Positions 1-64,000 of a DNA stretch of 64,000 nt are shown one piece after another. A model generated the notes under the pieces. That model was not told where the DNA came from. It searched no databases and was given only the letters and a program-made list of their open reading frames with translations. The stretch is from Hoyosella subflava DQS3-9A1 (GTDB lineage: Bacteria; Actinomycetota; Actinomycetes; Mycobacteriales; Mycobacteriaceae), in the NCBI RefSeq assembly GCF_000214175.1, contig NC_015564.1, forward strand, positions 2,356,001-2,420,000, written 5' to 3'. The stretch's first letter is position 1. Each line of letters begins with the position of its first letter. The position numbers and the translations under genes were made by a program.

Positions 1-647
1 GCTAGCTTTTTCGCCTCCCGGCCGACGAATGCAGCGACGCCGCGTTTCGTGGCAGCAGTCGCTTTCTGCAGGCTCCCGCTGTCGTAAGGCGGCTGCGGAT
101 CGTACTCAATTACTAGCTGCGCGGCACGGGCAACGTCGTCCCCCGCGATTCTTCCGACCAGCCATAGGGCAAGGTCGATGCCTGCTGAGACGCCGGCTCC
201 AGTGACGATCTTTCCGGTGTGCACTATCCGCTCGTCGTTAATGGCTTGTGCCCCAAGTCCTTTGAGCACGGACATCTCCGACCAATGCGTAGTCGCGGGC
301 TTCCCATCGAGCAGGCCGGCGGCGGCCAGCACCACCGACCCGGTGCAGACCGACGCGGTCCATTGCGTGGTTTCGTGCACACGCCGCATCCACTCCAGTA
401 ACTGCTGGTTCTTTGCGATGGTGCCACTCGCAGCTCCGGACCCACCGATCAATACGATGTCCGGCGCGGGAGTTTCGTCGAAGGAATGCGTGGCTGCCAT
501 GACAAAGACGCCGCTGTCGGCGATCACGGGCCCAGGCTCGGTCCATACGAAACGCAACTCAGCTCCAGGGATGCAACGTAGCACCTCGTACGGGCCGACG
601 ATGTCAAGCGCGGTCATACCGGGGTACACCACGATCGCGATCTGCAT
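1..647 (-). CDS. DJ-1/PfpI family protein, isonitrile hydratase-like (partial)
   Basis: The gene is cut by the left window edge; its ATG is at 645-647. The visible 215 residues have the DJ-1/PfpI fold: an opening strand with VVYPGMTALDIVGPYEV and a nucleophile-elbow cysteine in SVCTGSVVLAAAGLLDG followed by ATTHW. This arrangement is typical of isonitrile hydratase (InhA-type) proteins, some of which hydrate isonitriles to formamides. The substrate here is inference, because many family members are uncharacterised. It begins 9 bp after the GlxA-type regulator, whose N-terminal half has the same fold. The two are probably co-transcribed with the upstream amine oxidase gene. Confidence 0.88.
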   Translation of the reverse strand, partial: MQIAIVVYPGMTALDIVGPYEVLRCIPGAELRFVWTEPGPVIADSGVFVMAATHSFDETPAPDIVLIGGSGAASGTIAKNQQLLEWMRRVHETTQWTASVCTGSVVLAAAGLLDGKPATTHWSEMSVLKGLGAQAINDERIVHTGKIVTGAGVSAGIDLALWLVGRIAGDDVARAAQLVIEYDPQPPYDSGSLQKATAATKRGVAAFVGREAKKL

Positions 648-656
648 GCTTGCTCC

Positions 657-1652
657 TCACGAAACTTTTGGTTTGGTCTGAAAGTGCTGCCGGTACCGGC
701 CGGGTGTTGTTGCTGCGCGTCGGGCGAATGCCCGGTGCAGGGTCTCCGGGCGCCCGAACCCTACTTGGGTCGCGATCGCGGGAATAAGCAGATCGGTGGT
801 TTCGAGAAGGACTTTCGCCGCTTCGACCCGCAACGATTCGACGAGAACCGCTGGCGTGACCCCAACTTCCTTGCGGAACAAGCGGGCGAAGTTCCGTGGG
901 CTCATGTCTACGCGTGACGCAAGAGTTTCGACGGACAGGTCTTCCGCCAGATGATCGGGCAGCCAGCGCTGCAATTTCACCAGTGCTGGCGTGCGCGCGG
1001 GAGGATTGCGCATGTGCATACTGAACTGCGACTGCCCGCCGGGGCGGCGGAGGAAGACCACGAGCCAGCTCGCCACTTGATGTGCGATCTCAGAACCGCA
1101 GTCGTCCTCGACCAATGCCAGTGCCAGGTCAATGCCAGCGGTGACGCCAGCTGACGTCCACCGGTCGCGGTCGCGAACGTAGATGGCGTCGGCCTCGACA
1201 TCTATGGCTGGATGGTCAGTTTGTAGTTGCCCGCATACGGCCCAGTGTGTGGTCGCCCGATAACCGTCGAGCAGGCCCGCACGGGCGAGGATCGCCGCAC
1301 CTGAGCACACCGAGGTGGTGCGCCTCGTGGTGGCCGAAATAGTCTGAAGGTCTTCAATCGCGGCTGGATGATCGTCGGCGAAGGAATAAACACCGAGACC
1401 TCCGGCCACGAGTAGCGTGTCGATTCCAGACTGCTGCGATGCGTCCGTGAGCGAAGCGTCCACACCGATGCTGATGCCGCTCTCCGTCCGCACTGTCTTG
1501 CCGCTCGGCGACGCGAGCATAACCGTGTAGCCGGGGTTCGAGCCCAGCAACGATGCGGTCCTAAAGACATCCGTTGGGCCTGCGATGTCGAGCAGGTTGC
1601 AGCCGTCGAAGACAACGACAACGACCTCACGGAAATCGCGTGAACACCGCAC
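657..1652 (-). CDS. GlxA family transcriptional regulator (DJ-1/PfpI sensor plus AraC HTH)
   Basis: 331 residues. The N-terminal DJ-1/PfpI-like domain (about 10-180) contains FDGCNLLDIAGPTDVF and the elbow SVCSGAAILARAGLLDG. The C-terminal AraC-type double helix-turn-helix (about 225-325) contains MSPRNFARLFRKEVGVTPA and ATQVGFGRPETLHRAFARR. Family members sense small amines or nitrogen compounds with the amidase-like domain and activate neighbouring catabolic genes; the ligand is not evident here. The annotated start is a GTG with a weak ribosome site, so a slightly later start is possible. It sits between an amine oxidase gene (81 bp upstream) and a DJ-1/PfpI gene (9 bp downstream), all on one strand, which suggests local control of an amine-related operon. 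Confidence 0.9.
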   Translation of the reverse strand: MRCSRDFREVVVVVFDGCNLLDIAGPTDVFRTASLLGSNPGYTVMLASPSGKTVRTESGISIGVDASLTDASQQSGIDTLLVAGGLGVYSFADDHPAAIEDLQTISATTRRTTSVCSGAAILARAGLLDGYRATTHWAVCGQLQTDHPAIDVEADAIYVRDRDRWTSAGVTAGIDLALALVEDDCGSEIAHQVASWLVVFLRRPGGQSQFSMHMRNPPARTPALVKLQRWLPDHLAEDLSVETLASRVDMSPRNFARLFRKEVGVTPAVLVESLRVEAAKVLLETTDLLIPAIATQVGFGRPETLHRAFARRAATTPGRYRQHFQTKPKVS

Positions 1653-1733
1653 TCATTGATCGTTTCCTGAAAGACGGTTGGCGGCAAGGACAAGTAACTG
1701 ACGATTTCAGCCCCAGCAGGAGGCGGGGGGTCA

Positions 1734-3086
1734 TCAAAGCACCGCGAGAATCTCGTCCGCGGTTTGGTAGCCCGAACGGACTGCGCCTTCCATATAGCCG
1801 TTCCATTCGATGGCGTGCTCTGCCCCCGCCCAGTGCAGTCGCCCGACGGGTTTGCGAAGGACCTCCCCGTAGCTGGTCCACACGCCGGGTGCGAAGTGGG
1901 CACCATAGCAGCCGCGCGTGAATTCCTCTGCACTCCAATCTTTCTCCACGTAGTCGGTTGGATCGGCGGCTTCCGGACCGAAGTACCGGACAAAGCTGTC
2001 AAGAACACCGGCACGCCGCTCGTCTATGGGCAGGCGCTGCCAATGGCGAGCTTCGCTTCCTTCGACAAACCCCATCAGGATGCCCACTTCGCCGCCGGGC
2101 GGTGAGACGTCGAATGTCACTTTCACTGGTCCCTGGTCCGAGATCGCTTGCCCGTTCAAGCCTTGCTTGCGCCAGAAAGGTGTCGGATAGACCGCGAAGT
2201 TCTTGATGACGGTCCCCGCCGGGAGTTTCTGCGTGAGCTGGTCCCGCCAGGCGGGAAGCGCTGGTTCGTAGTGCAGGCGACCCGCCAGCGTTGGCGGAAG
2301 TGTGATGAGGACGCGCCGCGCGGAGTGCGTCTCGCCGGATCGTGTCCGGACGGTGACGCCCGTGCCGGCTTGCGAAACGTCGGCGACCTCGGCGCCCAAA
2401 CGGACGTCGAGGCCCGCCGCGAGGTGCTGCGCCACCAGCACCGAGCCTCCGACTACGCGGTCCTTCTGTGCACCCTGGTCGACGGAGATTAGAGTTTCGA
2501 GATCCCTGTTGCTTACGGTGTAGAAGAGCGCATGGAGGAGTGAGATATCGGCCGAGTCAGCTGAGAAGATCGCCTCCGCGGCAAGGCGGAAGTAGGCACG
2601 GCCACTTGGTGTCCGCAGGTTTCGGCGCACCCACGACTCGTAGGTCTGTCCGTCGAGGCTACCCGCCTCCGGGTGCAGCCAAGGTGCGGCGGGGTCGACG
2701 GTGCGCGCAAGGCGGCCGAATCGGATCAGGCCCTGAAGCAGGTCAGCGAGCGCGATCGGGTTGAGTTTTGGAATGGCCCCTTTCTTTGGGGCGAGGTGAG
2801 CCTTCTTGCCGAGAAGATGGAGAAGCAGCTTGCCTTCATCGTTCCAGGTTCGGAAGGTTTCGAGACCGAGTTCTTCCACCAGGGCGTACATTTCGGTGTG
2901 GCCTTCGCCCAGCCACGTGCCACCGAGTTCGATCGGATGCCCTTGAACTACACCACCTTCGGTGCGGCCGCCCACACGGTCTCGCGCTTCTAACACTCGC
3001 ACGGACTTACCCACGTCCACGAGCTTGCGCGCCGCGCTCAGTCCGGAGAGTCCTGCGCCTACAACGATGACGTCGACGTCGTGCAT
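1734..3086 (-). CDS. Flavin-dependent amine oxidase
   Basis: 450 residues, normal for bacterial monoamine-oxidase-like enzymes. The N-terminal FAD-binding Rossmann motif is VVGAGLSGLSAARKL, followed by the ELGGTWLG segment that contacts the flavin. The C-terminal second FAD signature contains RLHWAGAEHAIEWNGYMEGA. Such enzymes oxidise primary or polyamines to aldehydes with release of ammonia and H2O2. The substrate is unknown. It heads a minus-strand transcription unit with the GlxA-type regulator and the DJ-1/PfpI protein, and is divergent from the iron transporter operon. Confidence 0.9.
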   Translation of the reverse strand: MHDVDVIVVGAGLSGLSAARKLVDVGKSVRVLEARDRVGGRTEGGVVQGHPIELGGTWLGEGHTEMYALVEELGLETFRTWNDEGKLLLHLLGKKAHLAPKKGAIPKLNPIALADLLQGLIRFGRLARTVDPAAPWLHPEAGSLDGQTYESWVRRNLRTPSGRAYFRLAAEAIFSADSADISLLHALFYTVSNRDLETLISVDQGAQKDRVVGGSVLVAQHLAAGLDVRLGAEVADVSQAGTGVTVRTRSGETHSARRVLITLPPTLAGRLHYEPALPAWRDQLTQKLPAGTVIKNFAVYPTPFWRKQGLNGQAISDQGPVKVTFDVSPPGGEVGILMGFVEGSEARHWQRLPIDERRAGVLDSFVRYFGPEAADPTDYVEKDWSAEEFTRGCYGAHFAPGVWTSYGEVLRKPVGRLHWAGAEHAIEWNGYMEGAVRSGYQTADEILAVL

Positions 3087-3184
3087 GCGTTCTCCTCATC
3101 AAGTCAGTCGTATGACTGAGTTGCCCCAAGGGTAAGGTCATCCGCCCGAACCCCACCAGAGTCCTTTACGGCTCGCACGCGCGA

Positions 3185-3254
3185 GATTTACTCAAGAAAC
3201 CATCGATCTCCTCGGTTTGTTTCTTACGGGCATTGATGGTTTCTTGAGGAAATC
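3185..3254. repeat. Long imperfect inverted repeat in divergent intergenic region
   Basis: Arms at 3185-3207 and 3232-3254 (23 bp each, 2 mismatches) flank a 24-nt loop. The core arm begins CTCAAGAAACCATC. It lies between the amine oxidase gene and the iron transporter operon, roughly 100 bp upstream of the amine oxidase start. There is no T-tract, so a terminator is unlikely. It could be an operator for a dimeric regulator, an mRNA leader hairpin, or a small repeat element. Confidence 0.6.
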
Positions 3255-3296
3255 TGCAGAAGCGCGCGTGAACGCCGCATGACGCGCTACCGGCAC

Positions 3297-3315
3297 TTAG
3301 GTTAGGCTCACTTCA
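3297..3315 (+). promoter_or_regulatory. DtxR/IdeR iron box
   Basis: The 19-mer TTAGGTTAGGCTCACTTCA matches the DtxR/IdeR consensus TTAGGTTAGGCTAACCTAA at 16 of 19 positions. It lies about 105 bp upstream of the siderophore-binding lipoprotein gene. In actinobacteria the Fe2+-bound regulator occupies such boxes and represses uptake genes when iron is sufficient. The regulator gene is not in the window. Confidence 0.85.
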
Positions 3316-3420
3316 TGCTAAGGTTCTCCCGCTTCCTCGCGCGCACCTTTTGATCGCTGTCTGCGGATCTGCGCTCGGGTGGCGCATTGATCCTGGACGA
3401 AGCAGAAGGCACTGACGATT

Positions 3421-4470
3421 ATGAGCATTTCCGCAGGACGAATTGGCATCTTGGTGCTCGCCGCAGCACTAGCGAGCGCACTGGTGGCATGTGGGCAATC
3501 TGAAGCTGTAGATAGCGGCGCCGCCGCATCAAATGGAGAGGGCACGACGATCTACCCGCTCGTCCTCGATAACTGCGGCAGGAAAGTAACCATCGACGCC
3601 GCACCGCAGCGGGTGGTCTCGCTTGACCAGGGATCGACTGAGATCTTGCTGTCCCTGGGGCTCGCCGAACGGGTGGTGGGCACTGCGTCGTGGACGGATC
3701 CAATCCGTGAGAATCTCGCGGAAGCGAATGCGTCGGTCCCGCGACTCGCAGACAACGCTCCATCCTACGAGGTCGTGCTTGGTGCAGATCCGGATTTCGT
3801 GACGGCGTCGTTCGGCCGGCATTTCGCACAGGGCGGCGTGGCCGATCGTGACCGTTTCGAAGAAACCGGCATGGAAACATACCTCTCTCCCACCGACTGT
3901 GATAACGGCGTGAGCATCAACGGCGGTGGCAAGCGCACCACCCCGCTGACGATGGACGCGCTGTATCAGGAGATCCGCGAGCTCGCGGCCGTGTTCGACG
4001 TCAGCACGCGGGGCGAGGAACTGATCGACGAGTTGAAGAGCCGCGAGACCGCCGCGCTCGCAGGTATCGGGGCAGCGGATGTCTCGCTGGCGTTCTGGTT
4101 CGCCGATACCAAGAGCCCCTATGTGGCCGGTGGCCTCGGTTCGCCGAACCTGCTCGCGACCTACGTCGGTGCCGAGAACGCGTTCTCTGACCTGACGGAC
4201 GACTGGGCGCCCGTCGGCTGGGAGACTGTGGTGGAACGCAACCCCGATGTCCTGGTGCTTGGTGATTTGTTGCGCAACCGCTTCCCCGGAGATCTCCTGG
4301 TAGAAAAGGCAGCGTTCCTCGAATCAGATCCCCTCACAAAGAACCTTGATGCGGTACGCAATGGGCACTACATCGAACTGCACGGCGCGGAAATGAATCC
4401 TTCCATTCGGACCGTTGATGGCCTCGAGAAACTCGCCGCGGGGCTCCGCGACCTGAAGGTGCCGTCTTGA
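3421..4470 (+). CDS. Iron-siderophore ABC transporter substrate-binding lipoprotein
   Basis: 349 residues with a lipoprotein signal peptide ending in lipobox LVAC-G around residue 24, so the mature protein should be anchored to the outer face of the membrane. It has the helical-backbone (class III) periplasmic-binding fold of FecB/FhuD proteins, with the typical early motif RVVSLDQGSTEILLSLGLAE and a C-terminal VVERNPDVLVLGD segment. It captures Fe3+-siderophore complexes. The ATG follows AGAAGG with about 11 nt spacing. It is the first gene of a three-gene operon and overlaps the permease gene by 4 bp. The upstream iron box implies repression by DtxR/IdeR. Confidence 0.92.
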   Translation: MSISAGRIGILVLAAALASALVACGQSEAVDSGAAASNGEGTTIYPLVLDNCGRKVTIDAAPQRVVSLDQGSTEILLSLGLAERVVGTASWTDPIRENLAEANASVPRLADNAPSYEVVLGADPDFVTASFGRHFAQGGVADRDRFEETGMETYLSPTDCDNGVSINGGGKRTTPLTMDALYQEIRELAAVFDVSTRGEELIDELKSRETAALAGIGAADVSLAFWFADTKSPYVAGGLGSPNLLATYVGAENAFSDLTDDWAPVGWETVVERNPDVLVLGDLLRNRFPGDLLVEKAAFLESDPLTKNLDAVRNGHYIELHGAEMNPSIRTVDGLEKLAAGLRDLKVPS

Positions 4471-5534
4471 CCCTTAAACTCAGGCCCGCTGAAACCGGCG
4501 GTCGCGCACCGGTCCAGCGGCCGTGGGTACTCGGTGCCATGATCGCGTGCGCGGGAGTCTGCGTGCTCGTACTGTCGTTCCTCGTCGCGATCACGCTAGG
4601 ACCGGCAGACGTGTCGATGGTCAATGTCCGTGATGTCCTGCTGAATCACGCAGGGCTCGCAGACATCCCGGTGCGGCCGACTAAGAACGCGATCGTGTGG
4701 GAGGAACGTCTCCCCCGCGCGCTAGTGGCCGCTGCATGCGGTGCCGGACTCGGTTTGTGCGGCGTCATCATGCAGTCCCTCCTTCGGAACCCGCTCGCTG
4801 ATCCGTTTATTCTGGGGATCTCATCGGGGGCGTCGACAGGTGCCGTGATCGTTGGCGTGCTTGGTGTCGGAGGGATGGCGCTCGGTTTGTCCGGCGGGGC
4901 ATTCATCGGCTCGCTCATCGCGTTCGGGTTGGTGCTGCTCCTCGCGCGGCTGTCCGGCGGCAGTAACGACCGTGTCATTCTCGCGGGTGTGGCGAGTACT
5001 CAATTGTTTTCGGCTCTCACATCGTTCGTCATTTTCGCGTTCGCCGACTCAGACGAGACCCGCGGCGTGATGTTCTGGCTGCTCGGCTCGCTCGAAGGCG
5101 TTCGATGGAACGACGTGGTGCTGTGCACCGTCATTGTGCTCCTCGGCGCCGCCATATGCTTGCACTACGCATACGTTCTTGACGCCTTCGCCTTCGGTGA
5201 AGATGTCGCTGCGTCCCTTGGTATCTCCGTCACGAAGGTCCGGCTGCTACTTCTCGTCGTGACCGCACTCATCACTGCGACTCTGGTCAGCGTCGCCGGT
5301 GCGATCGGTTTCGTAGGGCTCGTGCTCCCCCACGCAGCTCGGCTTCTGGTGGGCTCCCGGCACAGTCGGCTGATTCCCGCGACCGCTGTCATGGGGGCCG
5401 TGTTTATGGTGTGGGTGGACGCCATCTCCCGGGTGGCCTTCGCTCCCACACCGCTGCCGGTAGGTGTCGGCACCGCCCTAGTTGGTGTTCCCGTGTTCAT
5501 CGTCATTCTGTCTCGGCGTAGGAGGGCCGTATGA
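4467..5534 (+). CDS. FecCD-type iron ABC transporter permease
   Basis: 355 residues, strongly hydrophobic, about ten membrane helices. It carries the FecCD signature region RNPLADPFILGISSGAS and the GAIGFVGLVLPHAARLL loop that contacts the ATPase. Members form the homodimeric channel of siderophore and vitamin B12 importers. The start is a TTG overlapping the upstream stop codon (TTGA), and the gene overlaps the ATPase gene by ATGA, so translation is coupled across the operon. Confidence 0.93.
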   Translation: MTLKLRPAETGGRAPVQRPWVLGAMIACAGVCVLVLSFLVAITLGPADVSMVNVRDVLLNHAGLADIPVRPTKNAIVWEERLPRALVAAACGAGLGLCGVIMQSLLRNPLADPFILGISSGASTGAVIVGVLGVGGMALGLSGGAFIGSLIAFGLVLLLARLSGGSNDRVILAGVASTQLFSALTSFVIFAFADSDETRGVMFWLLGSLEGVRWNDVVLCTVIVLLGAAICLHYAYVLDAFAFGEDVAASLGISVTKVRLLLLVVTALITATLVSVAGAIGFVGLVLPHAARLLVGSRHSRLIPATAVMGAVFMVWVDAISRVAFAPTPLPVGVGTALVGVPVFIVILSRRRRAV

Positions 5535-6316
5535 CATTGCACGCCGAAACCGTCACCTGGAATCGTGGCGGCTCGCTGATCGTCGACGGCGTGACGGTCA
5601 CACCGGCACAGGGCGCGACGGTAGGTCTGCTCGGTCCTAACGGGTCCGGGAAGTCCTCGCTCCTCCGCCTCCTGAATGGAGTCGTTCGCCCGACCACCGG
5701 TGTCGTGACACTCGACGGACACGACCTAACGACGTTGCGGCGCAGAGACATCGCGCGTGCCGTCGCAGTCGTGAGCCAGCACGCGGACACGGAAGTTGAC
5801 ATCGCGGTTCGCGATGTGGTGCGTCTGGGACGAATCCCGCACCGCGGAACGTTTGGTGGTGACCCGGCGACCGACGACGCGGCCGTGAGCGCCGCGCTCG
5901 AGCACACGTGTCTCACGTCGAAGGCAGATCGGTTGTGGCACACGCTGTCCGGTGGTGAGAAGCAGCGGGTCCAGATCGCCCGCGCTCTCGCACAGAATCC
6001 GCGTGAACTGTTGCTGGACGAGCCTACGAACCACCTCGATATCCACCATCAACTGGAGTTACTGGCGCTCGTCGCTCGGCTGCCCGTCACGAGCGTGATC
6101 GCCCTTCACGACCTCAACCTTGCCGCAATGTTCTGCGACGATGTGATCGTGCTAAAGGATGGGCGAGTTGTCGCCGGCGGCAAGCCCGCCGAAGTCCTGA
6201 CGTCCGAGCTAATCGCCGCCGTCTACAACGTGTGCGCCGAGGTTATCGTCGACGACGCGAGAAGACGTCTGTCCATACTGTTCGAGCCAGGCCCCGTTCC
6301 GGTTATCGCGCGTTGA
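5531..6316 (+). CDS. Iron-siderophore ABC transporter ATP-binding protein
   Basis: 261 residues with Walker A GPNGSGKSS (about 36-44), Q-loop VVSQHADTEVDIAV, ABC signature LSGGEKQR, Walker B LLLDEPTNHLDIH and switch histidine ALHDLNLA. It belongs to the FecE/FhuC family that powers ferric-siderophore import. It is the last gene of the iron operon, starting with an ATGA overlap on the permease stop. A region of gene debris follows it. Confidence 0.94.
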   Translation: MTLHAETVTWNRGGSLIVDGVTVTPAQGATVGLLGPNGSGKSSLLRLLNGVVRPTTGVVTLDGHDLTTLRRRDIARAVAVVSQHADTEVDIAVRDVVRLGRIPHRGTFGGDPATDDAAVSAALEHTCLTSKADRLWHTLSGGEKQRVQIARALAQNPRELLLDEPTNHLDIHHQLELLALVARLPVTSVIALHDLNLAAMFCDDVIVLKDGRVVAGGKPAEVLTSELIAAVYNVCAEVIVDDARRRLSILFEPGPVPVIAR

Positions 6317-6327
6317 TGCTCCGGCTA

Positions 6328-6453
6328 CTATGCCTTCAGACCAACAGGCGCAATGCGGCATCTAACTGACGAGGCCATCTGGACCATCGCGATCCCGGCC
6401 GCCCCCACAGTTGCTGCGAGAGTCCGCCGGTTGCCGGTATGAGAAGCGTGCAT
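6328..6453 (-). pseudogene. Remnant of MFS exporter N-terminus (duplicate of the gene at 33732-35318)
   Basis: A 41-codon frame starts at the CAT at 6451-6453. Its first 21 residues, beginning MHASHTGNRRTLAATV, match the N-terminus of the intact MFS protein encoded at 35318 at 19 of 21 positions. After residue 21 the similarity stops and the frame ends at 6328. The upstream flanks also match: 6460-6479 is identical to 35325-35344. With the VOC remnant 180 bp to the right, this is a deleted copy of the locus at 35.3-36.9 kb. The secreted-protein gene present there is missing here. Confidence 0.75.
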
Positions 6454-6633
6454 GCTGAACTCGATTCATCCGACTGGCACAGAATCTAGGGTCGAACGTG
6501 GCGCGGTTACCTACGGTGAAACCGGAGGCGCCAAATTTTTCCGAATATGTGCGAATTCAGGCCGTAAACTGTCCGCTACGGGGCGCAGGATGAGATCAGC
6601 AGTTCATCAACGAGGAAGGTGGTAAGAATAAGA

Positions 6634-6996
6634 ATGAGTGCGCCTGATCGTTACATTCCTGGAGTGCCGTGCTGGGCCGATACGAATCAGCCAGATCGCG
6701 CCGCCGCGGCGCGGTTCTACAGCAAGCTATTCGGCTGGCAATGCGAGAACGTAATGTCGGCCGATGCTGAATCGCAGTACCTCGTCGGCCGTCTCAGCGG
6801 CGGTGACGTTGCCGCGATCACGGGCTTCCCGGACGACGGCTCGCAGAAGCCCGCGCTACAGCAGCGAGGGCGGTCGAGCTCGGCGGCACAATTATCCTCC
6901 CGCCGACCGACGCCCCCCTGGGTACGGATGTCTGTGGTGCAGGACCCCGCTGGAGCGGTGTTCGGCGCGAACCTACTCGTCCCCGAAAATTCCTGA
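6634..6996 (+). pseudogene. Internally deleted two-domain VOC protein (CFP30B-like) with compensating frameshifts
   Basis: The first 60 or so residues closely follow the intact paralogue at 36052-36903 (SxPDRYIPGVPCW at the N-terminus, FGWQCE, GRLxGGDVAAIT). The last 25 also match (WVRMSVVQDPAGAVFGANL). About 160 internal residues are gone. Between the two conserved parts the DNA encodes AVELGGTIILPPTDAP in a different frame, so the deletion changed the frame and an extra C in the C-run near 6917 restored it. The result is an open but chimeric 120-residue frame lacking most of both VOC modules, so metal-site formation is unlikely. The ATG at 6634 is the homologous start; GAGGAAGG precedes it. 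It overlaps the GNAT gene by 1 bp (TGATG), so it may persist as a translated leader. Confidence 0.75.
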
Positions 6997-7574
6997 TGTC
7001 CAGAGTCTTTGACGTTCGTCCAGCTGTTGTCTTCGATGATGTGCGGGCGCTTGTTGGGCCGAAGCGTCCCGATGCGAATGTGTGTTGGTGCCTGAGTTAC
7101 CGAGTGCCCTCGAAGCTCAACAACGAGCTACGCGGCCCGGCGCGCGGGGAGTATGCCGAGGGGCTCGTGCGCAATGGGCCTCCCCCGGGCGTCCTCGCGT
7201 ATGACGGCGACACCCCCGTGGGCTGGGCAGCGGTCGCTCCGCGCGCCGACACTGCCTTCGCCCGCAATCGGAAAATTCCGCATGTGGATGAATTGCCAGT
7301 GTGGTCGCTTTGGTGCATCCGCGTCCGGCCGGGACACCGTGGACAGGGCGTTTCACACGCGCTGATTGCCGGTGCAGCAGATTTCGCCCGCCAGAGCGGC
7401 GCCCCGGCGATCGAAGCTTATCCACTGGATAATCAAGGCGAAAAGGTAGACCTGACGATGGCGTATCCCGGACTCCGAAAAAACTTCGAGGCCGCGGGAT
7501 TCACCTATGTTGCCGACACGGACTCTGTCCTGAGCGGCTTCTCCCGCGTACTGATGCGGCTCAGCCTAAGCTGA
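6996..7574 (+). CDS. GNAT family N-acetyltransferase
   Basis: 192 residues. The acetyl-CoA pyrophosphate-binding loop is visible as RVRPGHRGQGVSHALI (motif A, Q/RxxGxG/A), preceded by the WSLWCIRV strand and followed by AIEAYPLDN. The acceptor substrate cannot be read from sequence. The start ATG overlaps the stop of the VOC remnant (TGATG). Its 3' end overlaps the convergent SDR gene by 9 bp. Confidence 0.85.
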   Translation: MSRVFDVRPAVVFDDVRALVGPKRPDANVCWCLSYRVPSKLNNELRGPARGEYAEGLVRNGPPPGVLAYDGDTPVGWAAVAPRADTAFARNRKIPHVDELPVWSLWCIRVRPGHRGQGVSHALIAGAADFARQSGAPAIEAYPLDNQGEKVDLTMAYPGLRKNFEAAGFTYVADTDSVLSGFSRVLMRLSLS

Positions 7575-8225
7575 CACCGCCACTGAATTGCCAACGTAGT
7601 CAGCGCTTTCCGCAGCCTCGGCGATTGCGGAGGCGACGGTCGCTCGTGGTACTGACCATGACGCCACCTCGCCGGAGGAGGAAACGTGGGGAGTTCCGCT
7701 CGATGGGTTGTCGTTCAGGTGGACGGGCTGAACGACAACCCAATCGAGCCCACTCGATCGCACCATCGCCTCCTGCTTCGCATGGTCCGCGATCTGCGGC
7801 TTGATGAGCATGGCAAAGAAGAGCCGATCGAGCCAGCGCAGCTTTCCCGCCGTATCTCCAACCCCAAATGAGCTCTGGACAATGAGTTTCGAAACGCCAT
7901 GAGCGCGCATCGACTCGATCAGGTTGCGTGTCCCGATTGAACGCACTTCCAGCACAGAGTGTTTCGGGCCGAGTAAACGCACCCTCATCGGGTTCTCGCT
8001 AATCCCCAAGGTAACGACAACGGCGTCCTGACCCTTCACAGCGTCACGCACAAACTCTGAATCAGTGACGTCGCCATCGACCGCCCGAAGCGAACCATTG
8101 GTGCCCGAGGTGGTGAGGTCGCTAGCGTGCCGAGCAAGTGCAGTGACCGAATGGCCCCGTGCCAGCAACTCAGCCACGACAGCACGTCCTGAGCCACCGG
8201 TGGCACCAGCTACCAAAATGTTCAT
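7566..8225 (-). CDS. NAD(P)-binding SDR family oxidoreductase (NmrA-like, atypical)
   Basis: 219 residues from the chosen ATG at 8223-8225, which has a strong ribosome site (GGAGGA about 8 nt upstream); an upstream in-frame ATG at 8285 would add 20 basic residues and lacks support. The dinucleotide-binding motif is LVAGATGGSGRAVVAELL, with TALARHASDL for the adenine ribose and DGDVTD downstream. The canonical SDR YxxxK is not obvious, as in the atypical a5/NmrA-like group, where members act as quinone or flavin reductases or redox sensors. It is divergent from an AraC-type regulator gene that probably controls it. Confidence 0.85.
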   Translation of the reverse strand: MNILVAGATGGSGRAVVAELLARGHSVTALARHASDLTTSGTNGSLRAVDGDVTDSEFVRDAVKGQDAVVVTLGISENPMRVRLLGPKHSVLEVRSIGTRNLIESMRAHGVSKLIVQSSFGVGDTAGKLRWLDRLFFAMLIKPQIADHAKQEAMVRSSGLDWVVVQPVHLNDNPSSGTPHVSSSGEVASWSVPRATVASAIAEAAESADYVGNSVAVSA

Positions 8226-8294
8226 GATGATCTTCCTCCATAGTCTTTGCCGGCGTTGTCGTCGACTGTTGTTCGATACGTCCACGCTATCCAG

Positions 8295-8334
8295 GGATCT
8301 ATAGAGGATCTATCGCGAGTAGTCTGGAATCTAT
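8295..8334 (+). promoter_or_regulatory. Direct repeats GGATCTAT between AraC and SDR genes
   Basis: GGATCTAT occurs at 8295-8302 and 8306-8313, 11 bp apart (one helical turn). A degenerate third copy, GGAATCTAT, is at 8326-8334 overlapping the AraC-type start codon. Direct repeats at helical spacing are the usual operator form for AraC-family activators. Assignment to the adjacent regulator is inference. Confidence 0.5.
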
Positions 8335-9295
8335 GTCGATTCGTCCAGCAACCGTAGTGCCCTGGACGCCTCAGGATGCGCTCGCCGAGGCGCTCTACCT
8401 GCTGCGGATGCGAGGCGTGTTCTATTCGCACACGGAAGCCACAGCGCCATGGGCCTTAGAGATGCCGCCCTTTGCTGGCTGCCTGAGTTTTCACGTAGTC
8501 ACCGAAGGTGGATGCTGGCTGGAGATCGAAGAAGCCACCGAATATCTCCGCGCTGGGGATCTTGCACTTGTCCCTCACGGACGGGGACATCTCCTGCGCA
8601 ATCAGCCGGACGTCCCCGTCACCGGGCGGGTGGACGAGCTTCCCCAACAAATGGTGAGCGATCACTATTCGATTCTGCGCTGCGGTGGCGGCGGTGCGCG
8701 CACCACGCTGATCTGCGGCGTCGTCAGTTTCCACCAGCCCACCGTCAACCGGCTACTGGCGGTTCTCCCACCCGTGATCCACATCGATGCGGCACACGAG
8801 CGAGGATCCCGCATCCGTGACGTGCTTGATTTGATGGCATCGGAGCTCCGGCACCTGCGCCCCGGCGGCGAAGCCGTCACCACCAGGCTCGCTGACATCC
8901 TCCTCATCGAAGCGATTCGCTGCTGGCTCGCAACCGACACCGGCAGCCACCCCGGATGGCTCGGCGCGCTGAATGATCCACAACTTGGCCCCGTAATCGC
9001 CGCGATTCACCGCTCGCCGGGCGCACCGTGGACAGTCGATTCGCTCGCACGAACATCCGCGATGTCACGTTCGGCCTTCGCAGCACGGTTCACCGAGATC
9101 GTGGGTACTCCGCCGATGCAGTATGTGACGCGCACTCGCATGGAGGCCGCCGAAGCCCTTTTCCAAGAGGACGGCGCAACGGTGGCAACAGTTGCCGCGA
9201 AGCTCGGGTACCAATCCGAGGCGTCGTTCAGCCGGGCTTTCACCAAGACGATGGGACGCTCGCCGGGTTCGGTGCGGCGGCTTGGATCGTCTTAG
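8333..9295 (+). CDS. AraC family transcriptional regulator with cupin sensor domain
   Basis: 320 residues. The N-terminal AraC_binding_2/cupin-like region (about 20-180) contains GCLSFHVVTEGGCWLEI and LRAGDLALVPHGRGHLL. The C-terminal double HTH (about 215-318) contains SLARTSAMSRSAFAARF and AKLGYQSEASFSRAFTK. Members of this group usually activate a divergent oxidoreductase gene in response to small electrophiles or substrates. Here the divergent partner is the NAD(P)-binding SDR gene at 7566-8225. Confidence 0.9.
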   Translation: MSIRPATVVPWTPQDALAEALYLLRMRGVFYSHTEATAPWALEMPPFAGCLSFHVVTEGGCWLEIEEATEYLRAGDLALVPHGRGHLLRNQPDVPVTGRVDELPQQMVSDHYSILRCGGGGARTTLICGVVSFHQPTVNRLLAVLPPVIHIDAAHERGSRIRDVLDLMASELRHLRPGGEAVTTRLADILLIEAIRCWLATDTGSHPGWLGALNDPQLGPVIAAIHRSPGAPWTVDSLARTSAMSRSAFAARFTEIVGTPPMQYVTRTRMEAAEALFQEDGATVATVAAKLGYQSEASFSRAFTKTMGRSPGSVRRLGSS

Positions 9296-9387
9296 GCGGT
9301 CCGCCTCGCAGATCGAGAGCCAGTTCGCAGCAGATGCCGCCAGTTCAGCAACGTGGACCGCGTGTCAGGCGGCTGCGGTGCCGAGCG

Positions 9388-9828
9388 TCACGATCGGGAT
9401 GTTCGACTCACGCCACCGTTGCGTTCGTAGTAGCGGGCCATCAGTTCCCAGTACGCCATCAGCAGCCCCATCTCCAGTGCTGTCGCTGCTGCGGCCGGTA
9501 CTGCGCGGCGCTGATGGGCGGCGACCATCGCGACCAGCAAGGCGGCGGTCGCGGCCACGTTGACCGCCATCGCGGTGTCCATCGGCCGCTTGGCGAGCCA
9601 CTGCTCCTCACCAAGCGCCGCCCGGGTTGACCATGCCCGGTCGTGCGCGGGTTTGCTGAACACCACCGGGTTGACTGCCATCCATAGCCCGACCAGCGCA
9701 GCGTCGCGCTGGCTGCGTCGCCACACCGGGACAAGCATCAGCGGTGTGCTCGCCCACCTCGTCCACATGCTCCACGGATTGCTGTGCCGCGCGAACACCA
9801 CCCGCATGACCTTCCGCCAGCCCTCCAT
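9388..9828 (-). CDS. Small membrane protein, DUF6653-like
   Basis: 146 residues beginning MEGWRKVMRVVFARHSNPWS. It has a short hydrophobic hairpin near 30-50 and a longer one near 90-135 (AVNVAATAALLVAMVAAH, then LEMGLLMAYWELMARYYER). The NPWSMWTRW opening and the central NPVVFSKPAHDRAWSTRAALGE resemble the DUF6653 family as I recall it. Function is unknown. AAGGAG lies 6 nt before the ATG. It stands alone between a convergent AraC gene and the next minus-strand gene. Confidence 0.7.
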   Translation of the reverse strand: MEGWRKVMRVVFARHSNPWSMWTRWASTPLMLVPVWRRSQRDAALVGLWMAVNPVVFSKPAHDRAWSTRAALGEEQWLAKRPMDTAMAVNVAATAALLVAMVAAHQRRAVPAAAATALEMGLLMAYWELMARYYERNGGVSRTSRS

Positions 9829-9926
9829 CGACGGCTCCTTCCGGCTGCTGGTCGCTTAACTCTGGATTCTGCTCCTTGTTACGGCGCGAAGGCCATACTT
9901 GTTCTAGGCAGCTCAAGCTGAGGGGC

Positions 9927-11048
9927 TTAGGACCCTGCGCGCGGGCTAATGGCGGAAATAGCCACAATCCCGCCCGGGTGCATTCGTTCAAGCGGGGGCC
10001 CCGGCTCCGGTTGCTCGGACGAGTGGAGTAACCGCTGCAGGTGAGCGATTGACGAAGCGTTAAGTTCTCCGCGCGTCACCGACAGCATCCAATCGAAAGC
10101 GCCTGCAGACCATACGTAATGGCTTTCCTCATGTGCCCCTGCATAGTCGTCACGCATGGGCGGGAGCGTCCAGGGCGAGTTCGAACGGGGCCTTCGCCGG
10201 ACCGTCAAGCAATCGCTGTAGCAAGAAAGGCCCGCGTTGACCTCTCCGGTTTTCTCATCGACGTGAGTAAATTCGAGGGAAAAGTTCTTGAAGACGGGGA
10301 GATTGACATCGTCTTGAAGGACGTTGCTGCGGAACCAATCGTTAGCCTCGTGCGCGAGCCGACGGCCGTCCCCAGCTTTTCGTTCATGGAAAGCCATCTC
10401 TTCTTCGTCCGTTACCGCCTTACCCTGCCATGTGAACACCGCATCAGGGAGTTCCTCATCGATGTGGAAGCTCTCGAACTCGGCGCCGGATGCACCACTG
10501 TGGTCGTATTGCGCCACCACAGCTCGCGTTTGAACATCGAGCCGAATCGTGCGCACGGAGTCGGGCTCCCCCAGCATCCGTGACCGGGGTGAGGGACGAG
10601 GCGGAGCGAGTTTGAGCTCCCAGCATGGTCTGCCCAGGAACTCAATTTCTTCGACCGGTCCCACCGGTCTGATCCACCGCTGTGTTGCCCACCGATCTTC
10701 CTCGCTCGACAGGGCGAGTTCACGGCCAGGGCCCAGGAACTGCACCCGGTCAGGAGCCGTCACTCGCGGGTCCGAGCGATCGTTGCGAAAGTGCCACGCA
10801 GAGTGACCGTCCGATCGAAACACCGGCGCGCCAGCGGCCGTGTCGATTCGGACTTTGGCTCCCGACCTCGTAACGCGAAGATGTTCGTCGGGGGTCAAAA
10901 GGGAGAGCACGAGCGGTTGTTCGCCGAAATAGCTTCCGTAGTAAAAGTGCATTCCTTCTTCGATGTCGCGCCAGGTCCGTATCGTGCCACTGACGGGTAC
11001 ACGGGGTCCGAGGCATAGCGAAACCAGCACTTCGAGATGATCCGGCAC
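9927..11048 (-). CDS. Hypothetical protein, 373 residues
   Basis: Not recognised. The GTG start has a good ribosome site (GGGGGAGA, about 5 nt spacing). No signal peptide or membrane helix is evident. The N-terminal two thirds look like extended beta structure (FYYGSYFGEQPLVLSLLT, RTIRLDVQTRAVVAQYD), reminiscent of the half-barrels used by outer-surface lipoprotein carriers. That resemblance is only an impression. The C-terminal part is more charged. Codon use looks like that of its neighbours and the reading frame is intact, so it is probably expressed. Confidence 0.7.
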   Translation of the reverse strand: MPDHLEVLVSLCLGPRVPVSGTIRTWRDIEEGMHFYYGSYFGEQPLVLSLLTPDEHLRVTRSGAKVRIDTAAGAPVFRSDGHSAWHFRNDRSDPRVTAPDRVQFLGPGRELALSSEEDRWATQRWIRPVGPVEEIEFLGRPCWELKLAPPRPSPRSRMLGEPDSVRTIRLDVQTRAVVAQYDHSGASGAEFESFHIDEELPDAVFTWQGKAVTDEEEMAFHERKAGDGRRLAHEANDWFRSNVLQDDVNLPVFKNFSLEFTHVDEKTGEVNAGLSCYSDCLTVRRRPRSNSPWTLPPMRDDYAGAHEESHYVWSAGAFDWMLSVTRGELNASSIAHLQRLLHSSEQPEPGPPLERMHPGGIVAISAISPRAGS

Positions 11049-11082
11049 AACTATCTCCCCCGGGTCGGTTTTCGCGTACCCC

Positions 11083-11235
11083 TCAATCTAGGCAAAATAC
11101 ATTCCCTTCCGGGTCGGCGCAGACGATGTGTCCCGCTTGAAGCGGCGGGGCAGGCTCGTATCGTGCGATCCGGGTCGACCCGAGTTCAGTAAGTCGAGCG
11201 CACCGAAGTTGTCGCTCGTAGGTGGTCAGGTGAAG
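11083..11235 (-). pseudogene. Orphan C-terminal fragment of a VOC (glyoxalase-like) protein
   Basis: Reading the minus strand from an in-frame stop at 11236-11238 to the stop at 11083-11085 gives about 50 codons with no good start. They include RLTELGSTRIARYEP and HIVCADPEGNVFCLD, the standard end of Glyoxalase_6-type VOC domains. The N-terminal half of the domain is absent. I read this as a truncated, non-functional remnant. Confidence 0.6.
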
Positions 11236-11266
11236 TTAAGGTTCCGACACCACTTTGCGGGCGCTT

Positions 11267-12130
11267 CTACCCGAACACGATGTTCGCGAGCAAATCGACC
11301 TGATCGCCTGTGGACACCGTTGGCGCGAAGATCAACTCGTTCGCGCCCGCCGCCTCGTACGCCTGCATCGCTCCTTGAATCGCTTCGGCACTGCGCAGCA
11401 CGCTTCCCGCGATCATCTGGGCGACGTCATCACCCATAGGTTTGTAATAGTCGAGCACGCTTTCCCGAGATTGTTGCTCAGTGTCGCCAAGACCGAAGTA
11501 AACGAGCGCCGTGATGTGCGGTTCGCCGTCGCGCCCGGCTGCCTGCCATGCCGTTCGCACCTTCGTGGCGAATTCACTGACCGCATCCGGTGGCAGCCCG
11601 CCCGCAGTCCAGCCAGCCCCATGGTCGACGATGCGCCTGATCGCTGCCTGCGTCGTTCCGCCGATCATGACTGGAATCGGTGACTGCACAGGGGGCGGGG
11701 ACGCTGGGCGTGCCGCCAGGTCGAGCGCTTCGCCGCTCCACGAGCGGTACAAGGCCGGCAACATTTCGTCGAACGCCGCACCGCGGCCGTCAAAGTCTCG
11801 GCCGGTGAGCAAGAAGTCAGCTTCGCGCCAGCCCACACCCAATCCGAGGGTGAGCCTGCCGTTCGTCAATTGGTCGACCGTCGCAGCCTGCTTAGCTAGC
11901 TCGGCAGCGCTTCGCGGCGGGGCGATCAGTACGTTTGTGAAGAAGCGGATTCGCTCGGTCACCGCGCCCGCCGCAGCGAAGACTGTGAGCTCCTCATAAC
12001 TGGGATACGACACCGCCCCGATGGAACCGAGTGAGCTGAACCCAGCCTGGTCTGCGCGCCGCGCCCATTCGATCAGGCCGCGGCCAGTTGCGCCTGGCAC
12101 TGCGTTGGGAAGTCCGATTCCGACCTGCAT
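11267..12130 (-). CDS. LLM class (luciferase-like) F420-dependent oxidoreductase
   Basis: 287 residues from the ATG at 12128-12130 (start MQVGIGLPNAVPGATG, with GAAGG upstream); a longer frame upstream overlaps the divergent gene and is not used. Family features are LIEWARRADQAGFSSLG, the TNVLIAPPRSAAELAKQAATV barrel strand-helix, LGLGVGWREADF and PIPVMIGGTTQAAIRR. Actinobacterial members use F420 or FMN to reduce or oxidise small organics; the substrate is not evident. It is divergent from another F420-type reductase, with only 36 bp between the starts. Confidence 0.9.
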   Translation of the reverse strand: MQVGIGLPNAVPGATGRGLIEWARRADQAGFSSLGSIGAVSYPSYEELTVFAAAGAVTERIRFFTNVLIAPPRSAAELAKQAATVDQLTNGRLTLGLGVGWREADFLLTGRDFDGRGAAFDEMLPALYRSWSGEALDLAARPASPPPVQSPIPVMIGGTTQAAIRRIVDHGAGWTAGGLPPDAVSEFATKVRTAWQAAGRDGEPHITALVYFGLGDTEQQSRESVLDYYKPMGDDVAQMIAGSVLRSAEAIQGAMQAYEAAGANELIFAPTVSTGDQVDLLANIVFG

Positions 12131-12166
12131 GCTGCACCTTCTCTCTGAGTCGAGCACACTGGAAAC

Positions 12167-12610
12167 ATGCCTACCACCACCGGTTCGGGTTTGCCTCCCG
12201 ATTCCCCGCGTCAGCGATTTGCTGCCGCGAAAGTGGCCAGGCTTGCGACGGTTCGTCCAGATGGGACGCCCCACGTCGTACCCATTACCTTCGCGGTGGC
12301 AGATGAAGATGTGGTCACCGCGATCGACTCGAAACCCAAACGGACGAACAACCTTCAGCGCCTCCGAAATCTGCGCACCAACCCGGCGGTGAGCCTCATC
12401 GTCGACCATTACGACGACGATTGGAATCGACTGTGGTGGGTACGGGTTGACGGCCTTGGGCGGATCGCTGAGGACGGCCCAGAACGGGCGCGCGCCCTCA
12501 AGGCACTGGTGGAGAAGTATTCGCAGTACAGCGCGGATCCACCTGCCGGTCCCGCGATCATCATCGAGCCAGCCGGGTGGACAGCGTGGTCGGCACACTC
12601 AGCGCCCTGA
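12167..12610 (+). CDS. PPOX-class F420-dependent oxidoreductase (TIGR03668-like)
   Basis: 147 residues of split-barrel flavin/deazaflavin-binding fold. It has the family opening RQRFAAAKVARLATVRPDGTP, then HVVPITFAV, KRTNNLQRLRNLRTNPAVSL and WWVRVDGLGRI. Such proteins bind F420 and reduce quinones, biliverdin or xenobiotics. The start lies 36 bp from the divergent LLM oxidoreductase, so the two may share a promoter region. Two F420 enzymes side by side imply a host that makes F420. Confidence 0.9.
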   Translation: MPTTTGSGLPPDSPRQRFAAAKVARLATVRPDGTPHVVPITFAVADEDVVTAIDSKPKRTNNLQRLRNLRTNPAVSLIVDHYDDDWNRLWWVRVDGLGRIAEDGPERARALKALVEKYSQYSADPPAGPAIIIEPAGWTAWSAHSAP

Positions 12611-12680
12611 TTAACCAATGCGTCGCCGTCGGCCGAGCCGTACGAGCGTCCGGGGACACCGGCTGTGGCACCATCGAGCT

Positions 12681-13670
12681 ATGCGCCCTACTGCTTCCAG
12701 GCTGGATGAACTGCGCCGCGCTGCGCTGACCGGCGGCCGGCGCGCCGCCGGCCGGTATGCCCGACGCCTCGGTTCGCGCGGCACGATCACGATGGCTGAG
12801 GTCCGTGCGATGCGCGTCATGCTCGAGCGTTATATGACCCGGCCTGATTTGCGTGCCGACCCGGCCACTAGGGCCGAGCAAGTCCGCGTGCGCTTCAAGG
12901 ACGGTCAGGTGCGTGGCGAGTGGGTCGAGCGCCCCGGCGCTGGCCCCCGCGATGGTGCGGTCCTGTTATACATCCATGGCGGCGGATTCGTGGTCGGATC
13001 GCCCCTGTCGCACCGCGGACTGACCAGTGAACTGTCAGCGCGTACAAAGCGGCCGGTCTTCTCCGTGGATTACCGCAGGGCCCCGGAGCACCCCTACCCA
13101 GCTGCTGTCGACGATGTGTTGCGCGCGTACGCATGGCTTATCGATTCCGGACTCAGTGCCCAGCAAATTGTTGTGTGCGGAGACTCCGCCGGTGGGCATC
13201 TGGCGTTAGGTCTGCCGCCACGAGCCGATCGGGCGGGTTTGCCAGTCCCCGCGGGTGTCGTCGCCCTATCCCCCGTGGTCGACCCCACGATGGCCATGAG
13301 CCGCCGCTGGCTCACCAGCAACCACCCGAAAGCGCCTGCGTATTTCACCGACGCTGGGCGGGCGCTGATGGAACCGCACTGGCGTGGCGTCGCGCCATCC
13401 GACCCAGAGCTATTACTGACGAACGACGACCTGACGGTCATGCCGCCGGTGCTTGTGCAAGCTAGCGACGCCGAGTTGCTGACCGGAGACGCCGAGCACT
13501 ACATCGAAAACCTGAACGCGGCCGGCGGGAACGGAAAGCTAAGCCTGTACCACCGCAGGATCCACGTTTTCCAGGTGGCGCACAGGGTATCGCGGACCGC
13601 ATCCCAAGCGCTCGATGAAATCGCCCGTTTTGTCGACGAGGTCATCGCACCGCACCAGGCAGGCGCTTAA
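12681..13670 (+). CDS. Alpha/beta hydrolase, hormone-sensitive-lipase (HSL) family esterase
   Basis: 329 residues from the ATG at 12681. The oxyanion-hole motif is HGGGF, the nucleophile elbow GDSAGG, and there is a C-terminal IHVFQ histidine region. The acid residue is probably in the SDAELLTGDAEHY segment. The stretch after GDSAGG (HLALGLPPRADRAGLPVPAG) is a little shorter than in typical relatives, perhaps a small deletion. It hydrolyses short acyl esters by family analogy. It is followed 8 bp later by a metallo-hydrolase gene, so the two are likely co-transcribed. Confidence 0.87.
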   Translation: MRPTASRLDELRRAALTGGRRAAGRYARRLGSRGTITMAEVRAMRVMLERYMTRPDLRADPATRAEQVRVRFKDGQVRGEWVERPGAGPRDGAVLLYIHGGGFVVGSPLSHRGLTSELSARTKRPVFSVDYRRAPEHPYPAAVDDVLRAYAWLIDSGLSAQQIVVCGDSAGGHLALGLPPRADRAGLPVPAGVVALSPVVDPTMAMSRRWLTSNHPKAPAYFTDAGRALMEPHWRGVAPSDPELLLTNDDLTVMPPVLVQASDAELLTGDAEHYIENLNAAGGNGKLSLYHRRIHVFQVAHRVSRTASQALDEIARFVDEVIAPHQAGA

Positions 13671-13678
13671 CACCTCCG

Positions 13679-14560
13679 ATGTTTAGTGAACAGTCATACG
13701 GCCGCGTCTCAGTCTTGATGGCCGCGAACGGCGGAGTCGTCCCCTACGGAAACACCGTGGTGGTGCGTGGATCTGAGCGAACGGTTGTGATCGACCCGTC
13801 ACTCGCGCTCCACAAGGATCCGGTCGGCGCGGACCTCGTACTCATTAGTCACGGCCACGAGGACCACCTCGCGGGATTACGGCACTTCGATGCGCCGACT
13901 TTCGCGCATCACCTCGACGTGCCGTCCGTCGCATCCCTCGACACGATGCTCGGGCAGTACGGTCTTGGCTCTGCCGAGCGAGCTCAGGTCGAACACGTGA
14001 TGCTCAACGAGTATGGGATTCCTCCTACCCGTGATGGCGTCACCGGAATGGACGACGGCCAGGTATTCGACCTCGGTGACTGCACAGCGACCGTCATTCA
14101 CCTGCCAGGTCACACTCCAGGCCACTGTGGCGTTCTGGTCGAGCCCGATGGGTTCCTTTACGTCGCTGACATCGATCTCACTTCATTCGGCCCGATGTAC
14201 GGTGATCTCGGCAGCAGTGTCGACGATTTCCTGAATTCCATCGACCGAGTGGCAGCCATCGAAGCGCGGTGGTATGGGACGTTCCACCACAAGGGCGTGA
14301 TCGAGGGTAGCGGCGAGTTCCGCGAACGCCTGGGGATGTACCGCGACAAACTGCTGAGCCGGGAGGATCGGCTACTCGATTACCTGGTGGAGCCCCGAAC
14401 ACTGGATGCGATCGTGGCCCACCGTCTGGTGTATCGGCCACATGTCTCCGCGCCGTATGTTGACGCGGTCGAGCGCCGTACCGCGGAGCTACACCTCGAA
14501 CGGCTCGTCTCATTGGGCGCCGTGGTTACCTCTGAGAATGGATCGTTCCGGCGGGTGTAG
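13679..14560 (+). CDS. MBL-fold metallo-hydrolase
   Basis: 293 residues. The dinuclear metal motif is HGHEDHLAG (about residues 59-67), with a second ligand histidine in HLPGHTPGHCG and a ligand Asp in VADIDL. The C-terminal region (about 215-290, LVYRPHVSAPYVDAVERRTAELHL) resembles the helical tail of glyoxalase II-like and lactonase-like members. The substrate is unknown. It is second in a unit with the HSL esterase and ends before a strong hairpin terminator. Confidence 0.87.
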   Translation: MFSEQSYGRVSVLMAANGGVVPYGNTVVVRGSERTVVIDPSLALHKDPVGADLVLISHGHEDHLAGLRHFDAPTFAHHLDVPSVASLDTMLGQYGLGSAERAQVEHVMLNEYGIPPTRDGVTGMDDGQVFDLGDCTATVIHLPGHTPGHCGVLVEPDGFLYVADIDLTSFGPMYGDLGSSVDDFLNSIDRVAAIEARWYGTFHHKGVIEGSGEFRERLGMYRDKLLSREDRLLDYLVEPRTLDAIVAHRLVYRPHVSAPYVDAVERRTAELHLERLVSLGAVVTSENGSFRRV

Positions 14561-14582
14561 CGACAGATCACTACGGCTCGTG

Positions 14583-14628
14583 ATACGCGTCAGCCCGGCA
14601 GCATATGTGCTGCCGGGCTGACGCGTAT
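14583..14628. terminator. Bidirectional hairpin terminator
   Basis: A perfect 21-bp GC-rich stem (14583-14603 with 14608-14628) closes a 4-nt loop. It sits between the convergent metallo-hydrolase and pntB genes, 22 bp after one stop and 15 bp after the other. No T-tract follows, as is common for actinobacterial intrinsic terminators. Confidence 0.85.
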
Positions 14629-14642
14629 GGTTACCGCCGAGA

Positions 14643-16085
14643 TTAATGGCTGGCGTGGGCCTGCTCGAGTTCGTGGTGGATGGTTTCGACTTTGTCTTTG
14701 GCGTCACCGAAGAGCATGGCGGTGTTCTCCCGGTAGAAGAGCGGGTTTTGTACGCCTGCGTAGCCGGATGCCATGGAGCGTTTGAACACGATGACGTTGC
14801 GGGCATTCCACACGTTGAGTACGGGCATGCCTGCGATGGGGCTGGTGGGGTCCTCGGCCGCAGCGGGGTTGACGGTGTCGTTCGCCCCGATGACGAGCAC
14901 GACGTCGGTGTCACCGAAGTCCTCGTTGATTTCGTCCATTTCCAGCACGATGTCGTACGGCACTTTCGCCTCGGCGAGGAGCACGTTCATGTGGCCGGGC
15001 AGCCGTCCCGCGACGGGGTGGATACCGAAACGGACCTCGACGCCGTGGTTACGGAGTTTTCGGGTCAGTTCCGCGACCGCGTACTGCGCTTGCGCTACGG
15101 CCATGCCGTATCCGGGAGTGATGATCACTGTGCGGGCAGCCGCGAGGATGTCCGCAGCCTGATCCGCGGTGACTTCCCGGTGCTCACCGTAATCAGTGTC
15201 CGACGCAGGACCAGCCTCGATCCCGTAGCCGCCGGCGATGACGGAGATGAACGAGCGGTTCATGCCCTTGCACATGATGTACGACAGGTACGCACCGGAC
15301 GCGCCGACGAGGGCACCGACGATGATGAGCAGATCGTTGCGCAGCAGGAAACCCAGCGCGGCCGCGGCCCAGCCGGAGTAGCTGTTAAGCATCGACACCA
15401 CCACCGGCATGTCCCCGCCGCCGATGGAGGCGACCAGGTGCCAGCCGAGCAGCAGCGCGAGCACGGTGATCGTGATCAGGATCCACAGTTGCGGGTCGAT
15501 CACGAACCACGCGGTGAGCACCACGAACGCCGCGAGTGCACCCAGGTTCAGGAAGTTCTTACCGGGCAGCACCAGCGGGGTCGACTTCACCCGCGCCGAG
15601 AGTTTCAGGAACGCCACGATCGAACCGGTGAGGGTGACCGCACCGATGAACACACTGATGGTGACCTCGGCGGCGTGGATGCCAAGCAAATCCAGTTCGG
15701 CGAGTTCGGCAGCGTACGGTCCGGTGGGGTCGGCTTCGACCTGGAAGTACCGGTTCCAGCCGACGAACACCGCGGCCAGACCGACGAAACTGTGCAGCAG
15801 CGCGATCAGTTCCGGCATCCCGGTCATCTGCACCACCCGGGCACGCCACAGTCCGATCGCGGCACCGATCAGCACGACGGTCACCAGCAGCACCACGGTG
15901 GTGACACTGATGCCGTCATCAAAGGCCAGCGCGAGCGTCGCGGCCAAAGCCACGGCCATGCCGAGCGCGCCGAACGTGTTGCCCGCTCGCGCGGTTTCAT
16001 GCCTGGACAATCCCGCCAGCGCGAGAATGAACAACAGGGCCGCGACCACATAGGCCGCAGCAGCGGCAGTAGACAGGGTGAGCAC
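14643..16085 (-). CDS. pntB: NAD(P) transhydrogenase subunit beta
   Basis: 480 residues: about nine membrane helices in the first 260, then the soluble NADP(H)-binding domain III with [20 protein letters not shown], the [21 protein letters not shown] loop and the [14 protein letters not shown] motif. PntB passes hydride between NADH and NADP+ coupled to proton entry, supplying NADPH. It follows pntA by 5 bp. A long opposite-strand frame covering this gene is an artefact of its codon use. Confidence 0.96.
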
Positions 16086-16090
16086 GCGAA

Positions 16091-17617
16091 TCAGCTCCTC
16101 GAGAACATGGCGAGCATGCGGCGCGTCACCGCGAAGCCACCGAAAATGTTGATGCTGGCCAGCAGAATCGCTGCGAGCGCGAGCGTGGTGACAATCGGTT
16201 TACCCACCCCGACCTGCAGCAGCGCACCCACAATGATGATGCTCGAGATCGCGTTGGTCACCGACATCAGCGGGGTATGCAGCGCATGATGCACATGCCC
16301 GATCACATAAAACCCGACCACGATCGCTAACGCGAACACAATCAGATGCCCCTGCAGTGCTGCCGGGGCAGCCGCAATCAGCGCGAACAGCACCGCCGCG
16401 GCGGCAGCGACCACACCGATCCGCTTGCCCTGCGACATCGGTTCCTTCGCCACCGGCGCGGTCACCTCAGCCGCCGCAGCCGATGGGGCGGGAGCGGCAG
16501 ATACCTGGACCGGTGGTGGTGGCCACGTGCACTCGCCGTCTTTAACCACCGTCATCGATCGGATCACCACATCATCGAAATCGACGACGAGCTGCCCGTC
16601 CTTGCCCGGGGTCATCAGCTTCAAAAGGTTAACCAGGTTCTGGCCGTACAGCTGTGACGCCTGCGCGGGGAGCCGGCCAGGCAGATCCGTATACCCCAGA
16701 ATGGTCACACCGTTATCGGTGACCACCCGCTCACCTGCGACGGTGCCCTCGACGTTGCCGCCGTTCGCCGCGGCCATATCCACAATGACCGAACCCGGCT
16801 TCATCGACGCGACCATCTCGGCGGTGATGATCCGCGGTGCCGGGCGCCCCGGAATCAGCGCTGTGGTGATGATGATGTCCGCCTCGCGGGACTGCGCTGT
16901 GTACAGCTGCACTTCCCGGGCCTTGTAATCATCACCCATCTCTTTGGCATATCCCGTGGCGGAGACCTCGGCCTCCGGGTTCTCGATCGCCAGGTACTCA
17001 CCACCGAGGGAGGCGACCTGATCAGCGACCTCCGGGCGCGGATCCGTTGCGCGCACAACCGCGCCCATCGAGCCCGCCGTACCGATCGCGGACAGACCCG
17101 CCACGCCCGCACCCACAATCAGCACCCGGGCTGGCGGGACCTTGCCTGCCGCGGTGACCTGACCCGTGAAAAACCGGCCGAACTCGTGTGCCGCTTCGAC
17201 CACCGCGCGATACCCGGCGATGTTCGCCATCGACGACAACACATCCAGCGACTGCGCCCGTGAGATCCGCGGCACCGCATCCATCGACAACGCCGTAAGC
17301 GGCCTCTGCGACAAATCCTGCACCAGCGACTCATCAAACCGCGCGTTGAGCGTGCTGATCAACGTCACCCCGGACTTCAACGCACCCAGCTGCTCCGCAG
17401 ACGGCGCGTTCACTCCCAGCACCACGTCAGCCTCAGCAACTGGCCCGATCGATGCACCAGCATCCGCGTACGCCACATCAGAAAAAGTCGACAGCTCACC
17501 CGCACCAGGCTCGACAACCACGTCGTACCCGAGCTTCATCAGCTGCCCCACAGTCGCAGGCGTCGCCGCCACACGCGTCTCGCCGGGACCAACCTCCCGC
17601 AGGACACCAACAATCAT
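16091..17617 (-). CDS. pntA: NAD(P) transhydrogenase subunit alpha (full-length, fused alpha1-alpha2)
   Basis: 508 residues. The N-terminal alanine-dehydrogenase-like NAD(H) domain has [19 protein letters not shown] and [18 protein letters not shown], followed by [20 protein letters not shown]. The C-terminal part carries three or four membrane helices ([40 protein letters not shown]). Many actinobacteria split this subunit into PntAA and PntAB; here it is a single chain with an Ala/Pro-rich linker near 370-395. It forms the membrane transhydrogenase with PntB, in one operon. Confidence 0.96.
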
Positions 17618-17843
17618 GAAGAAACTCCCTAGGTGGACAGGTGTATTAGGCTACATTCCCGTAAAGTCGGCAATGCCGTGTGCTTGCTGTACCAGCGCTT
17701 CGAGGACCGCCGCGGTGGGCGTTTTAGCAGGTGATATGTTATTCGGCTTGAGATTTGTGCGACGCATCACACACTCTGCGATGATCGCCAGTTCCATATC
17801 CCGAGAACACGTCAGAACTGCAGCGCCGCGGGTCCCTAGAATG

Positions 17844-17907
17844 CCTCGCGCCCCGACGCTTCGAGACGTTTACACCCGCCTTCCGGGTGTATACGTCACA
17901 GAACGCC
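17844..17907. repeat. Palindromic repeat element, copy 1
   Basis: A roughly 60-bp element containing TACACCCGCCTTCCGGGTGT with outer arms GAGACG/CGTCAC. It aligns along its whole length with the copy at 18659-18718. The stop codon of the broken DUF559 gene (17896-17898) lies inside it. The two copies are direct repeats flanking that pseudogene. Confidence 0.65.
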
Positions 17908-18596
17908 TCGTGCGAGTGCCCGGCGAATAGTCGCGATGACGACGTGAGGACGGTTCGTTAGGTCATGCCAGGTGAATCGGAGTACGAGCCATCCTGCGTT
18001 GCTCAAGATGTTTTGGCGATGGGCATCGTGATTGAATTTATCGACGTCGCGGTGCCATGCCCAGCCGTCCACCTCAATGGCGATACGCTGCGCATCGAAC
18101 GCGACGTCGATTTCGAAACCGAAGGCACGGACATGCGGTTTCCACCCAGTTATCCCCGCTTCGCGGAGCAGACGGTGCAGAATGCGCTCGCCTTCTGACG
18201 CACCGCCGTTTCTGGCAGATTTCAGTAGCTTCGCTGCGGCCTTGCTTCCGTGGCGCCCCTTGTTCCGCTCATGAGCTGAGTCGAGTTCGCCCAGGGTGAC
18301 TATCCGGCGCTGTAGTGCACGATCTACCACTGCTGCATCGTCGAGCAGAACCGCGGCTTCAATGACAGTCAGTGGCAGCGCAGTTAACGGAAGATGGCGG
18401 TGCATCGTGAGGTCTGCGCGGTGCAGGTCACGGTGCTGTACCTGCACACTCCGGTGAGCCGGTGATCCGATCTCAGATATACGCCTCTGTCGAGTCGGCG
18501 CCATTCTCCAGAAGCGACACGGCGTGAGACTGCTGATTGACTCATACCGGCTGAGATTGCCTGGTGCAGGGTGATCACGCCGTCCTGCGCGGCCAT
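17896..18596 (-). pseudogene. Broken AbiEi antitoxin-like / DUF559 gene
   Basis: Two frames of one gene. The upstream frame (18596 to about 18480) encodes the AbiEi-type N-terminal winged helix: DGVITLHQAISAGMSQSAVS, then GEWRRLDRGVYL. Near 18480 the homology passes to another frame, which continues with HRADLT, LPLTVIEAAVLL and a DUF559 (Vsr-like endonuclease fold) end: GFEIDVAFDAQRIAIEVDG, then WLVLRFTWHDLTNRP. About 50 residues normally present between the parts are missing, so a deletion caused the frame change. Intact relatives are actinobacterial proteins of unclear, possibly antitoxin or endonuclease-like function. It is bounded by two palindromic repeats. Confidence 0.75.
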
Positions 18597-18658
18597 AATT
18601 TGTTAACGAGTCTCGGCGTCACAGCACTCTTATGACGGCCCAACTTGCCATACGGTTC

Positions 18659-18718
18659 CCTCGCGCCGTTTCGTGACGCCTACACCCGGAACCCGGGTGT
18701 GATCGTCACGAATCGCCG
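18659..18718. repeat. Palindromic repeat element, copy 2
   Basis: Contains CGTGACG, TACACCCGG, then CCGGGTGT and CGTCACG: an 18-bp imperfect stem with a 3-nt centre. It matches copy 1 at 17844-17907 apart from a 4-bp gap and scattered changes. It lies upstream of the AbiEi-DUF559 pseudogene and downstream of the DHFR-like gene, where it might also act as a terminator. Confidence 0.65.
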
Positions 18719-18762
18719 GATCGGGGTTTAGTCGCAGCCTCGGAGAGGCTTCGCTGCGCCTG

Positions 18763-19332
18763 TCAGCGGTTGAACGGACCTCGGTCGGCGAGGTAGCGCA
18801 GCATTAACGCGGTGTTGAAGTGCCTCGTCTCGGCCAATCGGAGCTGGATGCGCTTGTCTAGTGGTGGGAAGAGCGGTGTGCCGCCGCCGAGCACCACGGG
18901 CGAGACGAATAGCTGGTACTCGTCGATGAGCCCGTGTGGCATCAGTGAGGCCGCGAGGCTCGCGCCGCCAACTTCCATGACGCCATCGCCTCCGGACTTG
19001 AGCCTGCGGACTTCCTCGACCGCGTTCTCATTGACCAGGATGCTATTCCAGTGGACCTCGGTGAGCGTATGGGAGAAGACGACCTTGGGCTTCGCCGTCC
19101 AGAGCCCGCCGAACTCGCGCTCGATTTGCGACGCGTCCTCAGGCACATGCGGCCAGTACTCCGCCATTAGCTCGTACAGTCGGCGGCCGTGCAGCGAGAT
19201 CTCGATCTCGCGATATCTGTCGTTGTGGAACTGGTGTAGCTCCTCGTCCGGAACGGTCCAGTCGATAGTGCCGTCGCGGTCGTTGATAAAGCCATCTAGG
19301 GACGCGCCGATCGCGTAGATCAGTTTCCTCAT
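18763..19332 (-). CDS. Dihydrofolate reductase family protein (RibD C-terminal-like)
   Basis: 189 residues, opening MRKLIYAIGASLDGFINDRDG, then GRRLYELMAEYWP, a substrate-side VMEVGGASLAASLM segment and DEYQLFVSPVVLGGGTPLFP. This is the single-domain YyaP/RibD-C group, NADPH-dependent reductase-like proteins of mostly unknown substrate. It is monocistronic, with a palindromic repeat 45 bp past its stop. Confidence 0.88.
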   Translation of the reverse strand: MRKLIYAIGASLDGFINDRDGTIDWTVPDEELHQFHNDRYREIEISLHGRRLYELMAEYWPHVPEDASQIEREFGGLWTAKPKVVFSHTLTEVHWNSILVNENAVEEVRRLKSGGDGVMEVGGASLAASLMPHGLIDEYQLFVSPVVLGGGTPLFPPLDKRIQLRLAETRHFNTALMLRYLADRGPFNR

Positions 19333-19396
19333 GAGCGGTAGACCTCCTACGCGCTCGAGATTAATCGGCGTTAATCCGAATTAAACCAGAGTGCGC

Positions 19397-20608
19397 CTAC
19401 TCAGCGATTTGTTCAGAGCCGCGCGGTATCCGGACGACGATTCGGGTGCCCGTCCCAGGGCTCGAAACGACGTCGAAATTGCCGCCCCAGCTTTCGACCC
19501 GCAAATATTGCGACGCGATTCCGATGTGCCCTTCGGCGACTCGATGAGAAATAACAGATGGGTCGAAGCCCACCCCATCGTCTGTGATGGTGAGTGTGAT
19601 CTCCTCCGCCGTCGCGGAGAGCTCTACCTCGACGTTGCGCGCGTGTGCGTGCTTGTTGATATTGGCCAGCGACTCGCGCGCCACCCTGTATAGCAGAGAC
19701 TCACAGTCGGGGCGGCTGACTTCAGTCAAGCGCATGTGGAGTTCATAGCCGCCGCGGCGTGCGTATTGTTCGGCGAGTTCGCGCAGCGCAAGTGTCAGGC
19801 CGAGCTGCGCAAGAACCTGAGGGTGCAAGCTGGTCACCGTTGATCGCAGCTGTGCGGCTGTCTCGCGAAGCGTTGACTCGGCTGCGGCAACAGACGGGTC
19901 AGCGTTCTTTTCGAGGGCTTCTTCCAGGTCCATGCGAGCCGCGAGGATGTTTTGCAACGGGCCGTCATGCAGGGCTTCTGCGAGCCGCTGACGTTCACGT
20001 TCCTCCGTCCCCATCGACTGGGTAACGAGCTGCTCGCGGGTCTCCAGCAGCGCCGCCACCGTCGCCGAACGACGGACAAGCACAAACGAGAGCCCTGTCG
20101 TCGCTGCCGCAAGCCACAGGAGGAACCCGAAATACAGGTACACCTCTATGTGCAAGTCGACGTCATCATCGCGGACCACGAAAAGAAGCCACACGGCCAG
20201 GTACCCGACGGCCACGCCGACGCCCAGCGTCGCGGTCAGTCCGGGCCGGTACAGAAACGCGACCGCGACTGGCAGCAGAAAGAAGACTGGAAGGAGCAGC
20301 GACGTTGCTCCGCCCGAGGCTGCACACAGAGCGAGCAGCGCCAGCAGATCAAACACTGTCGAGGACCAGCCCGCCCACGGGCCGATGGGACGTTTGAACA
20401 CCCACCACAGCCACCCGGCAGCAGCAGCCCCGTACGCGACGAGAAGTCCCTGAAACAGGAACGGAAGCCAATGGTCGCGCACCGGGATGACAGGTCCAAG
20501 TAGCGCGATCAACGCAACCAAGGGCAACCGCAGCACCGCCGTGACCTGGACGGCCTCTTTCACATAGCGCTCGATTACCTGATCTTGATACTGGCTGAAC
20601 AAGGTCAC
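19397..20608 (-). CDS. Sensor histidine kinase, NarL/HisKA_3 type
   Basis: 403 residues. Five or six membrane helices occupy about 20-185. Next come a short coiled segment, the HisKA_3 dimerisation motif RQRLAEALHDGPLQNILAAR (phospho-acceptor His in LHDG) and a HATPase_c domain with VARESLANINKHAHA (N box), DDGVGFDP (G1) and a terminal SSPGTGTRIVVRIP. No extracytoplasmic sensor loop of any size is visible, so the signal may be membrane-borne. It overlaps the response-regulator gene upstream by 4 bp (ATGA). Confidence 0.92.
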   Translation of the reverse strand: MTLFSQYQDQVIERYVKEAVQVTAVLRLPLVALIALLGPVIPVRDHWLPFLFQGLLVAYGAAAAGWLWWVFKRPIGPWAGWSSTVFDLLALLALCAASGGATSLLLPVFFLLPVAVAFLYRPGLTATLGVGVAVGYLAVWLLFVVRDDDVDLHIEVYLYFGFLLWLAAATTGLSFVLVRRSATVAALLETREQLVTQSMGTEERERQRLAEALHDGPLQNILAARMDLEEALEKNADPSVAAAESTLRETAAQLRSTVTSLHPQVLAQLGLTLALRELAEQYARRGGYELHMRLTEVSRPDCESLLYRVARESLANINKHAHARNVEVELSATAEEITLTITDDGVGFDPSVISHRVAEGHIGIASQYLRVESWGGNFDVVSSPGTGTRIVVRIPRGSEQIAE

Positions 20609-21303
20609 TCCAGTAGGCCGTGTCGCATCGCCTCGGCTACCGCAGCCGCGCGATCGCTGACGCCGAGCTTTTCATACAGACGCTGTACGTGTGTCTTGAC
20701 CGTTGAAGGGGCTAGGTACATCTGCCGACTCATTGCCGGGATGCTCATTCCCTGCGCCATAAAGGCGAGAACCTCCCTCTCCCTAGGACTCAGCACCGGC
20801 CCGGCGGGCTGGTTCCGTCGACGAATCTCGCTGATGAGTCCCGCGGCAAGGCCGGCGGGGAGCACTTCTTTCCCGCGCGCAGCGTCCAGCACGGCGCGAA
20901 TAATTTCCGCACGAGTTGATTCCTTCGGCAAAAACCCGGCGGCGCCCTCTTGCAACGCGCGGTACACGATTGCGGACTCATTGTGCGCTGAAAGCAACAG
21001 CACCCGGGTCGGCAATTCGTCGCGGTGCACGGCTGCGGCCACTTGCGTACCGTCGAGCTGCGGCATGCGGTAGTCGAGCAAAGCAACGTGCGGACGATGC
21101 TCTCGGATCAGTGCCAGCGCACCGACACCATCATCTGCCTCTCCTACGACGTCGATTGATCCGCTGGCAGTTAAGGCGCGGACGACGCCGTCGCGGAACA
21201 GTGGGTGGTCGTCGCCAACAACCACCCGGATTTTCTCTGCCACCTCATTAGCGTGGCACTGTCCGCGGCACAATGCTGGATTATCGGGATCGCGCCGTAC
21301 CAA
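20605..21303 (-). CDS. LuxR/NarL-family response regulator
   Basis: 232 residues as drawn. The receiver domain begins KIRVVVGDDHPLFRDGVVRA, with phospho-acceptor Asp in HVALLDYRMPQLDG and LPKESTRAE carrying the conserved Lys. The C-terminal HTH_LuxR contains LSPREREVLAFMAQGMS and PSTVKTHVQRLYEKLGVSD. The first 24 residues are not family-like, so the true start may be the GTG near 21243 (VAEKIRV). It precedes and overlaps its partner kinase. Targets are unknown. Confidence 0.92.
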   Translation of the reverse strand: MVRRDPDNPALCRGQCHANEVAEKIRVVVGDDHPLFRDGVVRALTASGSIDVVGEADDGVGALALIREHRPHVALLDYRMPQLDGTQVAAAVHRDELPTRVLLLSAHNESAIVYRALQEGAAGFLPKESTRAEIIRAVLDAARGKEVLPAGLAAGLISEIRRRNQPAGPVLSPREREVLAFMAQGMSIPAMSRQMYLAPSTVKTHVQRLYEKLGVSDRAAAVAEAMRHGLLE

Positions 21304-21490
21304 GGCGCATGCGGGCCTCGCTTACCGGCGGCCGAGGTCGGTGTCCCCCAATCGGTGGAATGCGGGTTCCACCGGCGTATGGCCTGGTAGGAGGACTGTT
21401 TTGAGTGCGGGTTCGCGGGATAGTTATCTCATCGCCGGAACGCACCGGACACCGAGAACCAGAAACCCCGCCCCGGAAGGAATCACCACA

Positions 21491-21982
21491 ATGACCACCA
21501 TCAATCGCACCCAGACCCACCGCCGCCGCATCATCATCGGCGCAGGACTCGCCGCGCTCGCCCTCACCGGCACCGCTGTCGGCCTGGCCGGAGCCGCCCA
21601 CGCCGCCATCCCGGACTATCCAGCGACGATCACAATGTCGATCACGAACAACACCGACCACACGATGTACCTGCACGGCTCCGACAACCCCTACGGTGAC
21701 TGGATCCAGGCACCCACCCAGACGATCGGTCCGCACGAAACCGAAACGGTCAGTGCGTCGACGTGGAACCAGAACGGCTTCGCCATCGACGCCACCTACG
21801 GAATCTCCGGCACCAACAGTGAGGCCGTGTATTTCGCCAACAACTACCCCGGCGCGCAAACCGACACCCAGGGCACCCGCATCGACGGTGACAACACCGC
21901 CAGCCTCGGCATCAACTCCGCCGTCACGACCGGCGCCCCATACATGGTCGCGAGCTACACACTGACCAACCTGCTCGGGTAA
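21491..21982 (+). CDS. Small secreted protein of unknown function
   Basis: 163 residues from the ATG at 21491, with GGAAGGAA about 9 nt upstream. A basic N-terminus (THRRRIIIGAG) and a hydrophobic core end at a clear signal-peptidase site, AHA-A, near residue 38. The mature 125-residue domain is rich in Thr, Asn and Tyr and opens with SITNNTDHTMYLHGS. That beta-sandwich-like pattern distantly recalls aegerolysin/ET79-type crystal proteins, but I cannot assign a family. No cysteines are visible. It is monocistronic and is followed by a strong hairpin. Confidence 0.8.
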   Translation: MTTINRTQTHRRRIIIGAGLAALALTGTAVGLAGAAHAAIPDYPATITMSITNNTDHTMYLHGSDNPYGDWIQAPTQTIGPHETETVSASTWNQNGFAIDATYGISGTNSEAVYFANNYPGAQTDTQGTRIDGDNTASLGINSAVTTGAPYMVASYTLTNLLG

Positions 21983-22015
21983 GCCGCCGTTGCCCTGGAC
22001 AGCCGTTGACAGTTT

Positions 22016-22062
22016 GCCCACCTCGCAGCGACAGCCTGGTTAGTTGTCGCTGCGAGGTGGGC
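22016..22062 (+). terminator. Hairpin terminator after the secreted protein gene
   Basis: A perfect 18-bp stem (22016-22033 with 22045-22062, arm GCCCACCTCGCAGCGACA) around an 11-nt loop, 33 bp after the stop codon. It has no T-tract. Stem strength and position favour a terminator. Confidence 0.8.
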
Positions 22063-22163
22063 GACCAGTGTCATCTCCTGTGACCCCGAGTGCGGTAGTG
22101 AGAGTAAACTCGGTGGCCTTCAACCTCGGGATGCCTTTTATCGTGGCGGCATGCATTTGACCT

Positions 22164-22980
22164 TTGAGTGACGGACCGCAACACATCCTGGACCTGGATC
22201 CGACCCCAGATGGTCGTCCCCGTGTATACGGAGGAGGCTACACGGGCTACCGGGATGGACGCGCGGCCGAGCGGGCGCGGTGGGAACAAGAGTATGAGCA
22301 GCAACAAACTGAGACCGCCAGGCTCCGTGACGATCTCAGTGAAGCGCAGAATCGACTTGTCAGCGGATGGCGGCCGGGCAAAGGAACTGAAAAACCCCTG
22401 TTGACCGCCGAGGAGGTGTCGGTCGACGGACGGTCTAAACATGTGGTCACAGGCCCCAACGGTTCCGGAAAGTCCACCCTTTTGTCTGTAATTGGCAGGA
22501 GAGCTGCACCCGACCACCGGGCGAACTGAGAAAGCGGACGGCGTGCGAGTGGTTCTTCTGCATCAAGAATCGCGACTCCCACTGGAACGCGGGGCAGGCG
22601 AACATTTTCGCGCGCACACCGACATGCTGGTCTCCGCCGGCATAGTTCGTGCAGGCGCGACCGTATCGCTGTCGTCGCTCGGACTTCTTCGGTTACGGGA
22701 GATCGGCAAGCGAATCGGCGAGCTGTCGATGGGCCAACAGCGCCGCCTCGATCTCGCTCGCGTCCTTGCTTGCAGACCGCAGGTGTTGCTGTTGGACGAG
22801 CCGACCAATCACCTGTCCATTGCTCTCGTCGACGAATTGACGGAGGCTCTCAGCGCGACGGAGGCAGCGGTGGTGATCTCTACCCACGACCGACAAATGC
22901 TGCGCGACTTGGACTCCTGGCCCAGTCTGAGCCTGTCAGGCATTGAGTGTCGCGTGAGGGCGTCACCATCAAGTGACTGA
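22164..22980 (+). pseudogene. Decayed ABC-F type ATPase (antibiotic-resistance-like)
   Basis: The first part encodes the end of ABC domain 1 and the inter-domain linker (ILDLDPTPDGRPRVYGGGY, then RARWEQEYEQQQTETARL), then a Walker A VTGPNGSGKSTLLSVI. One extra G near 22488 shifts the frame. The next frame resumes exactly with AGELHP and runs through the ABC-F signature ELSMGQQRRLDLARVL, Walker B VLLLDEPTNHLS and VISTHDRQML. All of ABC domain 1 upstream and much of the linker are missing. Relatives are ribosome-protecting ABC-F proteins of actinobacteria. With the lost domain, the frameshift and no proper start, it cannot be functional. Confidence 0.82.
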
Positions 22981-23164
22981 TGTTCGTTTCGCGGAAACCG
23001 CCCAACATCGGTGTATGCCAGGCTCCGTGAGACCGGCGTCCGCAAGTCCTGAGGCTCTCGCCAGGTCGCCACACGTTCCGAGAAATGCATCACGCCGAGG
23101 GGCGATCCCCGCACTTTTCTCGGCACGTGTCCCGCGATGATTCGTGCGGGGCAGGACTACAGGG

Positions 23165-24223
23165 TTACGCCAGCCACGCCAGTACGCGTCCCCGGGCCCA
23201 GCAGCGGCCAACGGCCTCAGCGTGCAGAGCCGAGTGATCGAACAGTGCGAGGCCGATGATGCTGTGCCCAGAGGCTCTGCGATCACCGAGCGTCGGTATC
23301 GACGGCGCGACACCGACCCCCTCCGCTGAAACCCACGCCACTGGGCGGTGTGTCGCCGCTTCGTCGAGTCGATGCAGGAATCGCAAACGGTCTCCTAGCG
23401 AGAATCGCGACAGGGCCCACGTCGTGATCACGACAGGCAGAGCTTCTGCGGGCACACACTCAATCGCGTTGGGCAGCGCCTCGACAGCATCGCCCCGAAG
23501 AAGCAGCGGAGGGTCCGTCACCGCCAGCGCCATCTCTGTTTCAAGCCTTGCGATCTGCTCCCGTTGATCCGGCCACAGGGAAGCGCGCACCCAACGGGTT
23601 TCATCGGGGTCAGCCACGTCGACGGGATCGAGACCGACACCGACTCGAGCCACGACCTCGGGCATTACATGCGGCGGGAGGGGGCGGTTTCCCACGATCG
23701 AAGCCGACACTTGTACGGGTGATGACGAGGTGCCCAATGATTGTCTGTTGCTGTACGTGATGCCGACGCGGTCGACATTGAGATTGAGTCCCGCGGAGCA
23801 CTCCACGTCGATTAGCCCAATCATGTTCGCGCCCAACCGATGCGCCGCCTCGGCGACGGCGGGATAAAGAACGGCATAGTGCCCCGTCACGTTGGTCCGC
23901 GGCTGCCGCTGCGCAACGATGGCCGAGATCGAGTCGGTCATTCGCAGTAGCGTGTCAATCGCCGTGGCAGCAGCCACGGCGCCGTCTGCACTGTCGTAAG
24001 CGGCAGCAAGTTCGGGTGCTCGTCCAGCGAGCGCAAGGTCGTGCAGCGCCGCAAGAATCACCCTCGGGTGCCGCTTACGCGCGGGGAAGGCCTCGATGGT
24101 GCGCAGCGCCTCGCTGGAGTCGCTGAGTGCGATGGCGACGTGCGCGCACAGTGGCGATTCCCCTGCGGCCGCTGTCTCGCCGAAGTGCCGGTACAGCTGT
24201 GCGAGTGAGCGAGTTTCAGCCAC
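23165..24223 (-). CDS. DUF2332 family protein
   Basis: 352 residues with the DUF2332 hallmarks: an N-terminal helical region starting LAQLYRHFGETAA, SPLCAHVAIAL, the central NVTGHYAVLYPAVAEAAHRLG and the IGLIDVECSAGLNLNVDRVG motif. The C-terminal half includes VVITTWALSRFSLGDRLRFL. The function of the family is unknown; the DVGCSAGLNL-like stretch resembles a methyltransferase SAM motif, which is an impression only. A perfect 23-bp palindrome lies 18 bp upstream of its start. Confidence 0.9.
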   Translation of the reverse strand: MAETRSLAQLYRHFGETAAAGESPLCAHVAIALSDSSEALRTIEAFPARKRHPRVILAALHDLALAGRAPELAAAYDSADGAVAAATAIDTLLRMTDSISAIVAQRQPRTNVTGHYAVLYPAVAEAAHRLGANMIGLIDVECSAGLNLNVDRVGITYSNRQSLGTSSSPVQVSASIVGNRPLPPHVMPEVVARVGVGLDPVDVADPDETRWVRASLWPDQREQIARLETEMALAVTDPPLLLRGDAVEALPNAIECVPAEALPVVITTWALSRFSLGDRLRFLHRLDEAATHRPVAWVSAEGVGVAPSIPTLGDRRASGHSIIGLALFDHSALHAEAVGRCWARGRVLAWLA

Positions 24224-24240
24224 AGTGCTGAAGACTTACT

Positions 24241-24263
24241 GCTTTGCGGGTAACCCGCAAAGC
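24241..24263. promoter_or_regulatory. Perfect 23-bp odd palindrome upstream of the DUF2332 gene
   Basis: GCTTTGCGGGT, a central A, then ACCCGCAAAGC. It lies 18 bp upstream of the DUF2332 start and 55 bp downstream of the GNAT stop. It could be a repressor operator in the DUF2332 promoter or a compact terminator for the upstream gene. A single-base loop is too tight for an RNA hairpin without opening several pairs, which mildly favours an operator. Confidence 0.5.
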
Positions 24264-24317
24264 GTCACGTTTAACCCACTCATCGCCGCGCTCACGTGAA
24301 TCGATGCCTGTCGTCAC

Positions 24318-24815
24318 CTACATTCCTTCCCGCCCTATTTCACGATGGAAGCGCAACTCATCGACCACCGCACCCCGAACTGTCTCTCGCTGTTGGGTTC
24401 CGTCAGGCTGCCAGCCGTGTGATCGATAAAAGGCCTGGGCTCGTTCGTTTCCGATCATCACCCACAACTCGAGCTGATGGATGTCCGCGGCACGAAACCT
24501 ATCGAGCGCAGCGTTGATCAGCACACCGCCAATCCCCTCTCGCCAGTGATCTGGGTCGACATACAGCGCCATGACGCGACCGATCGGAGGCCGGATCGCG
24601 GTGGTCACAAATCCACGGATCGCGCCATCGTGATCCTGCGCCACGACAGTTACTGGCTCGTCGGAGTCGAAGGTGTAACTCGCCGCGAACTCACCGATGT
24701 CAAGCCTGTCGAGGAAGCCGCGCGGCAGAAGGCCCGCGTAGCCACGCTGCCACGACCGAACGTGCATGTCCGCGATCTGCAACGCGTCAGCAGAAACGGC
24801 ACGTCGGAGTTTCAC
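24318..24815 (-). CDS. GNAT family N-acetyltransferase
   Basis: 165 residues with a typical GNAT layout: ALQIADMHVRSWQRGYAGLLP near the N-terminus, VMALYVDPDHWREGIGGVLIN (beta4 and acetyl-CoA loop), and LELWVMIGNERAQAFYRSHGWQ, the standard beta5-alpha4 end. The substrate is unknown. It is a single gene upstream of DUF2332 on the same strand. Confidence 0.9.
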   Translation of the reverse strand: MKLRRAVSADALQIADMHVRSWQRGYAGLLPRGFLDRLDIGEFAASYTFDSDEPVTVVAQDHDGAIRGFVTTAIRPPIGRVMALYVDPDHWREGIGGVLINAALDRFRAADIHQLELWVMIGNERAQAFYRSHGWQPDGTQQRETVRGAVVDELRFHREIGREGM

Positions 24816-25007
24816 GCGCCCACAATATATGCTATTGCCTGGTCAATTCTGATGGTCCTGCTAATTGTTGGGACGACGCTAATCGCCACACGTCGCTGCC
24901 CCGTTAACCCAACACGTTGAATATCCGGAATCAGGCGTCGCAAAAATCTTTCGCGCGGTGGATGATTGTTCGCTAAGGTGACGGGATGCTGACAACTCGC
25001 CGAAAGA

Positions 25008-26483
25008 ATGTCCCGGCCTGCTGAGCGACGTCCCGAGCTCGACCGCGCCGCGATGACTGACGTACTCGCAGAGCTGTTCTCGGAGCAGATCCCCGTTTAC
25101 CGAAAAGTCTTAGCCAATATCGCGGCCGAACGAGGCTTGCCGCGCACAGATCCTCCTTGGCCGAATGGCACGTCCCCGATCGATGGACCGTCCTTGACGG
25201 ATCCCGACTTGCGGGTAGCGATCGTCCACAGTTTCCAGGGTGCAGGGGACCTGGGCTCCTTCCGCACCAGTCTCGATCCTGTCTGCCTACGAATACATGT
25301 GCAGGGCTACTCGAGCCAGTTTCCCGATCGTCACTCGGCGAGAAGCAACCTGCTCGACGAGGTTTCCGAAGCTGAAGGCGAGGCGTGGGCCCGTGCACTG
25401 CTGGGCAAGTATTGGTCTGACTACGCCTACGAACTATCGTGGCACCGTCACGTAAGCGATCGGGTGCGGGCCCGTATGTGGGACAAGCAGCGAATTTATG
25501 TACTACTCCTCGCGCCGAACGGCACCCCGCTGCTGGCGCCAGACACCTTCGCTTGGAGTCGGGTTTGGCACGCGATCGAACATGCACGGAAGCTCGATCC
25601 AGACCCGTCATCAAACGAACTGCTCTCGTGCATCGAGCGTTTCGGCCCCTATGCCGTTACCGCGGGGATCCGGGATCCAAATACCGAGCCAGATGGTGGC
25701 TGGCGGGTGGAAATGACGGGCGAGAGCCTCGAAGCCCTGACTGAGACAGCTCGCGAAACCTTGCGGCACCTGCGGAACCAGGTACGCGTTCGCGGAGTTG
25801 TGGACAGCGCTTTCCGCCCGGTCCGAATTCACGTCCAGGATCACTCGGTCGTCGTGTATTTCCATTGGGCTAAGAATCCGAACACGTTCGCATTGTTGGT
25901 CCCGATGCCGCAATCACCAGGCGACTTCCGTGGCCCGCCTGTGGATACACCTCGCAGGTACGCAAGCGAAGCACTGTTCAGGTGGCAAGAAGATCTCCGG
26001 ACAGGATTACTCGTGTGGGGAACCCGTACCAGGATCGGCAAGACGATCCATGTCTCCACGCCCCGAATGGATCATGAACGTTGTGAGTTCGGCATCGGTC
26101 CTGTCCCGATGCACGAAAAGTCTGGGGTCTGGCTAGCCGATGCTGGACTCAGCATTGAAACACCGCGTGCATCGATGGATTCGGGAACTCTAGCGGCATG
26201 GATCCAGGCATACGTGAACAACAAGTACGCAAAGCCTTTCGTCGGTCATGCAGCCGCACGGTGGTTGGACCAGACCACCGCATGCATCGATGTTCTCGAG
26301 GTCGTGCAAGGGACTGAAAGTGTCGTCACCGGACAGCTTGCGCACATAATCACGCATACTCTCGCCAACATGGGTGCGCGACTGATAGGAACGCCATTCG
26401 ACGGCGAGTCCTTCGCCGGTCTTGGGTATGAGCAGCGTCCCACCATCGGTGGTATGCAACTCGATGTTACGACGATGCCATGA
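25008..26483 (+). CDS. Hypothetical protein, 491 residues, first gene of an unknown pair
   Basis: Not recognised. A soluble protein without signal peptide, membrane helices or obvious nucleotide-binding motif. Notable stretches are WARALLGKYWSDYAYEL and RMWDKQRIYVLLLAPNGTP, a central FRPVRIHVQDHSVVVYFHWA strand pair, and a helical C-terminus with IQAYVNNKYAKPFVGHAAA. The alternating strands and long helices suggest at least two globular domains. It overlaps the next gene by 4 bp (ATGA), so the two products are translationally coupled and probably act together. An in-frame ATG at residue 16 is an alternative start. Confidence 0.75.
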   Translation: MSRPAERRPELDRAAMTDVLAELFSEQIPVYRKVLANIAAERGLPRTDPPWPNGTSPIDGPSLTDPDLRVAIVHSFQGAGDLGSFRTSLDPVCLRIHVQGYSSQFPDRHSARSNLLDEVSEAEGEAWARALLGKYWSDYAYELSWHRHVSDRVRARMWDKQRIYVLLLAPNGTPLLAPDTFAWSRVWHAIEHARKLDPDPSSNELLSCIERFGPYAVTAGIRDPNTEPDGGWRVEMTGESLEALTETARETLRHLRNQVRVRGVVDSAFRPVRIHVQDHSVVVYFHWAKNPNTFALLVPMPQSPGDFRGPPVDTPRRYASEALFRWQEDLRTGLLVWGTRTRIGKTIHVSTPRMDHERCEFGIGPVPMHEKSGVWLADAGLSIETPRASMDSGTLAAWIQAYVNNKYAKPFVGHAAARWLDQTTACIDVLEVVQGTESVVTGQLAHIITHTLANMGARLIGTPFDGESFAGLGYEQRPTIGGMQLDVTTMP

Positions 26484-26992
26484 CGCCGCCGAGACCAGCG
26501 TTGTGGATGATCGAGGACCTTGAACCGTTTCCCGACGCGCCACAAGTCGGTGAGGTGAGCGAACCCTCAACGTACTGGGCTACACCCGAAATGCTAGAGG
26601 TCCCTCATGAATTGATTTGCGAGGTTTCGGCACAGGTGGAAGAGGTGACCATCCACGGGCGAACGGAACGAGTCGCGCACCTCGGCAACGGGTTCACGAC
26701 GATGATCCCGGAAGGCATCGACGCAATGGGAGAAACGACGCTGAGGGGATTCCTGGTGTGGGATCGCTATCTATGGATCGACTACCACACGAAGCCCGCA
26801 GGCCGGGTTCTGGTGATCGAACGCGCATCGCTCTGCCGTCGTGCAAACCGAACGTCCACTAAGCATTTCGGGTGGTACAACGTGAACCATGTGGGACCCG
26901 CGAGGTTGCATCGTGGCGAAAGCGTCCCGGTGAACCACGACGTCGTCTCTTATGCACTGCGTGTGACACCGGTGGGCACACAAGGCGAGTAG
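26480..26992 (+). CDS. Hypothetical protein, 170 residues, second gene of an unknown pair
   Basis: Not recognised. A soluble protein opening MTPPRPALWMIEDLEPFPD, with a beta-rich middle (LICEVSAQVEEVTIHGR, ETTLRGFLVWDRYLWIDYHT). The C-terminus has paired Cys/Arg (ASLCRRANRTSTKHFGWYNV). It starts inside the stop of the 491-residue gene. A broken membrane-protein gene lies convergent and its decayed frame runs into this gene on the opposite strand. Confidence 0.7.
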   Translation: MTPPRPALWMIEDLEPFPDAPQVGEVSEPSTYWATPEMLEVPHELICEVSAQVEEVTIHGRTERVAHLGNGFTTMIPEGIDAMGETTLRGFLVWDRYLWIDYHTKPAGRVLVIERASLCRRANRTSTKHFGWYNVNHVGPARLHRGESVPVNHDVVSYALRVTPVGTQGE

Positions 26993-26999
26993 AGCGTTC

Positions 27000-27513
27000 G
27001 ACCGGGAAGGGCGCGTGAAAGGTTCTGACGGTCGGCAGCATTTCGCTTTGCGATCCCTCACTGCGACAAACAGTACGAGAAGACCTAGCGCAGTCTGCGC
27101 TGTTACTGATGGGCCTACACCAGTCGATGCTTCTTGGATACCGAGCAGTACGTCTCGCGCGACTACCGACCCCGTCAGAACACCAACAATGGCGGTGACT
27201 CCCCCGGAGATCCATGTGAGTCGTTGACGCGATCTTAAACCCAGCACCACGAAAGCCGCCCCGAGGAACGTGAGGTATCCCCAGTGATAGGCGGCGACGG
27301 GCAGAAGACCCGGTACTGCCAATATCGCGAGGAGCGCGCGAGCCCGTATCCCACTCGGCGATCAGGGACGGTTTTGCGCGCGGTCATGCGCATCCGCGCC
27401 ATCCAGAGTCCAGTCAGGGCAACAGCGACCGCGATGGCCGCTTCCCAATTCGCCATCACCGCTTGTCCGTTGAGCGCGGTGATCGTGGCGACCATCAGGA
27501 TCCCGGCCGACAA
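27000..27513 (-). pseudogene. Frameshifted small membrane protein
   Basis: Two minus-strand frames join into one polytopic protein. The first, from a TTG at 27513, gives LSAGILMVATITALNGQAVM and AAIAVAVALTGLWMARM. Around 27335 the coding character shifts to a second frame: ALLAILAVPGLLPVAAYHWG, LTFLGAAFVVLGLRSR, GGVTAIVGVLTGSVVARD and QTALGLLVLFVAVRDRK. A one-base indel explains this. The second frame then runs on without similarity into the neighbouring gene, so the 3' limit is approximate. No family was recognised. A sequencing error at the site is an alternative. Confidence 0.5.
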
Positions 27514-27578
27514 CGCGAGAAGTGAGGGCCATGCCGAAACCCTATGGGACCCAGTTGTTGCAAAGTCGGCCTACCTGT

Positions 27579-28064
27579 TCAGAAGAGCCATGCGATGAGC
27601 GCGACGATACCGACGATCAGGGCGACCAGGAGCAGCAGGGTGAACGCGATGACGAGCACGATCAGCCAGAAGACCCTGCGCCGTATCTGAGCTCTGGTCA
27701 TTTCGGGGTCGGTGACATGGCGGTCGAGCAGCGCCACGTTGCGGTTGTTCGCTTTGTACCACACGTCGAAGACCGTCCCAAGGATGGGAATGGCGCCGAA
27801 TATCGCGTCGATTGCCACGTTGAACAGCATCAGCGCAAGTGTCGACCCGCGTGCACCGAATCGGACAGCCTGGATAACAATGCCCGCGCTGATCACCATG
27901 GCAACGGCGTCCCCGCCGCCAGGGACGAGGCCGAGAATGGGGTCGACGCCGAACGTTTGTTTGGTGCCGGGTATGCGGAACCGCGAGTCCATCATGTTCG
28001 CGAACCGGCGGATCTGTTTCTTCCGCTGTTCGACGAGTTCGGCGGGCTGGTGCTGTATGGTCAC
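27579..28064 (-). CDS. DUF4112 family membrane protein
   Basis: 161 residues. The DUF4112 core is visible: ANMMDSRFRIPGTKQTFGVD, PILGLVPGGGDAVAMVISAG, then MLFNVAIDAIFGAIPILGTV and FDVWYKANNRNVALLDRH. Three or four membrane segments are present, the last a long C-terminal hydrophobic run (VLVIAFTLLLLVALIVGIV). Function is unknown across the family. It is an isolated minus-strand gene. Confidence 0.9.
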   Translation of the reverse strand: MTIQHQPAELVEQRKKQIRRFANMMDSRFRIPGTKQTFGVDPILGLVPGGGDAVAMVISAGIVIQAVRFGARGSTLALMLFNVAIDAIFGAIPILGTVFDVWYKANNRNVALLDRHVTDPEMTRAQIRRRVFWLIVLVIAFTLLLLVALIVGIVALIAWLF

Positions 28065-28113
28065 GACTCCAGTATTTCAGGGCTGAACATGGCGCTCACC
28101 GGGCGCTCTCGTT

Positions 28114-29169
28114 CTACCCGGTTGGTGGCTCGTTTTTCGGGCCAGCGGGGCGACGCGCTGCTCGCTGGCGCGGCGACTCGCGATTGCGGAGGATCGTTTC
28201 AGCAGTGAGCGCGACAGTGCGGTCTTTGTCATGCGTCAACTGTGAAAGTGCCTGTACCGCAGCAGGGCCGGGAAGCTCAGCGAGCGCCTGGGCCAGGCGC
28301 AACCGCGTACCGGCCACGGCGTCGCCACCAAGCTTGTCGACGAGGGAGCGGACAATCTCCTGGGCGATGCTGGAACTGTCGGCCAGTCTCCCCAAGCTCT
28401 CAGCGGCTTCGACGTCGCCCGTCCCCTGGACCACCATGTCGATCAGTGTTGGCACCGCATCCACCTGTCCGCGCGCCCCGAGTTCAAGCGCCGCGCGTCT
28501 GCGGACCACCTCGTCGGTGTCAGCCAGTGCGCCCTGCAACAACGTATTTGCCTCGGCGTGCGGCAACGCTGCGATGGCCAGCACTGCACGCCGCCGGACG
28601 TCAGCATCGCGAGAGGCCAAACCTGCTGCCACCCGCGCCAGTCCGTCGCTGCCTGCCCTCGCGAGAGCCCACATCATCGCTCCAGCGACGTTCAGGTCGG
28701 CTTCGGCGAGCACCGCATCGGCCAGCACTTCTACCGGCAAGGACACGTCTGGAGCTGCCGACAACACAGCCTGCTGCCGGAGCGCTGCGTGGTCCGAGTC
28801 CAGAGCACGCAGCATTCTGATGATGCCCAGCACATCACCCCAGTCGGCCGGGTCCGTTTCTTCGACTCTTCGGAGCCGAGTGAGCAGTTCCTGCTCACGG
28901 TCGATCCGGCTCTGGGTCTGGCGAATCAAGTCACTGACGAGATCGGCTGGTACGAATTGGGGGTCGTCCAGCGCGCGCTGCACGTCACGCAACGACAGCC
29001 CCAGCGAACGGAGGCTTTCGACGTGGAAGATCCGCTGAATGTCATCGAAGGAGTACTCGCGGTAACCGCCCGATGTGCGCCCCGTCGGGGTCACTAAACC
29101 CAAAGATTCGTAGTGCCTAAGCATGCGAGTGCTCACTCCCGAGCGTCGCGACACTTCGCCGATCAGCAC
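28114..29169 (-). CDS. MerR family transcriptional regulator with C-terminal HEAT repeats
   Basis: 351 residues. The N-terminal MerR winged helix contains IGEVSRRSGVSTRMLRHYES and TSGGYREYSFDDIQRI, followed by the dimerisation helix through about residue 115. Residues about 130-330 form HEAT-like alpha repeats (VRRRAVLAIAALPHAEANTL, VRRRAALELGARGQVDAVP). The HEAT part replaces the usual small-ligand domain, so the sensor input may be protein-protein contact. The GTG start overlaps the stop of the stand-alone HEAT gene by one base. The operon promoter at 29861-29891 has the classical MerR architecture, implying autoregulation. Confidence 0.9.
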   Translation of the reverse strand: MLIGEVSRRSGVSTRMLRHYESLGLVTPTGRTSGGYREYSFDDIQRIFHVESLRSLGLSLRDVQRALDDPQFVPADLVSDLIRQTQSRIDREQELLTRLRRVEETDPADWGDVLGIIRMLRALDSDHAALRQQAVLSAAPDVSLPVEVLADAVLAEADLNVAGAMMWALARAGSDGLARVAAGLASRDADVRRRAVLAIAALPHAEANTLLQGALADTDEVVRRRAALELGARGQVDAVPTLIDMVVQGTGDVEAAESLGRLADSSSIAQEIVRSLVDKLGGDAVAGTRLRLAQALAELPGPAAVQALSQLTHDKDRTVALTAETILRNRESPRQRAARRPAGPKNEPPTG

Positions 29170-29837
29170 TATGAGTCCCCCACTGGCGCAGGGCCAGTAT
29201 TTGCGATCCGATTGGCGTATTCGAGCGCGAAAGCGAATTCGGTGTCAGGGTCATGCAGCAGACGCTCGGTCGCGATCGCGTGGGCACGCACCGCCGGGCT
29301 AGCACTGTTCATCGAGGCGCCCAACAGCGACGGGACCGTCTCGCCAAGTGCAATGAGGGCACGGCTCAAGCTTAGCTGTGTGTCTTCATCTCCTCGCCCA
29401 AGTTGGGTCGAAAGCAGCGCCGCCAGCTTAGCTTCATGCCCGAGAGGTACAAGCGCTACGGCAGCTCGCCACGCGCTGCGCGCGACCTCATCATCGGCGT
29501 CCCACAGCAATGGTCCAGCGATCTCGGGCCACGCGCTCTGGTCTCCAATCTTGGACAATGTGTGCAATGCCTGGCTGCGAGCCTGCGCGGACTCTGAGCG
29601 CAGCTCCTCAAGGAGCTTTGGCACTGTGATCGTCGCCGGGTGCCGGGTCAAAGCCCATGTCAACATGTCGCGCACGAAGAAATCTGGTTCGGTGCCGCAC
29701 CGCCCGATAAGCGGTTCAACGAGCCTTTCGTCAGGTCTCGTACCGGCCATGAGAGCCGCACGCAGCCGTGTCGAGGATCGAGTATCTGCTAGCGCATCGA
29801 TGAGGCGGGTGTCCAGGTCGTTGTGGGTTGTTTTCAT
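29169..29837 (-). CDS. HEAT-repeat protein, partner of the MerR-HEAT regulator
   Basis: 222 residues from the ATG at 29835-29837, chosen because AAGGAG lies 10 nt upstream. The whole chain is HEAT-like helical pairs (VEPLIGRCGTEPDFFVRDML, VARSAWRAAVALVPLGHEA). It shares the repeat style of the downstream regulator's C-terminal half. Since the two are co-transcribed and overlap by 1 bp, this protein could bind and modulate the regulator; that is inference. No catalytic motif is visible. Confidence 0.85.
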   Translation of the reverse strand: MKTTHNDLDTRLIDALADTRSSTRLRAALMAGTRPDERLVEPLIGRCGTEPDFFVRDMLTWALTRHPATITVPKLLEELRSESAQARSQALHTLSKIGDQSAWPEIAGPLLWDADDEVARSAWRAAVALVPLGHEAKLAALLSTQLGRGDEDTQLSLSRALIALGETVPSLLGASMNSASPAVRAHAIATERLLHDPDTEFAFALEYANRIANTGPAPVGDS

Positions 29838-29860
29838 CGCAACCATCTCCTTCTCTGGAC

Positions 29861-29891
29861 AGTAGAAACCTTGCCATCGTGTCAAGGTCAA
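29861..29891 (-). promoter_or_regulatory. MerR-type promoter with 19-bp spacer and dyad operator
   Basis: On the minus strand, -35 TTGACC (29886-29891) and -10 TCTACT (29861-29866) are separated by exactly 19 bp. The spacer region holds a dyad ACCTTG-N9-CAAGGT (29868-29888). An overlong 19-20 bp spacer with a centred dyad is the hallmark of promoters that MerR proteins activate by DNA distortion. The HEAT gene start is 24 bp downstream of the -10, and the second gene of the unit encodes a MerR protein. Confidence 0.75.
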
Positions 29892-30089
29892 ACGCGCTGG
29901 AAATGGCGAAGTCGAAGTCCGTCCATGCTCCACCGATCTCCAGCCCGATGCGACCGTCGCGGCGCCCCCTGAAGTTCTTGTCGCAGTCTTCACCGGCCAA
30001 CTCGGCGTGCGGGACGCTAAAGCCGCAGGCCTGGTGATTGGCGGCTCGATCAAAGCGTTCAATCGGATCCTGCCGCAAGGGAAGGCGTC

Positions 30090-30093
<4 letters not shown>
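29866..30093 (+). pseudogene. C-terminal remnant of an HxlR/SCP2-domain-like gene
   Basis: Open from the TAG ending just before 29866 to TGA at 30091-30093, with no start codon in a sensible place. Its end, AVFTGQLGVRDAKAAGLVIG then GSIKAFNRILPQ, reads like the SCP2-type tail (sterol-carrier fold, GxxSxxxAxxxG...I.G....L.R) found at the C-terminus of actinobacterial HxlR regulators. The rest of the gene is gone, replaced by the MerR promoter region. Its stop overlaps the next gene as ATGA, as expected for a former operon partner. Confidence 0.45.
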
Positions 30094-31959
<1,866 letters not shown>

Positions 31960-31977
31960 CTATTCTGCGGCACGACC

Positions 31978-31997
31978 GGGGTCTTGCGGCAAGCCCC
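31978..31997. promoter_or_regulatory. Rifamycin-associated element (RAE)-like palindrome
   Basis: The plus strand reads GGGGTCTTGCGGCAAGCCCC: dyad CTTGC-G-GCAAG with GGGG/CCCC outer arms and one extra T on the left. From memory, the RAE consensus is a 19-bp palindrome of the form GGGGCTTGCGGCAAG plus a C-rich end, found upstream of rifamycin-inactivating genes. It sits 85 bp upstream of the monooxygenase start, so induction by rifamycins is expected. Confidence 0.7.
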
Positions 31998-32052
31998 CTA
32001 GCCCGCTATATCTTGAAAGGGGCGGACACTACGCCGAATCCATCCGCGCAAG

Positions 32053-33036
32053 TCATCCAAATCGCGCGAAATCCGCGGGTTCTATGGACCTGTGCAGATG
32101 GATCCGGGGTGTGGAGTTTCGTGCGAGCCGGACTGCGGAGCGGTTGAGCATCGCTCGCACAACCAATGGGTGAATGAGCTTGATCAGCGCGAAGTAGGCA
32201 CGCCCGCGCCGGTTGTGTAGTTCCACGGCAGTGGTGACCACGATTCGGCCGGGCTCACGGCGCACCGAAGTGCGGAAGTCTAAATGGCCGGCGTCGGCGC
32301 CGAGAAGTACCTCGTCATCGTTCTGCGCGAGGACGGCGAATGCGTCCGGAGTTCCCCGTTCGATCCCTGCTATTCCGACGAGGTGCTCGCGGAGTCCCAT
32401 CAGGGCGGTCACCACTGGCGGCAGGTCATTGAAGATAGCTTGGGCCCAGGTTTCCGGATCACCGGGTGTCTCACGGCGCCGCTCGATCGCGAAAGCGTCG
32501 GAGTGGTCGACGCGGCGAGGCTGGCTGGCGAGTAAGCCTTCCGTCGGTGCCTGCACCGCGTAGGCGCGCGGTCGCTCGAACCAGCGCAGCAAGCGTGCGT
32601 ACACGGACGGAGCGGACGGCCGCACAGGCGGCGCACCCAGAACGGTTTGGAGGCGGTCCAGCAGACTTTCGAGGACGGCATCGTGGGAGGACCGGATCAG
32701 CGTGTGCCAGAAGAGCCAGGCTTTCGGGGTCGCTATGGCGTCGACCTCGTGCCGTACTAGCGAGTGCCGCGTCCCAACCTGGGTCACTGTAAAGGTGTGC
32801 GTGCCAGTGATGCCCGTGCCGGCCGGGAACGTGATCTCCATCAGACGGCCAGGCTCGTAGGCGCTGATAGTGCCGTGTGTGCCGCTGGCGCCGACCGCGA
32901 CGGGGCCGTCAAACCGCATCGGTTCCCAAAGTGGCGGGTAGAGCACGTCGTTAGGTTGCCCGAGCGTGGCCATCAGCGGTTCGATGTCCTCGGGCGTGCC
33001 GGTGACGACCCGCTCGTGGACGTTGTGAATTCTCAT
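32053..33036 (-). CDS. SRPBCC domain fused to DUF2867 domain
   Basis: 327 residues in two parts. Residues 1 to about 140 form an SRPBCC (START-like) domain (PLWEPMRFDGPVAVGASGTH, MEITFPAGTGITGTHTFTVT). After a linker, about 165-325 is DUF2867-like: RVDHSDAFAIE, IFNDLPPVVTALMGLREHLV and VVTTAVELHNRRGRAYF. Both folds are linked to binding of hydrophobic ligands. GGAGGAAAG precedes the ATG. It is divergent from a TetR gene and shares a palindromic operator with it, so its expression is probably controlled by that repressor. Confidence 0.8.
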   Translation of the reverse strand: MRIHNVHERVVTGTPEDIEPLMATLGQPNDVLYPPLWEPMRFDGPVAVGASGTHGTISAYEPGRLMEITFPAGTGITGTHTFTVTQVGTRHSLVRHEVDAIATPKAWLFWHTLIRSSHDAVLESLLDRLQTVLGAPPVRPSAPSVYARLLRWFERPRAYAVQAPTEGLLASQPRRVDHSDAFAIERRRETPGDPETWAQAIFNDLPPVVTALMGLREHLVGIAGIERGTPDAFAVLAQNDDEVLLGADAGHLDFRTSVRREPGRIVVTTAVELHNRRGRAYFALIKLIHPLVVRAMLNRSAVRLARNSTPRIHLHRSIEPADFARFG

Positions 33037-33047
33037 GACTTTCCTCC

Positions 33048-33063
33048 CATACGGTACCGTATG
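33048..33063. promoter_or_regulatory. Perfect 16-bp palindromic TetR operator
   Basis: CATACGGTACCGTATG is a perfect palindrome in the 24-bp gap between the divergent TetR and SRPBCC-DUF2867 starts. Its last three bases are the first in-frame ATG of the TetR gene and it abuts the ribosome site of the other gene. Occupation would block both genes. It is the natural operator of the adjacent TetR protein. Confidence 0.8.
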
Positions 33064-33630
33064 TTCATGTCATCGCGACAGCGTCTTTCCGCATCTGACT
33101 GGTCGACCGCCGCACTCGAAGCGCTCGCCGAAGGTGGGCTCGCCGCCGTCGCAGTCGAGCCGATCGCAGCCCGTCTCGGCGCGACAAAAGGGAGTTTCTA
33201 CTGGCACTTTTCGAGTCGTGAGGCTCTGGTCACGGCTGCGCTGGAGCTGTGGGAGCGCGTCGACACAGAGGAAGTCATCGCCGAGATCGAGACTGAACCA
33301 CCCGGACTCCCCCGGCTTCGTGCTCTGATTGTGGGGGCGGTCGAAGGCCGCACAGGCGAAGCGGCGCGAACGGAGCTAGCACTCCAAGCCACCGCGCGGC
33401 ACCCCATCGTCGCCCCTGTGCTTGCGCGCGTCACGCGGCGGCGTCTCAGCTACTTGGCGGAACAGTTCGCCGAACTGGGCTTCCCGACAGGTGAAGCCGC
33501 GCGGCGGGCCCAGCTCGCATATGCGAGCTATCTCGGAATAGCCCAGCTGGCCAATTCAACACCAGACGAGGCGGATCTCTCCCCTGCTTACCTCGACACG
33601 ATGCTCAGAACACTGACAGCATCGCCGTGA
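33061..33630 (+). CDS. TetR family transcriptional regulator
   Basis: 189 residues. The N-terminal HTH is clear: WSTAALEALAEGGLAAVAVE, then IAARLGATKGSFYWHFSSRE. The C-terminal ligand domain is helical (ALQATARHPIVAPVLARVTR). The first ATG (33061) lies inside the palindromic operator and has no ribosome site, so translation may be leaderless or begin at the ATG at 33067. It is divergent from the SRPBCC-DUF2867 gene and convergent with the MFS exporter. Confidence 0.9.
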   Translation: MFMSSRQRLSASDWSTAALEALAEGGLAAVAVEPIAARLGATKGSFYWHFSSREALVTAALELWERVDTEEVIAEIETEPPGLPRLRALIVGAVEGRTGEAARTELALQATARHPIVAPVLARVTRRRLSYLAEQFAELGFPTGEAARRAQLAYASYLGIAQLANSTPDEADLSPAYLDTMLRTLTASP

Positions 33631-33697
33631 TCAGCGCCCCGTCCCCCAATCCATCGGTGGGTGTCGCGTAAATCTGCCAAAACTGGGCGATTTTGAT

Positions 33698-33714
33698 GAC
33701 CTCCGCAGCTGGAT
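33698..33714 (+). repeat. Short dispersed motif GACCTCCGCAGCTGGAT
   Basis: This 17-mer differs by one base from 54446-54462, and a third, inverted version lies at 54397-54413. All three are in gaps between convergent genes (TetR/MFS here, HD/UvrA-like there). It may be half of a transcription-end structure or a small genomic repeat. Confidence 0.4.
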
Positions 33715-33731
33715 TCTGGTGGCGGGCTGGC

Positions 33732-35318
33732 TCACTGACGCATTCTCGGCGCCGGGCGAAACGGTGGTGCACCAGTCGGATGGCCCACCGCACCAGACAC
33801 CTCAGGTTCCTTGCGCATAACCAGAAGGGTTAGCAGCACGCTGACGCCGACGAGCGCCACGGAGATGAACAGGCTGCTACCCAGCGCCGAGACGAAGGCC
33901 TCCCGCACAACCTCGATTGCCTCCGATTCGCCCACTCCGACGGTACGGGCAAGTTCCTCCCTCGCGCGCGGCGTATCGGCCAGCAACCCCGTCAGGTTGC
34001 GCGCCTGCGCCTCCGTCACTGTCGTGTCGCGGCCGGCCAAGAGAGACACGACTCTGTTTGCCTGCAACTCGTTGAACAACGCACCCGTTAATGCAACTCC
34101 CATCGTGGCTCCGAGGCCGCTGAGCGTCACGAGCAAACCCGAAGCTGCTCCCGCGCGTTCGGGATTCACAGCATTCATGGCGGCCAGATTCATCGGTGTC
34201 AATGCGAGCCCCGTTCCGAACCCGATGATCGCGGTGGGCAACCAGAGCTGTGACACCGTCGTTTCAGTGGTGAGCCGCGTCATGAGGAAGATGCCAATCG
34301 ACATCAAACCGAGGCCAACCACGATGGGCGGGCGAGGTCCCACCTTTGCGGCAATCTTCCCGCCTAACGGCGAACCGAGCACCATCAATCCGGTCAGCGG
34401 AAGCAGCACAACACCAGTGAAAATCGCCGAGTAGCCGACCATCTGCTGGAAGAACAGCGGCAAGAAGAACAGCAACGCGCCAAGCGAGAAGTCGAGCGCG
34501 AAAATCACGACGAGCGAACCCGAGAAGTTTCGTCGGCGCAACAAGCTGAAGTCGATGATCGGGAATTGCGCGCGAAGTTCGACCATGACGAATACGACCG
34601 CCGCAACGGCTGTCAGCCCGAACAGCGCAAGCGTTGCTCGGGAACCAAACCCCCAGCTCGGTCCCTGAATGAGCGCCAGGCTAAGCACGGCAAGCAGGAC
34701 CGCCGAGACGGCCGCGCCCGCGTAGTCGATTCGGCGCGAGGCATTCGGGTCACGGGACTCGGGAGTCGCGACGACAACAGTGGCGAGAATCGCGATTCCT
34801 ATGAGAATGCAAACCACGAAGATTGCCCGCCAGCCGAGCAGTTCGGTTAGCACACCACCAATGAGGATCCCCACGCCTGAAACCAGCTCTGTCGCCCCAC
34901 CCCACAAGCCGATCGCGACAGCCCGCTGCGCATCGAAAAATACATCGGTGATGACCGACATCGACGACGGGATCATCGCCGCTGCACCAGCACCGGCGAC
35001 GGCGATGCTCCCAATCAGCATCGGCGCTCCGACGGCGATCGCCGCCAGTGCGGAGCCCCCGACGAACGCACCCGTGCCTGCCAGGAGGACCAGGCGGCGC
35101 CCGAAGACGTCAGCGACTCGGCCAGCCACAATCATTAACGCGGTGTACGGAATCAGGAACGCAGTCACGGTCCATTGCAGAGCTTCAAGCGATGTGCCGA
35201 AATCATTATGAATTGAGGCGAGCGCAACCACGATCGCAGCAGTAGGTAGCTGGGAAATCCCGGCGGCTCCGACCGTTGCGGCCAAGGTTCGTCGTTCGCC
35301 GGTATGAGACGCGTCCAT
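33732..35318 (-). CDS. MFS drug exporter, DHA2 (14-helix) family
   Basis: 528 residues. Motif A is visible as GRVADVFGRRLVLLAG, then the motif C-like ATELVSGVGILIGGVLTE, and the hydrophobic profile gives about 14 helices, the EmrB/QacA layout. It likely exports lipophilic drugs by proton antiport. The N-terminus (ASHTGERRTLAATVGAAGI) is duplicated in remnant form at 6328-6453. It is convergent with a TetR gene, which may or may not control it. Confidence 0.93.
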   Translation of the reverse strand: MDASHTGERRTLAATVGAAGISQLPTAAIVVALASIHNDFGTSLEALQWTVTAFLIPYTALMIVAGRVADVFGRRLVLLAGTGAFVGGSALAAIAVGAPMLIGSIAVAGAGAAAMIPSSMSVITDVFFDAQRAVAIGLWGGATELVSGVGILIGGVLTELLGWRAIFVVCILIGIAILATVVVATPESRDPNASRRIDYAGAAVSAVLLAVLSLALIQGPSWGFGSRATLALFGLTAVAAVVFVMVELRAQFPIIDFSLLRRRNFSGSLVVIFALDFSLGALLFFLPLFFQQMVGYSAIFTGVVLLPLTGLMVLGSPLGGKIAAKVGPRPPIVVGLGLMSIGIFLMTRLTTETTVSQLWLPTAIIGFGTGLALTPMNLAAMNAVNPERAGAASGLLVTLSGLGATMGVALTGALFNELQANRVVSLLAGRDTTVTEAQARNLTGLLADTPRAREELARTVGVGESEAIEVVREAFVSALGSSLFISVALVGVSVLLTLLVMRKEPEVSGAVGHPTGAPPFRPAPRMRQ

Positions 35319-35397
35319 GCTGAGCTCGATTCATCCGACTGGCATGGAAACTATGGTGTCACCTTGCACGGCTCCGCATGGCAGAACACAGACTTGG

Positions 35398-35883
35398 CTA
35401 AGGTGCGGTAAACGTCCCCACGCCGGGTATCGACGGTTGTCCAGCGGTGGGTCGATATGCCGTACCTGTGAGGCCGACACTGAACACGACCGGGCCGGAA
35501 CCGGTGTTGGCCGTTGCACGTGTCGGGGTCGGTTCGAGGAAGTTCTCGCATGGACGTACTGTCACGGTTCCCGCATTGCCTGTCGCGATGTTGAGATAGT
35601 CGATCCGTACTAATGCGCCACCGAACGTCGTTGCACACACTTCGGGCCTGGTTGGCGCCGCGAACGTGACGTGGCCAGGTTCAGGGCTTGCCGCCGTTAC
35701 CGCTGCAGCGTGGATGCCAGGAACGACAAGGCCTGAAACAACCAAACTGTGAGCGGGCAGCTGGAAGATGGTGACCGGTGTCTCGGTGACGACGACAGGC
35801 TCGGCCGCCGCAGTCGCGGTGCTCATCGCGATGGACGCGAAGGCTGCTGCACTGACGGCGGTGATGCTGCGTGCGAGTCGCAT
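35398..35883 (-). CDS. Small secreted protein of unknown function
   Basis: 161 residues from the ATG at 35881-35883. The signal peptide is MRLARSITAVSAAAFASIAM with cleavage after TATAAA near residue 27. The mature part is Thr/Val/Pro-rich with two cysteines (EVCATTFGG and VRPCENFL) that could form a disulfide around the IDYLNIATGNAGTVTV core. This style is common among mycobacterial and nocardial exported proteins of unknown function. It lies between the MFS and VOC genes and is missing from the decayed copy of this locus near 6.4 kb. Confidence 0.8.
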   Translation of the reverse strand: MRLARSITAVSAAAFASIAMSTATAAAEPVVVTETPVTIFQLPAHSLVVSGLVVPGIHAAAVTAASPEPGHVTFAAPTRPEVCATTFGGALVRIDYLNIATGNAGTVTVRPCENFLEPTPTRATANTGSGPVVFSVGLTGTAYRPTAGQPSIPGVGTFTAP

Positions 35884-35981
35884 AGGTTGCCCCTCTTCGT
35901 AATCCCCTGTGTGCGTTGGTCTGACGATACTCGTCCGCAAGGCGCCCTGTCTCAGACATTTTCTCTGGCGAGGGAATCCGT

Positions 35982-36004
35982 TTTAGGACGCCAACTGTCC
36001 TAAA
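35982..36004. promoter_or_regulatory. Dyad upstream of the VOC gene
   Basis: TTTAGGAC-N7-GTCCTAAA is a perfect 8-bp dyad centred 59 bp upstream of the VOC start, in the gap between divergent genes. Size and spacing fit a dimeric repressor such as MarR or TetR. No matching regulator gene is adjacent. Confidence 0.5.
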
Positions 36005-36051
36005 TCGGGTTGAGGATGACAGTACCCATCCGTTAACTGAAGGGAATCGAC

Positions 36052-36903
36052 ATGAGTTCGCCTGATCGCTATATCCCAGGAGTGCCATGCTGGGTCGACA
36101 CCAACCAGCCCGATCTGGATGCCGCTGCCACCTTCTACGCCGGACTGTTCGGCTGGCAATGTGAGGACGTCATGCCACCGGGCGCGGCAACGAGATATCT
36201 GATCGGCCGACTCGGGGGCGGCGACGTCGCCGCAATCACAAGCTTCTCGGAGGGCGCGCCGACTCACCCGGTGTGGAACACCTACATCAGGGTGGAGAAC
36301 GCCGACGAGACCGCGATGCGGGTCAAGGAAGCGGGCGGCACCGTGCTGATGGGACCGTGGGACGTGCAGGACCAGGGCCGAATGGCTGTCTGCGCCGATC
36401 GGGAGGGCGCCGATTTCATGATCTGGGAGGCGCGCAGTCACCGCGGGTCCGATGTGGTCAACGAGCCTGGCAGCGTGAACTTCAACGACCTGTACAGCCG
36501 GGAGCCCGACGCAGCCACGCAGTTCTACCATGCGGTCTTCGGTTGGGAGATCCTCGATCTCGGGCCCGGCGGGCAGATGTGGACGCTGCCAGGCTATGGC
36601 GATCACCTGGACCGGCTGCATCCCGGGAATACCGCGGCGATGGCCGAGATGGGTGCTCCAGCAGGGTTCGAGAACGTGGTGGCGAGCCTCAATCCGATCT
36701 CCTCCGACGATGCCGACACTCAGCCACACTGGGGCATCACTTTCGGCGTGGCGGACGCCGACGCCACCGCTGCCAAAGCAGTCGAACTCGGCGGCAAAAT
36801 TGTAATGCCGCCAACCGATGCGCCCTGGGTCCGGATGTCCGTGCTCCAGGATCCCGCCGGCGCAATTTTCGGTGCAAACCAGTTCGTACCTGAGAACTCG
36901 TAG
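36052..36903 (+). CDS. Two-domain VOC (glyoxalase-like) protein, CFP30B type
   Basis: 283 residues: two tandem VOC modules. The first opens DRYIPGVPCWVDTNQPDLDA, then FYAGLFGWQCED and GRMAVCADREGADFMIWEA; the second opens NFNDLYSREPDAATQFYHAV and ends MSVLQDPAGAIFGANQFV. The layout resembles mycobacterial CFP30B/Rv0577-type proteins, implicated in methylglyoxal detoxification. GAAGGGAA precedes the ATG. A truncated paralogue is at 6634-6996. Confidence 0.9.
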   Translation: MSSPDRYIPGVPCWVDTNQPDLDAAATFYAGLFGWQCEDVMPPGAATRYLIGRLGGGDVAAITSFSEGAPTHPVWNTYIRVENADETAMRVKEAGGTVLMGPWDVQDQGRMAVCADREGADFMIWEARSHRGSDVVNEPGSVNFNDLYSREPDAATQFYHAVFGWEILDLGPGGQMWTLPGYGDHLDRLHPGNTAAMAEMGAPAGFENVVASLNPISSDDADTQPHWGITFGVADADATAAKAVELGGKIVMPPTDAPWVRMSVLQDPAGAIFGANQFVPENS

Positions 36904-36964
36904 CGGTTGGCGCAACCTTTCCCGGAGGTATGCCCATGTCCAAGAAACGCTGGCACAGAACGAG

Positions 36965-37423
36965 CTAGCCGAAATACCGTTGTAGCCGTCGATGGCGGTG
37001 ACCGAAGAATGCCTGCAGAGTGCGCTTCAAGACGACGGTCGCCGGGCGCAACAGAATTCTCGGTTCGAAGGTGATTCGATCAAGGACTTCTGTCCGCCCG
37101 GCGGGAAGAGGAGAAAGTGTGCGTTCGTGTTCCCACCGTTTCATGCTGAGCATCGTCGACTTCTCGTGAAACCTTCGGCCAGGCTCCAGGTCGACGATCG
37201 TCAGGTCGTCATAGTCGAAAGGCACTGCACCGAATAGTTTCAGCCATGCCCGGCCGAGAGGTTCGCCAACGGTCACATCGTCGATCGTCAAGAAGCCTGT
37301 TCCGCGTGAGAGTTTCATCGTCATCCACGGCCGCATCTCGTAGTTGATGCCGTCCGCGCTCACCACACGAGCCCACACATCATCGATCGGTGCGTCGATG
37401 ATGGCGCTGCGTTCGAACATCAT
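36965..37423 (-). CDS. SRPBCC family protein
   Basis: 152 residues, START-like fold: SAIIDAPIDDVWARVVSAD at the N-terminus, a central strand set with FDYDDLTIVDLEPGRRFHEK, and the C-terminal long helix LRPATVVLKRTLQAFFGHRH. This is a cyclase/dehydrase-type lipid-binding domain. The ligand is unknown. It is monocistronic and convergent with the VOC gene. Confidence 0.87.
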   Translation of the reverse strand: MMFERSAIIDAPIDDVWARVVSADGINYEMRPWMTMKLSRGTGFLTIDDVTVGEPLGRAWLKLFGAVPFDYDDLTIVDLEPGRRFHEKSTMLSMKRWEHERTLSPLPAGRTEVLDRITFEPRILLRPATVVLKRTLQAFFGHRHRRLQRYFG

Positions 37424-37581
37424 GCGCCGGTCCTTCTCGATATAGGCGGGTTGAGTACACCGTCAACTTTAGAGCGGACCGACCTCGACACTCCCGGCAA
37501 ATCCCACACTGAGCCAGTATTCTTGTGGTTTCCGCTCCTGAGGCCTACACCGAGGCTGGGACCGGATACCAGGGAGCGAAC

Positions 37582-40050
37582 ATGGCCGCTGACGCGAGTA
37601 ACGTTCTGCCTCCGACCGGCGCAGATCCGGTCGGCCACATCCGTCTGACGTCACACAGCGGCAGCGCTAGGGCTCCGTCGATCAACTGGGGTGCCGCAGC
37701 ACCGAGCGACCGTGGGCCGATCATCGGAACAACCAGCACGCGTGCTCAGCGCAACGTCATCGGGACCCACAGCGGGTCCTACAGCGTGTACCGGGCGCTC
37801 GCTGTTGCGGCCGGCGCGTTGTCGCGGGAACACCGTGCGGACCTGACCAACACAGCGCCGACCGCGATGATTGGTCCGTATCCGCAGTGGTGGGAACCGG
37901 GCTCGATCGTGAGTATGGACCCGTGGGGCGCGATGATAGCCGAAGCATTCGCTCACGAGCTGGCCGCCGGTATGGACATCCGGCCGACGATCGCGGTGAC
38001 GAAAGCGCACGTCTCTGTACCGGAAATCGCCGAGGCCGTCGCACGAGGCCGTTTGGTTCCAGACGGACGGTTTCTGCTCGCTAGCGGCGCCGCCGTGGTC
38101 ACCAAGGTGGCTGTCGAACCCGTCTGGTATCTGCCGGGTATAGCGGACCGCTTCGGCTGCACGGAGACGGAACTGCGCCGCGTGCTGTTTGAAGAAACCG
38201 GAGGGATGTTCCCGGAACTCGTCACCCGTCCAGACCTCGAGGTGTTCTTGCCGCCAATCGGCGGTCAGACGGTGTACATCTTCGGGAAGGCAGCTGACCT
38301 TGCCGATCCGTCTGTCGAGCTCACCGCGCGGGTTCACGACGAATGCAACGGCTCCGACGTCTTCGGCTCGGACATCTGCACCTGCCGCCCCTACCTGACG
38401 CACGCTATCGAGGAGTGCATCAAAGGTACCCAGCGGGGCGGTGCGGGTGTAGTCGCGTACTCCCGGAAAGAAGGGCGCGCACTCGGCGAGGTCACCAAGT
38501 TCCTTGTCTACAACGCGCGCAAACGCCAGGCAGGCGGCGACACCGCGGACCAGTACTTCGCGCGCACCGAGTGCGTCGCGGGCGTGCAAGACATGCGGTT
38601 CCAAGAGTTGATGCCTGATGTCCTGCACTGGCTTGGGATCCGGAAGATTCACCGCCTGGTGTCGATGAGCAACATGAAGTACGACGCAATCACTCATTCA
38701 GGAATTGAGGTAGGTGAGCGCGTCAATATTCCGGACGATCTGATTCCACCTGATGCGCGTGTTGAAATGGACGCCAAAATGGCTGCGGGTTATTTCACGC
38801 CGGGTCCCGTCCTGGGGGCTGAGCAGCTGAAGCAGGTGCGAGGCCGCGGGCTGGATGAAATGACGGACAATCCGGTTGGTGCGGCCGCTGCGCTTCGGTC
38901 TACGGCTGCTATCCGCGGGCGGGCGAACCAGTTGCTGCACCGCGCGCGCGACGGGCGCTCTGCCTGGTTCACCGTCGATGACGATGCGCTCGATTTAGCG
39001 TCCGCTGAGGTCGCCGCGATCACTCGCGAGCGTTACCCCAGCTTGACGATCCCCTACCACAGCCGCTGGCGCCATTTCGAGGCCGGAGGTGTAAATCGGC
39101 TCGCGGAAATGGAAAGTCGGCTCTCTGGCGCCGATCCTCGTACCCGGGCTGCATCGATGATCGATCTAACGGTCGTCAGCGTCCTCCTCGACGCTGGCGC
39201 TGGGCCGGACTGGAAGTTCGCCGAGCACGCCAGCGGACAAGTTTTCACGCGGTCGGAGGGTCTAGGGGTCGCAAGCTGGCATGCTTTCCACGGAGGCGTG
39301 TTCTCTAGTGATCCAGCCAACCCCATGCAGGCCGACGCAGCGGGGTTACGGGACCTGACTGCCGCGCAGTTGGCAGAAGCTTTCCAGGTCAAGCTCGATA
39401 ACCCGATCGTGGGGCTGGACGGCCGAGTGGAGCTGCTGCACCGACTCGGGGCAGCCCTGTCCCGCGTGGGACGTCCGTCCGACCTTTTTGCGGGGCTGTC
39501 CGCTCCTTCGGCCCACGCCATACTGGACCGCTTGCTTACCGCGCTCTCCGATATCTGGCTTACCGGCAGCACAATTGGTGGTGAGCCGATGGGCGACTGC
39601 TGGCACCATGGCGCCGTCGCCGGTCCAGGTCTGACACAGGGCTGGATGCCACTGCACAAGTTGTCGCAATGGCTGACTTACTCCCTCATCGAGCCGTTCG
39701 AACTAGCCGGTGTGTCCGTGACGGGGCTTGAGGCACTGACGGGGCTTGCCGAGTACCGCAACGGCGGACTCCTCCTCGATACCGGCGTGCTTCGGCTGCG
39801 TGATCAGGAGGCTGCCGCGCGCAACTGGACGGTCGGCGATGAGATTGTGGTCGAGTGGCGAGCGCTGACGATCGCATTGCTCGACGAACTCGCTCCTCTG
39901 GTCCGCGCCCGCCTTGGGCTGGCTCCGGAACAAATGCCACTAGCGTGCGTGTTGGAAGGCGGCACCTGGGCGGCGGGCCGCGCAATGGCGCAACGGTTGC
40001 GCGGCGGGCTGCCACCACTTTCGATCGTTAGTGACGGTTCGGTCTTCTAG
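37582..40050 (+). CDS. URC1-URC4 fusion: GTP cyclohydrolase II-like plus DUF1688, uracil catabolism
   Basis: 822 residues from the ATG at 37582, which has GGGAG 6 nt upstream; a GTG at 37525 would add 19 residues. Residues about 30-420 are GTP cyclohydrolase II-like (URC1): Zn and catalytic segment [20 protein letters not shown], then [14 protein letters not shown] and [17 protein letters not shown]. Residues about 430-822 are DUF1688 (URC4): [57 protein letters not shown] and the terminal SDGSVF. In yeast, URC1 and URC4 are separate proteins required for uracil degradation by the URC pathway, which begins with UMP. Here they are one chain, and the next gene encodes uracil phosphoribosyltransferase, 11 bp away. 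The function is strongly supported by context, though the chemistry of URC4 is unclear. Confidence 0.9.
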
Positions 40051-40061
40051 AAGGGACGCAC

Positions 40062-40691
40062 ATGGGTGACCTGCATGTCATCGACCACCCACTTATCCAG
40101 CACAAGCTGACCTTGATGCGCCGGAAAGAGACCTCCACCAAGAATTTCCGGCAATTGCTTGATGAGATTTCCACCCTGATGGCCTACGAGGTCCTCCGCG
40201 ATTTCCCGATCCATGAGGTCGAAATCGAGACTCCGCTCGAGCGGGCAACAGGCACGGCAATCGACGGGAAGAAAGTAGTATTCGTTTCGATCCTGCGGGC
40301 GGGCACCGGCATCCTCGATGGGATGCTCAAGGTTGTGCCCGTTGCCCGCGTCGGCCACATCGGCTTGTACCGCCAGCCGAAAACCCTTGTTGCCGTTGAG
40401 TACTACTTCAAGATGCCGGAGGATCTCGCCGAACGTGACATCGTGGTGGTTGACCCGATGCTCGCCACCGGCAACACCGCCATCGCTGCCATTGACCGAA
40501 TCAAAGAGTTCGAGCCCAAGTCGATCAAATTCGCGTGTTTGCTCACGTGTCCCGAAGGCATTGACGCCATGAACCGCGCCCATCCAGACGTCCCGCTCTA
40601 CACGGCTGCTGTAGACCGCGAACTCGACGAGCATGGCTACATCCGGCCTGGCCTCGGCGACGCGGGTGACCGCATATTCGGGACAAAATAG
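40062..40691 (+). CDS. upp: Uracil phosphoribosyltransferase
   Basis: 209 residues, full length. It opens [16 protein letters not shown], with [16 protein letters not shown], the PRPP loop [20 protein letters not shown] and the uracil-binding C-terminus [17 protein letters not shown]. It makes UMP from uracil and PRPP. In a URC operon (the URC6 role) UMP is the entry substrate for catabolism rather than only salvage. It starts 11 bp after the URC1-URC4 fusion, with AAGGGA as ribosome site. Confidence 0.95.
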
Positions 40692-40752
40692 ACGCTTGCG
40701 ATATGCCTCCAAACAGCGCACTATCCTCCGTGTTTAGGCATACGCTTCTTCG

Positions 40753-42195
40753 GTGAGCCCCTTATCCGGTGCCGCGTCACGAGGTCCAGCTCGCAGCACA
40801 CCTCTGGGACAGCGCCCGCTTGGTCTCTTTCTTGTCGTAATGCTGATGTTCGGCATCATCACCAGCCTCAACGGAATGTCAGCCCTCGCAACCTACGGCC
40901 TGGGCGCGGTGTTCTACCTCGGTGTGGCCATCGTGCTGTTTCTGATCCCTGCCGCTCTGGTTGCCGCTGAGCTCGGAACGAGCTGCCGCCGCAATGGTGG
41001 CGTCTATGTCTGGGTCAGCGAGGCCTTCGGTCCGCGCGCTGGGTTTGTTGCCACGTGGCTGCAGTGGTTTCAGAACGTGGTCTTCTGGACAGTGGTACTG
41101 ACGGGGGCAGCGGCGATGTTCGCGCTGTCCGTGCGCTGGGAAGCTGGCGCCGAGAACAAGCTCTACGCTGCGGCCGTCGTGGTGGGCACAATCTGGCTGG
41201 TTACTGTCCTTAGCCTGCTTGGCTTGCGAAGCTCCGGCATCCTAGGCACCTTCGGTGCGATCGTTGGCACGATCGTGCCTGGGTTGGTTTTGATCGCGTT
41301 CGCTGTGGCCTACCTGATGCGGGACGGTGCGTCCAACATCACCGGACCTTCCGCCGAGCTGATTCCGGACCTCACCGATCCTACGAACATCACGTTTGGA
41401 CTCTCTGCGATTCTGATATTCGCGGGCATCGAGGTGATGGCCACCAGGATCGGCGAGATGCGCAATCCGGCTCGCGTGTATCCCTTGGCGACGCTGGTGT
41501 CGGTCCTGATGATCGCCGTGCTGCTCGTCCCAGCAACCCTCGCGATCGCGGTGCTAGTCCCCAGCGACCAGATCAGCATTACCGCCGGGATTGTCCAAGC
41601 CATGAATGTCGGAGTCGACAATGTCTGGCATATCGGCTGGCTGGTACCTCTCATGGCTCTGGCGATCTACATCGATGCCATCGGTGAGATTGCGGGGTGG
41701 ATGGCCGCCACCCCTTCGGCTATGGCTACGGCTGCGAGGGAAGGTCACCTCCCCAAGCGGTTTGCGCGGGAAACGGAACGCAATACGGCGAAGCCTGTTC
41801 TGATCGGTCAGGCTGTGATTGGTTCCCTCATCAGTCTGCTATTTATCTTCCAGCCGAGTGTGGCCAGCATGTTCTGGTTACTTAGCGCCTTGCTCGTACA
41901 GCTCTATCTGATCATGTACGCGATGATGTTCGCGTCCGCACTGAAACTCCGCAAAACCCAGCCGCAGCTCGAGCGCCCGTTCGCCATTCCGGGCGGCGCC
42001 TGGGGAATTCGGCTGACATGCGGAATCGGCATTTGTTTCTCCGTTGCGGGAGTCATCGTCGGTTTCTTCCCCCCGGCCGGACTTGCAGAGGCAACCGCCG
42101 TCAGTCACACGATTATCCTGGTGGTCGCAGTGCTTATTGGAGTGCTCTCGCCGCTCGCGGTGTCCCATCTGAGCGGGCGGCGGGCTAGCGGGTAG
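40753..42195 (+). CDS. APC superfamily permease
   Basis: 480 residues and about 12 membrane helices, starting at a GTG. APC features are LVAAELGTSCRRNGGVYVWV near helix 2 and AILIFAGIEVMATRIGEMRN in the helix 6 region. Family members carry amino acids, polyamines or GABA. Its position 61 bp after upp suggests it could import a uracil-pathway substrate or export or import an amino-acid-like product such as a ureido compound; this is inference. The 61-bp gap contains an imperfect dyad (ATGCCT...AGGCAT, 40703-40742). Confidence 0.88.
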   Translation: MSPLSGAASRGPARSTPLGQRPLGLFLVVMLMFGIITSLNGMSALATYGLGAVFYLGVAIVLFLIPAALVAAELGTSCRRNGGVYVWVSEAFGPRAGFVATWLQWFQNVVFWTVVLTGAAAMFALSVRWEAGAENKLYAAAVVVGTIWLVTVLSLLGLRSSGILGTFGAIVGTIVPGLVLIAFAVAYLMRDGASNITGPSAELIPDLTDPTNITFGLSAILIFAGIEVMATRIGEMRNPARVYPLATLVSVLMIAVLLVPATLAIAVLVPSDQISITAGIVQAMNVGVDNVWHIGWLVPLMALAIYIDAIGEIAGWMAATPSAMATAAREGHLPKRFARETERNTAKPVLIGQAVIGSLISLLFIFQPSVASMFWLLSALLVQLYLIMYAMMFASALKLRKTQPQLERPFAIPGGAWGIRLTCGIGICFSVAGVIVGFFPPAGLAEATAVSHTIILVVAVLIGVLSPLAVSHLSGRRASG

Positions 42196-43474
42196 CTGTC
42201 ACTTCCGGTACTGCCCTGCCCTGTTCCGGCTGCAGCCCAATGGCCACGGCTTCGCCGCGGGTGGCTACTCCCAGTTTGCGAAGTATCTTGCCGACGTGGA
42301 ATTTGACGGTACTTTCGCTGACACCGAGCTCATCCGCTATCGCTTTGTTGCGTTTGCCGCTGGACAGGTGGGCAAGCACTTCTCGTTCGCGGGCGTTGAG
42401 GTCGGCAAGCAGTTCTTCGTTGGCCCTGGTGGCGGGCGGCTCCAGCGGGTAGGTGATGATCACCCGGCTGCCCCACCCGTCCAATACCTCGATGGTGAGG
42501 GTCGCCCCTAGTGCGCGTGCTCGCGCATCAAGCTGGTGGCGCAGTGTGTCGCTATCGAGGCCGCCGGGGCCCTGGTCTCGGATGTCCACAATCAGGTTCG
42601 TTCCGTCGCACTGCCATCCGATGCGGATCCTGGATAGGTCCGCCTGTGCCGTGAACGCGAGCGTGCAGGTGGCGGTCATAGCGCGAGCGGCATACGCGAC
42701 TTCTCCCGGGATCGGACGCCCTCCGGCGGGTGGGGCGATGTAGTCAATGTTGATCGTCTGGTCGCGCAGTAGCGTGGCGATTTCGCGGCGCAGACGCTTG
42801 AACGCCGCCGCAGGGGTTTCCTCGGAGAGCGCTCGGTCATGCGTCTGGGTGGACCGCAGGGCGAGAAGAGCCGCGGTTGCGGCCTCACGTGCTGTGAGCC
42901 GGGCTTGCGCATCGTCGAGGCTGCGCGAGCGCAACGCTGACAGAATCGAAGCGAGGCTTGCTTCGTGGGCTGCAGTGAGTTCGGCAATGGTGCGTGCCCG
43001 CTCGACTGACGCGGCGCGTGACTCCGCGAGGTAGTCAGGGCTCGCCTGAACGACTTGCTGGCTGATCGAGGTCGCTACCAGCCCGAAGACCGCCGACAAT
43101 TCTTCATCATGCGGCGCGGGCGTGCCCGGCGTCTGCGGCACGAGAACGAGCAGAGTGTCCGTCGTATCGCGGGCCGCCCAAATCCAGCGGGCCTGACCGC
43201 CGAGATGCTTGGTGCCGGAGTAGCCTGCTGCTGGTCTGGCGTCATCTTTGATGACCTCGAGCTCATCGATGGTGACAGCTGAGACAATTTGGGCGTCACC
43301 GGCGACCTTGCGCGGTCGCCCAGTGCACTCACGGGTGAAGATCACAAGCGCGGTGTGTGGCCAGCGTGGCTGGAGGAAGTCTGATAAGCGGTGGGCGATC
43401 TCGAACAGTGGCCCCGCGATTACCTGCCGGATCGAACGGAGCCGCTCAGCGTCAGAGACTGGTGGAGCTGTCAA
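42185..43474 (-). CDS. Hybrid LuxR-type regulator with GAF-like sensor and kinase-like ATPase region
   Basis: 429 residues from the TTG at 43472-43474 (GGACGGG upstream); the open frame continues to 43603, but that would run into the divergent dehydrogenase leader. Residues about 10-150 resemble a GAF-like sensor. About 160-340 follows the HisKA_3/HATPase_c layout: helices with ARTIAELTAAHEASLASILS, then IVDIRDQGPGGLDSDTLRH and GWGSRVIITYPLE. The phospho-acceptor His is not in a standard HDxxx context. The C-terminus is HTH_LuxR (LNAREREVLAHLSSGKRNKA, ESTVKFHVGKILRKLGV). No receiver domain is present. It probably controls the divergent mycothiol-dependent formaldehyde genes. Confidence 0.8.
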   Translation of the reverse strand: MTAPPVSDAERLRSIRQVIAGPLFEIAHRLSDFLQPRWPHTALVIFTRECTGRPRKVAGDAQIVSAVTIDELEVIKDDARPAAGYSGTKHLGGQARWIWAARDTTDTLLVLVPQTPGTPAPHDEELSAVFGLVATSISQQVVQASPDYLAESRAASVERARTIAELTAAHEASLASILSALRSRSLDDAQARLTAREAATAALLALRSTQTHDRALSEETPAAAFKRLRREIATLLRDQTINIDYIAPPAGGRPIPGEVAYAARAMTATCTLAFTAQADLSRIRIGWQCDGTNLIVDIRDQGPGGLDSDTLRHQLDARARALGATLTIEVLDGWGSRVIITYPLEPPATRANEELLADLNAREREVLAHLSSGKRNKAIADELGVSESTVKFHVGKILRKLGVATRGEAVAIGLQPEQGRAVPEVTATR

Positions 43475-43630
43475 GATGTCCCGTCCTGAGGTGTTGGCTG
43501 ACAGTCTAGTAATTACTGATCGTACGGCTAGATCCCGCCGTTGGGTATGAGCGGTAGCGTCAATCCATAGATGCGCACATGTGCATTCAACTCGGCTCAA
43601 CAAGCTCGTTTGGTGAGGAGCACAACGTTT

Positions 43631-44716
43631 ATGTCACAGCAGGTTCGGGGCGTGATCGCCCGGTCGAAGGGCGCCCCCGTTGAGGTCACCGACATCGTAA
43701 TCCCCGACCCCGGGCCCGGAGAGGTCGTCGTCGCGGTCGCGGCATGCGGTGTGTGCCACACCGACCTGACCTACCGGGAGGGCGGTATAAACGATGAGTT
43801 TCCCTTCCTTTTGGGTCACGAAGCCGCAGGCGTCGTTGAAAGTGTCGGCGCCGGTGTGGACTCGGTAGCAGTCGGCGATTTCGTTGTGCTCAACTGGCGG
43901 GCAGTGTGCGGGCAGTGCCGTGCGTGTAAACGCGGTCGTCCACACCTGTGTTTCAGCACCTTCAACGCGACGCAGAAGATGACGCTGACCGACGGCACCG
44001 AGCTCAGCCCCGCCCTCGGAATCGGTGCATTCGCAGAGAAGACCCTGGTTCATGCTGGACAGTGCACGAAGGTGGACCCCACAGCCGACCCAGCCGTGGT
44101 GGGCCTTCTGGGCTGCGGGGTGATGGCCGGTCTGGGCGCCGCCGTGAATACTGGGGGTGTCGGCCGCGATGACTCGGTCGCCGTCATCGGCTGCGGAGGC
44201 GTTGGAGACGCAGCGATCATGGGTGCCGCTCTTGTCGGGGCACGGAAGATCATTGCGGTGGACCGGGATGAAAAGAAGCTCGAATGGGCCAAGGAACTCG
44301 GCGCGACACATACGGTGAACGCAGCTAAGGCGGATGCGGTCGAGGCGGTGCAGGAACTCACCGACGGGTTCGGTGCCGACGTTGTGATCGATGCGGTAGG
44401 CCGCCCGGAAACCTGGAAGCAAGCGTTCTACGCTCGTGATCTGGCTGGCACTGTCGTGCTGGTCGGTGTGCCGACCCCGGACATGAAACTGGAGATGCCG
44501 CTGCTGGACTTCTTCTCCCACGGTGGTTCGCTGAAGTCGTCCTGGTACGGAGATTGCCTGCCGGAGAGGGACTTTCCCACACTCGTCGACCTGTATCAGC
44601 AGGGCCGACTGCCGCTTGAGAAGTTTGTCACCGAGCGAATCAAGATCGACGAGGTCGAGGAAGCGTTCCACACCATGCACGGCGGCAATGTGCTGCGTTC
44701 GGTGGTGGTCCTGTGA
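43631..44716 (+). CDS. mscR: S-(hydroxymethyl)mycothiol dehydrogenase (formaldehyde detoxification)
   Basis: 361 residues, zinc-dependent MDR alcohol dehydrogenase. Catalytic zinc ligands are in CGVCHTDL and GHEAAG, the structural zinc lobe is [15 protein letters not shown], and the NAD-binding motif is [20 protein letters not shown], with DRDEKKL for the adenosine ribose. It matches the actinobacterial MscR/AdhE2 group that oxidises the formaldehyde-mycothiol adduct and can also act on S-nitrosomycothiol. The ATG has GAGGAG about 10 nt upstream. It overlaps the downstream metallo-hydrolase gene by 4 bp (GTGA). Confidence 0.92.
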
Positions 44717-45345
44717 GCGGGCAGCTGCGCATCGAACACGTCCTGACCGCAGGTGTTTTCGAACTCGACGGTGGTTCCTGGGATGTCGACAACAACATCT
44801 GGCTCATCGGTGACGATGACGACGTCATCATTATTGACGCCGCGCATGACGCGAAACCGATCATCGCCGGTGCTGGCAATCGCAACGTCACCGCGGTGAT
44901 CTGTACTCACGGCCACAATGACCACGTCACTGTGGCCCCGCAGCTCGGGGCGGACTTGCACGCGCCGGTCCTGCTACATCGCGGAGACGAGGCGCTCTGG
45001 GAGATGACGCATCCGGGCGAGAAGTACTGGGCGCTGCACGACGGCCAGCGGATCGCGATCGCCGGGACTGAAATCGAGGTCATCCACACTCCCGGGCACT
45101 CACCAGGTTCGGTGTCTCTGCATCTCCCGGAAGCGAAAGCCCTCTTCTCGGGCGACACCCTCTTCTCCGGAGGCCCCGGCGCGACGGGTCGGTCCTTCTC
45201 TGACTTCCCGACCATCATCGGCTCCATCCGCGACAAGCTCTTCGCTCTGCCCGAAGACACCCGCGTCTACACCGGGCATGGGGACGGCACGACCATCGGC
45301 TCCGAAGCTCCCTACCTGGAGGAATGGATCAAACGAGGCCACTGA
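44713..45345 (+). CDS. MBL-fold hydrolase, partner of the mycothiol dehydrogenase
   Basis: 210 residues with metal motif THGHNDHVT, the further ligand region [16 protein letters not shown], an [12 protein letters not shown] Asp ligand and a terminal [12 protein letters not shown] glyoxalase II-like enzyme of this type is the usual neighbour of MscR (Rv2259/Rv2260 arrangement in M. tuberculosis) and may hydrolyse S-formylmycothiol to formate and mycothiol; that reaction is inference. Its GTG start overlaps the upstream stop. A 17-bp hairpin follows its stop. Confidence 0.92.
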
Positions 45346-45351
45346 GCCGCA

Positions 45352-45399
45352 ATCTCCTCGGGAAACTACGCATTTACTCGATTAGTTTCCCGAGGAGAT
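45352..45399 (+). terminator. Hairpin after the formaldehyde operon
   Basis: A perfect 17-bp inverted repeat (ATCTCCTCGGGAAACTA at 45352-45368 with its complement at 45383-45399) around a 14-nt loop, 6 bp past the metallo-hydrolase stop. There is no T-run. Position suggests a terminator. Confidence 0.7.
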
Positions 45400-45513
45400 C
45401 GACAGTATTTGCAGGAAGTGTGCATCCTCGGCGCCACCCACCGCCGGTGGTAACGAATATGTCACGACAGATGCCGTTCTGTGACAGAGCGGCGATTGGC
45501 CCACCTAGCCTGA

Positions 45514-45529
45514 AGTGACACATATCACA
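45514..45529. promoter_or_regulatory. CRP-like binding site upstream of the GH3-like gene
   Basis: AGTGACACATATCACA contains GTGA-N6-TCAC, the CRP/Cmr family dyad, 25 bp before the GH3-like ATG. At that distance a bound protein would overlap the promoter or start region and more likely repress. About 50 bp upstream, TGTCAC (45460-45465) and GTGACA (45481-45486) form a second, wider dyad. Confidence 0.55.
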
Positions 45530-45554
45530 TGTTCAGCCACGAAGTGGGTGCGGT

Positions 45555-46577
45555 ATGGATCGACGGGCATTCCTCAGAGTAGCGGCGGTCTCGGGCGCGA
45601 TCGGTGCGCTCTCGGCAGGCGGGGCGATCGCCCCAGCCTCTCCCCTCGGTTCGATCGGAGCGCCGCTGGCCGGCGCGCGACGGGTCATCTATTCGTACCC
45701 TGGTGCTACTCCCCCGCCGGAATTGTTCGACCGGATCCGGCGCGGCATCGGGGGCGTCATCTTCTTCGGTGAAAACATCACGTCAGGCGGGCAGATCGCT
45801 GACGTGGTGCGGCAGTTGACGCTCACTGCGCTCGGCTCCGGGTATGTGTTGCGGCTTTTCGTCGACCAGGAAGGCGGCATGGTCAAGCGCCTACCGGGCG
45901 GGCCCGCGATGTCAGCTAAACAGGTTGGCGCCCAGCCAGATCCGGGCGCTGCAGGAGGAACGCAAGGCACGGAGGCAGCCATGGCGCTCCTTGCGGCGGG
46001 AATGAACGCCAACCTCGCCCCGGTGATGGGCGTCTACCGTTCCGAGGGAGACTTTCTCGACCAATACGAGCGCAGCTTCGGCATGAACAAGGAAACGGTC
46101 GCTCAGGCGGGTTCGGCTTTCATTCGAGCGACACAATCGATGGGTGTCAGTGCGTGCGCAAAGCATTTCCCGGGCCTGGGCGCAGCCTCCGCCGATGAGA
46201 ACACGGATTTGGGGCCAGTCACTATTGATCTGCCGGAGCACGTCCTCAGCGATATTGACGAGTTCCCGTTCAGAGCGGCGGTAGAGGCGGGGGTTCAGAT
46301 GGTGATGCCCTCGTGGGCGGTGTACCCCTCACTCGACCCTGCGCGCCCGTCGGGGATGTCTTCTGAAATCCTTCGCGGGCGGTTACGCGGACGACTTGGG
46401 TTCCGGGGCCTGATCGTGACCGATGCGGTAGAGGCAGGGGCGCTGGCGCAGTACGGAAGCACCGGCAATCGTGCGGTCACCGCCGTGGACGCCGGGGTCG
46501 ATCTGTTGTGCTGCTCAGCCCGCGATGTCGCGCAAGGTGACGAGGCGGCGCAAGCGCTGGTGATGGCCGGCAAATAA
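45555..46577 (+). CDS. Exported glycoside hydrolase family 3-like protein
   Basis: 340 residues. The N-terminus MDRRAFLRVAAVSGAIGAL fits a Tat-like signal peptide (RRAFLR). The GH3 N-domain barrel is evident: GVIFFGENI, LRLFVDQEGGMVKRLPGGPA, ACAKHFPGLGAASADENTDL and the nucleophile region GLIVTDAVEAGALAQYG (Asp in VTDA). It resembles the NagZ/LpqI group that removes N-acetylglucosamine from cell-wall fragments. The NagZ His-Asp dyad motif FPGHGD reads FPGLGA here, as I recall for some LpqI-type proteins. It is somewhat short at the C-terminus. Confidence 0.87.
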   Translation: MDRRAFLRVAAVSGAIGALSAGGAIAPASPLGSIGAPLAGARRVIYSYPGATPPPELFDRIRRGIGGVIFFGENITSGGQIADVVRQLTLTALGSGYVLRLFVDQEGGMVKRLPGGPAMSAKQVGAQPDPGAAGGTQGTEAAMALLAAGMNANLAPVMGVYRSEGDFLDQYERSFGMNKETVAQAGSAFIRATQSMGVSACAKHFPGLGAASADENTDLGPVTIDLPEHVLSDIDEFPFRAAVEAGVQMVMPSWAVYPSLDPARPSGMSSEILRGRLRGRLGFRGLIVTDAVEAGALAQYGSTGNRAVTAVDAGVDLLCCSARDVAQGDEAAQALVMAGK

Positions 46578-46591
46578 CAGGCGGGCGCGAG

Positions 46592-46876
46592 TCAGGCGCC
46601 GCCAATCCCGTTGAGAAGGAACCAGAACACGGCGAGACCGACAAAGGCCAGCCCGATTCCGGTCGAGGCTCCCACCAGGATCCGTTTCCCAGGTGACGCG
46701 CCATCGTGTGCCAGCGGCAACCAGAAGGCCACAAGCGCGCCCGCCGCCCCCATCACCACGAACTGAATTGGAATTATCCAGTTCTCAGTTCCCGGACCGT
46801 CGAGAAAGAACGCAGAAACGGGAAGGATGAAGATCCCGAGTATGAGGAGTATCAACACGGCGGGCAGTCGGCTCAC
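46592..46876 (-). CDS. Small membrane protein of unknown function
   Basis: 94 residues with three predicted membrane helices: LPAVLILLILGIFILPVSAF, IIPIQFVVMGAAGALVAFWL and GIGLAFVGLAVFWFLLNGI. No family was recognised. It is convergent with the GH3-like gene and divergent from the ECF41-controlled unit. Confidence 0.75.
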   Translation of the reverse strand: MSRLPAVLILLILGIFILPVSAFFLDGPGTENWIIPIQFVVMGAAGALVAFWLPLAHDGASPGKRILVGASTGIGLAFVGLAVFWFLLNGIGGA

Positions 46877-46947
46877 GCACGCCAGAGTAGTCCGCTCATT
46901 GGGTTTTCTCGCTGCTGGTGCGCGGCCGCAGATTTCTGCCTAAACCG

Positions 46948-46974
46948 TGTCACAAACCCGACCCGGCCGGCGTC
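46948..46974 (+). promoter_or_regulatory. ECF41-type promoter (TGTCACA-N16-CGTC)
   Basis: TGTCACA at 46948-46954 and CGTC at 46971-46974 are separated by exactly 16 bp, the ECF41 sigma-factor consensus as I recall it. The motif lies 31 bp before the CMD-family gene start, and the next gene encodes an ECF41 sigma factor, so the pair is autoregulated. Confidence 0.8.
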
Positions 46975-47005
46975 TCTATGTAAAGGCACGCAATTAGGAG
47001 GAGAC

Positions 47006-47599
47006 ATGGCCAGCACAACTCGGGTCCCCAAGGCAGAGATCACGGGGCTTTACGGGGCCGTAGTAAAGAAGTTCAGCAAGAGGATGTTCGGCAAAGTACC
47101 CGAGTCACTCGAAGTGGCGTGGAACCACAAGCAGGTGCTCAAGTTCAGCTTCGGGCTCGGCCAGAAATCGAGGAAATGGAACGAGTGCGATGAGAACCTG
47201 AAGTCGTTCGCGCACATGGCAGTCGCGTCCGTGGTCGGCTGCAGCTTCTGTCTCGACCTCGGGTACTTTATGGCGCACAATCAGTCGCTCGACGAAGTGA
47301 AGGCCCGCGAAGTGCCCCGCTGGCGAGAGTCCGAGGTGTTCACTCCGCTGGAGAGGGACGTGCTGCAATACGCCGAGGCAATGAGCCAGACCCCACCGAC
47401 TGTCACCGACGAGTTGTCGGCGCGGCTGCTGCAGGCGCTCGGGACACCGGCACTGCTGGAACTCACCGCATTTATCGCGCTGGCTAATTTCTACTCCCGG
47501 AACAATGTTGCGCTTGGCATTGAAGCGGAAGGTCTGGCGGCTTCGTGCGGCCTCAAACCGCTCGCGCAGCCATCGGGAAAGGTAACGTCAGCGAGATGA
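47006..47599 (+). CDS. Carboxymuconolactone decarboxylase (CMD/AhpD-like) family protein
   Basis: 197 residues from the ATG at 47006, with AGGAGGAG directly upstream. The CMD core is LKSFAHMAVASVVGCSFCLD, carrying the CxxC of AhpD-like redox proteins, and LLELTAFIALANFYSRNNVA near the C-terminus. CMD proteins are the most typical genomic partners of ECF41 sigma factors. A role as a disulfide reductase or as target of the sigma factor is inference. It overlaps the sigma gene (ATGA). Confidence 0.9.
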   Translation: MASTTRVPKAEITGLYGAVVKKFSKRMFGKVPESLEVAWNHKQVLKFSFGLGQKSRKWNECDENLKSFAHMAVASVVGCSFCLDLGYFMAHNQSLDEVKAREVPRWRESEVFTPLERDVLQYAEAMSQTPPTVTDELSARLLQALGTPALLELTAFIALANFYSRNNVALGIEAEGLAASCGLKPLAQPSGKVTSAR

Positions 47600-48471
47600 G
47601 CGACGACGCGTTCGTCGCCCACCGCAGCCTGCTCTTCACGGTCGCGTACGAGATGCTCGGTTCTGCCGTCGACGCCGAAGACGTGGTGCAAGAGACCTGG
47701 TTGCGGTGGGCCCGGGCCGAACAATCGGCTGTGCGTGACCCGCGGGCTTACCTGGTTCAGGCGGTTACCCGGCAGGCACTCGACCGGCTGCGCAACCTCA
47801 GTCGGAAGCGTGAGACCTACGTTGGAGAGTGGCTACCCGAGCCGTTGCTGACCAGCCCCGATGTCGCTGAGGATGTCGAGTTGGCCGAAAGCGTTTCCAT
47901 CGCCATGCTCACTGTGCTGGAGACACTCGCACCAGCGGAACGCGCCGTCTTCGTGCTGCGCGAAGTTTTTGATGTGCCGTACGAGGAGATCGCGGCGGCT
48001 CTCGGCAAAACCCAGGCATCCACACGGCAGATCGCCCACCGTGCGCGTGCGCACGTCGCCGCCCGTCGGCCACGGATGGATGTCACTAGCGCCGAACAAC
48101 AGGCCGTGGTGGAAAAGTTCTGGGCCGCGAGCCGCAGCGCCGACCTGCAGGCGCTCCTCGATGTGCTCGCCCCAGACGTCGTATTCGTAGCCGACGGGGG
48201 TGGACTGGCGCCTGCCGTGCGACGACCGGTCACCGGCGCGACGCGTGTTGCGACGATGCTCACCAGATTCGCGGCCCTCGCACCTGACGCCAAGTTCGCA
48301 TCAATATGGCTGAACGGCGCCCTTGGCCTGCGCGTGGAACACAATGGGCAGCTCGACACCACAATCAGCATCAGCGTTGAGAACGGTCGAATCACTCATA
48401 TCTATGCGATCCGGAACCCGGACAAACTGGGTCGTCTCCAGGAGGTAACGCAGATCCGGCGGGACTACTGA
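47596..48471 (+). CDS. sigJ: ECF41 (SigJ-type) RNA polymerase sigma factor
   Basis: 291 residues from the ATG at 47596. Sigma-70 region 2 contains AYEMLGSAVDAEDVVQETWL and region 4 contains FDVPYEEIAAALGKTQASTR. The SnoaL-like C-terminal extension bears the ECF41 hallmarks WLPEP in the linker, DGGG in VADGGGLAPA and NPDKL near the end. In this group the C-terminal domain replaces an anti-sigma factor and tunes activity. Translation is coupled to the CMD gene, and the promoter upstream carries the group's own motif. Confidence 0.93.
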   Translation: MSDDAFVAHRSLLFTVAYEMLGSAVDAEDVVQETWLRWARAEQSAVRDPRAYLVQAVTRQALDRLRNLSRKRETYVGEWLPEPLLTSPDVAEDVELAESVSIAMLTVLETLAPAERAVFVLREVFDVPYEEIAAALGKTQASTRQIAHRARAHVAARRPRMDVTSAEQQAVVEKFWAASRSADLQALLDVLAPDVVFVADGGGLAPAVRRPVTGATRVATMLTRFAALAPDAKFASIWLNGALGLRVEHNGQLDTTISISVENGRITHIYAIRNPDKLGRLQEVTQIRRDY

Positions 48472-48533
48472 CGTGGCGCGGCTGGTGCCCAGAAAAGCTG
48501 AATAGTTCTCGCCGTAGAGGGTAGCTTAGCGGC

Positions 48534-49946
48534 ATGGCGAAGTGGCTGTCCCCGCTCGACGCGATGTTCTTGTACATGGAAACGCCCGACTCGATGATGC
48601 ATGTTGGTGGGCTGATCGAGATCGAGGTCACCAAAGGCACCGCTGGGGAGATGAGCAGGCAGATCCGCGACGAGCTCCAGGAAATGAGTTCCGCGCAGCC
48701 GCCCTGGAACCGCAAACTTGCCACCCCCCGGTTCCTGAAGAACCCGGCGCACCGGTGGGTCGTGGACACCGAATTCGACGCGATGTACCACCTGCGCCGC
48801 GCAGCGCTGCCCACTCCGGGCGGCGAACGCGAACTTGGTGTGCTGGTGTCGCGGCTGCACAGCCGTCCGCTCGATTTCCGTCGCCCACCGTGGGAGTGCT
48901 ACATCATCGAGGGCCACGAGTCAGGCAACTTGATCATCTACACCAAGGTGCACCATTCGCTCGTCGACGGCTATACCGCCGTGAAGATGCTGATGCGTTC
49001 CTTCTCCACCACCCCCGACGGACCCGATGAACCGTTCTTCTTTCAGATCCCGCCCGAGCCCCGGCGCACCAAGCCTGTCAGCGATTCTTCAGACGAGAGC
49101 GCGCCAGCGGACCAGGGCTCCTTTGTCAGCGCCGTCGCGGGCCATTGGATGTCTGCCCGCGATATCGGCAAGGGCCTCGGCAGACTGGCGCGTTCCCGAT
49201 TCCGCAAACACGATCCGATCATCACTGTGCTGCAGGCACCCCGCAGCATCCTCAACGGCCGGATTGGCCGCAACCGGCGCTTCGCCACCCAGCAATACGA
49301 TTTTGCGCGTCTGCGGGCGATCGCCGACGCAGCCAACTGCACGCTGAATGATGTTGTCCTGGCAGTATGCGGTGGCGGGCTGCGTTCTTACCTGCAGAGC
49401 ATCGATGCGCTCCCGGAAAAGTCCCTGGTCGCGTTCGTGCCTGTCAATATCCGGCCAAAGGACGATGACGGTGGCGGGAACATGGTCGGCGGGATGCTCG
49501 CCTCACTTGGCACCGATGCCGACAATGCCGAGGACCGACTGCGGGCCGTTGTCTCGTCGACCAGCGCGGCGAAGCGACAAATGGAGAACATGACCCGCGC
49601 CGCGATCATCGGCTACACAACCTACGTTGGTTCGCCCCTGATGATTCAGACTGGTCTTGCCAAGATGGGACTTGGCAGGGTCATCCCGCCCAGCTTCAAC
49701 GTGGTCATTTCCAACGTGCCGGGTCCGGCGCAGCCACTCTACTTTCGGGGCAATCGGCTCACCTCGGTCTATCCAGTGTCGTTCCTGATGCATGGCGGAC
49801 CACTGAACATCACGTGCGAGAGCTACGGCGAAACCCTCAACTTCGGCTTCGTCGGATGCCGAGACACTCTGCCGCGCCTGCAGCGGCTCGCGCTCGCCTG
49901 CGGAGAGTCTCTGGATGAGCTTGAAAAGGCCTACGTCACCCCGTAG
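48534..49946 (+). CDS. Wax ester synthase/diacylglycerol O-acyltransferase (WS/DGAT)
   Basis: 470 residues. It starts WLSPLDAMFLYMETPDSMMH, has the catalytic HHxxxDG motif in KVHHSLVDGYTAVKML, and shows the C-terminal ISNVPGPAQPLYFRGNRL and GGPLNITCESYGETL regions. It transfers acyl-CoA to diacylglycerol or long-chain alcohol, making storage triacylglycerol or wax, typical of mycolic-acid actinobacteria. It begins 62 bp after the ECF41 sigma gene on the same strand; no ECF41 motif was noticed before it. Confidence 0.94.
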   Translation: MAKWLSPLDAMFLYMETPDSMMHVGGLIEIEVTKGTAGEMSRQIRDELQEMSSAQPPWNRKLATPRFLKNPAHRWVVDTEFDAMYHLRRAALPTPGGERELGVLVSRLHSRPLDFRRPPWECYIIEGHESGNLIIYTKVHHSLVDGYTAVKMLMRSFSTTPDGPDEPFFFQIPPEPRRTKPVSDSSDESAPADQGSFVSAVAGHWMSARDIGKGLGRLARSRFRKHDPIITVLQAPRSILNGRIGRNRRFATQQYDFARLRAIADAANCTLNDVVLAVCGGGLRSYLQSIDALPEKSLVAFVPVNIRPKDDDGGGNMVGGMLASLGTDADNAEDRLRAVVSSTSAAKRQMENMTRAAIIGYTTYVGSPLMIQTGLAKMGLGRVIPPSFNVVISNVPGPAQPLYFRGNRLTSVYPVSFLMHGGPLNITCESYGETLNFGFVGCRDTLPRLQRLALACGESLDELEKAYVTP

Positions 49947-50008
49947 CGCCGCATATGTTGACTGGAGCCGTCCCCGGTACTCGGATACCGAGCAACTAGT
50001 ATCGCGAC

Positions 50009-50845
50009 ATGAACTGGTCGCAGGCCACCACGCCCGATGGGCAGACATTCGTCTACGACGACCGTGGCTCCGGTCCCCTGATCGTCCTGTGGCACGGATA
50101 CCCGGACACCCCGAACGGCTGGACTTCGACGGCTGAAGCGCTTGCAGCTGCTGGGTACCGGGTCATCACCCCGTGGTTACGCGGCTACCACCCCGCGACG
50201 GTGCAACAAGGCCGTGACTACCGCCCGAGGACGCTCGCGCAGGAAACATCGCGGTTGCTCGATGCCTTGGGCGAGGAGGATGCCATTGTCGTCGGACATG
50301 ATTTTGGCGCGTTGCTTACGTACGGTGCTGCGGCATACACACCGGAGCGCGTGCGTGCGATCGTGACTGTCGCCATTCCGCACGTGAGTCTGATGAAGCC
50401 GAGCCTGGGTCTTGCCTGGAGTGCCCGGCACTTCGCTGAACTTCGGCTCCCCTGGGCCCGACAGTGGGTGCAGCGCAAGGACTTCAAGTACATCAGCGAC
50501 GAATACCGGCGCTGGGCGCCGAACTGGAATGGGGAATCCCGGGACCGCACACTCGCTGACACGAAAAAATGCTTCGCTGAACCCGGCAACCTCGACGGCG
50601 CACTCGCCTACTATCGCCAGTTCAACGGGCAGTTTGGACGCATCGGGCACACGATAGATAAGCGTGGCCTCGCAGTGGGTGGCACTGCGGACCTCATCCC
50701 GGCAGAAGCTGTCGAAGCGACACCCTCACGACTAAGGGAGGGCTCCACGGCGCTCATCATCGAAGGAGCGGGCCACTGGCCTCACCGTGAGAACGAGTCA
50801 CAGTTCCAGGGCGCACTGCTCGAGTTCCTCGCGTCACTGGAGTGA
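50009..50845 (+). CDS. Alpha/beta hydrolase with Asp nucleophile (epoxide hydrolase or dehalogenase-like)
   Basis: 278 residues. Oxyanion-hole region LWHGYPDTPNGW, nucleophile elbow VVGHDFGALLTYGAA with Asp in place of Ser, and the catalytic His in EGAGHWPHRE. An Asp nucleophile is the mark of soluble epoxide hydrolases and haloalkane dehalogenases. With HGYP at the oxyanion hole, epoxide hydrolase is the more likely choice. The two Tyr ring-opening residues were not assigned. It is monocistronic and convergent with the AlkD-like gene. Confidence 0.85.
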   Translation: MNWSQATTPDGQTFVYDDRGSGPLIVLWHGYPDTPNGWTSTAEALAAAGYRVITPWLRGYHPATVQQGRDYRPRTLAQETSRLLDALGEEDAIVVGHDFGALLTYGAAAYTPERVRAIVTVAIPHVSLMKPSLGLAWSARHFAELRLPWARQWVQRKDFKYISDEYRRWAPNWNGESRDRTLADTKKCFAEPGNLDGALAYYRQFNGQFGRIGHTIDKRGLAVGGTADLIPAEAVEATPSRLREGSTALIIEGAGHWPHRENESQFQGALLEFLASLE

Positions 50846-50869
50846 ATTGCCGCTGTCAAGGCGGGAGTC

Positions 50870-51559
50870 CTAGGTCAAGTACTGGAGGCGCTCATCTTTC
50901 CCGAGCTTCTCGATAGCGAGCCGCACCGCCGCCCGCGGCATCGACGCTGCGTGCCTGTCGAGAAATTGGTGCAGAGAACCACGATCCCGCTCCCCCGCAT
51001 GCTTCAGGAAGATTCCAACTGCCTTGTGCGCGAAAGGATGTGGGTCCGCGGCAAGCAGTTCGGCGATCGCAAAACCAGCAGCAATGTCAGTATCGGATCC
51101 CGCGTGGACGAAGAACAGCGGTGCAGTGATGGCGGTGCGGCGATGAAGCGGGTCGTCAGCCCGTGCGAGGGCGTAAAGCGGCTCGACGTCCTTACCTGCT
51201 AGGTACCCGCCAACTACCCGGGGCGCAGCACGGTCAACCATGTCCCATGCAGTAATCCGGTCATGGTTGTCGAGGTAGCAGTCGTACAGAGCTTTCCGCT
51301 GTTCAGGTGTGATCGCACGGGCCCGGGCCTTGAAGTCGAGGATGCAGAAAGCGGCCATGCGAGGCTCATATGCAGGGTGCTCAAGCAGCCGCTGCACCTC
51401 GGCGAGCGGCAGTTCGGTGTGTGCTTTCGCGATGTCGAACAGGATGCGCATACGGACACCGAATGCCTCGTCATCCGGGCCGAGTCGCTTTCGGATGATC
51501 GTCAGTTCTGCGTCTGACTGGCTGGCCTGTAGTGCGGCGACGATATCCCGCGCAAGCAT
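50870..51559 (-). CDS. DNA alkylation repeat (AlkD-like HEAT) protein
   Basis: 229 residues from the ATG at 51557-51559; the frame also has a TTG 4 codons earlier. HEAT-like AlkD features are FGVRMRILFDIAKAHTELPL, MAAFCILDFKARARAITPEQ, ITAWDMVDRAAPRVVGGYL and HRRTAITAPLFFVHAG. AlkD proteins are HEAT-fold glycosylases for bulky N7/N3 alkyl adducts, but this subgroup includes members without shown activity. It is divergent from zwf, with about 95 bp between starts. Confidence 0.85.
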   Translation of the reverse strand: MLARDIVAALQASQSDAELTIIRKRLGPDDEAFGVRMRILFDIAKAHTELPLAEVQRLLEHPAYEPRMAAFCILDFKARARAITPEQRKALYDCYLDNHDRITAWDMVDRAAPRVVGGYLAGKDVEPLYALARADDPLHRRTAITAPLFFVHAGSDTDIAAGFAIAELLAADPHPFAHKAVGIFLKHAGERDRGSLHQFLDRHAASMPRAAVRLAIEKLGKDERLQYLT

Positions 51560-51654
51560 GGTTGTATTCAAGCACCTTCAAGCTCGCGCCGCTGCAACTA
51601 GAGACTGCGTCATTTCCGGGCATGGGACGAGCTGCAAAGTGCAACGATGGCAGC

Positions 51655-53103
51655 GTGACACCTGACGATGAAAGAGCCAGCCCCGAACCGCACGTTGTCG
51701 TGCTTTTCGGTGCTACTGGTGATCTAGCGCGCCGGAAACTGCTTCCCGGGATGTTCCACTTGGCGATATCGCGGCTCGCACCTGACATGCGCATTGTCGG
51801 CACCTCTTTGGAGGACATGGATGACGCTCAATTTCGCGAACTAGCGGTCAGGGCGTGTCGCGAGTTCTCAAGTCGGCCAGCGGACGACGACCAGCTCGAA
51901 CAGTTCGCAAGACAACTGCATTACGTGCCGCAGGAAAAGGGAGCTGAGGCGCTGTCCGCGGCGGTGAAAGCAGCTCGAGCGGCGCTCGAGGGTCCGACTC
52001 GACTGCTGCACTACCTGAGTGTGCCGCCCGCGGCCGCCATTCCGGTTATCCAGACGCTGGAAGCAGCCGGCCTGGTCGAAGGATCCAGGGTCATCATGGA
52101 GAAGCCTTTCGGCACTGATCTCCAGAGCGCGAAGGCCTTGAACGCAGCCATCCACACCGCCTTCGCTGAGCCGCAGATCTTCCGTATCGACCACTTCCTG
52201 GGCAAAGAACCGGCGATGAATATCCTCGCCTTCCGATTCGCGAACGGGTTCATCGAGCCAATATGGAACCGGACATTCATCGATCACATTCAGATCGACG
52301 TTCCGGAGCAGCTCTCCCTGGAAGGCCGCGCTGCGTTCTACGAGCCGACCGGCGCGTTCCGCGACATGGTGGTGACGCACCTTTTCCAGGTCTTGGCGTT
52401 CGTGGCGATGGAACCGCCGACGGCACTCGCACCGGAACCGATCAGCGAGGAAAAGAACAAGGTCTTCCGGTCGATGCTGCCGCTGAAACCGAGCAATGTA
52501 GTACGTGGCCAGTATCGCGGCTACCGTGAGGAACCCGGCGTTTCAGCGACCTCGGATACCGAGACCTTCGTTGCCCTGAAGTGCGAGATCGACAACTGGC
52601 GGTGGGCGGGAGTGCCCTTCTATCTTCGGACCGGCAAGTGCTTGGCTGAGGGTCAGCGGATAATCTCTATCGCATTCCGGGATCCGCCCCGCAGCATGTT
52701 CCCCGCGGGGTGCGGCGTGGGAACGCAAGGGCCTGATCACTTGACCTTCGACCTGGCCGACGATTCACGAATGTCCATCTCGTTCTACGGCAAACGCCCC
52801 GGCCCAGGCATGCTGCTGGACAAACAAAGCATGCAATTCGGCCTGGAAGGGACAGCAGACGCGGATGACGTGCTCGAGGCGTACGAGCGGCTCATACTGG
52901 ACGCGATGCATGGCGATCGCACCCTCTACACCACCTCCTGCGGCATCGAGAGGCTGTGGGAAGTGTCCGCGCCGCTCCTAGAGAATCCCCCGCCAGTGCA
53001 CCCTTACGACGCCGGTTCGTGGGGACCTAGCAACATCGAGGAATTGATCGCACCCCTTGAGTGGCGCCTTCCGTTTGAGCGCGCCTGGCGTGCACGAGAG
53101 TAA
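51655..53103 (+). CDS. zwf: Glucose-6-phosphate 1-dehydrogenase
   Basis: 482 residues from the GTG at 51655; an in-frame ATG at 51622 is an alternative. NADP-binding LFGATGDLARRKLLPGMFHL, the EKPFGTDLQSAKALN segment and the active-site RIDHFLGKEPAMN are intact. It catalyses the first step of the oxidative pentose phosphate route. It stands alone, without opcA, tal or tkt beside it, so it may be a second isozyme rather than the housekeeping copy. Confidence 0.93.
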   Translation: MTPDDERASPEPHVVVLFGATGDLARRKLLPGMFHLAISRLAPDMRIVGTSLEDMDDAQFRELAVRACREFSSRPADDDQLEQFARQLHYVPQEKGAEALSAAVKAARAALEGPTRLLHYLSVPPAAAIPVIQTLEAAGLVEGSRVIMEKPFGTDLQSAKALNAAIHTAFAEPQIFRIDHFLGKEPAMNILAFRFANGFIEPIWNRTFIDHIQIDVPEQLSLEGRAAFYEPTGAFRDMVVTHLFQVLAFVAMEPPTALAPEPISEEKNKVFRSMLPLKPSNVVRGQYRGYREEPGVSATSDTETFVALKCEIDNWRWAGVPFYLRTGKCLAEGQRIISIAFRDPPRSMFPAGCGVGTQGPDHLTFDLADDSRMSISFYGKRPGPGMLLDKQSMQFGLEGTADADDVLEAYERLILDAMHGDRTLYTTSCGIERLWEVSAPLLENPPPVHPYDAGSWGPSNIEELIAPLEWRLPFERAWRARE

Positions 53104-53175
53104 ACCCGGGACCGCCCCACCGTTCGTCTCATACTTAAGGCTGACGCCTCAGGTCCAATATCATCCGCGAGGACG

Positions 53176-53556
53176 ATGTGCGCGGTTCCCTCTAGCCGTA
53201 GCGTCTTCGTTGTGGATAGATCTGCGGAGAATGCGGTGCTGACGGGCGGCCTCGTGCAGTTCGGCGTGCTCATTGCAGTTGTCGGGCTGTCGATAGCTGG
53301 ATGTCTCGTGGCCTATGGACTGATGAGTGACTTCGGATCGAAGGCCGAGTGGATGCGCGCGCTCCTCACTGGTGCCACGGGCGTCATAGTTTTTGCCGCC
53401 GGGGTGCTTCTGTCTGCTGAAGGCGTCCTCAGCGGCGTGTTGCGCTACCTTCCAGAAGCTGGCGGCCTGATCGTGGTGTCAGCAGCGGTGCTGGCATTCA
53501 CCGCATTTGCATCCGCGTTGCGAGATCATAGGCAGACTTATCATGTGTCGCAGTAA
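53176..53556 (+). CDS. Small membrane protein of unknown function
   Basis: 126 residues with three or four hydrophobic segments: QFGVLIAVVGLSIAGCLVAY, TGATGVIVFAAGVLLSAEGV and GGLIVVSAAVLAFTAFASAL. A short charged tail ends it. No family was recognised. It starts 72 bp after zwf and overlaps a tiny downstream frame. Confidence 0.6.
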   Translation: MCAVPSSRSVFVVDRSAENAVLTGGLVQFGVLIAVVGLSIAGCLVAYGLMSDFGSKAEWMRALLTGATGVIVFAAGVLLSAEGVLSGVLRYLPEAGGLIVVSAAVLAFTAFASALRDHRQTYHVSQ

Positions 53557-53788
53557 TTCTCGGTCGGCCTACCGGGTAGACCCGGCGGGTGCCCCGTTCG
53601 GGAATTATCGAGCCTGTTGCAACGGTGGACTAATAGTGGTGGCGGGACCTCGCAAGGTCTACCCATCAGGAATCCCGTACTACGAAATTGTGGGCCAGCC
53701 AGGTGCATACGTCCCCGCAGCACACCTGGATTGGGTAGAGCGAGTCAGCACCACAACGTGCAGAGTTTCCGGTGAGGGTGCCGCCTGA
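53543..53788 (+). CDS. Possible small protein, 81 residues
   Basis: An open frame from the ATG at 53543, starting 14 bp inside the previous gene. It reads like a folded small domain (GLIVVAGPRKVYPSGIPYYE, PGAYVPAAHLDWVERV), with two adjacent cysteines (RACCNG). No family was recognised and the ribosome site is poor, so this is a tentative call. Confidence 0.4.
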   Translation: MCRSNSRSAYRVDPAGAPFGNYRACCNGGLIVVAGPRKVYPSGIPYYEIVGQPGAYVPAAHLDWVERVSTTTCRVSGEGAA

Positions 53789-53832
53789 TAGCTTGGGCTG
53801 TATGCGCGTATCCGCGAAATTTCTCGAGTCAG

Positions 53833-54384
53833 ATGGACTTTAAAGCACAGCGCGAAATCGAGTGGCGGCTTGAACCCTGGTCGTCGGCGCTGGGCGCTGA
53901 CCGCACCGCGTATTCACACCATGTCCTTCGCGTGCTCGGGTTGTGTGATTTGTTGTGGGAGCGAAGCCCCGACAGCGCGTTCCCGCCGAGCGGGCGGGAA
54001 GAGTATCTGACTGCGCTTGCGTTTCATGACCTCGGAATCTGGTCAGCGGGCACCATGGACTACCTCGGCCCGAGCGTTGCGCTAGCTCACCAGTGGCTCG
54101 ACAAGCATGGCCAGGGCCACCATCGCGTTGCGGTCGCGGCGATGATCGAGCACCACCACAAGTTGCGCCCCGCAGGCCCCGCAACCAGCCCTGTGGAGAT
54201 CTTGCGCAGGGCAGACCTTATTGACGTCACCCTCGGTCTCATCGCTTTTGGGATACCGAGGCGCGCATACAAGGATCTGTTACACACCTATCCGGACGCG
54301 GGATTTCACCCGAAGCTCGCCAAGATGATTGGTCGGCGCCTTCTCGCGCACCCACTCTCTCCGATGCCCATGATCCGGTTGTGA
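53833..54384 (+). CDS. HD domain-containing phosphohydrolase-like protein
   Basis: 183 residues. A histidine pair early (YSHHVLRVLGLCDLLWE), the HD motif in LTALAFHDLGIWSAGTMDYL, and further histidines in MIEHHHKLRP fit a metal-dependent HD fold. The substrate is unknown. It is convergent with the UvrA-like gene; the gap contains a paired motif. Confidence 0.83.
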   Translation: MDFKAQREIEWRLEPWSSALGADRTAYSHHVLRVLGLCDLLWERSPDSAFPPSGREEYLTALAFHDLGIWSAGTMDYLGPSVALAHQWLDKHGQGHHRVAVAAMIEHHHKLRPAGPATSPVEILRRADLIDVTLGLIAFGIPRRAYKDLLHTYPDAGFHPKLAKMIGRRLLAHPLSPMPMIRL

Positions 54385-54396
54385 CCGCACCTCAAA

Positions 54397-54462
54397 ATCC
54401 AGCTGCGGATGTCCCCCAAACCCGGCGTTCCCGTGTAGTTGTGTTGACCCCCGCAGCTGGAT
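54397..54462. repeat. Inverted pair of the CCGCAGCTGGAT motif
   Basis: ATCCAGCTGCGG at 54397-54408 is the exact complement of CCGCAGCTGGAT at 54451-54462, with a 42-nt loop. It lies between convergent genes and could fold as a bidirectional terminator. The right arm with its flank is one base different from 33698-33714. Confidence 0.5.
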
Positions 54463-54480
54463 CTAGGAAGGGGGGCGCAG

Positions 54481-56868
54481 TCACGCGCCGACGTACGCGG
54501 CAAGGTGCTCGCCTGTGAGGGTTGATCGAGCATCAACGAGTTCCCGCGGTGTCCCTTCGAAGACGATCCGGCCGCCATCGTGCCCCGCTCCCGGTCCCAG
54601 GTCGATGATCCAGTCCGCATGCGCCATCACGGCCTGATGGTGTTCTATGACAATCACTGACTTGCCCGCGTCAACGAGCCGGTCAAGCAGGCTCAGCAGT
54701 TGCTCGACATCAGCGAGGTGCAGGCCCGTGGTGGGCTCATCGAGAATGTAGATTCCGCCTTTTTCACCCATGTGGGTGGCGAGCTTGAGGCGCTGCCGCT
54801 CGCCGCCCGACAGCGTGGTGAGTGGCTGTCCGAGGCTGAGATAGCCGAGTCCTACCTGCTCCATCCGTTCGAGGATCTTATGCGCCGCAGGGGTGCGTGC
54901 CTCGCCATCACCAAAGAACTCCTCAGCTTCAGTCACCGGCATCGCAAGCACTTCAGCGATGTTCCGCCCGCCCAGTGTGTACTCCAGGACCGACGCCTGG
55001 AACCGCTTCCCCTCGCACTCTTCGCAGGGTGATTCGACAGTGGCCATCACTCCGAGTTCTGTGTAGATGACACCGGCGCCGTTGCAGGTGGGGCACGCGC
55101 CTTCGGAGTTCGCGCTGAAGAGGGCAGGCCTCACGCCGTTGGCTTTAGCGAACGCTTTACGGATGGGTTCTAGCAGCCCGGTGTAGGTTGCGGGGTTGCT
55201 GCGTCGTGACCCCTTGATCGCTGTCTGGTCAACTGTCACCACCCCATCGCGGCCTGAGACTGACCCATGGATCAGGGAGCTCTTCCCGGAACCCGCCACA
55301 CCCGTGACCACGCACAGCACCCCGAGCGGAACGTCGACGTCGACGTCGTGAAGGTTGTGGGTGGACGCGCCGCGAATCTCGAGCGTGCCGGAAGCCGAAC
55401 GCACGGCGTCCTTGAGAGTTGCCCGATCGTCGAGGTGGCGGCCGGTGAGAGTATCGCTGGCCCGCAGTCCGTCCACCGTGCCCTCAAACACCACCTCACC
55501 GCCAGCAGTACCGGCGTGCGGGCCGAGGTCGACGACATGGTCGGCAATAGCGATGGCTTCGGGCTTGTGCTCGACGACGAGGACGGTGTTGCCCTTGTCG
55601 CGCAACCTCAGCAGCAGGTCGTTCATCCGCTGGATGTCGTGCGGGTGCAGTCCGATCGTCGGCTCGTCGAATACGTAGGTGACGTCAGTGAGGGAGGATC
55701 CGAGGTGCCGGATCATCTTGACGCGTTGCGCCTCGCCTCCCGAAAGTGTGCCCGACGGTCTCTCGAGGGAGAGGTAACCGAGCCCGATTTCGACGAACGA
55801 TTCGAGGGTGTCCCCTAGCGCCGTCACGAGCGGCGCCACGGAGGGTTCGTTCAGGCTGCGGACCCACACGGCGAGGTCGTTGATCTGCATCGCGCACGCA
55901 TCAGCGATGCTGAGCCCGTTGATCTTCGACGATCGGGCCAGCTCGCTCAGTCGCGTGCCGTCGCACTCTGGGCAGGTGGTGAAGGTGACAGCCCTGTCGA
56001 CGAAGGCCCGGATGTGGGGCTGCATCGCTTCCCGGTCTTTGGAAAGGAAGGACTTCTGAATTCGCGGAATCAGGCCCTCGTACGTGACGTTCACGCCGTC
56101 GACTTTGATCTTGGTGGGTTCTTTGTACAGGAGGGCTGAGCGCTCCCTCTTAGTGAAGTTGCGGATCGGCTTGTCCGGGTCGAAGAACCCGCAGCCGCGG
56201 AAGATGCGGCCGTACCACCCGTCCATGCTGTAGTTGGGGATTGTCAGCGCACCCTCGTTAAGCGAGAGACTCTCGTCGTAGAGGGCGGAAAGATCGAAGT
56301 CGGTGACCTTCCCTCGGCCTTCGCAGCGGGCACACATGCCGCCGGTGACACTGAATGTGCGGCGCTCTTTTACCGTCTCGCCGCCTTTTTCGAGGGTCAC
56401 TGCGCCAGCCCCGCTGATCGACGCGACGTTGAAGGAGAACGCTTGCGGAGAGCCGATGTGAGGCTGTCCGCGTCTGCTGAAGAGGATGCGCAGCATCGCG
56501 TTGGCGTCAGTGACGGTGCCGACTGTCGAGCGGGGGTTTGCGCCCATTCGCTCTTGGTCAACGATGATCGCAGTGGTCAGTCCGTCGAGCACGTCGACCT
56601 CGGGCCGCCCCAGCGTCGGCATGAACCCCTGCACGAATGCGCTGTACGTTTCGTTGATCATTCGCTGGGATTCTGCTGCGATTGTGCTGAACACCAAAGA
56701 ACTTTTGCCCGAACCTGAGACGCCGGTGAACACCGTGAGTCGCCGCTTCGGGATCTCGACGCTGATGTCTTTGAGATTGTTTTCCCGCGCACCGTGCACG
56801 CGGATCAGGTCGTGGCTGTCGGCAGCGTGCCGCGCGGGCGGTTCTGACATTTCAGTGGTGATGCTCAT
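54481..56868 (-). CDS. UvrA-like ABC ATPase, short form (drug-resistance type)
   Basis: 795 residues from the ATG at 56866-56868 (GGGAGG upstream). Two ABC modules: Walker A GVSGSGKSSLVF and GVAGSGKSSLIH, signatures TLSGGEAQRVKM and TLSGGERQRLKL, and Walker B YVFDEPTIGLHPHD and YILDEPTTGLHLAD. CxxC zinc pairs are CARCEGRGK, CPECDGTR, CPTCNGAG and CEECEGKR. It is about 150 residues shorter than housekeeping UvrA because the UvrB-binding insertion after the first Walker A region is missing. Such forms are often self-resistance or drug-tolerance factors. It is third in an operon after AraC and VOC genes. Confidence 0.92.
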   Translation of the reverse strand: MSITTEMSEPPARHAADSHDLIRVHGARENNLKDISVEIPKRRLTVFTGVSGSGKSSLVFSTIAAESQRMINETYSAFVQGFMPTLGRPEVDVLDGLTTAIIVDQERMGANPRSTVGTVTDANAMLRILFSRRGQPHIGSPQAFSFNVASISGAGAVTLEKGGETVKERRTFSVTGGMCARCEGRGKVTDFDLSALYDESLSLNEGALTIPNYSMDGWYGRIFRGCGFFDPDKPIRNFTKRERSALLYKEPTKIKVDGVNVTYEGLIPRIQKSFLSKDREAMQPHIRAFVDRAVTFTTCPECDGTRLSELARSSKINGLSIADACAMQINDLAVWVRSLNEPSVAPLVTALGDTLESFVEIGLGYLSLERPSGTLSGGEAQRVKMIRHLGSSLTDVTYVFDEPTIGLHPHDIQRMNDLLLRLRDKGNTVLVVEHKPEAIAIADHVVDLGPHAGTAGGEVVFEGTVDGLRASDTLTGRHLDDRATLKDAVRSASGTLEIRGASTHNLHDVDVDVPLGVLCVVTGVAGSGKSSLIHGSVSGRDGVVTVDQTAIKGSRRSNPATYTGLLEPIRKAFAKANGVRPALFSANSEGACPTCNGAGVIYTELGVMATVESPCEECEGKRFQASVLEYTLGGRNIAEVLAMPVTEAEEFFGDGEARTPAAHKILERMEQVGLGYLSLGQPLTTLSGGERQRLKLATHMGEKGGIYILDEPTTGLHLADVEQLLSLLDRLVDAGKSVIVIEHHQAVMAHADWIIDLGPGAGHDGGRIVFEGTPRELVDARSTLTGEHLAAYVGA

Positions 56869-56927
56869 AGTGCCTCCCTCTGGAACGCGATGCGGCCTGC
56901 GCGGTCTCCGCTGCGTCACCTGCTCGA

Positions 56928-57338
56928 TCAGTGAACTTCCTGGATGCGGACGGTGTTACCGGCGGGATCGCGGAACGCGCAGTCGCGGGTGCCCCACGGC
57001 TGGTCTGTGGGCTCCTGCATTACTTCCGCGCCGCTTGCCTGAACTTTCTCGAAGGTGCCGTTGACGTCTGTGGTCGCCAGCATGATCGCACCGAATGTGC
57101 CTTTTGCCATCATCTCGGAGATGGTGCGGCGTTCCTCCTCGGTAATGCCGGGGTCGGCGGCGGGCGGAGTCAAGACGATGTTCATGTCGGGCCGCTGCGG
57201 GGGGCCGACGGTGATCCAGCGCATTCCGTTGTACCCGACGTCTTTACGGACCTCGAAGCCGAGGGCGTCACAGTAGAACGCCAGCGAGGCGTCAGGATCG
57301 GTGTGGGGAAGAAAACTTGCGTTGATTGTGATGTCCAT
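56928..57338 (-). CDS. VOC family protein
   Basis: 136 residues from the ATG at 57336-57338. A VOC fold: INASFLPHTDPDASLAFYCD, ALGFEVRKDVGYNGMRWITV and the end WGTRDCAFRDPAGNTVRIQE with a likely Glu metal ligand. It could be a binding or detoxifying protein of the bleomycin-resistance or glyoxalase kind. It lies 5 bp after the AraC gene and 59 bp before the UvrA-like gene, all on one strand. Confidence 0.9.
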   Translation of the reverse strand: MDITINASFLPHTDPDASLAFYCDALGFEVRKDVGYNGMRWITVGPPQRPDMNIVLTPPAADPGITEEERRTISEMMAKGTFGAIMLATTDVNGTFEKVQASGAEVMQEPTDQPWGTRDCAFRDPAGNTVRIQEVH

Positions 57339-57343
57339 GGCAG

Positions 57344-57793
57344 TCACTTTAAGTTCGCCGGCGACACCCTCGCTTCTTGATTCCTGATCGGTCTGCTGAC
57401 TTGTTTCGCGACGCATGACGGAATCCCCGCGGTCTCGGTTGCCGCTTCTCGCCGATAAACACTCGGCGGCACGCCGACTAGTTCCGTGAATCGCGTGCTG
57501 AAAGTTCCCAGTGACTGACAGCCAACTGCGAAGCAGACCTCGGTGACGCTGAGGTCGCCACGGCGAAGAAAAGCCATTGCCCGCTCGATACGCCGTGTCA
57601 TCAGGTAGGAATACGGCGATTCGCCATACGCGGCCCGGAACTGCCGACTGAGGTGGCCTGCCGACATGTGGACATCGCGGGCAAGCGCTTCCACGTCAAG
57701 GGGCTGCGCGTATTCCCGGTCGATCCGGTCGCGAACGCGTCGCAGCAGCGCGAGGTCTCGCAAGTACTGCGCCGAGGCAGGTGTGCTCGTCAC
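57344..57793 (-). CDS. AraC family transcriptional regulator (HTH only)
   Basis: 149 residues from a GTG at 57793. It is mainly the double HTH: VRDRIDREYAQPLDVEALAR, DVHMSAGHLSRQFRAAYGES and CFAVGCQSLGTFSTRFTEL. There is no ligand-binding domain, as in small SoxS/Rob-like proteins whose abundance sets the output. It is the first gene of the AraC-VOC-UvrA-like unit and presumably its activator. Confidence 0.9.
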   Translation of the reverse strand: MTSTPASAQYLRDLALLRRVRDRIDREYAQPLDVEALARDVHMSAGHLSRQFRAAYGESPYSYLMTRRIERAMAFLRRGDLSVTEVCFAVGCQSLGTFSTRFTELVGVPPSVYRREAATETAGIPSCVAKQVSRPIRNQEARVSPANLK

Positions 57794-57911
57794 TCGTGAA
57801 TCGTCCCATGTCCTCGCGCGCGTTGCCTAGCTTTGTCGCGCCGGACATCCTTCGGACCGACCGCATAATCGTGGCTAGTCCAAGTTTCGCCAGAAAATTG
57901 TTGTGATGGGA

Positions 57912-57938
57912 TGTCGAGAACCCCCACACAGCTTCGTC
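57912..57938 (+). promoter_or_regulatory. ECF42-type promoter (TGTCGA-N17-CGTC)
   Basis: TGTCGA at 57912-57917 and CGTC at 57935-57938 with a 17-bp spacer, 47 bp before the DGPF gene start. This fits the ECF42 motif I recall (TGTCGA in the -35, CGA/TC in the -10), and the second gene of the unit encodes an ECF42 sigma factor. Confidence 0.7.
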
Positions 57939-57985
57939 CCTGGGGTGAACGCGGCCACAATGGGCCGTACCGCACTAAGGAGAAC

Positions 57986-58396
57986 ATGATGGCCAAGTAC
58001 CTGCTGCTGAAGCATTACCGTGGCGCGCCGGCGCCGGTCAATGACGTGCCGATGGACCAGTGGACGCCAGATGAAGTGGCAGCCCACGTGCAGTACATGC
58101 AGGACTTCGCCGACCGGCTCGAGGGCACGGGCGAGTTCGTCGACGGCCAGGCGTTGTCCCCGGAGGGTACGTTCGTCCGCTATGACGGTGACGGGCGGCC
58201 GCCTGTCACTGACGGCCCGTTCGCTGAGACCAAGGACTTGATCGCCGGCTGGATGGTGATCGACGTCGAGAGTTACGAGCGGGCGGTCGAACTGGCTGGC
58301 GAGTTGTCGGCGGCCCCGGGTGCCGGTGGGAAACCGATCCACGAATGGCTCGAGGTGCGCCCGTTTCTGGCCGCGCCGCCGACCATTACGGAGTGA
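57986..58396 (+). CDS. YCII-related DGPF domain protein
   Basis: 136 residues from the ATG at 57986 (AAGGAG upstream), opening MMAKYLLLKHYRGAPAP. The family hallmark DGPF is present in VTDGPFAETKDLIAGWMVID. DGPF proteins are the standard partners and likely targets of ECF42 sigma factors. Biochemical function is unknown. It is first in the unit, 6 bp before the sigma gene. Confidence 0.92.
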   Translation: MMAKYLLLKHYRGAPAPVNDVPMDQWTPDEVAAHVQYMQDFADRLEGTGEFVDGQALSPEGTFVRYDGDGRPPVTDGPFAETKDLIAGWMVIDVESYERAVELAGELSAAPGAGGKPIHEWLEVRPFLAAPPTITE

Positions 58397-58402
58397 CGGT
58401 CG

Positions 58403-59557
58403 GTGGACGAGACCCTGCTACGGGCCCTCACTCCCGCTGTGATCGGCGTCCTCGTCCACCGCGGAGCTGACTTCGCGGCGGCCGAGGACGCCATGCAGGA
58501 CGCCCTGGTGGAGGCCTTGCGGGTATGGCCGGGCAATCCGCCTCGCGACCCCAAGGGCTGGCTGGTCGCAGTTGCCTGGCGTAAGTTTGTCGACGCCGCT
58601 CGCGCCGGTACCTCTAGGCGGCGGCGCGAGGTGCTCGTTGAGGGTCAGCCCAGCCCGGTCCCGGGCGCAGCGGCAGACGACACGCTTCAGCTGTACTTTC
58701 TGTGCGCACACCCATCCCTCACTCCCGCTTCGGCGGTCGCACTGACGCTTCGTGCGGTCGGCGGCCTGACTACGCGTCAGATCGCGCAGGCCTACCTCGT
58801 GCCAGAGGCGACGATGGCCCAGCGCATCAGCCGGGCGAAACGGACCGTCGCGGGCGTCCGGTTCAACCAGCCTGGCGACGTCGCTACCGTGCTGCGCGTG
58901 CTCTACCTGGTGTTCAACGAGGGGTACTCCGGAGACGTCGACCTCGCTGCCGAGGCAATCCGGCTCACCCGGCAAGTGGCAGCAATGACGAACCACGAGG
59001 AGGTGGCCGGACTGCTCGCGCTCATGCTGCTGCACCACGCACGGCGCCCGGCACGCACACGCTCGGACGGCAGCCTCGTACCTCTTGCCGAGCAGGACCG
59101 AAGCCTATGGGACACACGGATGATCGCGGAGGGCGTCGACGTGCTCCAGGCGGCTCTGAACCGCGACAGGCTTGGCGAATTCCAGGCTCAGGCCGCCATC
59201 GCTGCACTCCACGCTGACGCCCAGACTGCCGAGGAGACTGACTGGGTGCAGATTGTTGAGTGGTATGACGAACTGGTGCGTCTCACCGGCAGTCCAGTGG
59301 CCCGCCTCAACCGGGCTGTGGCGGTCGGCGAGGCGGACGGACCACGCGCAGGGCTGGCCGCCCTTGCGGAACTCGACCCCGCCCTTCCTCGCTACAACGC
59401 TGTAGCGGCGTATCTGCACGAGCGCGACGGTGATCCCGTGACCGCGGCACGGCTCTATGCGGGAGCTGCTCGGCTGGCCTCCAGCGTCGCCGAACGCGAC
59501 TACCTCACGCGGCAGGCCGCGCGGCTCAACGCACAGCACATACAGTTGGGACCGTGA
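58403..59557 (+). CDS. ECF42 RNA polymerase sigma factor with TPR-like C-terminal domain (DUF6596)
   Basis: 384 residues from a GTG start. Sigma region 2 is FAAAEDAMQDALVEALRVWP, with PRDPKGWLVAVAWRKFVDAA; region 4 is GLTTRQIAQAYLVPEATMAQ with RISRAKRTV. The 200-residue C-terminus (VLYLVFNEGYSGDVDLAAEA, RMIAEGVDVLQAALN, then VEWYDELVRLTGSPVARLNR) is the TPR-like extension that controls the sigma factor in this group. It is co-transcribed with the DGPF gene and overlaps the next gene by GTGA. Confidence 0.93.
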   Translation: MDETLLRALTPAVIGVLVHRGADFAAAEDAMQDALVEALRVWPGNPPRDPKGWLVAVAWRKFVDAARAGTSRRRREVLVEGQPSPVPGAAADDTLQLYFLCAHPSLTPASAVALTLRAVGGLTTRQIAQAYLVPEATMAQRISRAKRTVAGVRFNQPGDVATVLRVLYLVFNEGYSGDVDLAAEAIRLTRQVAAMTNHEEVAGLLALMLLHHARRPARTRSDGSLVPLAEQDRSLWDTRMIAEGVDVLQAALNRDRLGEFQAQAAIAALHADAQTAEETDWVQIVEWYDELVRLTGSPVARLNRAVAVGEADGPRAGLAALAELDPALPRYNAVAAYLHERDGDPVTAARLYAGAARLASSVAERDYLTRQAARLNAQHIQLGP

Positions 59558-59886
59558 GTACGCCACGAGACCCGTCCAGAGCGCAAGCACCTGGCAGATC
59601 GAAAGCTCTCACAGCCACAGGCCACGCGAGCCAGGCCATTGCCGGGTTCGTTGCGGGCGCATTCGTGTGGGCAGGCCTCTTCCGTGGGATGTACCTGCTT
59701 GACGTGTGGGTTCCGTGGTACCTGATGCTGGTGGCCCCACTAGTCGTCGCGGCAGCCGGAGTGTACGCGGCGAGACGTTCTACGGCGCGAATCAACACAG
59801 CCGCGTGGGCGTTCCTCGCGGGGACCCTCGGTTGGACGCTAGCAGCGAGCGGGGCTGTGCTGGCGCTAATGCTGGCCGTCTCGTGA
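59554..59886 (+). CDS. Small membrane protein, third gene of the ECF42 unit
   Basis: 110 residues, starting with a GTG overlapping the sigma stop (GTGA). A polar N-terminal 25 residues are followed by three membrane helices (IAGFVAGAFVWAGLFRGMYL, YLMLVAPLVVAAAGVYA, AFLAGTLGWTLAASGAVLAL). No family was recognised. The tight coupling suggests it belongs to the ECF42 response. Confidence 0.75.
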   Translation: MSTPRDPSRAQAPGRSKALTATGHASQAIAGFVAGAFVWAGLFRGMYLLDVWVPWYLMLVAPLVVAAAGVYAARRSTARINTAAWAFLAGTLGWTLAASGAVLALMLAVS

Positions 59887-59983
59887 ATCGTGCGGAGACC
59901 GGGACTCCAAGTGGCGGATTGCTTCACAGAATCTCCACACGGCGTGCCCATAACCTGCAGGCGCGCGCGCATACGCTCTCGGT

Positions 59984-60670
59984 ATGACGATTTCGACCAT
60001 CCTCGTCGTTGAGGATGACCCCACGATCAGTCAGGCCTTAGCGGATCGCCTCACGGCGGAAGGTTTCCGTGTCATTCAAGCGTTCGACGGCCCTGCAGCG
60101 GTGCTGGCGCACGATGCTCATGAGCCGGACGTCGTCGTGTTAGACGTCATGCTTCCGGGGTTCGATGGGCTCGAGGTCTGCCGGCGGATTCAGGCGGCGC
60201 GGCCGGTTCCGGTGCTGATGCTGACTGCCCGTGATGCGGAGACCGATCTTCTGGTTGGCCTCGGCGTGGGGGCCGATGATTACGTGACGAAGCCCTTCCG
60301 GATGCGCGAACTCGTGGCGCGGGTGAACGCACTGCTGCGCCGCGTGGAAAGAGCGCGCGAACTTGCCGCAAGCGGCGCGAGCCGGATTTCTTTCGATGCC
60401 CTCACCCTCGACCGCAGTACCCGCGAAGTGACGATCGACGGTGCAAGGGTGCACCTCACGCCGATCGAGTTCGACCTCCTTGCTTTGCTCGCGGAGCAAC
60501 CGGGCAAGGTTCATTCACATGACGATTTGATGCGCGAGGTGTGGGGATGGCCTGACTCGTCGGGCACTCGGACGCTGGCTAGTCACGTCAAAACGTTGCG
60601 TGCGAAGATCGGGGCCCACCGCGTCCGGACTGTGCACGGGGTCGGCTATGCGCTGGCGGTGGCACAGTGA
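59984..60670 (+). CDS. OmpR-family response regulator
   Basis: 228 residues. The receiver begins ILVVEDDPTISQALADRL, with phospho-acceptor Asp in VVVLDVMLPGFDGLEV and DDYVTKPF carrying the conserved Lys. The C-terminal winged helix (Trans_reg_C) contains LTPIEFDLLALLAEQPGKV and RTLASHVKTLRAKIGAHRV. It overlaps its kinase gene by 4 bp (GTGA). Target genes are unknown; the molybdate genes downstream are candidates only by position. Confidence 0.93.
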   Translation: MTISTILVVEDDPTISQALADRLTAEGFRVIQAFDGPAAVLAHDAHEPDVVVLDVMLPGFDGLEVCRRIQAARPVPVLMLTARDAETDLLVGLGVGADDYVTKPFRMRELVARVNALLRRVERARELAASGASRISFDALTLDRSTREVTIDGARVHLTPIEFDLLALLAEQPGKVHSHDDLMREVWGWPDSSGTRTLASHVKTLRAKIGAHRVRTVHGVGYALAVAQ

Positions 60671-63246
60671 ACCCGGACCGGCCGCTCGACGGTTTCCGCT
60701 CGATCAAGGTCAAGCTAGGAATTCTCGTCGCATCGAGCGTTGTTGCCGCAGTGCTCGTTTCTGAGGCAGGCAGCCGGGCCGGTGTCCCAGCTTGGCTGAC
60801 AATGCCGGTCACAGTGGCTGTCGCGCTTGCGGTGACGCAATGGCTGGCCCGCGGTATGACTTCGCCGTTGCGCGAGATGACGGCCGCAGCATCCGTAATG
60901 GCGACGGGTGACTACTCCAGCCGAGTCACGACGACGTCACGGGACGAAGTCGGCGAACTTGCCCGGGCTTTCAATACGATGGCAGCGGACCTTTCGGCTT
61001 CTGACCAGCAGCGGCGTCAGCTTGTGGCGACAGTTTCGCATGAATTGCGCACCCCGTTGACCGCCCAGCAAGCGTTGCTGGAGAACCTGGTTGACGGGGT
61101 CATCTCGCCGGACTCGGAAAGCCTGCGGACAGCTCTCGCCCAAGCTGAGCGCCTCAGCGCGCTCGTATCCGATCTGCTCGATTTGAGTCGAGTTGACGGT
61201 GGAGTCACGCCGTTGACTCTCTCCCGCATTGATCTCGCGGAGCTCATCGATCAGGGAGTCCGCGAAGCGAACGCCGCAGGTGCGGACCGGCGGTACATTC
61301 GGTTTGACGTGTCCGTAGACGCTGCCCAAGCGGAGATCTACGCCGATGCTGGCCGCCTGGCTCAGGTGATCGCGAACCTGCTCGACAACGCAGTACGGCA
61401 CTCACCGGTCGGAGGCACCGTCACCGTACGTGGCGGCGCCCTCGACACCCAGCGGTGGGCGCTCGAAGTATTCGACGAGGGGCCCGGCATTCCCGCTGAC
61501 CGCGCTGAGAGTGTCTTCACGCGGTTCGGCTCATGGAGTGACTCCGGCGGCGGTACCGGACTTGGTCTGGCGATCGCCAGCTGGGTGTGCGAACTCCACG
61601 GCGGATCGATTTCAGTGCTTCCCGCCGATTCGGGTGCACACCTGCGAGCCGTCCTTCCGACCGTGCCCTCCCCTGCCTCTGTCTCAGAACCCACGAAAGA
61701 GAATTCCGTGCCCCACGCAAGTTCAGCGGCTGTGGCCGAACCACCGCCAGCCCGAAGTTCAGCCCCGACGCCCCCTGCGGACTCGCCAGTCGCCCAATTG
61801 TTTGGAAATGCCTGGCCAGAACGCAATCAGAAAGCGCGTCCCGACCTCGTCCTGGGGTGTGTGGGTGTCGGCGTGCTCGCTGCCCTGATCCTGCCGGAAC
61901 GCAACAACATCGGCCTTGGAGCGCTGCTCGTACTTTTTGTCTGTGGCGGCGTGGTGTTTGCCGCGTCCGTGCGCAAACGCGCGCCCTGGACGATGGCACT
62001 CGCACTGGTTAGCGCTGGTTTGGGGTCATTGCTGGTTCTGCGCGATGCCGACTGGTTGTCCGTGCTCGCAGTGCTCATCGTGGTGGTTCTGACTATGTCT
62101 GCGCTCACAGGAGCACGCGCTGTTGCTGCGACAGTGCTTGCGGCGGCCTCCTGGCCGGTTGCGGCTCTCCGGGGGCTCCCGTTGCTCGGCCGTTCGATGT
62201 CTGCATTGTCGCGTCATTCGATCATCTGGCCGGTGCTCCGCACGGTCGTGATTTCGGTTGCGGCCCTGGTGATCTTCGGCGGGCTCTTCGCTTCCGGAGA
62301 TGCGATTTTTGGTTCGTGGGCGGACCAGCTCATCCCGGATGTGAACGCGGACGGCTTTGTCTACCGATCATTCGTTGGATTCTTCGTCGGCGGCACTGTA
62401 CTCGCCGCAACATATGTCGCGATCAATCCTCCGCCTGTCAACAACACGGCGATGACGTCAGGCAGACCAGTGCACCGCCGGTTTGAATGGCTCGTCCCGC
62501 TGGGTCTGGTGATCGCCATCTTCGGTGTTTTCCTCGCGGCACAAGCGTCCGCGATGTGGGGTGGCCACGACTATGTTCAGCGGACTACCGGACTCACGTA
62601 CGCCGAGTACGTGCATCAGGGGTTCGGTCAGCTTGTCGCGGTGACATTCCTGACGCTCGTCACCGTTGCGCTTGCGGCCAGGAAAGCTCCGCGAGTGACG
62701 GCGAATGACCGCCTTCTGCTGAATGTCTCGCTGGGGCTCCTCTGTGTACTTGCACTTGCTGTTGTCGGTTCAGCACTGCTGCGAATGTATGTGTACCAGG
62801 AGGCGTACGGATTCACCGTGTTGCGTGTACTTGTTATCGCCTTCGAATTCTGGATGGGTCTACTGCTCGTGTTCGTGCTCACGGCCGGAATCGTGCGCCA
62901 CGGGCGCTGGATTCCCCGCGGCGCGCTGCTCTCGGCTGCACTTTTCATCCTGGCGATCGGCCTGATCAACCCCGAAGCCTTCGTGGCTCAGCGGAACATT
63001 GACCGTTACAACGAGACTGGAAAGATCGACACCCACTATTTGCGCAGACTGGGCCCCGACGCCACCCCCGCCATCGTTGCAGGGCTCCCCCGTGAGCTTG
63101 CCACGTGCATTGTCAGTGCTCCGCCGAACTTGTCGGATGACGTTCTCGAGTGGAATCTGGGGCGTGCACGGGCCGCCGCAGCAGCGCAGGGGCTTGATCC
63201 AAGTCAGACAACAGGGTGCGACAGCTGGTTATTAGACCAGTCCTAG
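60667..63246 (+). CDS. Sensor histidine kinase fused to a DUF4173-like membrane domain
   Basis: 859 residues, starting with a GTG inside the regulator stop. Residues about 15-60 hold two membrane helices, then HAMP (TSPLREMTAAASVMATGDYS), HisKA with phospho-acceptor His in ATVSHELRTPLTAQQALLEN, and HATPase_c (IANLLDNAVRHSP, GGGTGLGLAIASWVCELHGG). After a Pro/Ala/Ser-rich linker (about 330-370) comes a separate block of about 11-12 membrane helices (about 385-780) resembling DUF4173/DUF4153: VVISVAALVIFGGLFASGDA, FEWLVPLGLVIAIFGVFLAA, AEYVHQGFGQL. A soluble tail follows. DUF4173 proteins are usually separate; here the domain is C-terminal to the catalytic core. Confidence 0.9.
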   Translation: MNPDRPLDGFRSIKVKLGILVASSVVAAVLVSEAGSRAGVPAWLTMPVTVAVALAVTQWLARGMTSPLREMTAAASVMATGDYSSRVTTTSRDEVGELARAFNTMAADLSASDQQRRQLVATVSHELRTPLTAQQALLENLVDGVISPDSESLRTALAQAERLSALVSDLLDLSRVDGGVTPLTLSRIDLAELIDQGVREANAAGADRRYIRFDVSVDAAQAEIYADAGRLAQVIANLLDNAVRHSPVGGTVTVRGGALDTQRWALEVFDEGPGIPADRAESVFTRFGSWSDSGGGTGLGLAIASWVCELHGGSISVLPADSGAHLRAVLPTVPSPASVSEPTKENSVPHASSAAVAEPPPARSSAPTPPADSPVAQLFGNAWPERNQKARPDLVLGCVGVGVLAALILPERNNIGLGALLVLFVCGGVVFAASVRKRAPWTMALALVSAGLGSLLVLRDADWLSVLAVLIVVVLTMSALTGARAVAATVLAAASWPVAALRGLPLLGRSMSALSRHSIIWPVLRTVVISVAALVIFGGLFASGDAIFGSWADQLIPDVNADGFVYRSFVGFFVGGTVLAATYVAINPPPVNNTAMTSGRPVHRRFEWLVPLGLVIAIFGVFLAAQASAMWGGHDYVQRTTGLTYAEYVHQGFGQLVAVTFLTLVTVALAARKAPRVTANDRLLLNVSLGLLCVLALAVVGSALLRMYVYQEAYGFTVLRVLVIAFEFWMGLLLVFVLTAGIVRHGRWIPRGALLSAALFILAIGLINPEAFVAQRNIDRYNETGKIDTHYLRRLGPDATPAIVAGLPRELATCIVSAPPNLSDDVLEWNLGRARAAAAAQGLDPSQTTGCDSWLLDQS

Positions 63247-63265
63247 TATTCGGGTTCCAGCAGCC

Positions 63266-63285
63266 TATAATTCCGCTATTGCGGT
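63266..63285 (+). promoter_or_regulatory. Candidate promoter and dyad before the HTH-TOBE gene
   Basis: A perfect -10 TATAAT at 63266-63271 lies 18 bp before the HTH-TOBE ATG; the -35 region is weak. Just downstream, CCGC-TATT-GCGG (63273-63284) forms a small dyad between the -10 and the start, a plausible autoregulatory site. With no ribosome site visible, translation may be nearly leaderless. Confidence 0.45.
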
Positions 63286-63289
63286 ATGT

Positions 63290-63697
63290 ATGCTGCCTTC
63301 TGTGCCGCAATTCCGTCTGAGTCAAGCCGCTGACCTCCTCGGGGTCAGCGACGATACCGTGCGCCGGTGGGTGGCGCAGAAACTCCTTGTGGCCGACGCC
63401 GATGGAGCGGGCCGTCAGGTGATCGATGGCGCCGAGATCGCGGCGTTTGCGCGTGAACGCGCGAGCAGCGGCAGTGGCGGTGGGCGGGTATCCGCGCGCA
63501 ACCGCATCAGAGGGATCGTGACTGAGGTGCAGAAGGACGGGCTCATGGCTCAAGTGGAGGTGACCGCCGGCCGATTCCGTCTGACGTCGCTGATGTCCCG
63601 CGACGCCGCCGAAGAAATGGGCTTGCAACCCGGAGTGGCGGCGACGGTCGTCGTGAAGGCCACAAACGCCATCATCGAGACAGAGAGCGCGGGTTGA
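63290..63697 (+). CDS. Molybdate-responsive HTH-TOBE regulator (MopI/ModE-like)
   Basis: 135 residues. An N-terminal MerR/excisionase-like HTH (FRLSQAADLLGVSDDTVRRW) and a C-terminal TOBE/Mop domain (SARNRIRGIVTEVQKDGLMA, PGVAATVVVKATNAIIE) that binds molybdate. It is typical of actinobacterial regulators sitting directly upstream of modABC. The stop overlaps the modA start (TGATG). An alternative start is the GTG at 63302. Confidence 0.9.
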   Translation: MLPSVPQFRLSQAADLLGVSDDTVRRWVAQKLLVADADGAGRQVIDGAEIAAFARERASSGSGGGRVSARNRIRGIVTEVQKDGLMAQVEVTAGRFRLTSLMSRDAAEEMGLQPGVAATVVVKATNAIIETESAG

Positions 63698-64000
63698 TGT
63701 TGCGACGATTCGTCCTAGCGTTCTCTCTGGTGATGGTCGCGATAGCCGGGTGCGGCGCGCCTGGCGATCCCGATGAGGAAACCCAGACTGTCGCTGTGGC
63801 GGCCGCGGCCGATCTGAAGTTCGCCCTCGACGAGATCATCAATGCCTTCGAAGCCGAACACGACGGCTGGCAGATCTCCGTTTCCTACGGCTCGTCCGGC
63901 AACTTCGTCCAGCAGATACGCAACGGCGCACCGTTCGATGTGTACCTGTCAGCGGATATCACGCTTGCGGAAGCTCTCGCCGACGGCGGCTTCGCGGACC
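63697..64000 (+). CDS. modA: Molybdate ABC transporter substrate-binding lipoprotein (partial)
   Basis: The start ATG at 63697 shares a base with the upstream stop; the gene runs off the right window edge after 101 codons. A lipoprotein signal peptide (MLRRFVLAFSLVMVAIAGC, lipobox IAGC) is followed by the ModA opening VAVAAAADLKFALDEI, then VSYGSSGNFVQQIRNGAPFD and VYLSADITLAEALAD. It binds molybdate or tungstate outside the membrane. modB and modC are expected beyond the edge. Confidence 0.93.
   Translation, partial: MLRRFVLAFSLVMVAIAGCGAPGDPDEETQTVAVAAAADLKFALDEIINAFEAEHDGWQISVSYGSSGNFVQQIRNGAPFDVYLSADITLAEALADGGFAD

Follow-up and report, generated by a model that had tools for sequence, protein, structure and literature searches.

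A xenologous MFS-VOC-GNAT locus with broken genes beside an iron operon of Hoyosella subflava

Gene remnants at 6.4 kb and their counterparts at 35 kb

The window analysed here is a stretch of 64,000 nucleotides (64 kb), positions 2356001-2420000 of its contig, from the three-contig genome of H. subflava DQS3-9A1, formerly Amycolicicoccus subflavus, whose size is 4,738,809 + 17,897 + 106,784 = 4,863,490 bases (PMC3743902). At 6388-6993 an MFS gene and a VOC gene survive as broken remnants in collinear order, and their homology to the genes at 33735-35318 and 36052-36900 was confirmed by blastn of 5500-7600 against 33000-38000 and by a search of the window against itself (Table 1). The comparison with congeners covers two genomes, G001 and the nearer relative G002, and uses an identity profile in 500-bp steps together with three-way identities.

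Table 1. Features of the two loci and the blastn blocks that connect them (window coordinates)
Feature	Position	Strand	Remarks
Siderophore-type ABC importer (binding protein, permease, ATPase)	3421-6316	+	native left flank of island
3' remnant of Imm5_like-family gene	6336-6375	-	last ~14 codons (GLVRQLDAALRLLV stop); match 6336-6371
Introgressed island, G001-like donor DNA	6388-12600		~6.2 kb
MFS exporter remnant	6388-6453	-	start codon and first ~22 codons; aligned to G001 34474-34539
Intergenic region of divergent mfs/voc	6454-6633		gene-free; gapped alignment with G001 unbroken, ~89%
VOC-family pseudogene	6634-6996	+	5' part (codons 1-73) and 3' end (last ~27 codons, stop) on either side of a ~490-nt deletion (alignment, blastn, translation)
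GNAT acetyltransferase, intact	6996-7574	+	PF00583; G001 type; overlaps VOC stop (TGATG)
NAD(P)-binding (PF13460) gene and AraC-type regulator	7566-9295		in island; native G002 alleles 76-80% identical
Intact MFS exporter	33735-35318	-	PF07690
Secreted-type protein (SEC) between MFS and VOC	35398-35940	-	VOC-adjoining SEC homologues in G002, G022 and Lolliginicoccus suaedae
Intact two-domain VOC gene	36052-36903	+	PF00903, 87.8 bits, two stretches
Probable GNAT deletion scar	36904-36964		69 bp here vs ~609 bp with GNAT in G002
Block 1	6392-6492 vs 35257-35357		81% over 101 bp, E 7e-23; mfs start and bases in front
Block 2	6634-6833 vs 36052-36251		73.5% over 200 bp; voc 5' part
Block 3	6843-6992 vs 36751-36900		73% over 150 bp, E 4e-20; voc 3' part

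The three blocks are collinear and plus/plus and, self-overlapping inverted repeats excepted, they are the strongest internal DNA matches of the window. Blocks 1 and 2 clearly stand out in the window-against-window search, where block 2 reaches an E value of 7e-28 (2e-30 in the local search). A first-pass annotation of this DNA had reported a decayed MFS/VOC homologue next to an iron operon, with the order and orientation of the 35-kb locus; the homologue exists as described, and a siderophore-type ABC operon does adjoin it. Its coordinates and residues are also right: the two MFS N-termini agree at 19 of 21 residues (MHASHTGNRRTLAATVGAAGI vs MDASHTGERRTLAATVGAAGI), and 6460-6479 is identical to 35325-35344.

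The MFS remnant keeps 22 of 525 codons, and its frame reads MHASHTGNRRTLAATVGAAGIA, then MVQMASS...stop, that is, 22 native residues followed by 19 foreign ones and a stop. In the VOC remnant the start codon is kept, but the deletion, with its junction near 6849-6851, fuses codon ~73 to codon ~237 out of frame; one nucleotide inserted into a C run then brings the last ~27 codons and the original stop back into frame. The net loss is ~163 codons, the middle is scrambled relative to the intact orthologue, and a Pfam search of the remnant recognised no domain. Judged against an intact orthologue, each remnant has a disrupted frame or has lost the larger part of its domain, and both are therefore pseudogenes.

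The reading frame of the VOC remnant nevertheless remains open to the VOC stop, over 121-125 codons, since the 490-nt deletion and the 1-nt insertion jointly preserve it. Moreover, dN/dS between the remnant and G001 is 0.16 over the first 71 VOC codons, compared with 0.07-0.19 in pairs of intact VOC genes. Both observations would suit a working short protein in place of a pseudogene, a reading that we regard as very unlikely: the ancestral frame is lost for ~20 middle residues, both VOC domains are largely missing and no Pfam match is left, the low dN/dS may date from before the breakage, and the open frame may serve only the translation of the overlapping GNAT gene, having perhaps been held open since GNAT is translated behind it. 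Given that a dN/dS of 0.16 is a signature of purifying selection, the breakage looks recent relative to the divergence of the remnant from G001, and the locus does not provide the dated record of genome reduction that had been seen in it. A scan of 6300-7650 for promoters and terminators found nothing.

The intact GNAT gene belongs to the same locus as the two remnants and is the only copy in the whole genome. Its protein is 94% identical in amino acids to that of G001 and 85% to that of G002; for its DNA the values are 91.3% and 77.9%, respectively. To the left, 6336-6371 matches the 3' end of the G001 ORF at 43265-43828 (83% over 36 nt, 39.2 bits), while the best scores were 31.9 bits among 200 random window pieces and 27.4 bits among 200 shuffles. 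H. subflava has a 60%-identical paralogue at another place in its genome, but the scrap matches the G001 gene instead; it lies between the iron operon and the mfs remnant, the position expected from the order in G001. The ABC importer is 90.6% identical to G002 and 82.6% to G001; its best NCBIfam matches are the EitA/EitC and F420-0 families, all under cut-off.

At the 35-kb locus, the MFS protein reaches the MFS_1 family (PF07690) but scores below the NCBIfam cut-off for DHA2-type MFS exporters (TIGR00711, 215.8 bits vs 230.2). The intact VOC gene encodes a member of the VOC (glyoxalase/bleomycin resistance) superfamily, with the Pfam Glyoxalase domain found twice above cut-off; a Pfam search of the secreted-type protein returned no domain. 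The gene order here is MFS-SEC-VOC without GNAT, compared with mfs'-voc'-GNAT at the 6.4-kb locus. In G002 the order is GNAT-VOC-SEC-MFS, with GNAT between VOC and the homologue of the window gene at 36965. SEC also stands beside VOC in Lolliginicoccus suaedae (L069) and G022, and in Hoyosella rhizosphaerae (L057) VOC is followed by GNAT. G001 has GNAT-VOC-MFS, where VOC and MFS are directly adjacent and divergent; this intact cluster has the same context as the 6.4-kb locus, adjoining the homologue of the 7566 gene, and the G001 homologue of SEC is found ~8 kb further on. The loss of a middle gene, which had been proposed for the 6.4-kb locus, finds no place in this comparison: in G001 the two genes are intact and the region between them aligns end to end with the window. 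Given that the G001-type locus has no secreted gene at this place, none was lost from the 6.4-kb interval.

Affinities to the two congeners

Overall, the remnant is 88-91% identical to the intact MFS-VOC-GNAT locus of G001. Window 6388-6851, including the whole intergenic region, is 89% identical to G001 34539-34082; for 6837-9314 and the G001 stretch next to it the value is 91.5%. The first-pass annotation had explained the resemblance of the two window loci by duplication of one ancestral segment inside the genome, after which one copy decayed and its middle gene disappeared. Alike gene order and orientation and significant DNA similarity are what such a duplication would leave, but the retained VOC codons are 87.6% identical to G001, 73.4% to G002 and only 72.0% to the intact window copy. 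A tree that makes the two window copies sisters is 44.6 log-likelihood units worse and is rejected by the AU test (p-AU 7.7e-07). The VOC tree itself draws the fork of remnant and G001 unsupported, while identities and path lengths join them; the grouping adopted here rests on the identities together with the AU test. In addition, the surrounding 6 kb shows equal affinity to G001, and the orthologous G001 interval lacks the middle gene. The window copies are not each other's closest relatives, and by tree and identities the two loci differ in origin, an outcome that the first-pass annotation had itself named as refuting it. Hence the tree and the identity profile rule out an internal segmental duplication, to which we give practically no credence; the first-pass annotation, partly supported, had rightly seen a real feature and explained it wrongly, most of its interpretation being in error.

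The affinity to G001 is confined to an island with sharp limits. In 500-bp steps the island is 85-97% identical to G001, compared with a genome background of 72-77%, and it is 76-80% identical to G002 or absent there. Its borders lie between 6320 and 6388 on the left and between 12600 and 12664 on the right; it counts against the island reading that the left border is obscured by deletion and that the 36-nt Imm5_like remnant is short. No repeats suggesting a mobile element were found at the island border. On the left, 1-3221 is 96% and 3218-6319 is 91% identical to G002 (for 15-1700, 96.0% to G002 and 78.7% to G001), and the right flank is ~95% (94.5%) identical to G002 from 12664 on. An affinity of the entire left part of the window to G001 was considered and rejected, since 1-6319 has a match of 91-96% in G002, at a place farther along that contig. 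Outside the island the window is 90-97% identical to G002 and 72-89% to G001, except for a stretch at 33-42 kb with 78-83% to G002. Two other stretches of the genome, taken as background, are 95% and 85% identical to G002 and 72-77% to G001.

Within 6388-9292 the three-way identities are 90.6-92.6% between window and G001, 75.8-79.5% between window and G002, and 74.2-79.0% between G001 and G002. Given that the identity of G001 to G002 inside the island is ordinary (74-79%) and that it is the window that switches partner, the lineage of the window is the recipient. With an identity far above background, breakpoints and the recipient as the odd one of three, the 6.4-kb locus is a xenolog imported by recombination. 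G001 is the nearest to the donor of the two congeners compared, at a divergence of 8-9%; since this exceeds the ~5% between H. subflava and G002, the DNA probably came from an unsampled relative of G001 and not from G001 itself.

An old duplication before the radiation of the genus, inherited vertically, would have left one copy each in G001 and G002, with H. subflava losing its second. Such a history would explain why the window unites the gene neighbourhoods of both congeners. However, vertical descent predicts that the island is 72-83% identical to G001, where 85-97% is observed, and that the genes at 7566-9295 are ~95% identical to G002, where 76-80% is observed; it would also need rate changes limited to 6.2 kb with sharp borders. 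The local jump in identity thus disfavours ancient duplication with differential loss, and we hold it to be very unlikely.

Three genes at 9388-12598 have 86-97% DNA identity to G001 and are absent from G002 but for a 77% paralogue of the first; they came in with the island. Beyond its right border, at 12664-17617, G001 is 83-89% identical to both H. subflava and G002, compared with 72-77% elsewhere, which reflects either strong conservation or an older exchange. Within that stretch, a 46-bp near-perfect inverted repeat (14583-14628, 95.7% self-complementary) lies in the gap between two genes. At 33.7-42.2 kb, identity to G002 is only 78-83% (93-97% outside), G002 still being the nearer congener; this is a second mosaic stretch, with a history unlike that of the 6.4-12.6 kb island. 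Given that 33-42 kb is unusually far from G002, the 35-kb locus was not acquired by simple vertical descent either, a point that weighs against the history proposed below.

Missing DNA and a proposed history

Relative to G001, the window lacks everything from MFS codons 23-525 through to the iron operon (G001 34540-55079, ~20.5 kb), and the 36-nt piece at 6336-6371 is the sole survivor of this interval. The interval includes a block of ~10 kb (G001 44766-55034) with a TetR regulator, a pair of ABC exporters, an Opp/Nik-type importer and an MFS protein. Its counterpart in G002, at 1473522-1483787 and on that side of the 7566 homologue which faces the operon, shares 80% identity with it. The block is beside the siderophore-type operon in both congeners and absent from the whole H. 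subflava genome; its site in the window is 6316-6388, where 19 bp at the left border match neither parent.

We consider it highly probable that the island was imported by homologous recombination and that redundant copies of the cluster were then lost from both sites. A resident cluster of MFS, secreted protein and VOC, probably followed by GNAT as in G002, would already have been present at 33.7-36.9 kb when recombination brought in the segment from 6388 to ~12.6 kb from a relative of G001. This import would have replaced the native alleles at 7566-9295 and added an MFS-VOC-GNAT cluster. Since the genome already carried a cluster 27 kb away, the imported one was redundant, which is the presumed reason for the losses. 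Subsequent deletions would have cost the imported cluster most of its MFS gene, the genes on the far side of it, and the middle of its VOC gene. With the incoming GNAT kept and the resident GNAT lost, each function would be single-copy again and split over two sites, a reciprocal loss. Against this stands that Lolliginicoccus, too, lacks GNAT at the corresponding place, so that the 36-kb locus may have been without the gene for longer than is assumed here.

What the comparisons show directly is the homology, the limits of the island, the order of genes, the remnants themselves and the lack of the missing genes; the direction and order of these events we infer, and the deletion beside the iron operon may have been part of the import. 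In such a one-step variant, homology near 12.6 kb and illegitimate joining at the iron operon would have replaced the transporter block, the order of events being the sole difference from the main explanation. A block present in both G001 and G002 is gone from the entire genome exactly at the left border, where the 19 bp of neither parent would be accounted for, but the gap before the MFS remnant (X-to-MFS) and the VOC deletion would still need deletions of their own; within the main explanation we view this variant as possible, though on the doubtful side. It is likewise a tentative suggestion that the outcome is a functional re-partition, with the acetyltransferase supplied by the imported site, the exporter, secreted protein and VOC by the resident one, the VOC frame left open for GNAT, and the 10-kb block removed in the same event.

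Comparison with known kinds of gene turnover

Horizontal transfer in DQS3-9A1 was reported in the genome paper to be unusually low (PMC3743902). Exchange between congeners of equal GC content (62% in both) could escape methods aimed at distant donors. The locus also corrects a tempting reading: two similar loci, one of them decayed, look like duplication and decay, while here their origins differ.

The locus resembles three known kinds of change. Xenologous replacement of genes or alleles between congeneric bacteria likewise has sharp identity breakpoints, replaced flanking alleles and extra genes carried along; there is no basic difference, save that the import chanced to duplicate a cluster present 27 kb away. 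Deletion pseudogenes in redundant, newly acquired genes share the truncation, the frameshift, the residual start codons and the intact neighbour, although here the loss is split between loci, with GNAT kept at one and MFS-SEC-VOC at the other. A literature search for similar reciprocal losses returned nothing specific. Reciprocal loss of duplicated genes also ends with a single copy per function at different places, but the duplicates here would come from import and not from genomic duplication, and the GNAT loss at 36.9 kb is deduced from G002 only. Taken together, the locus is a case of ordinary bacterial gene turnover with an unusually clear anatomy, a small example that lets import, redundancy and loss be followed base by base.
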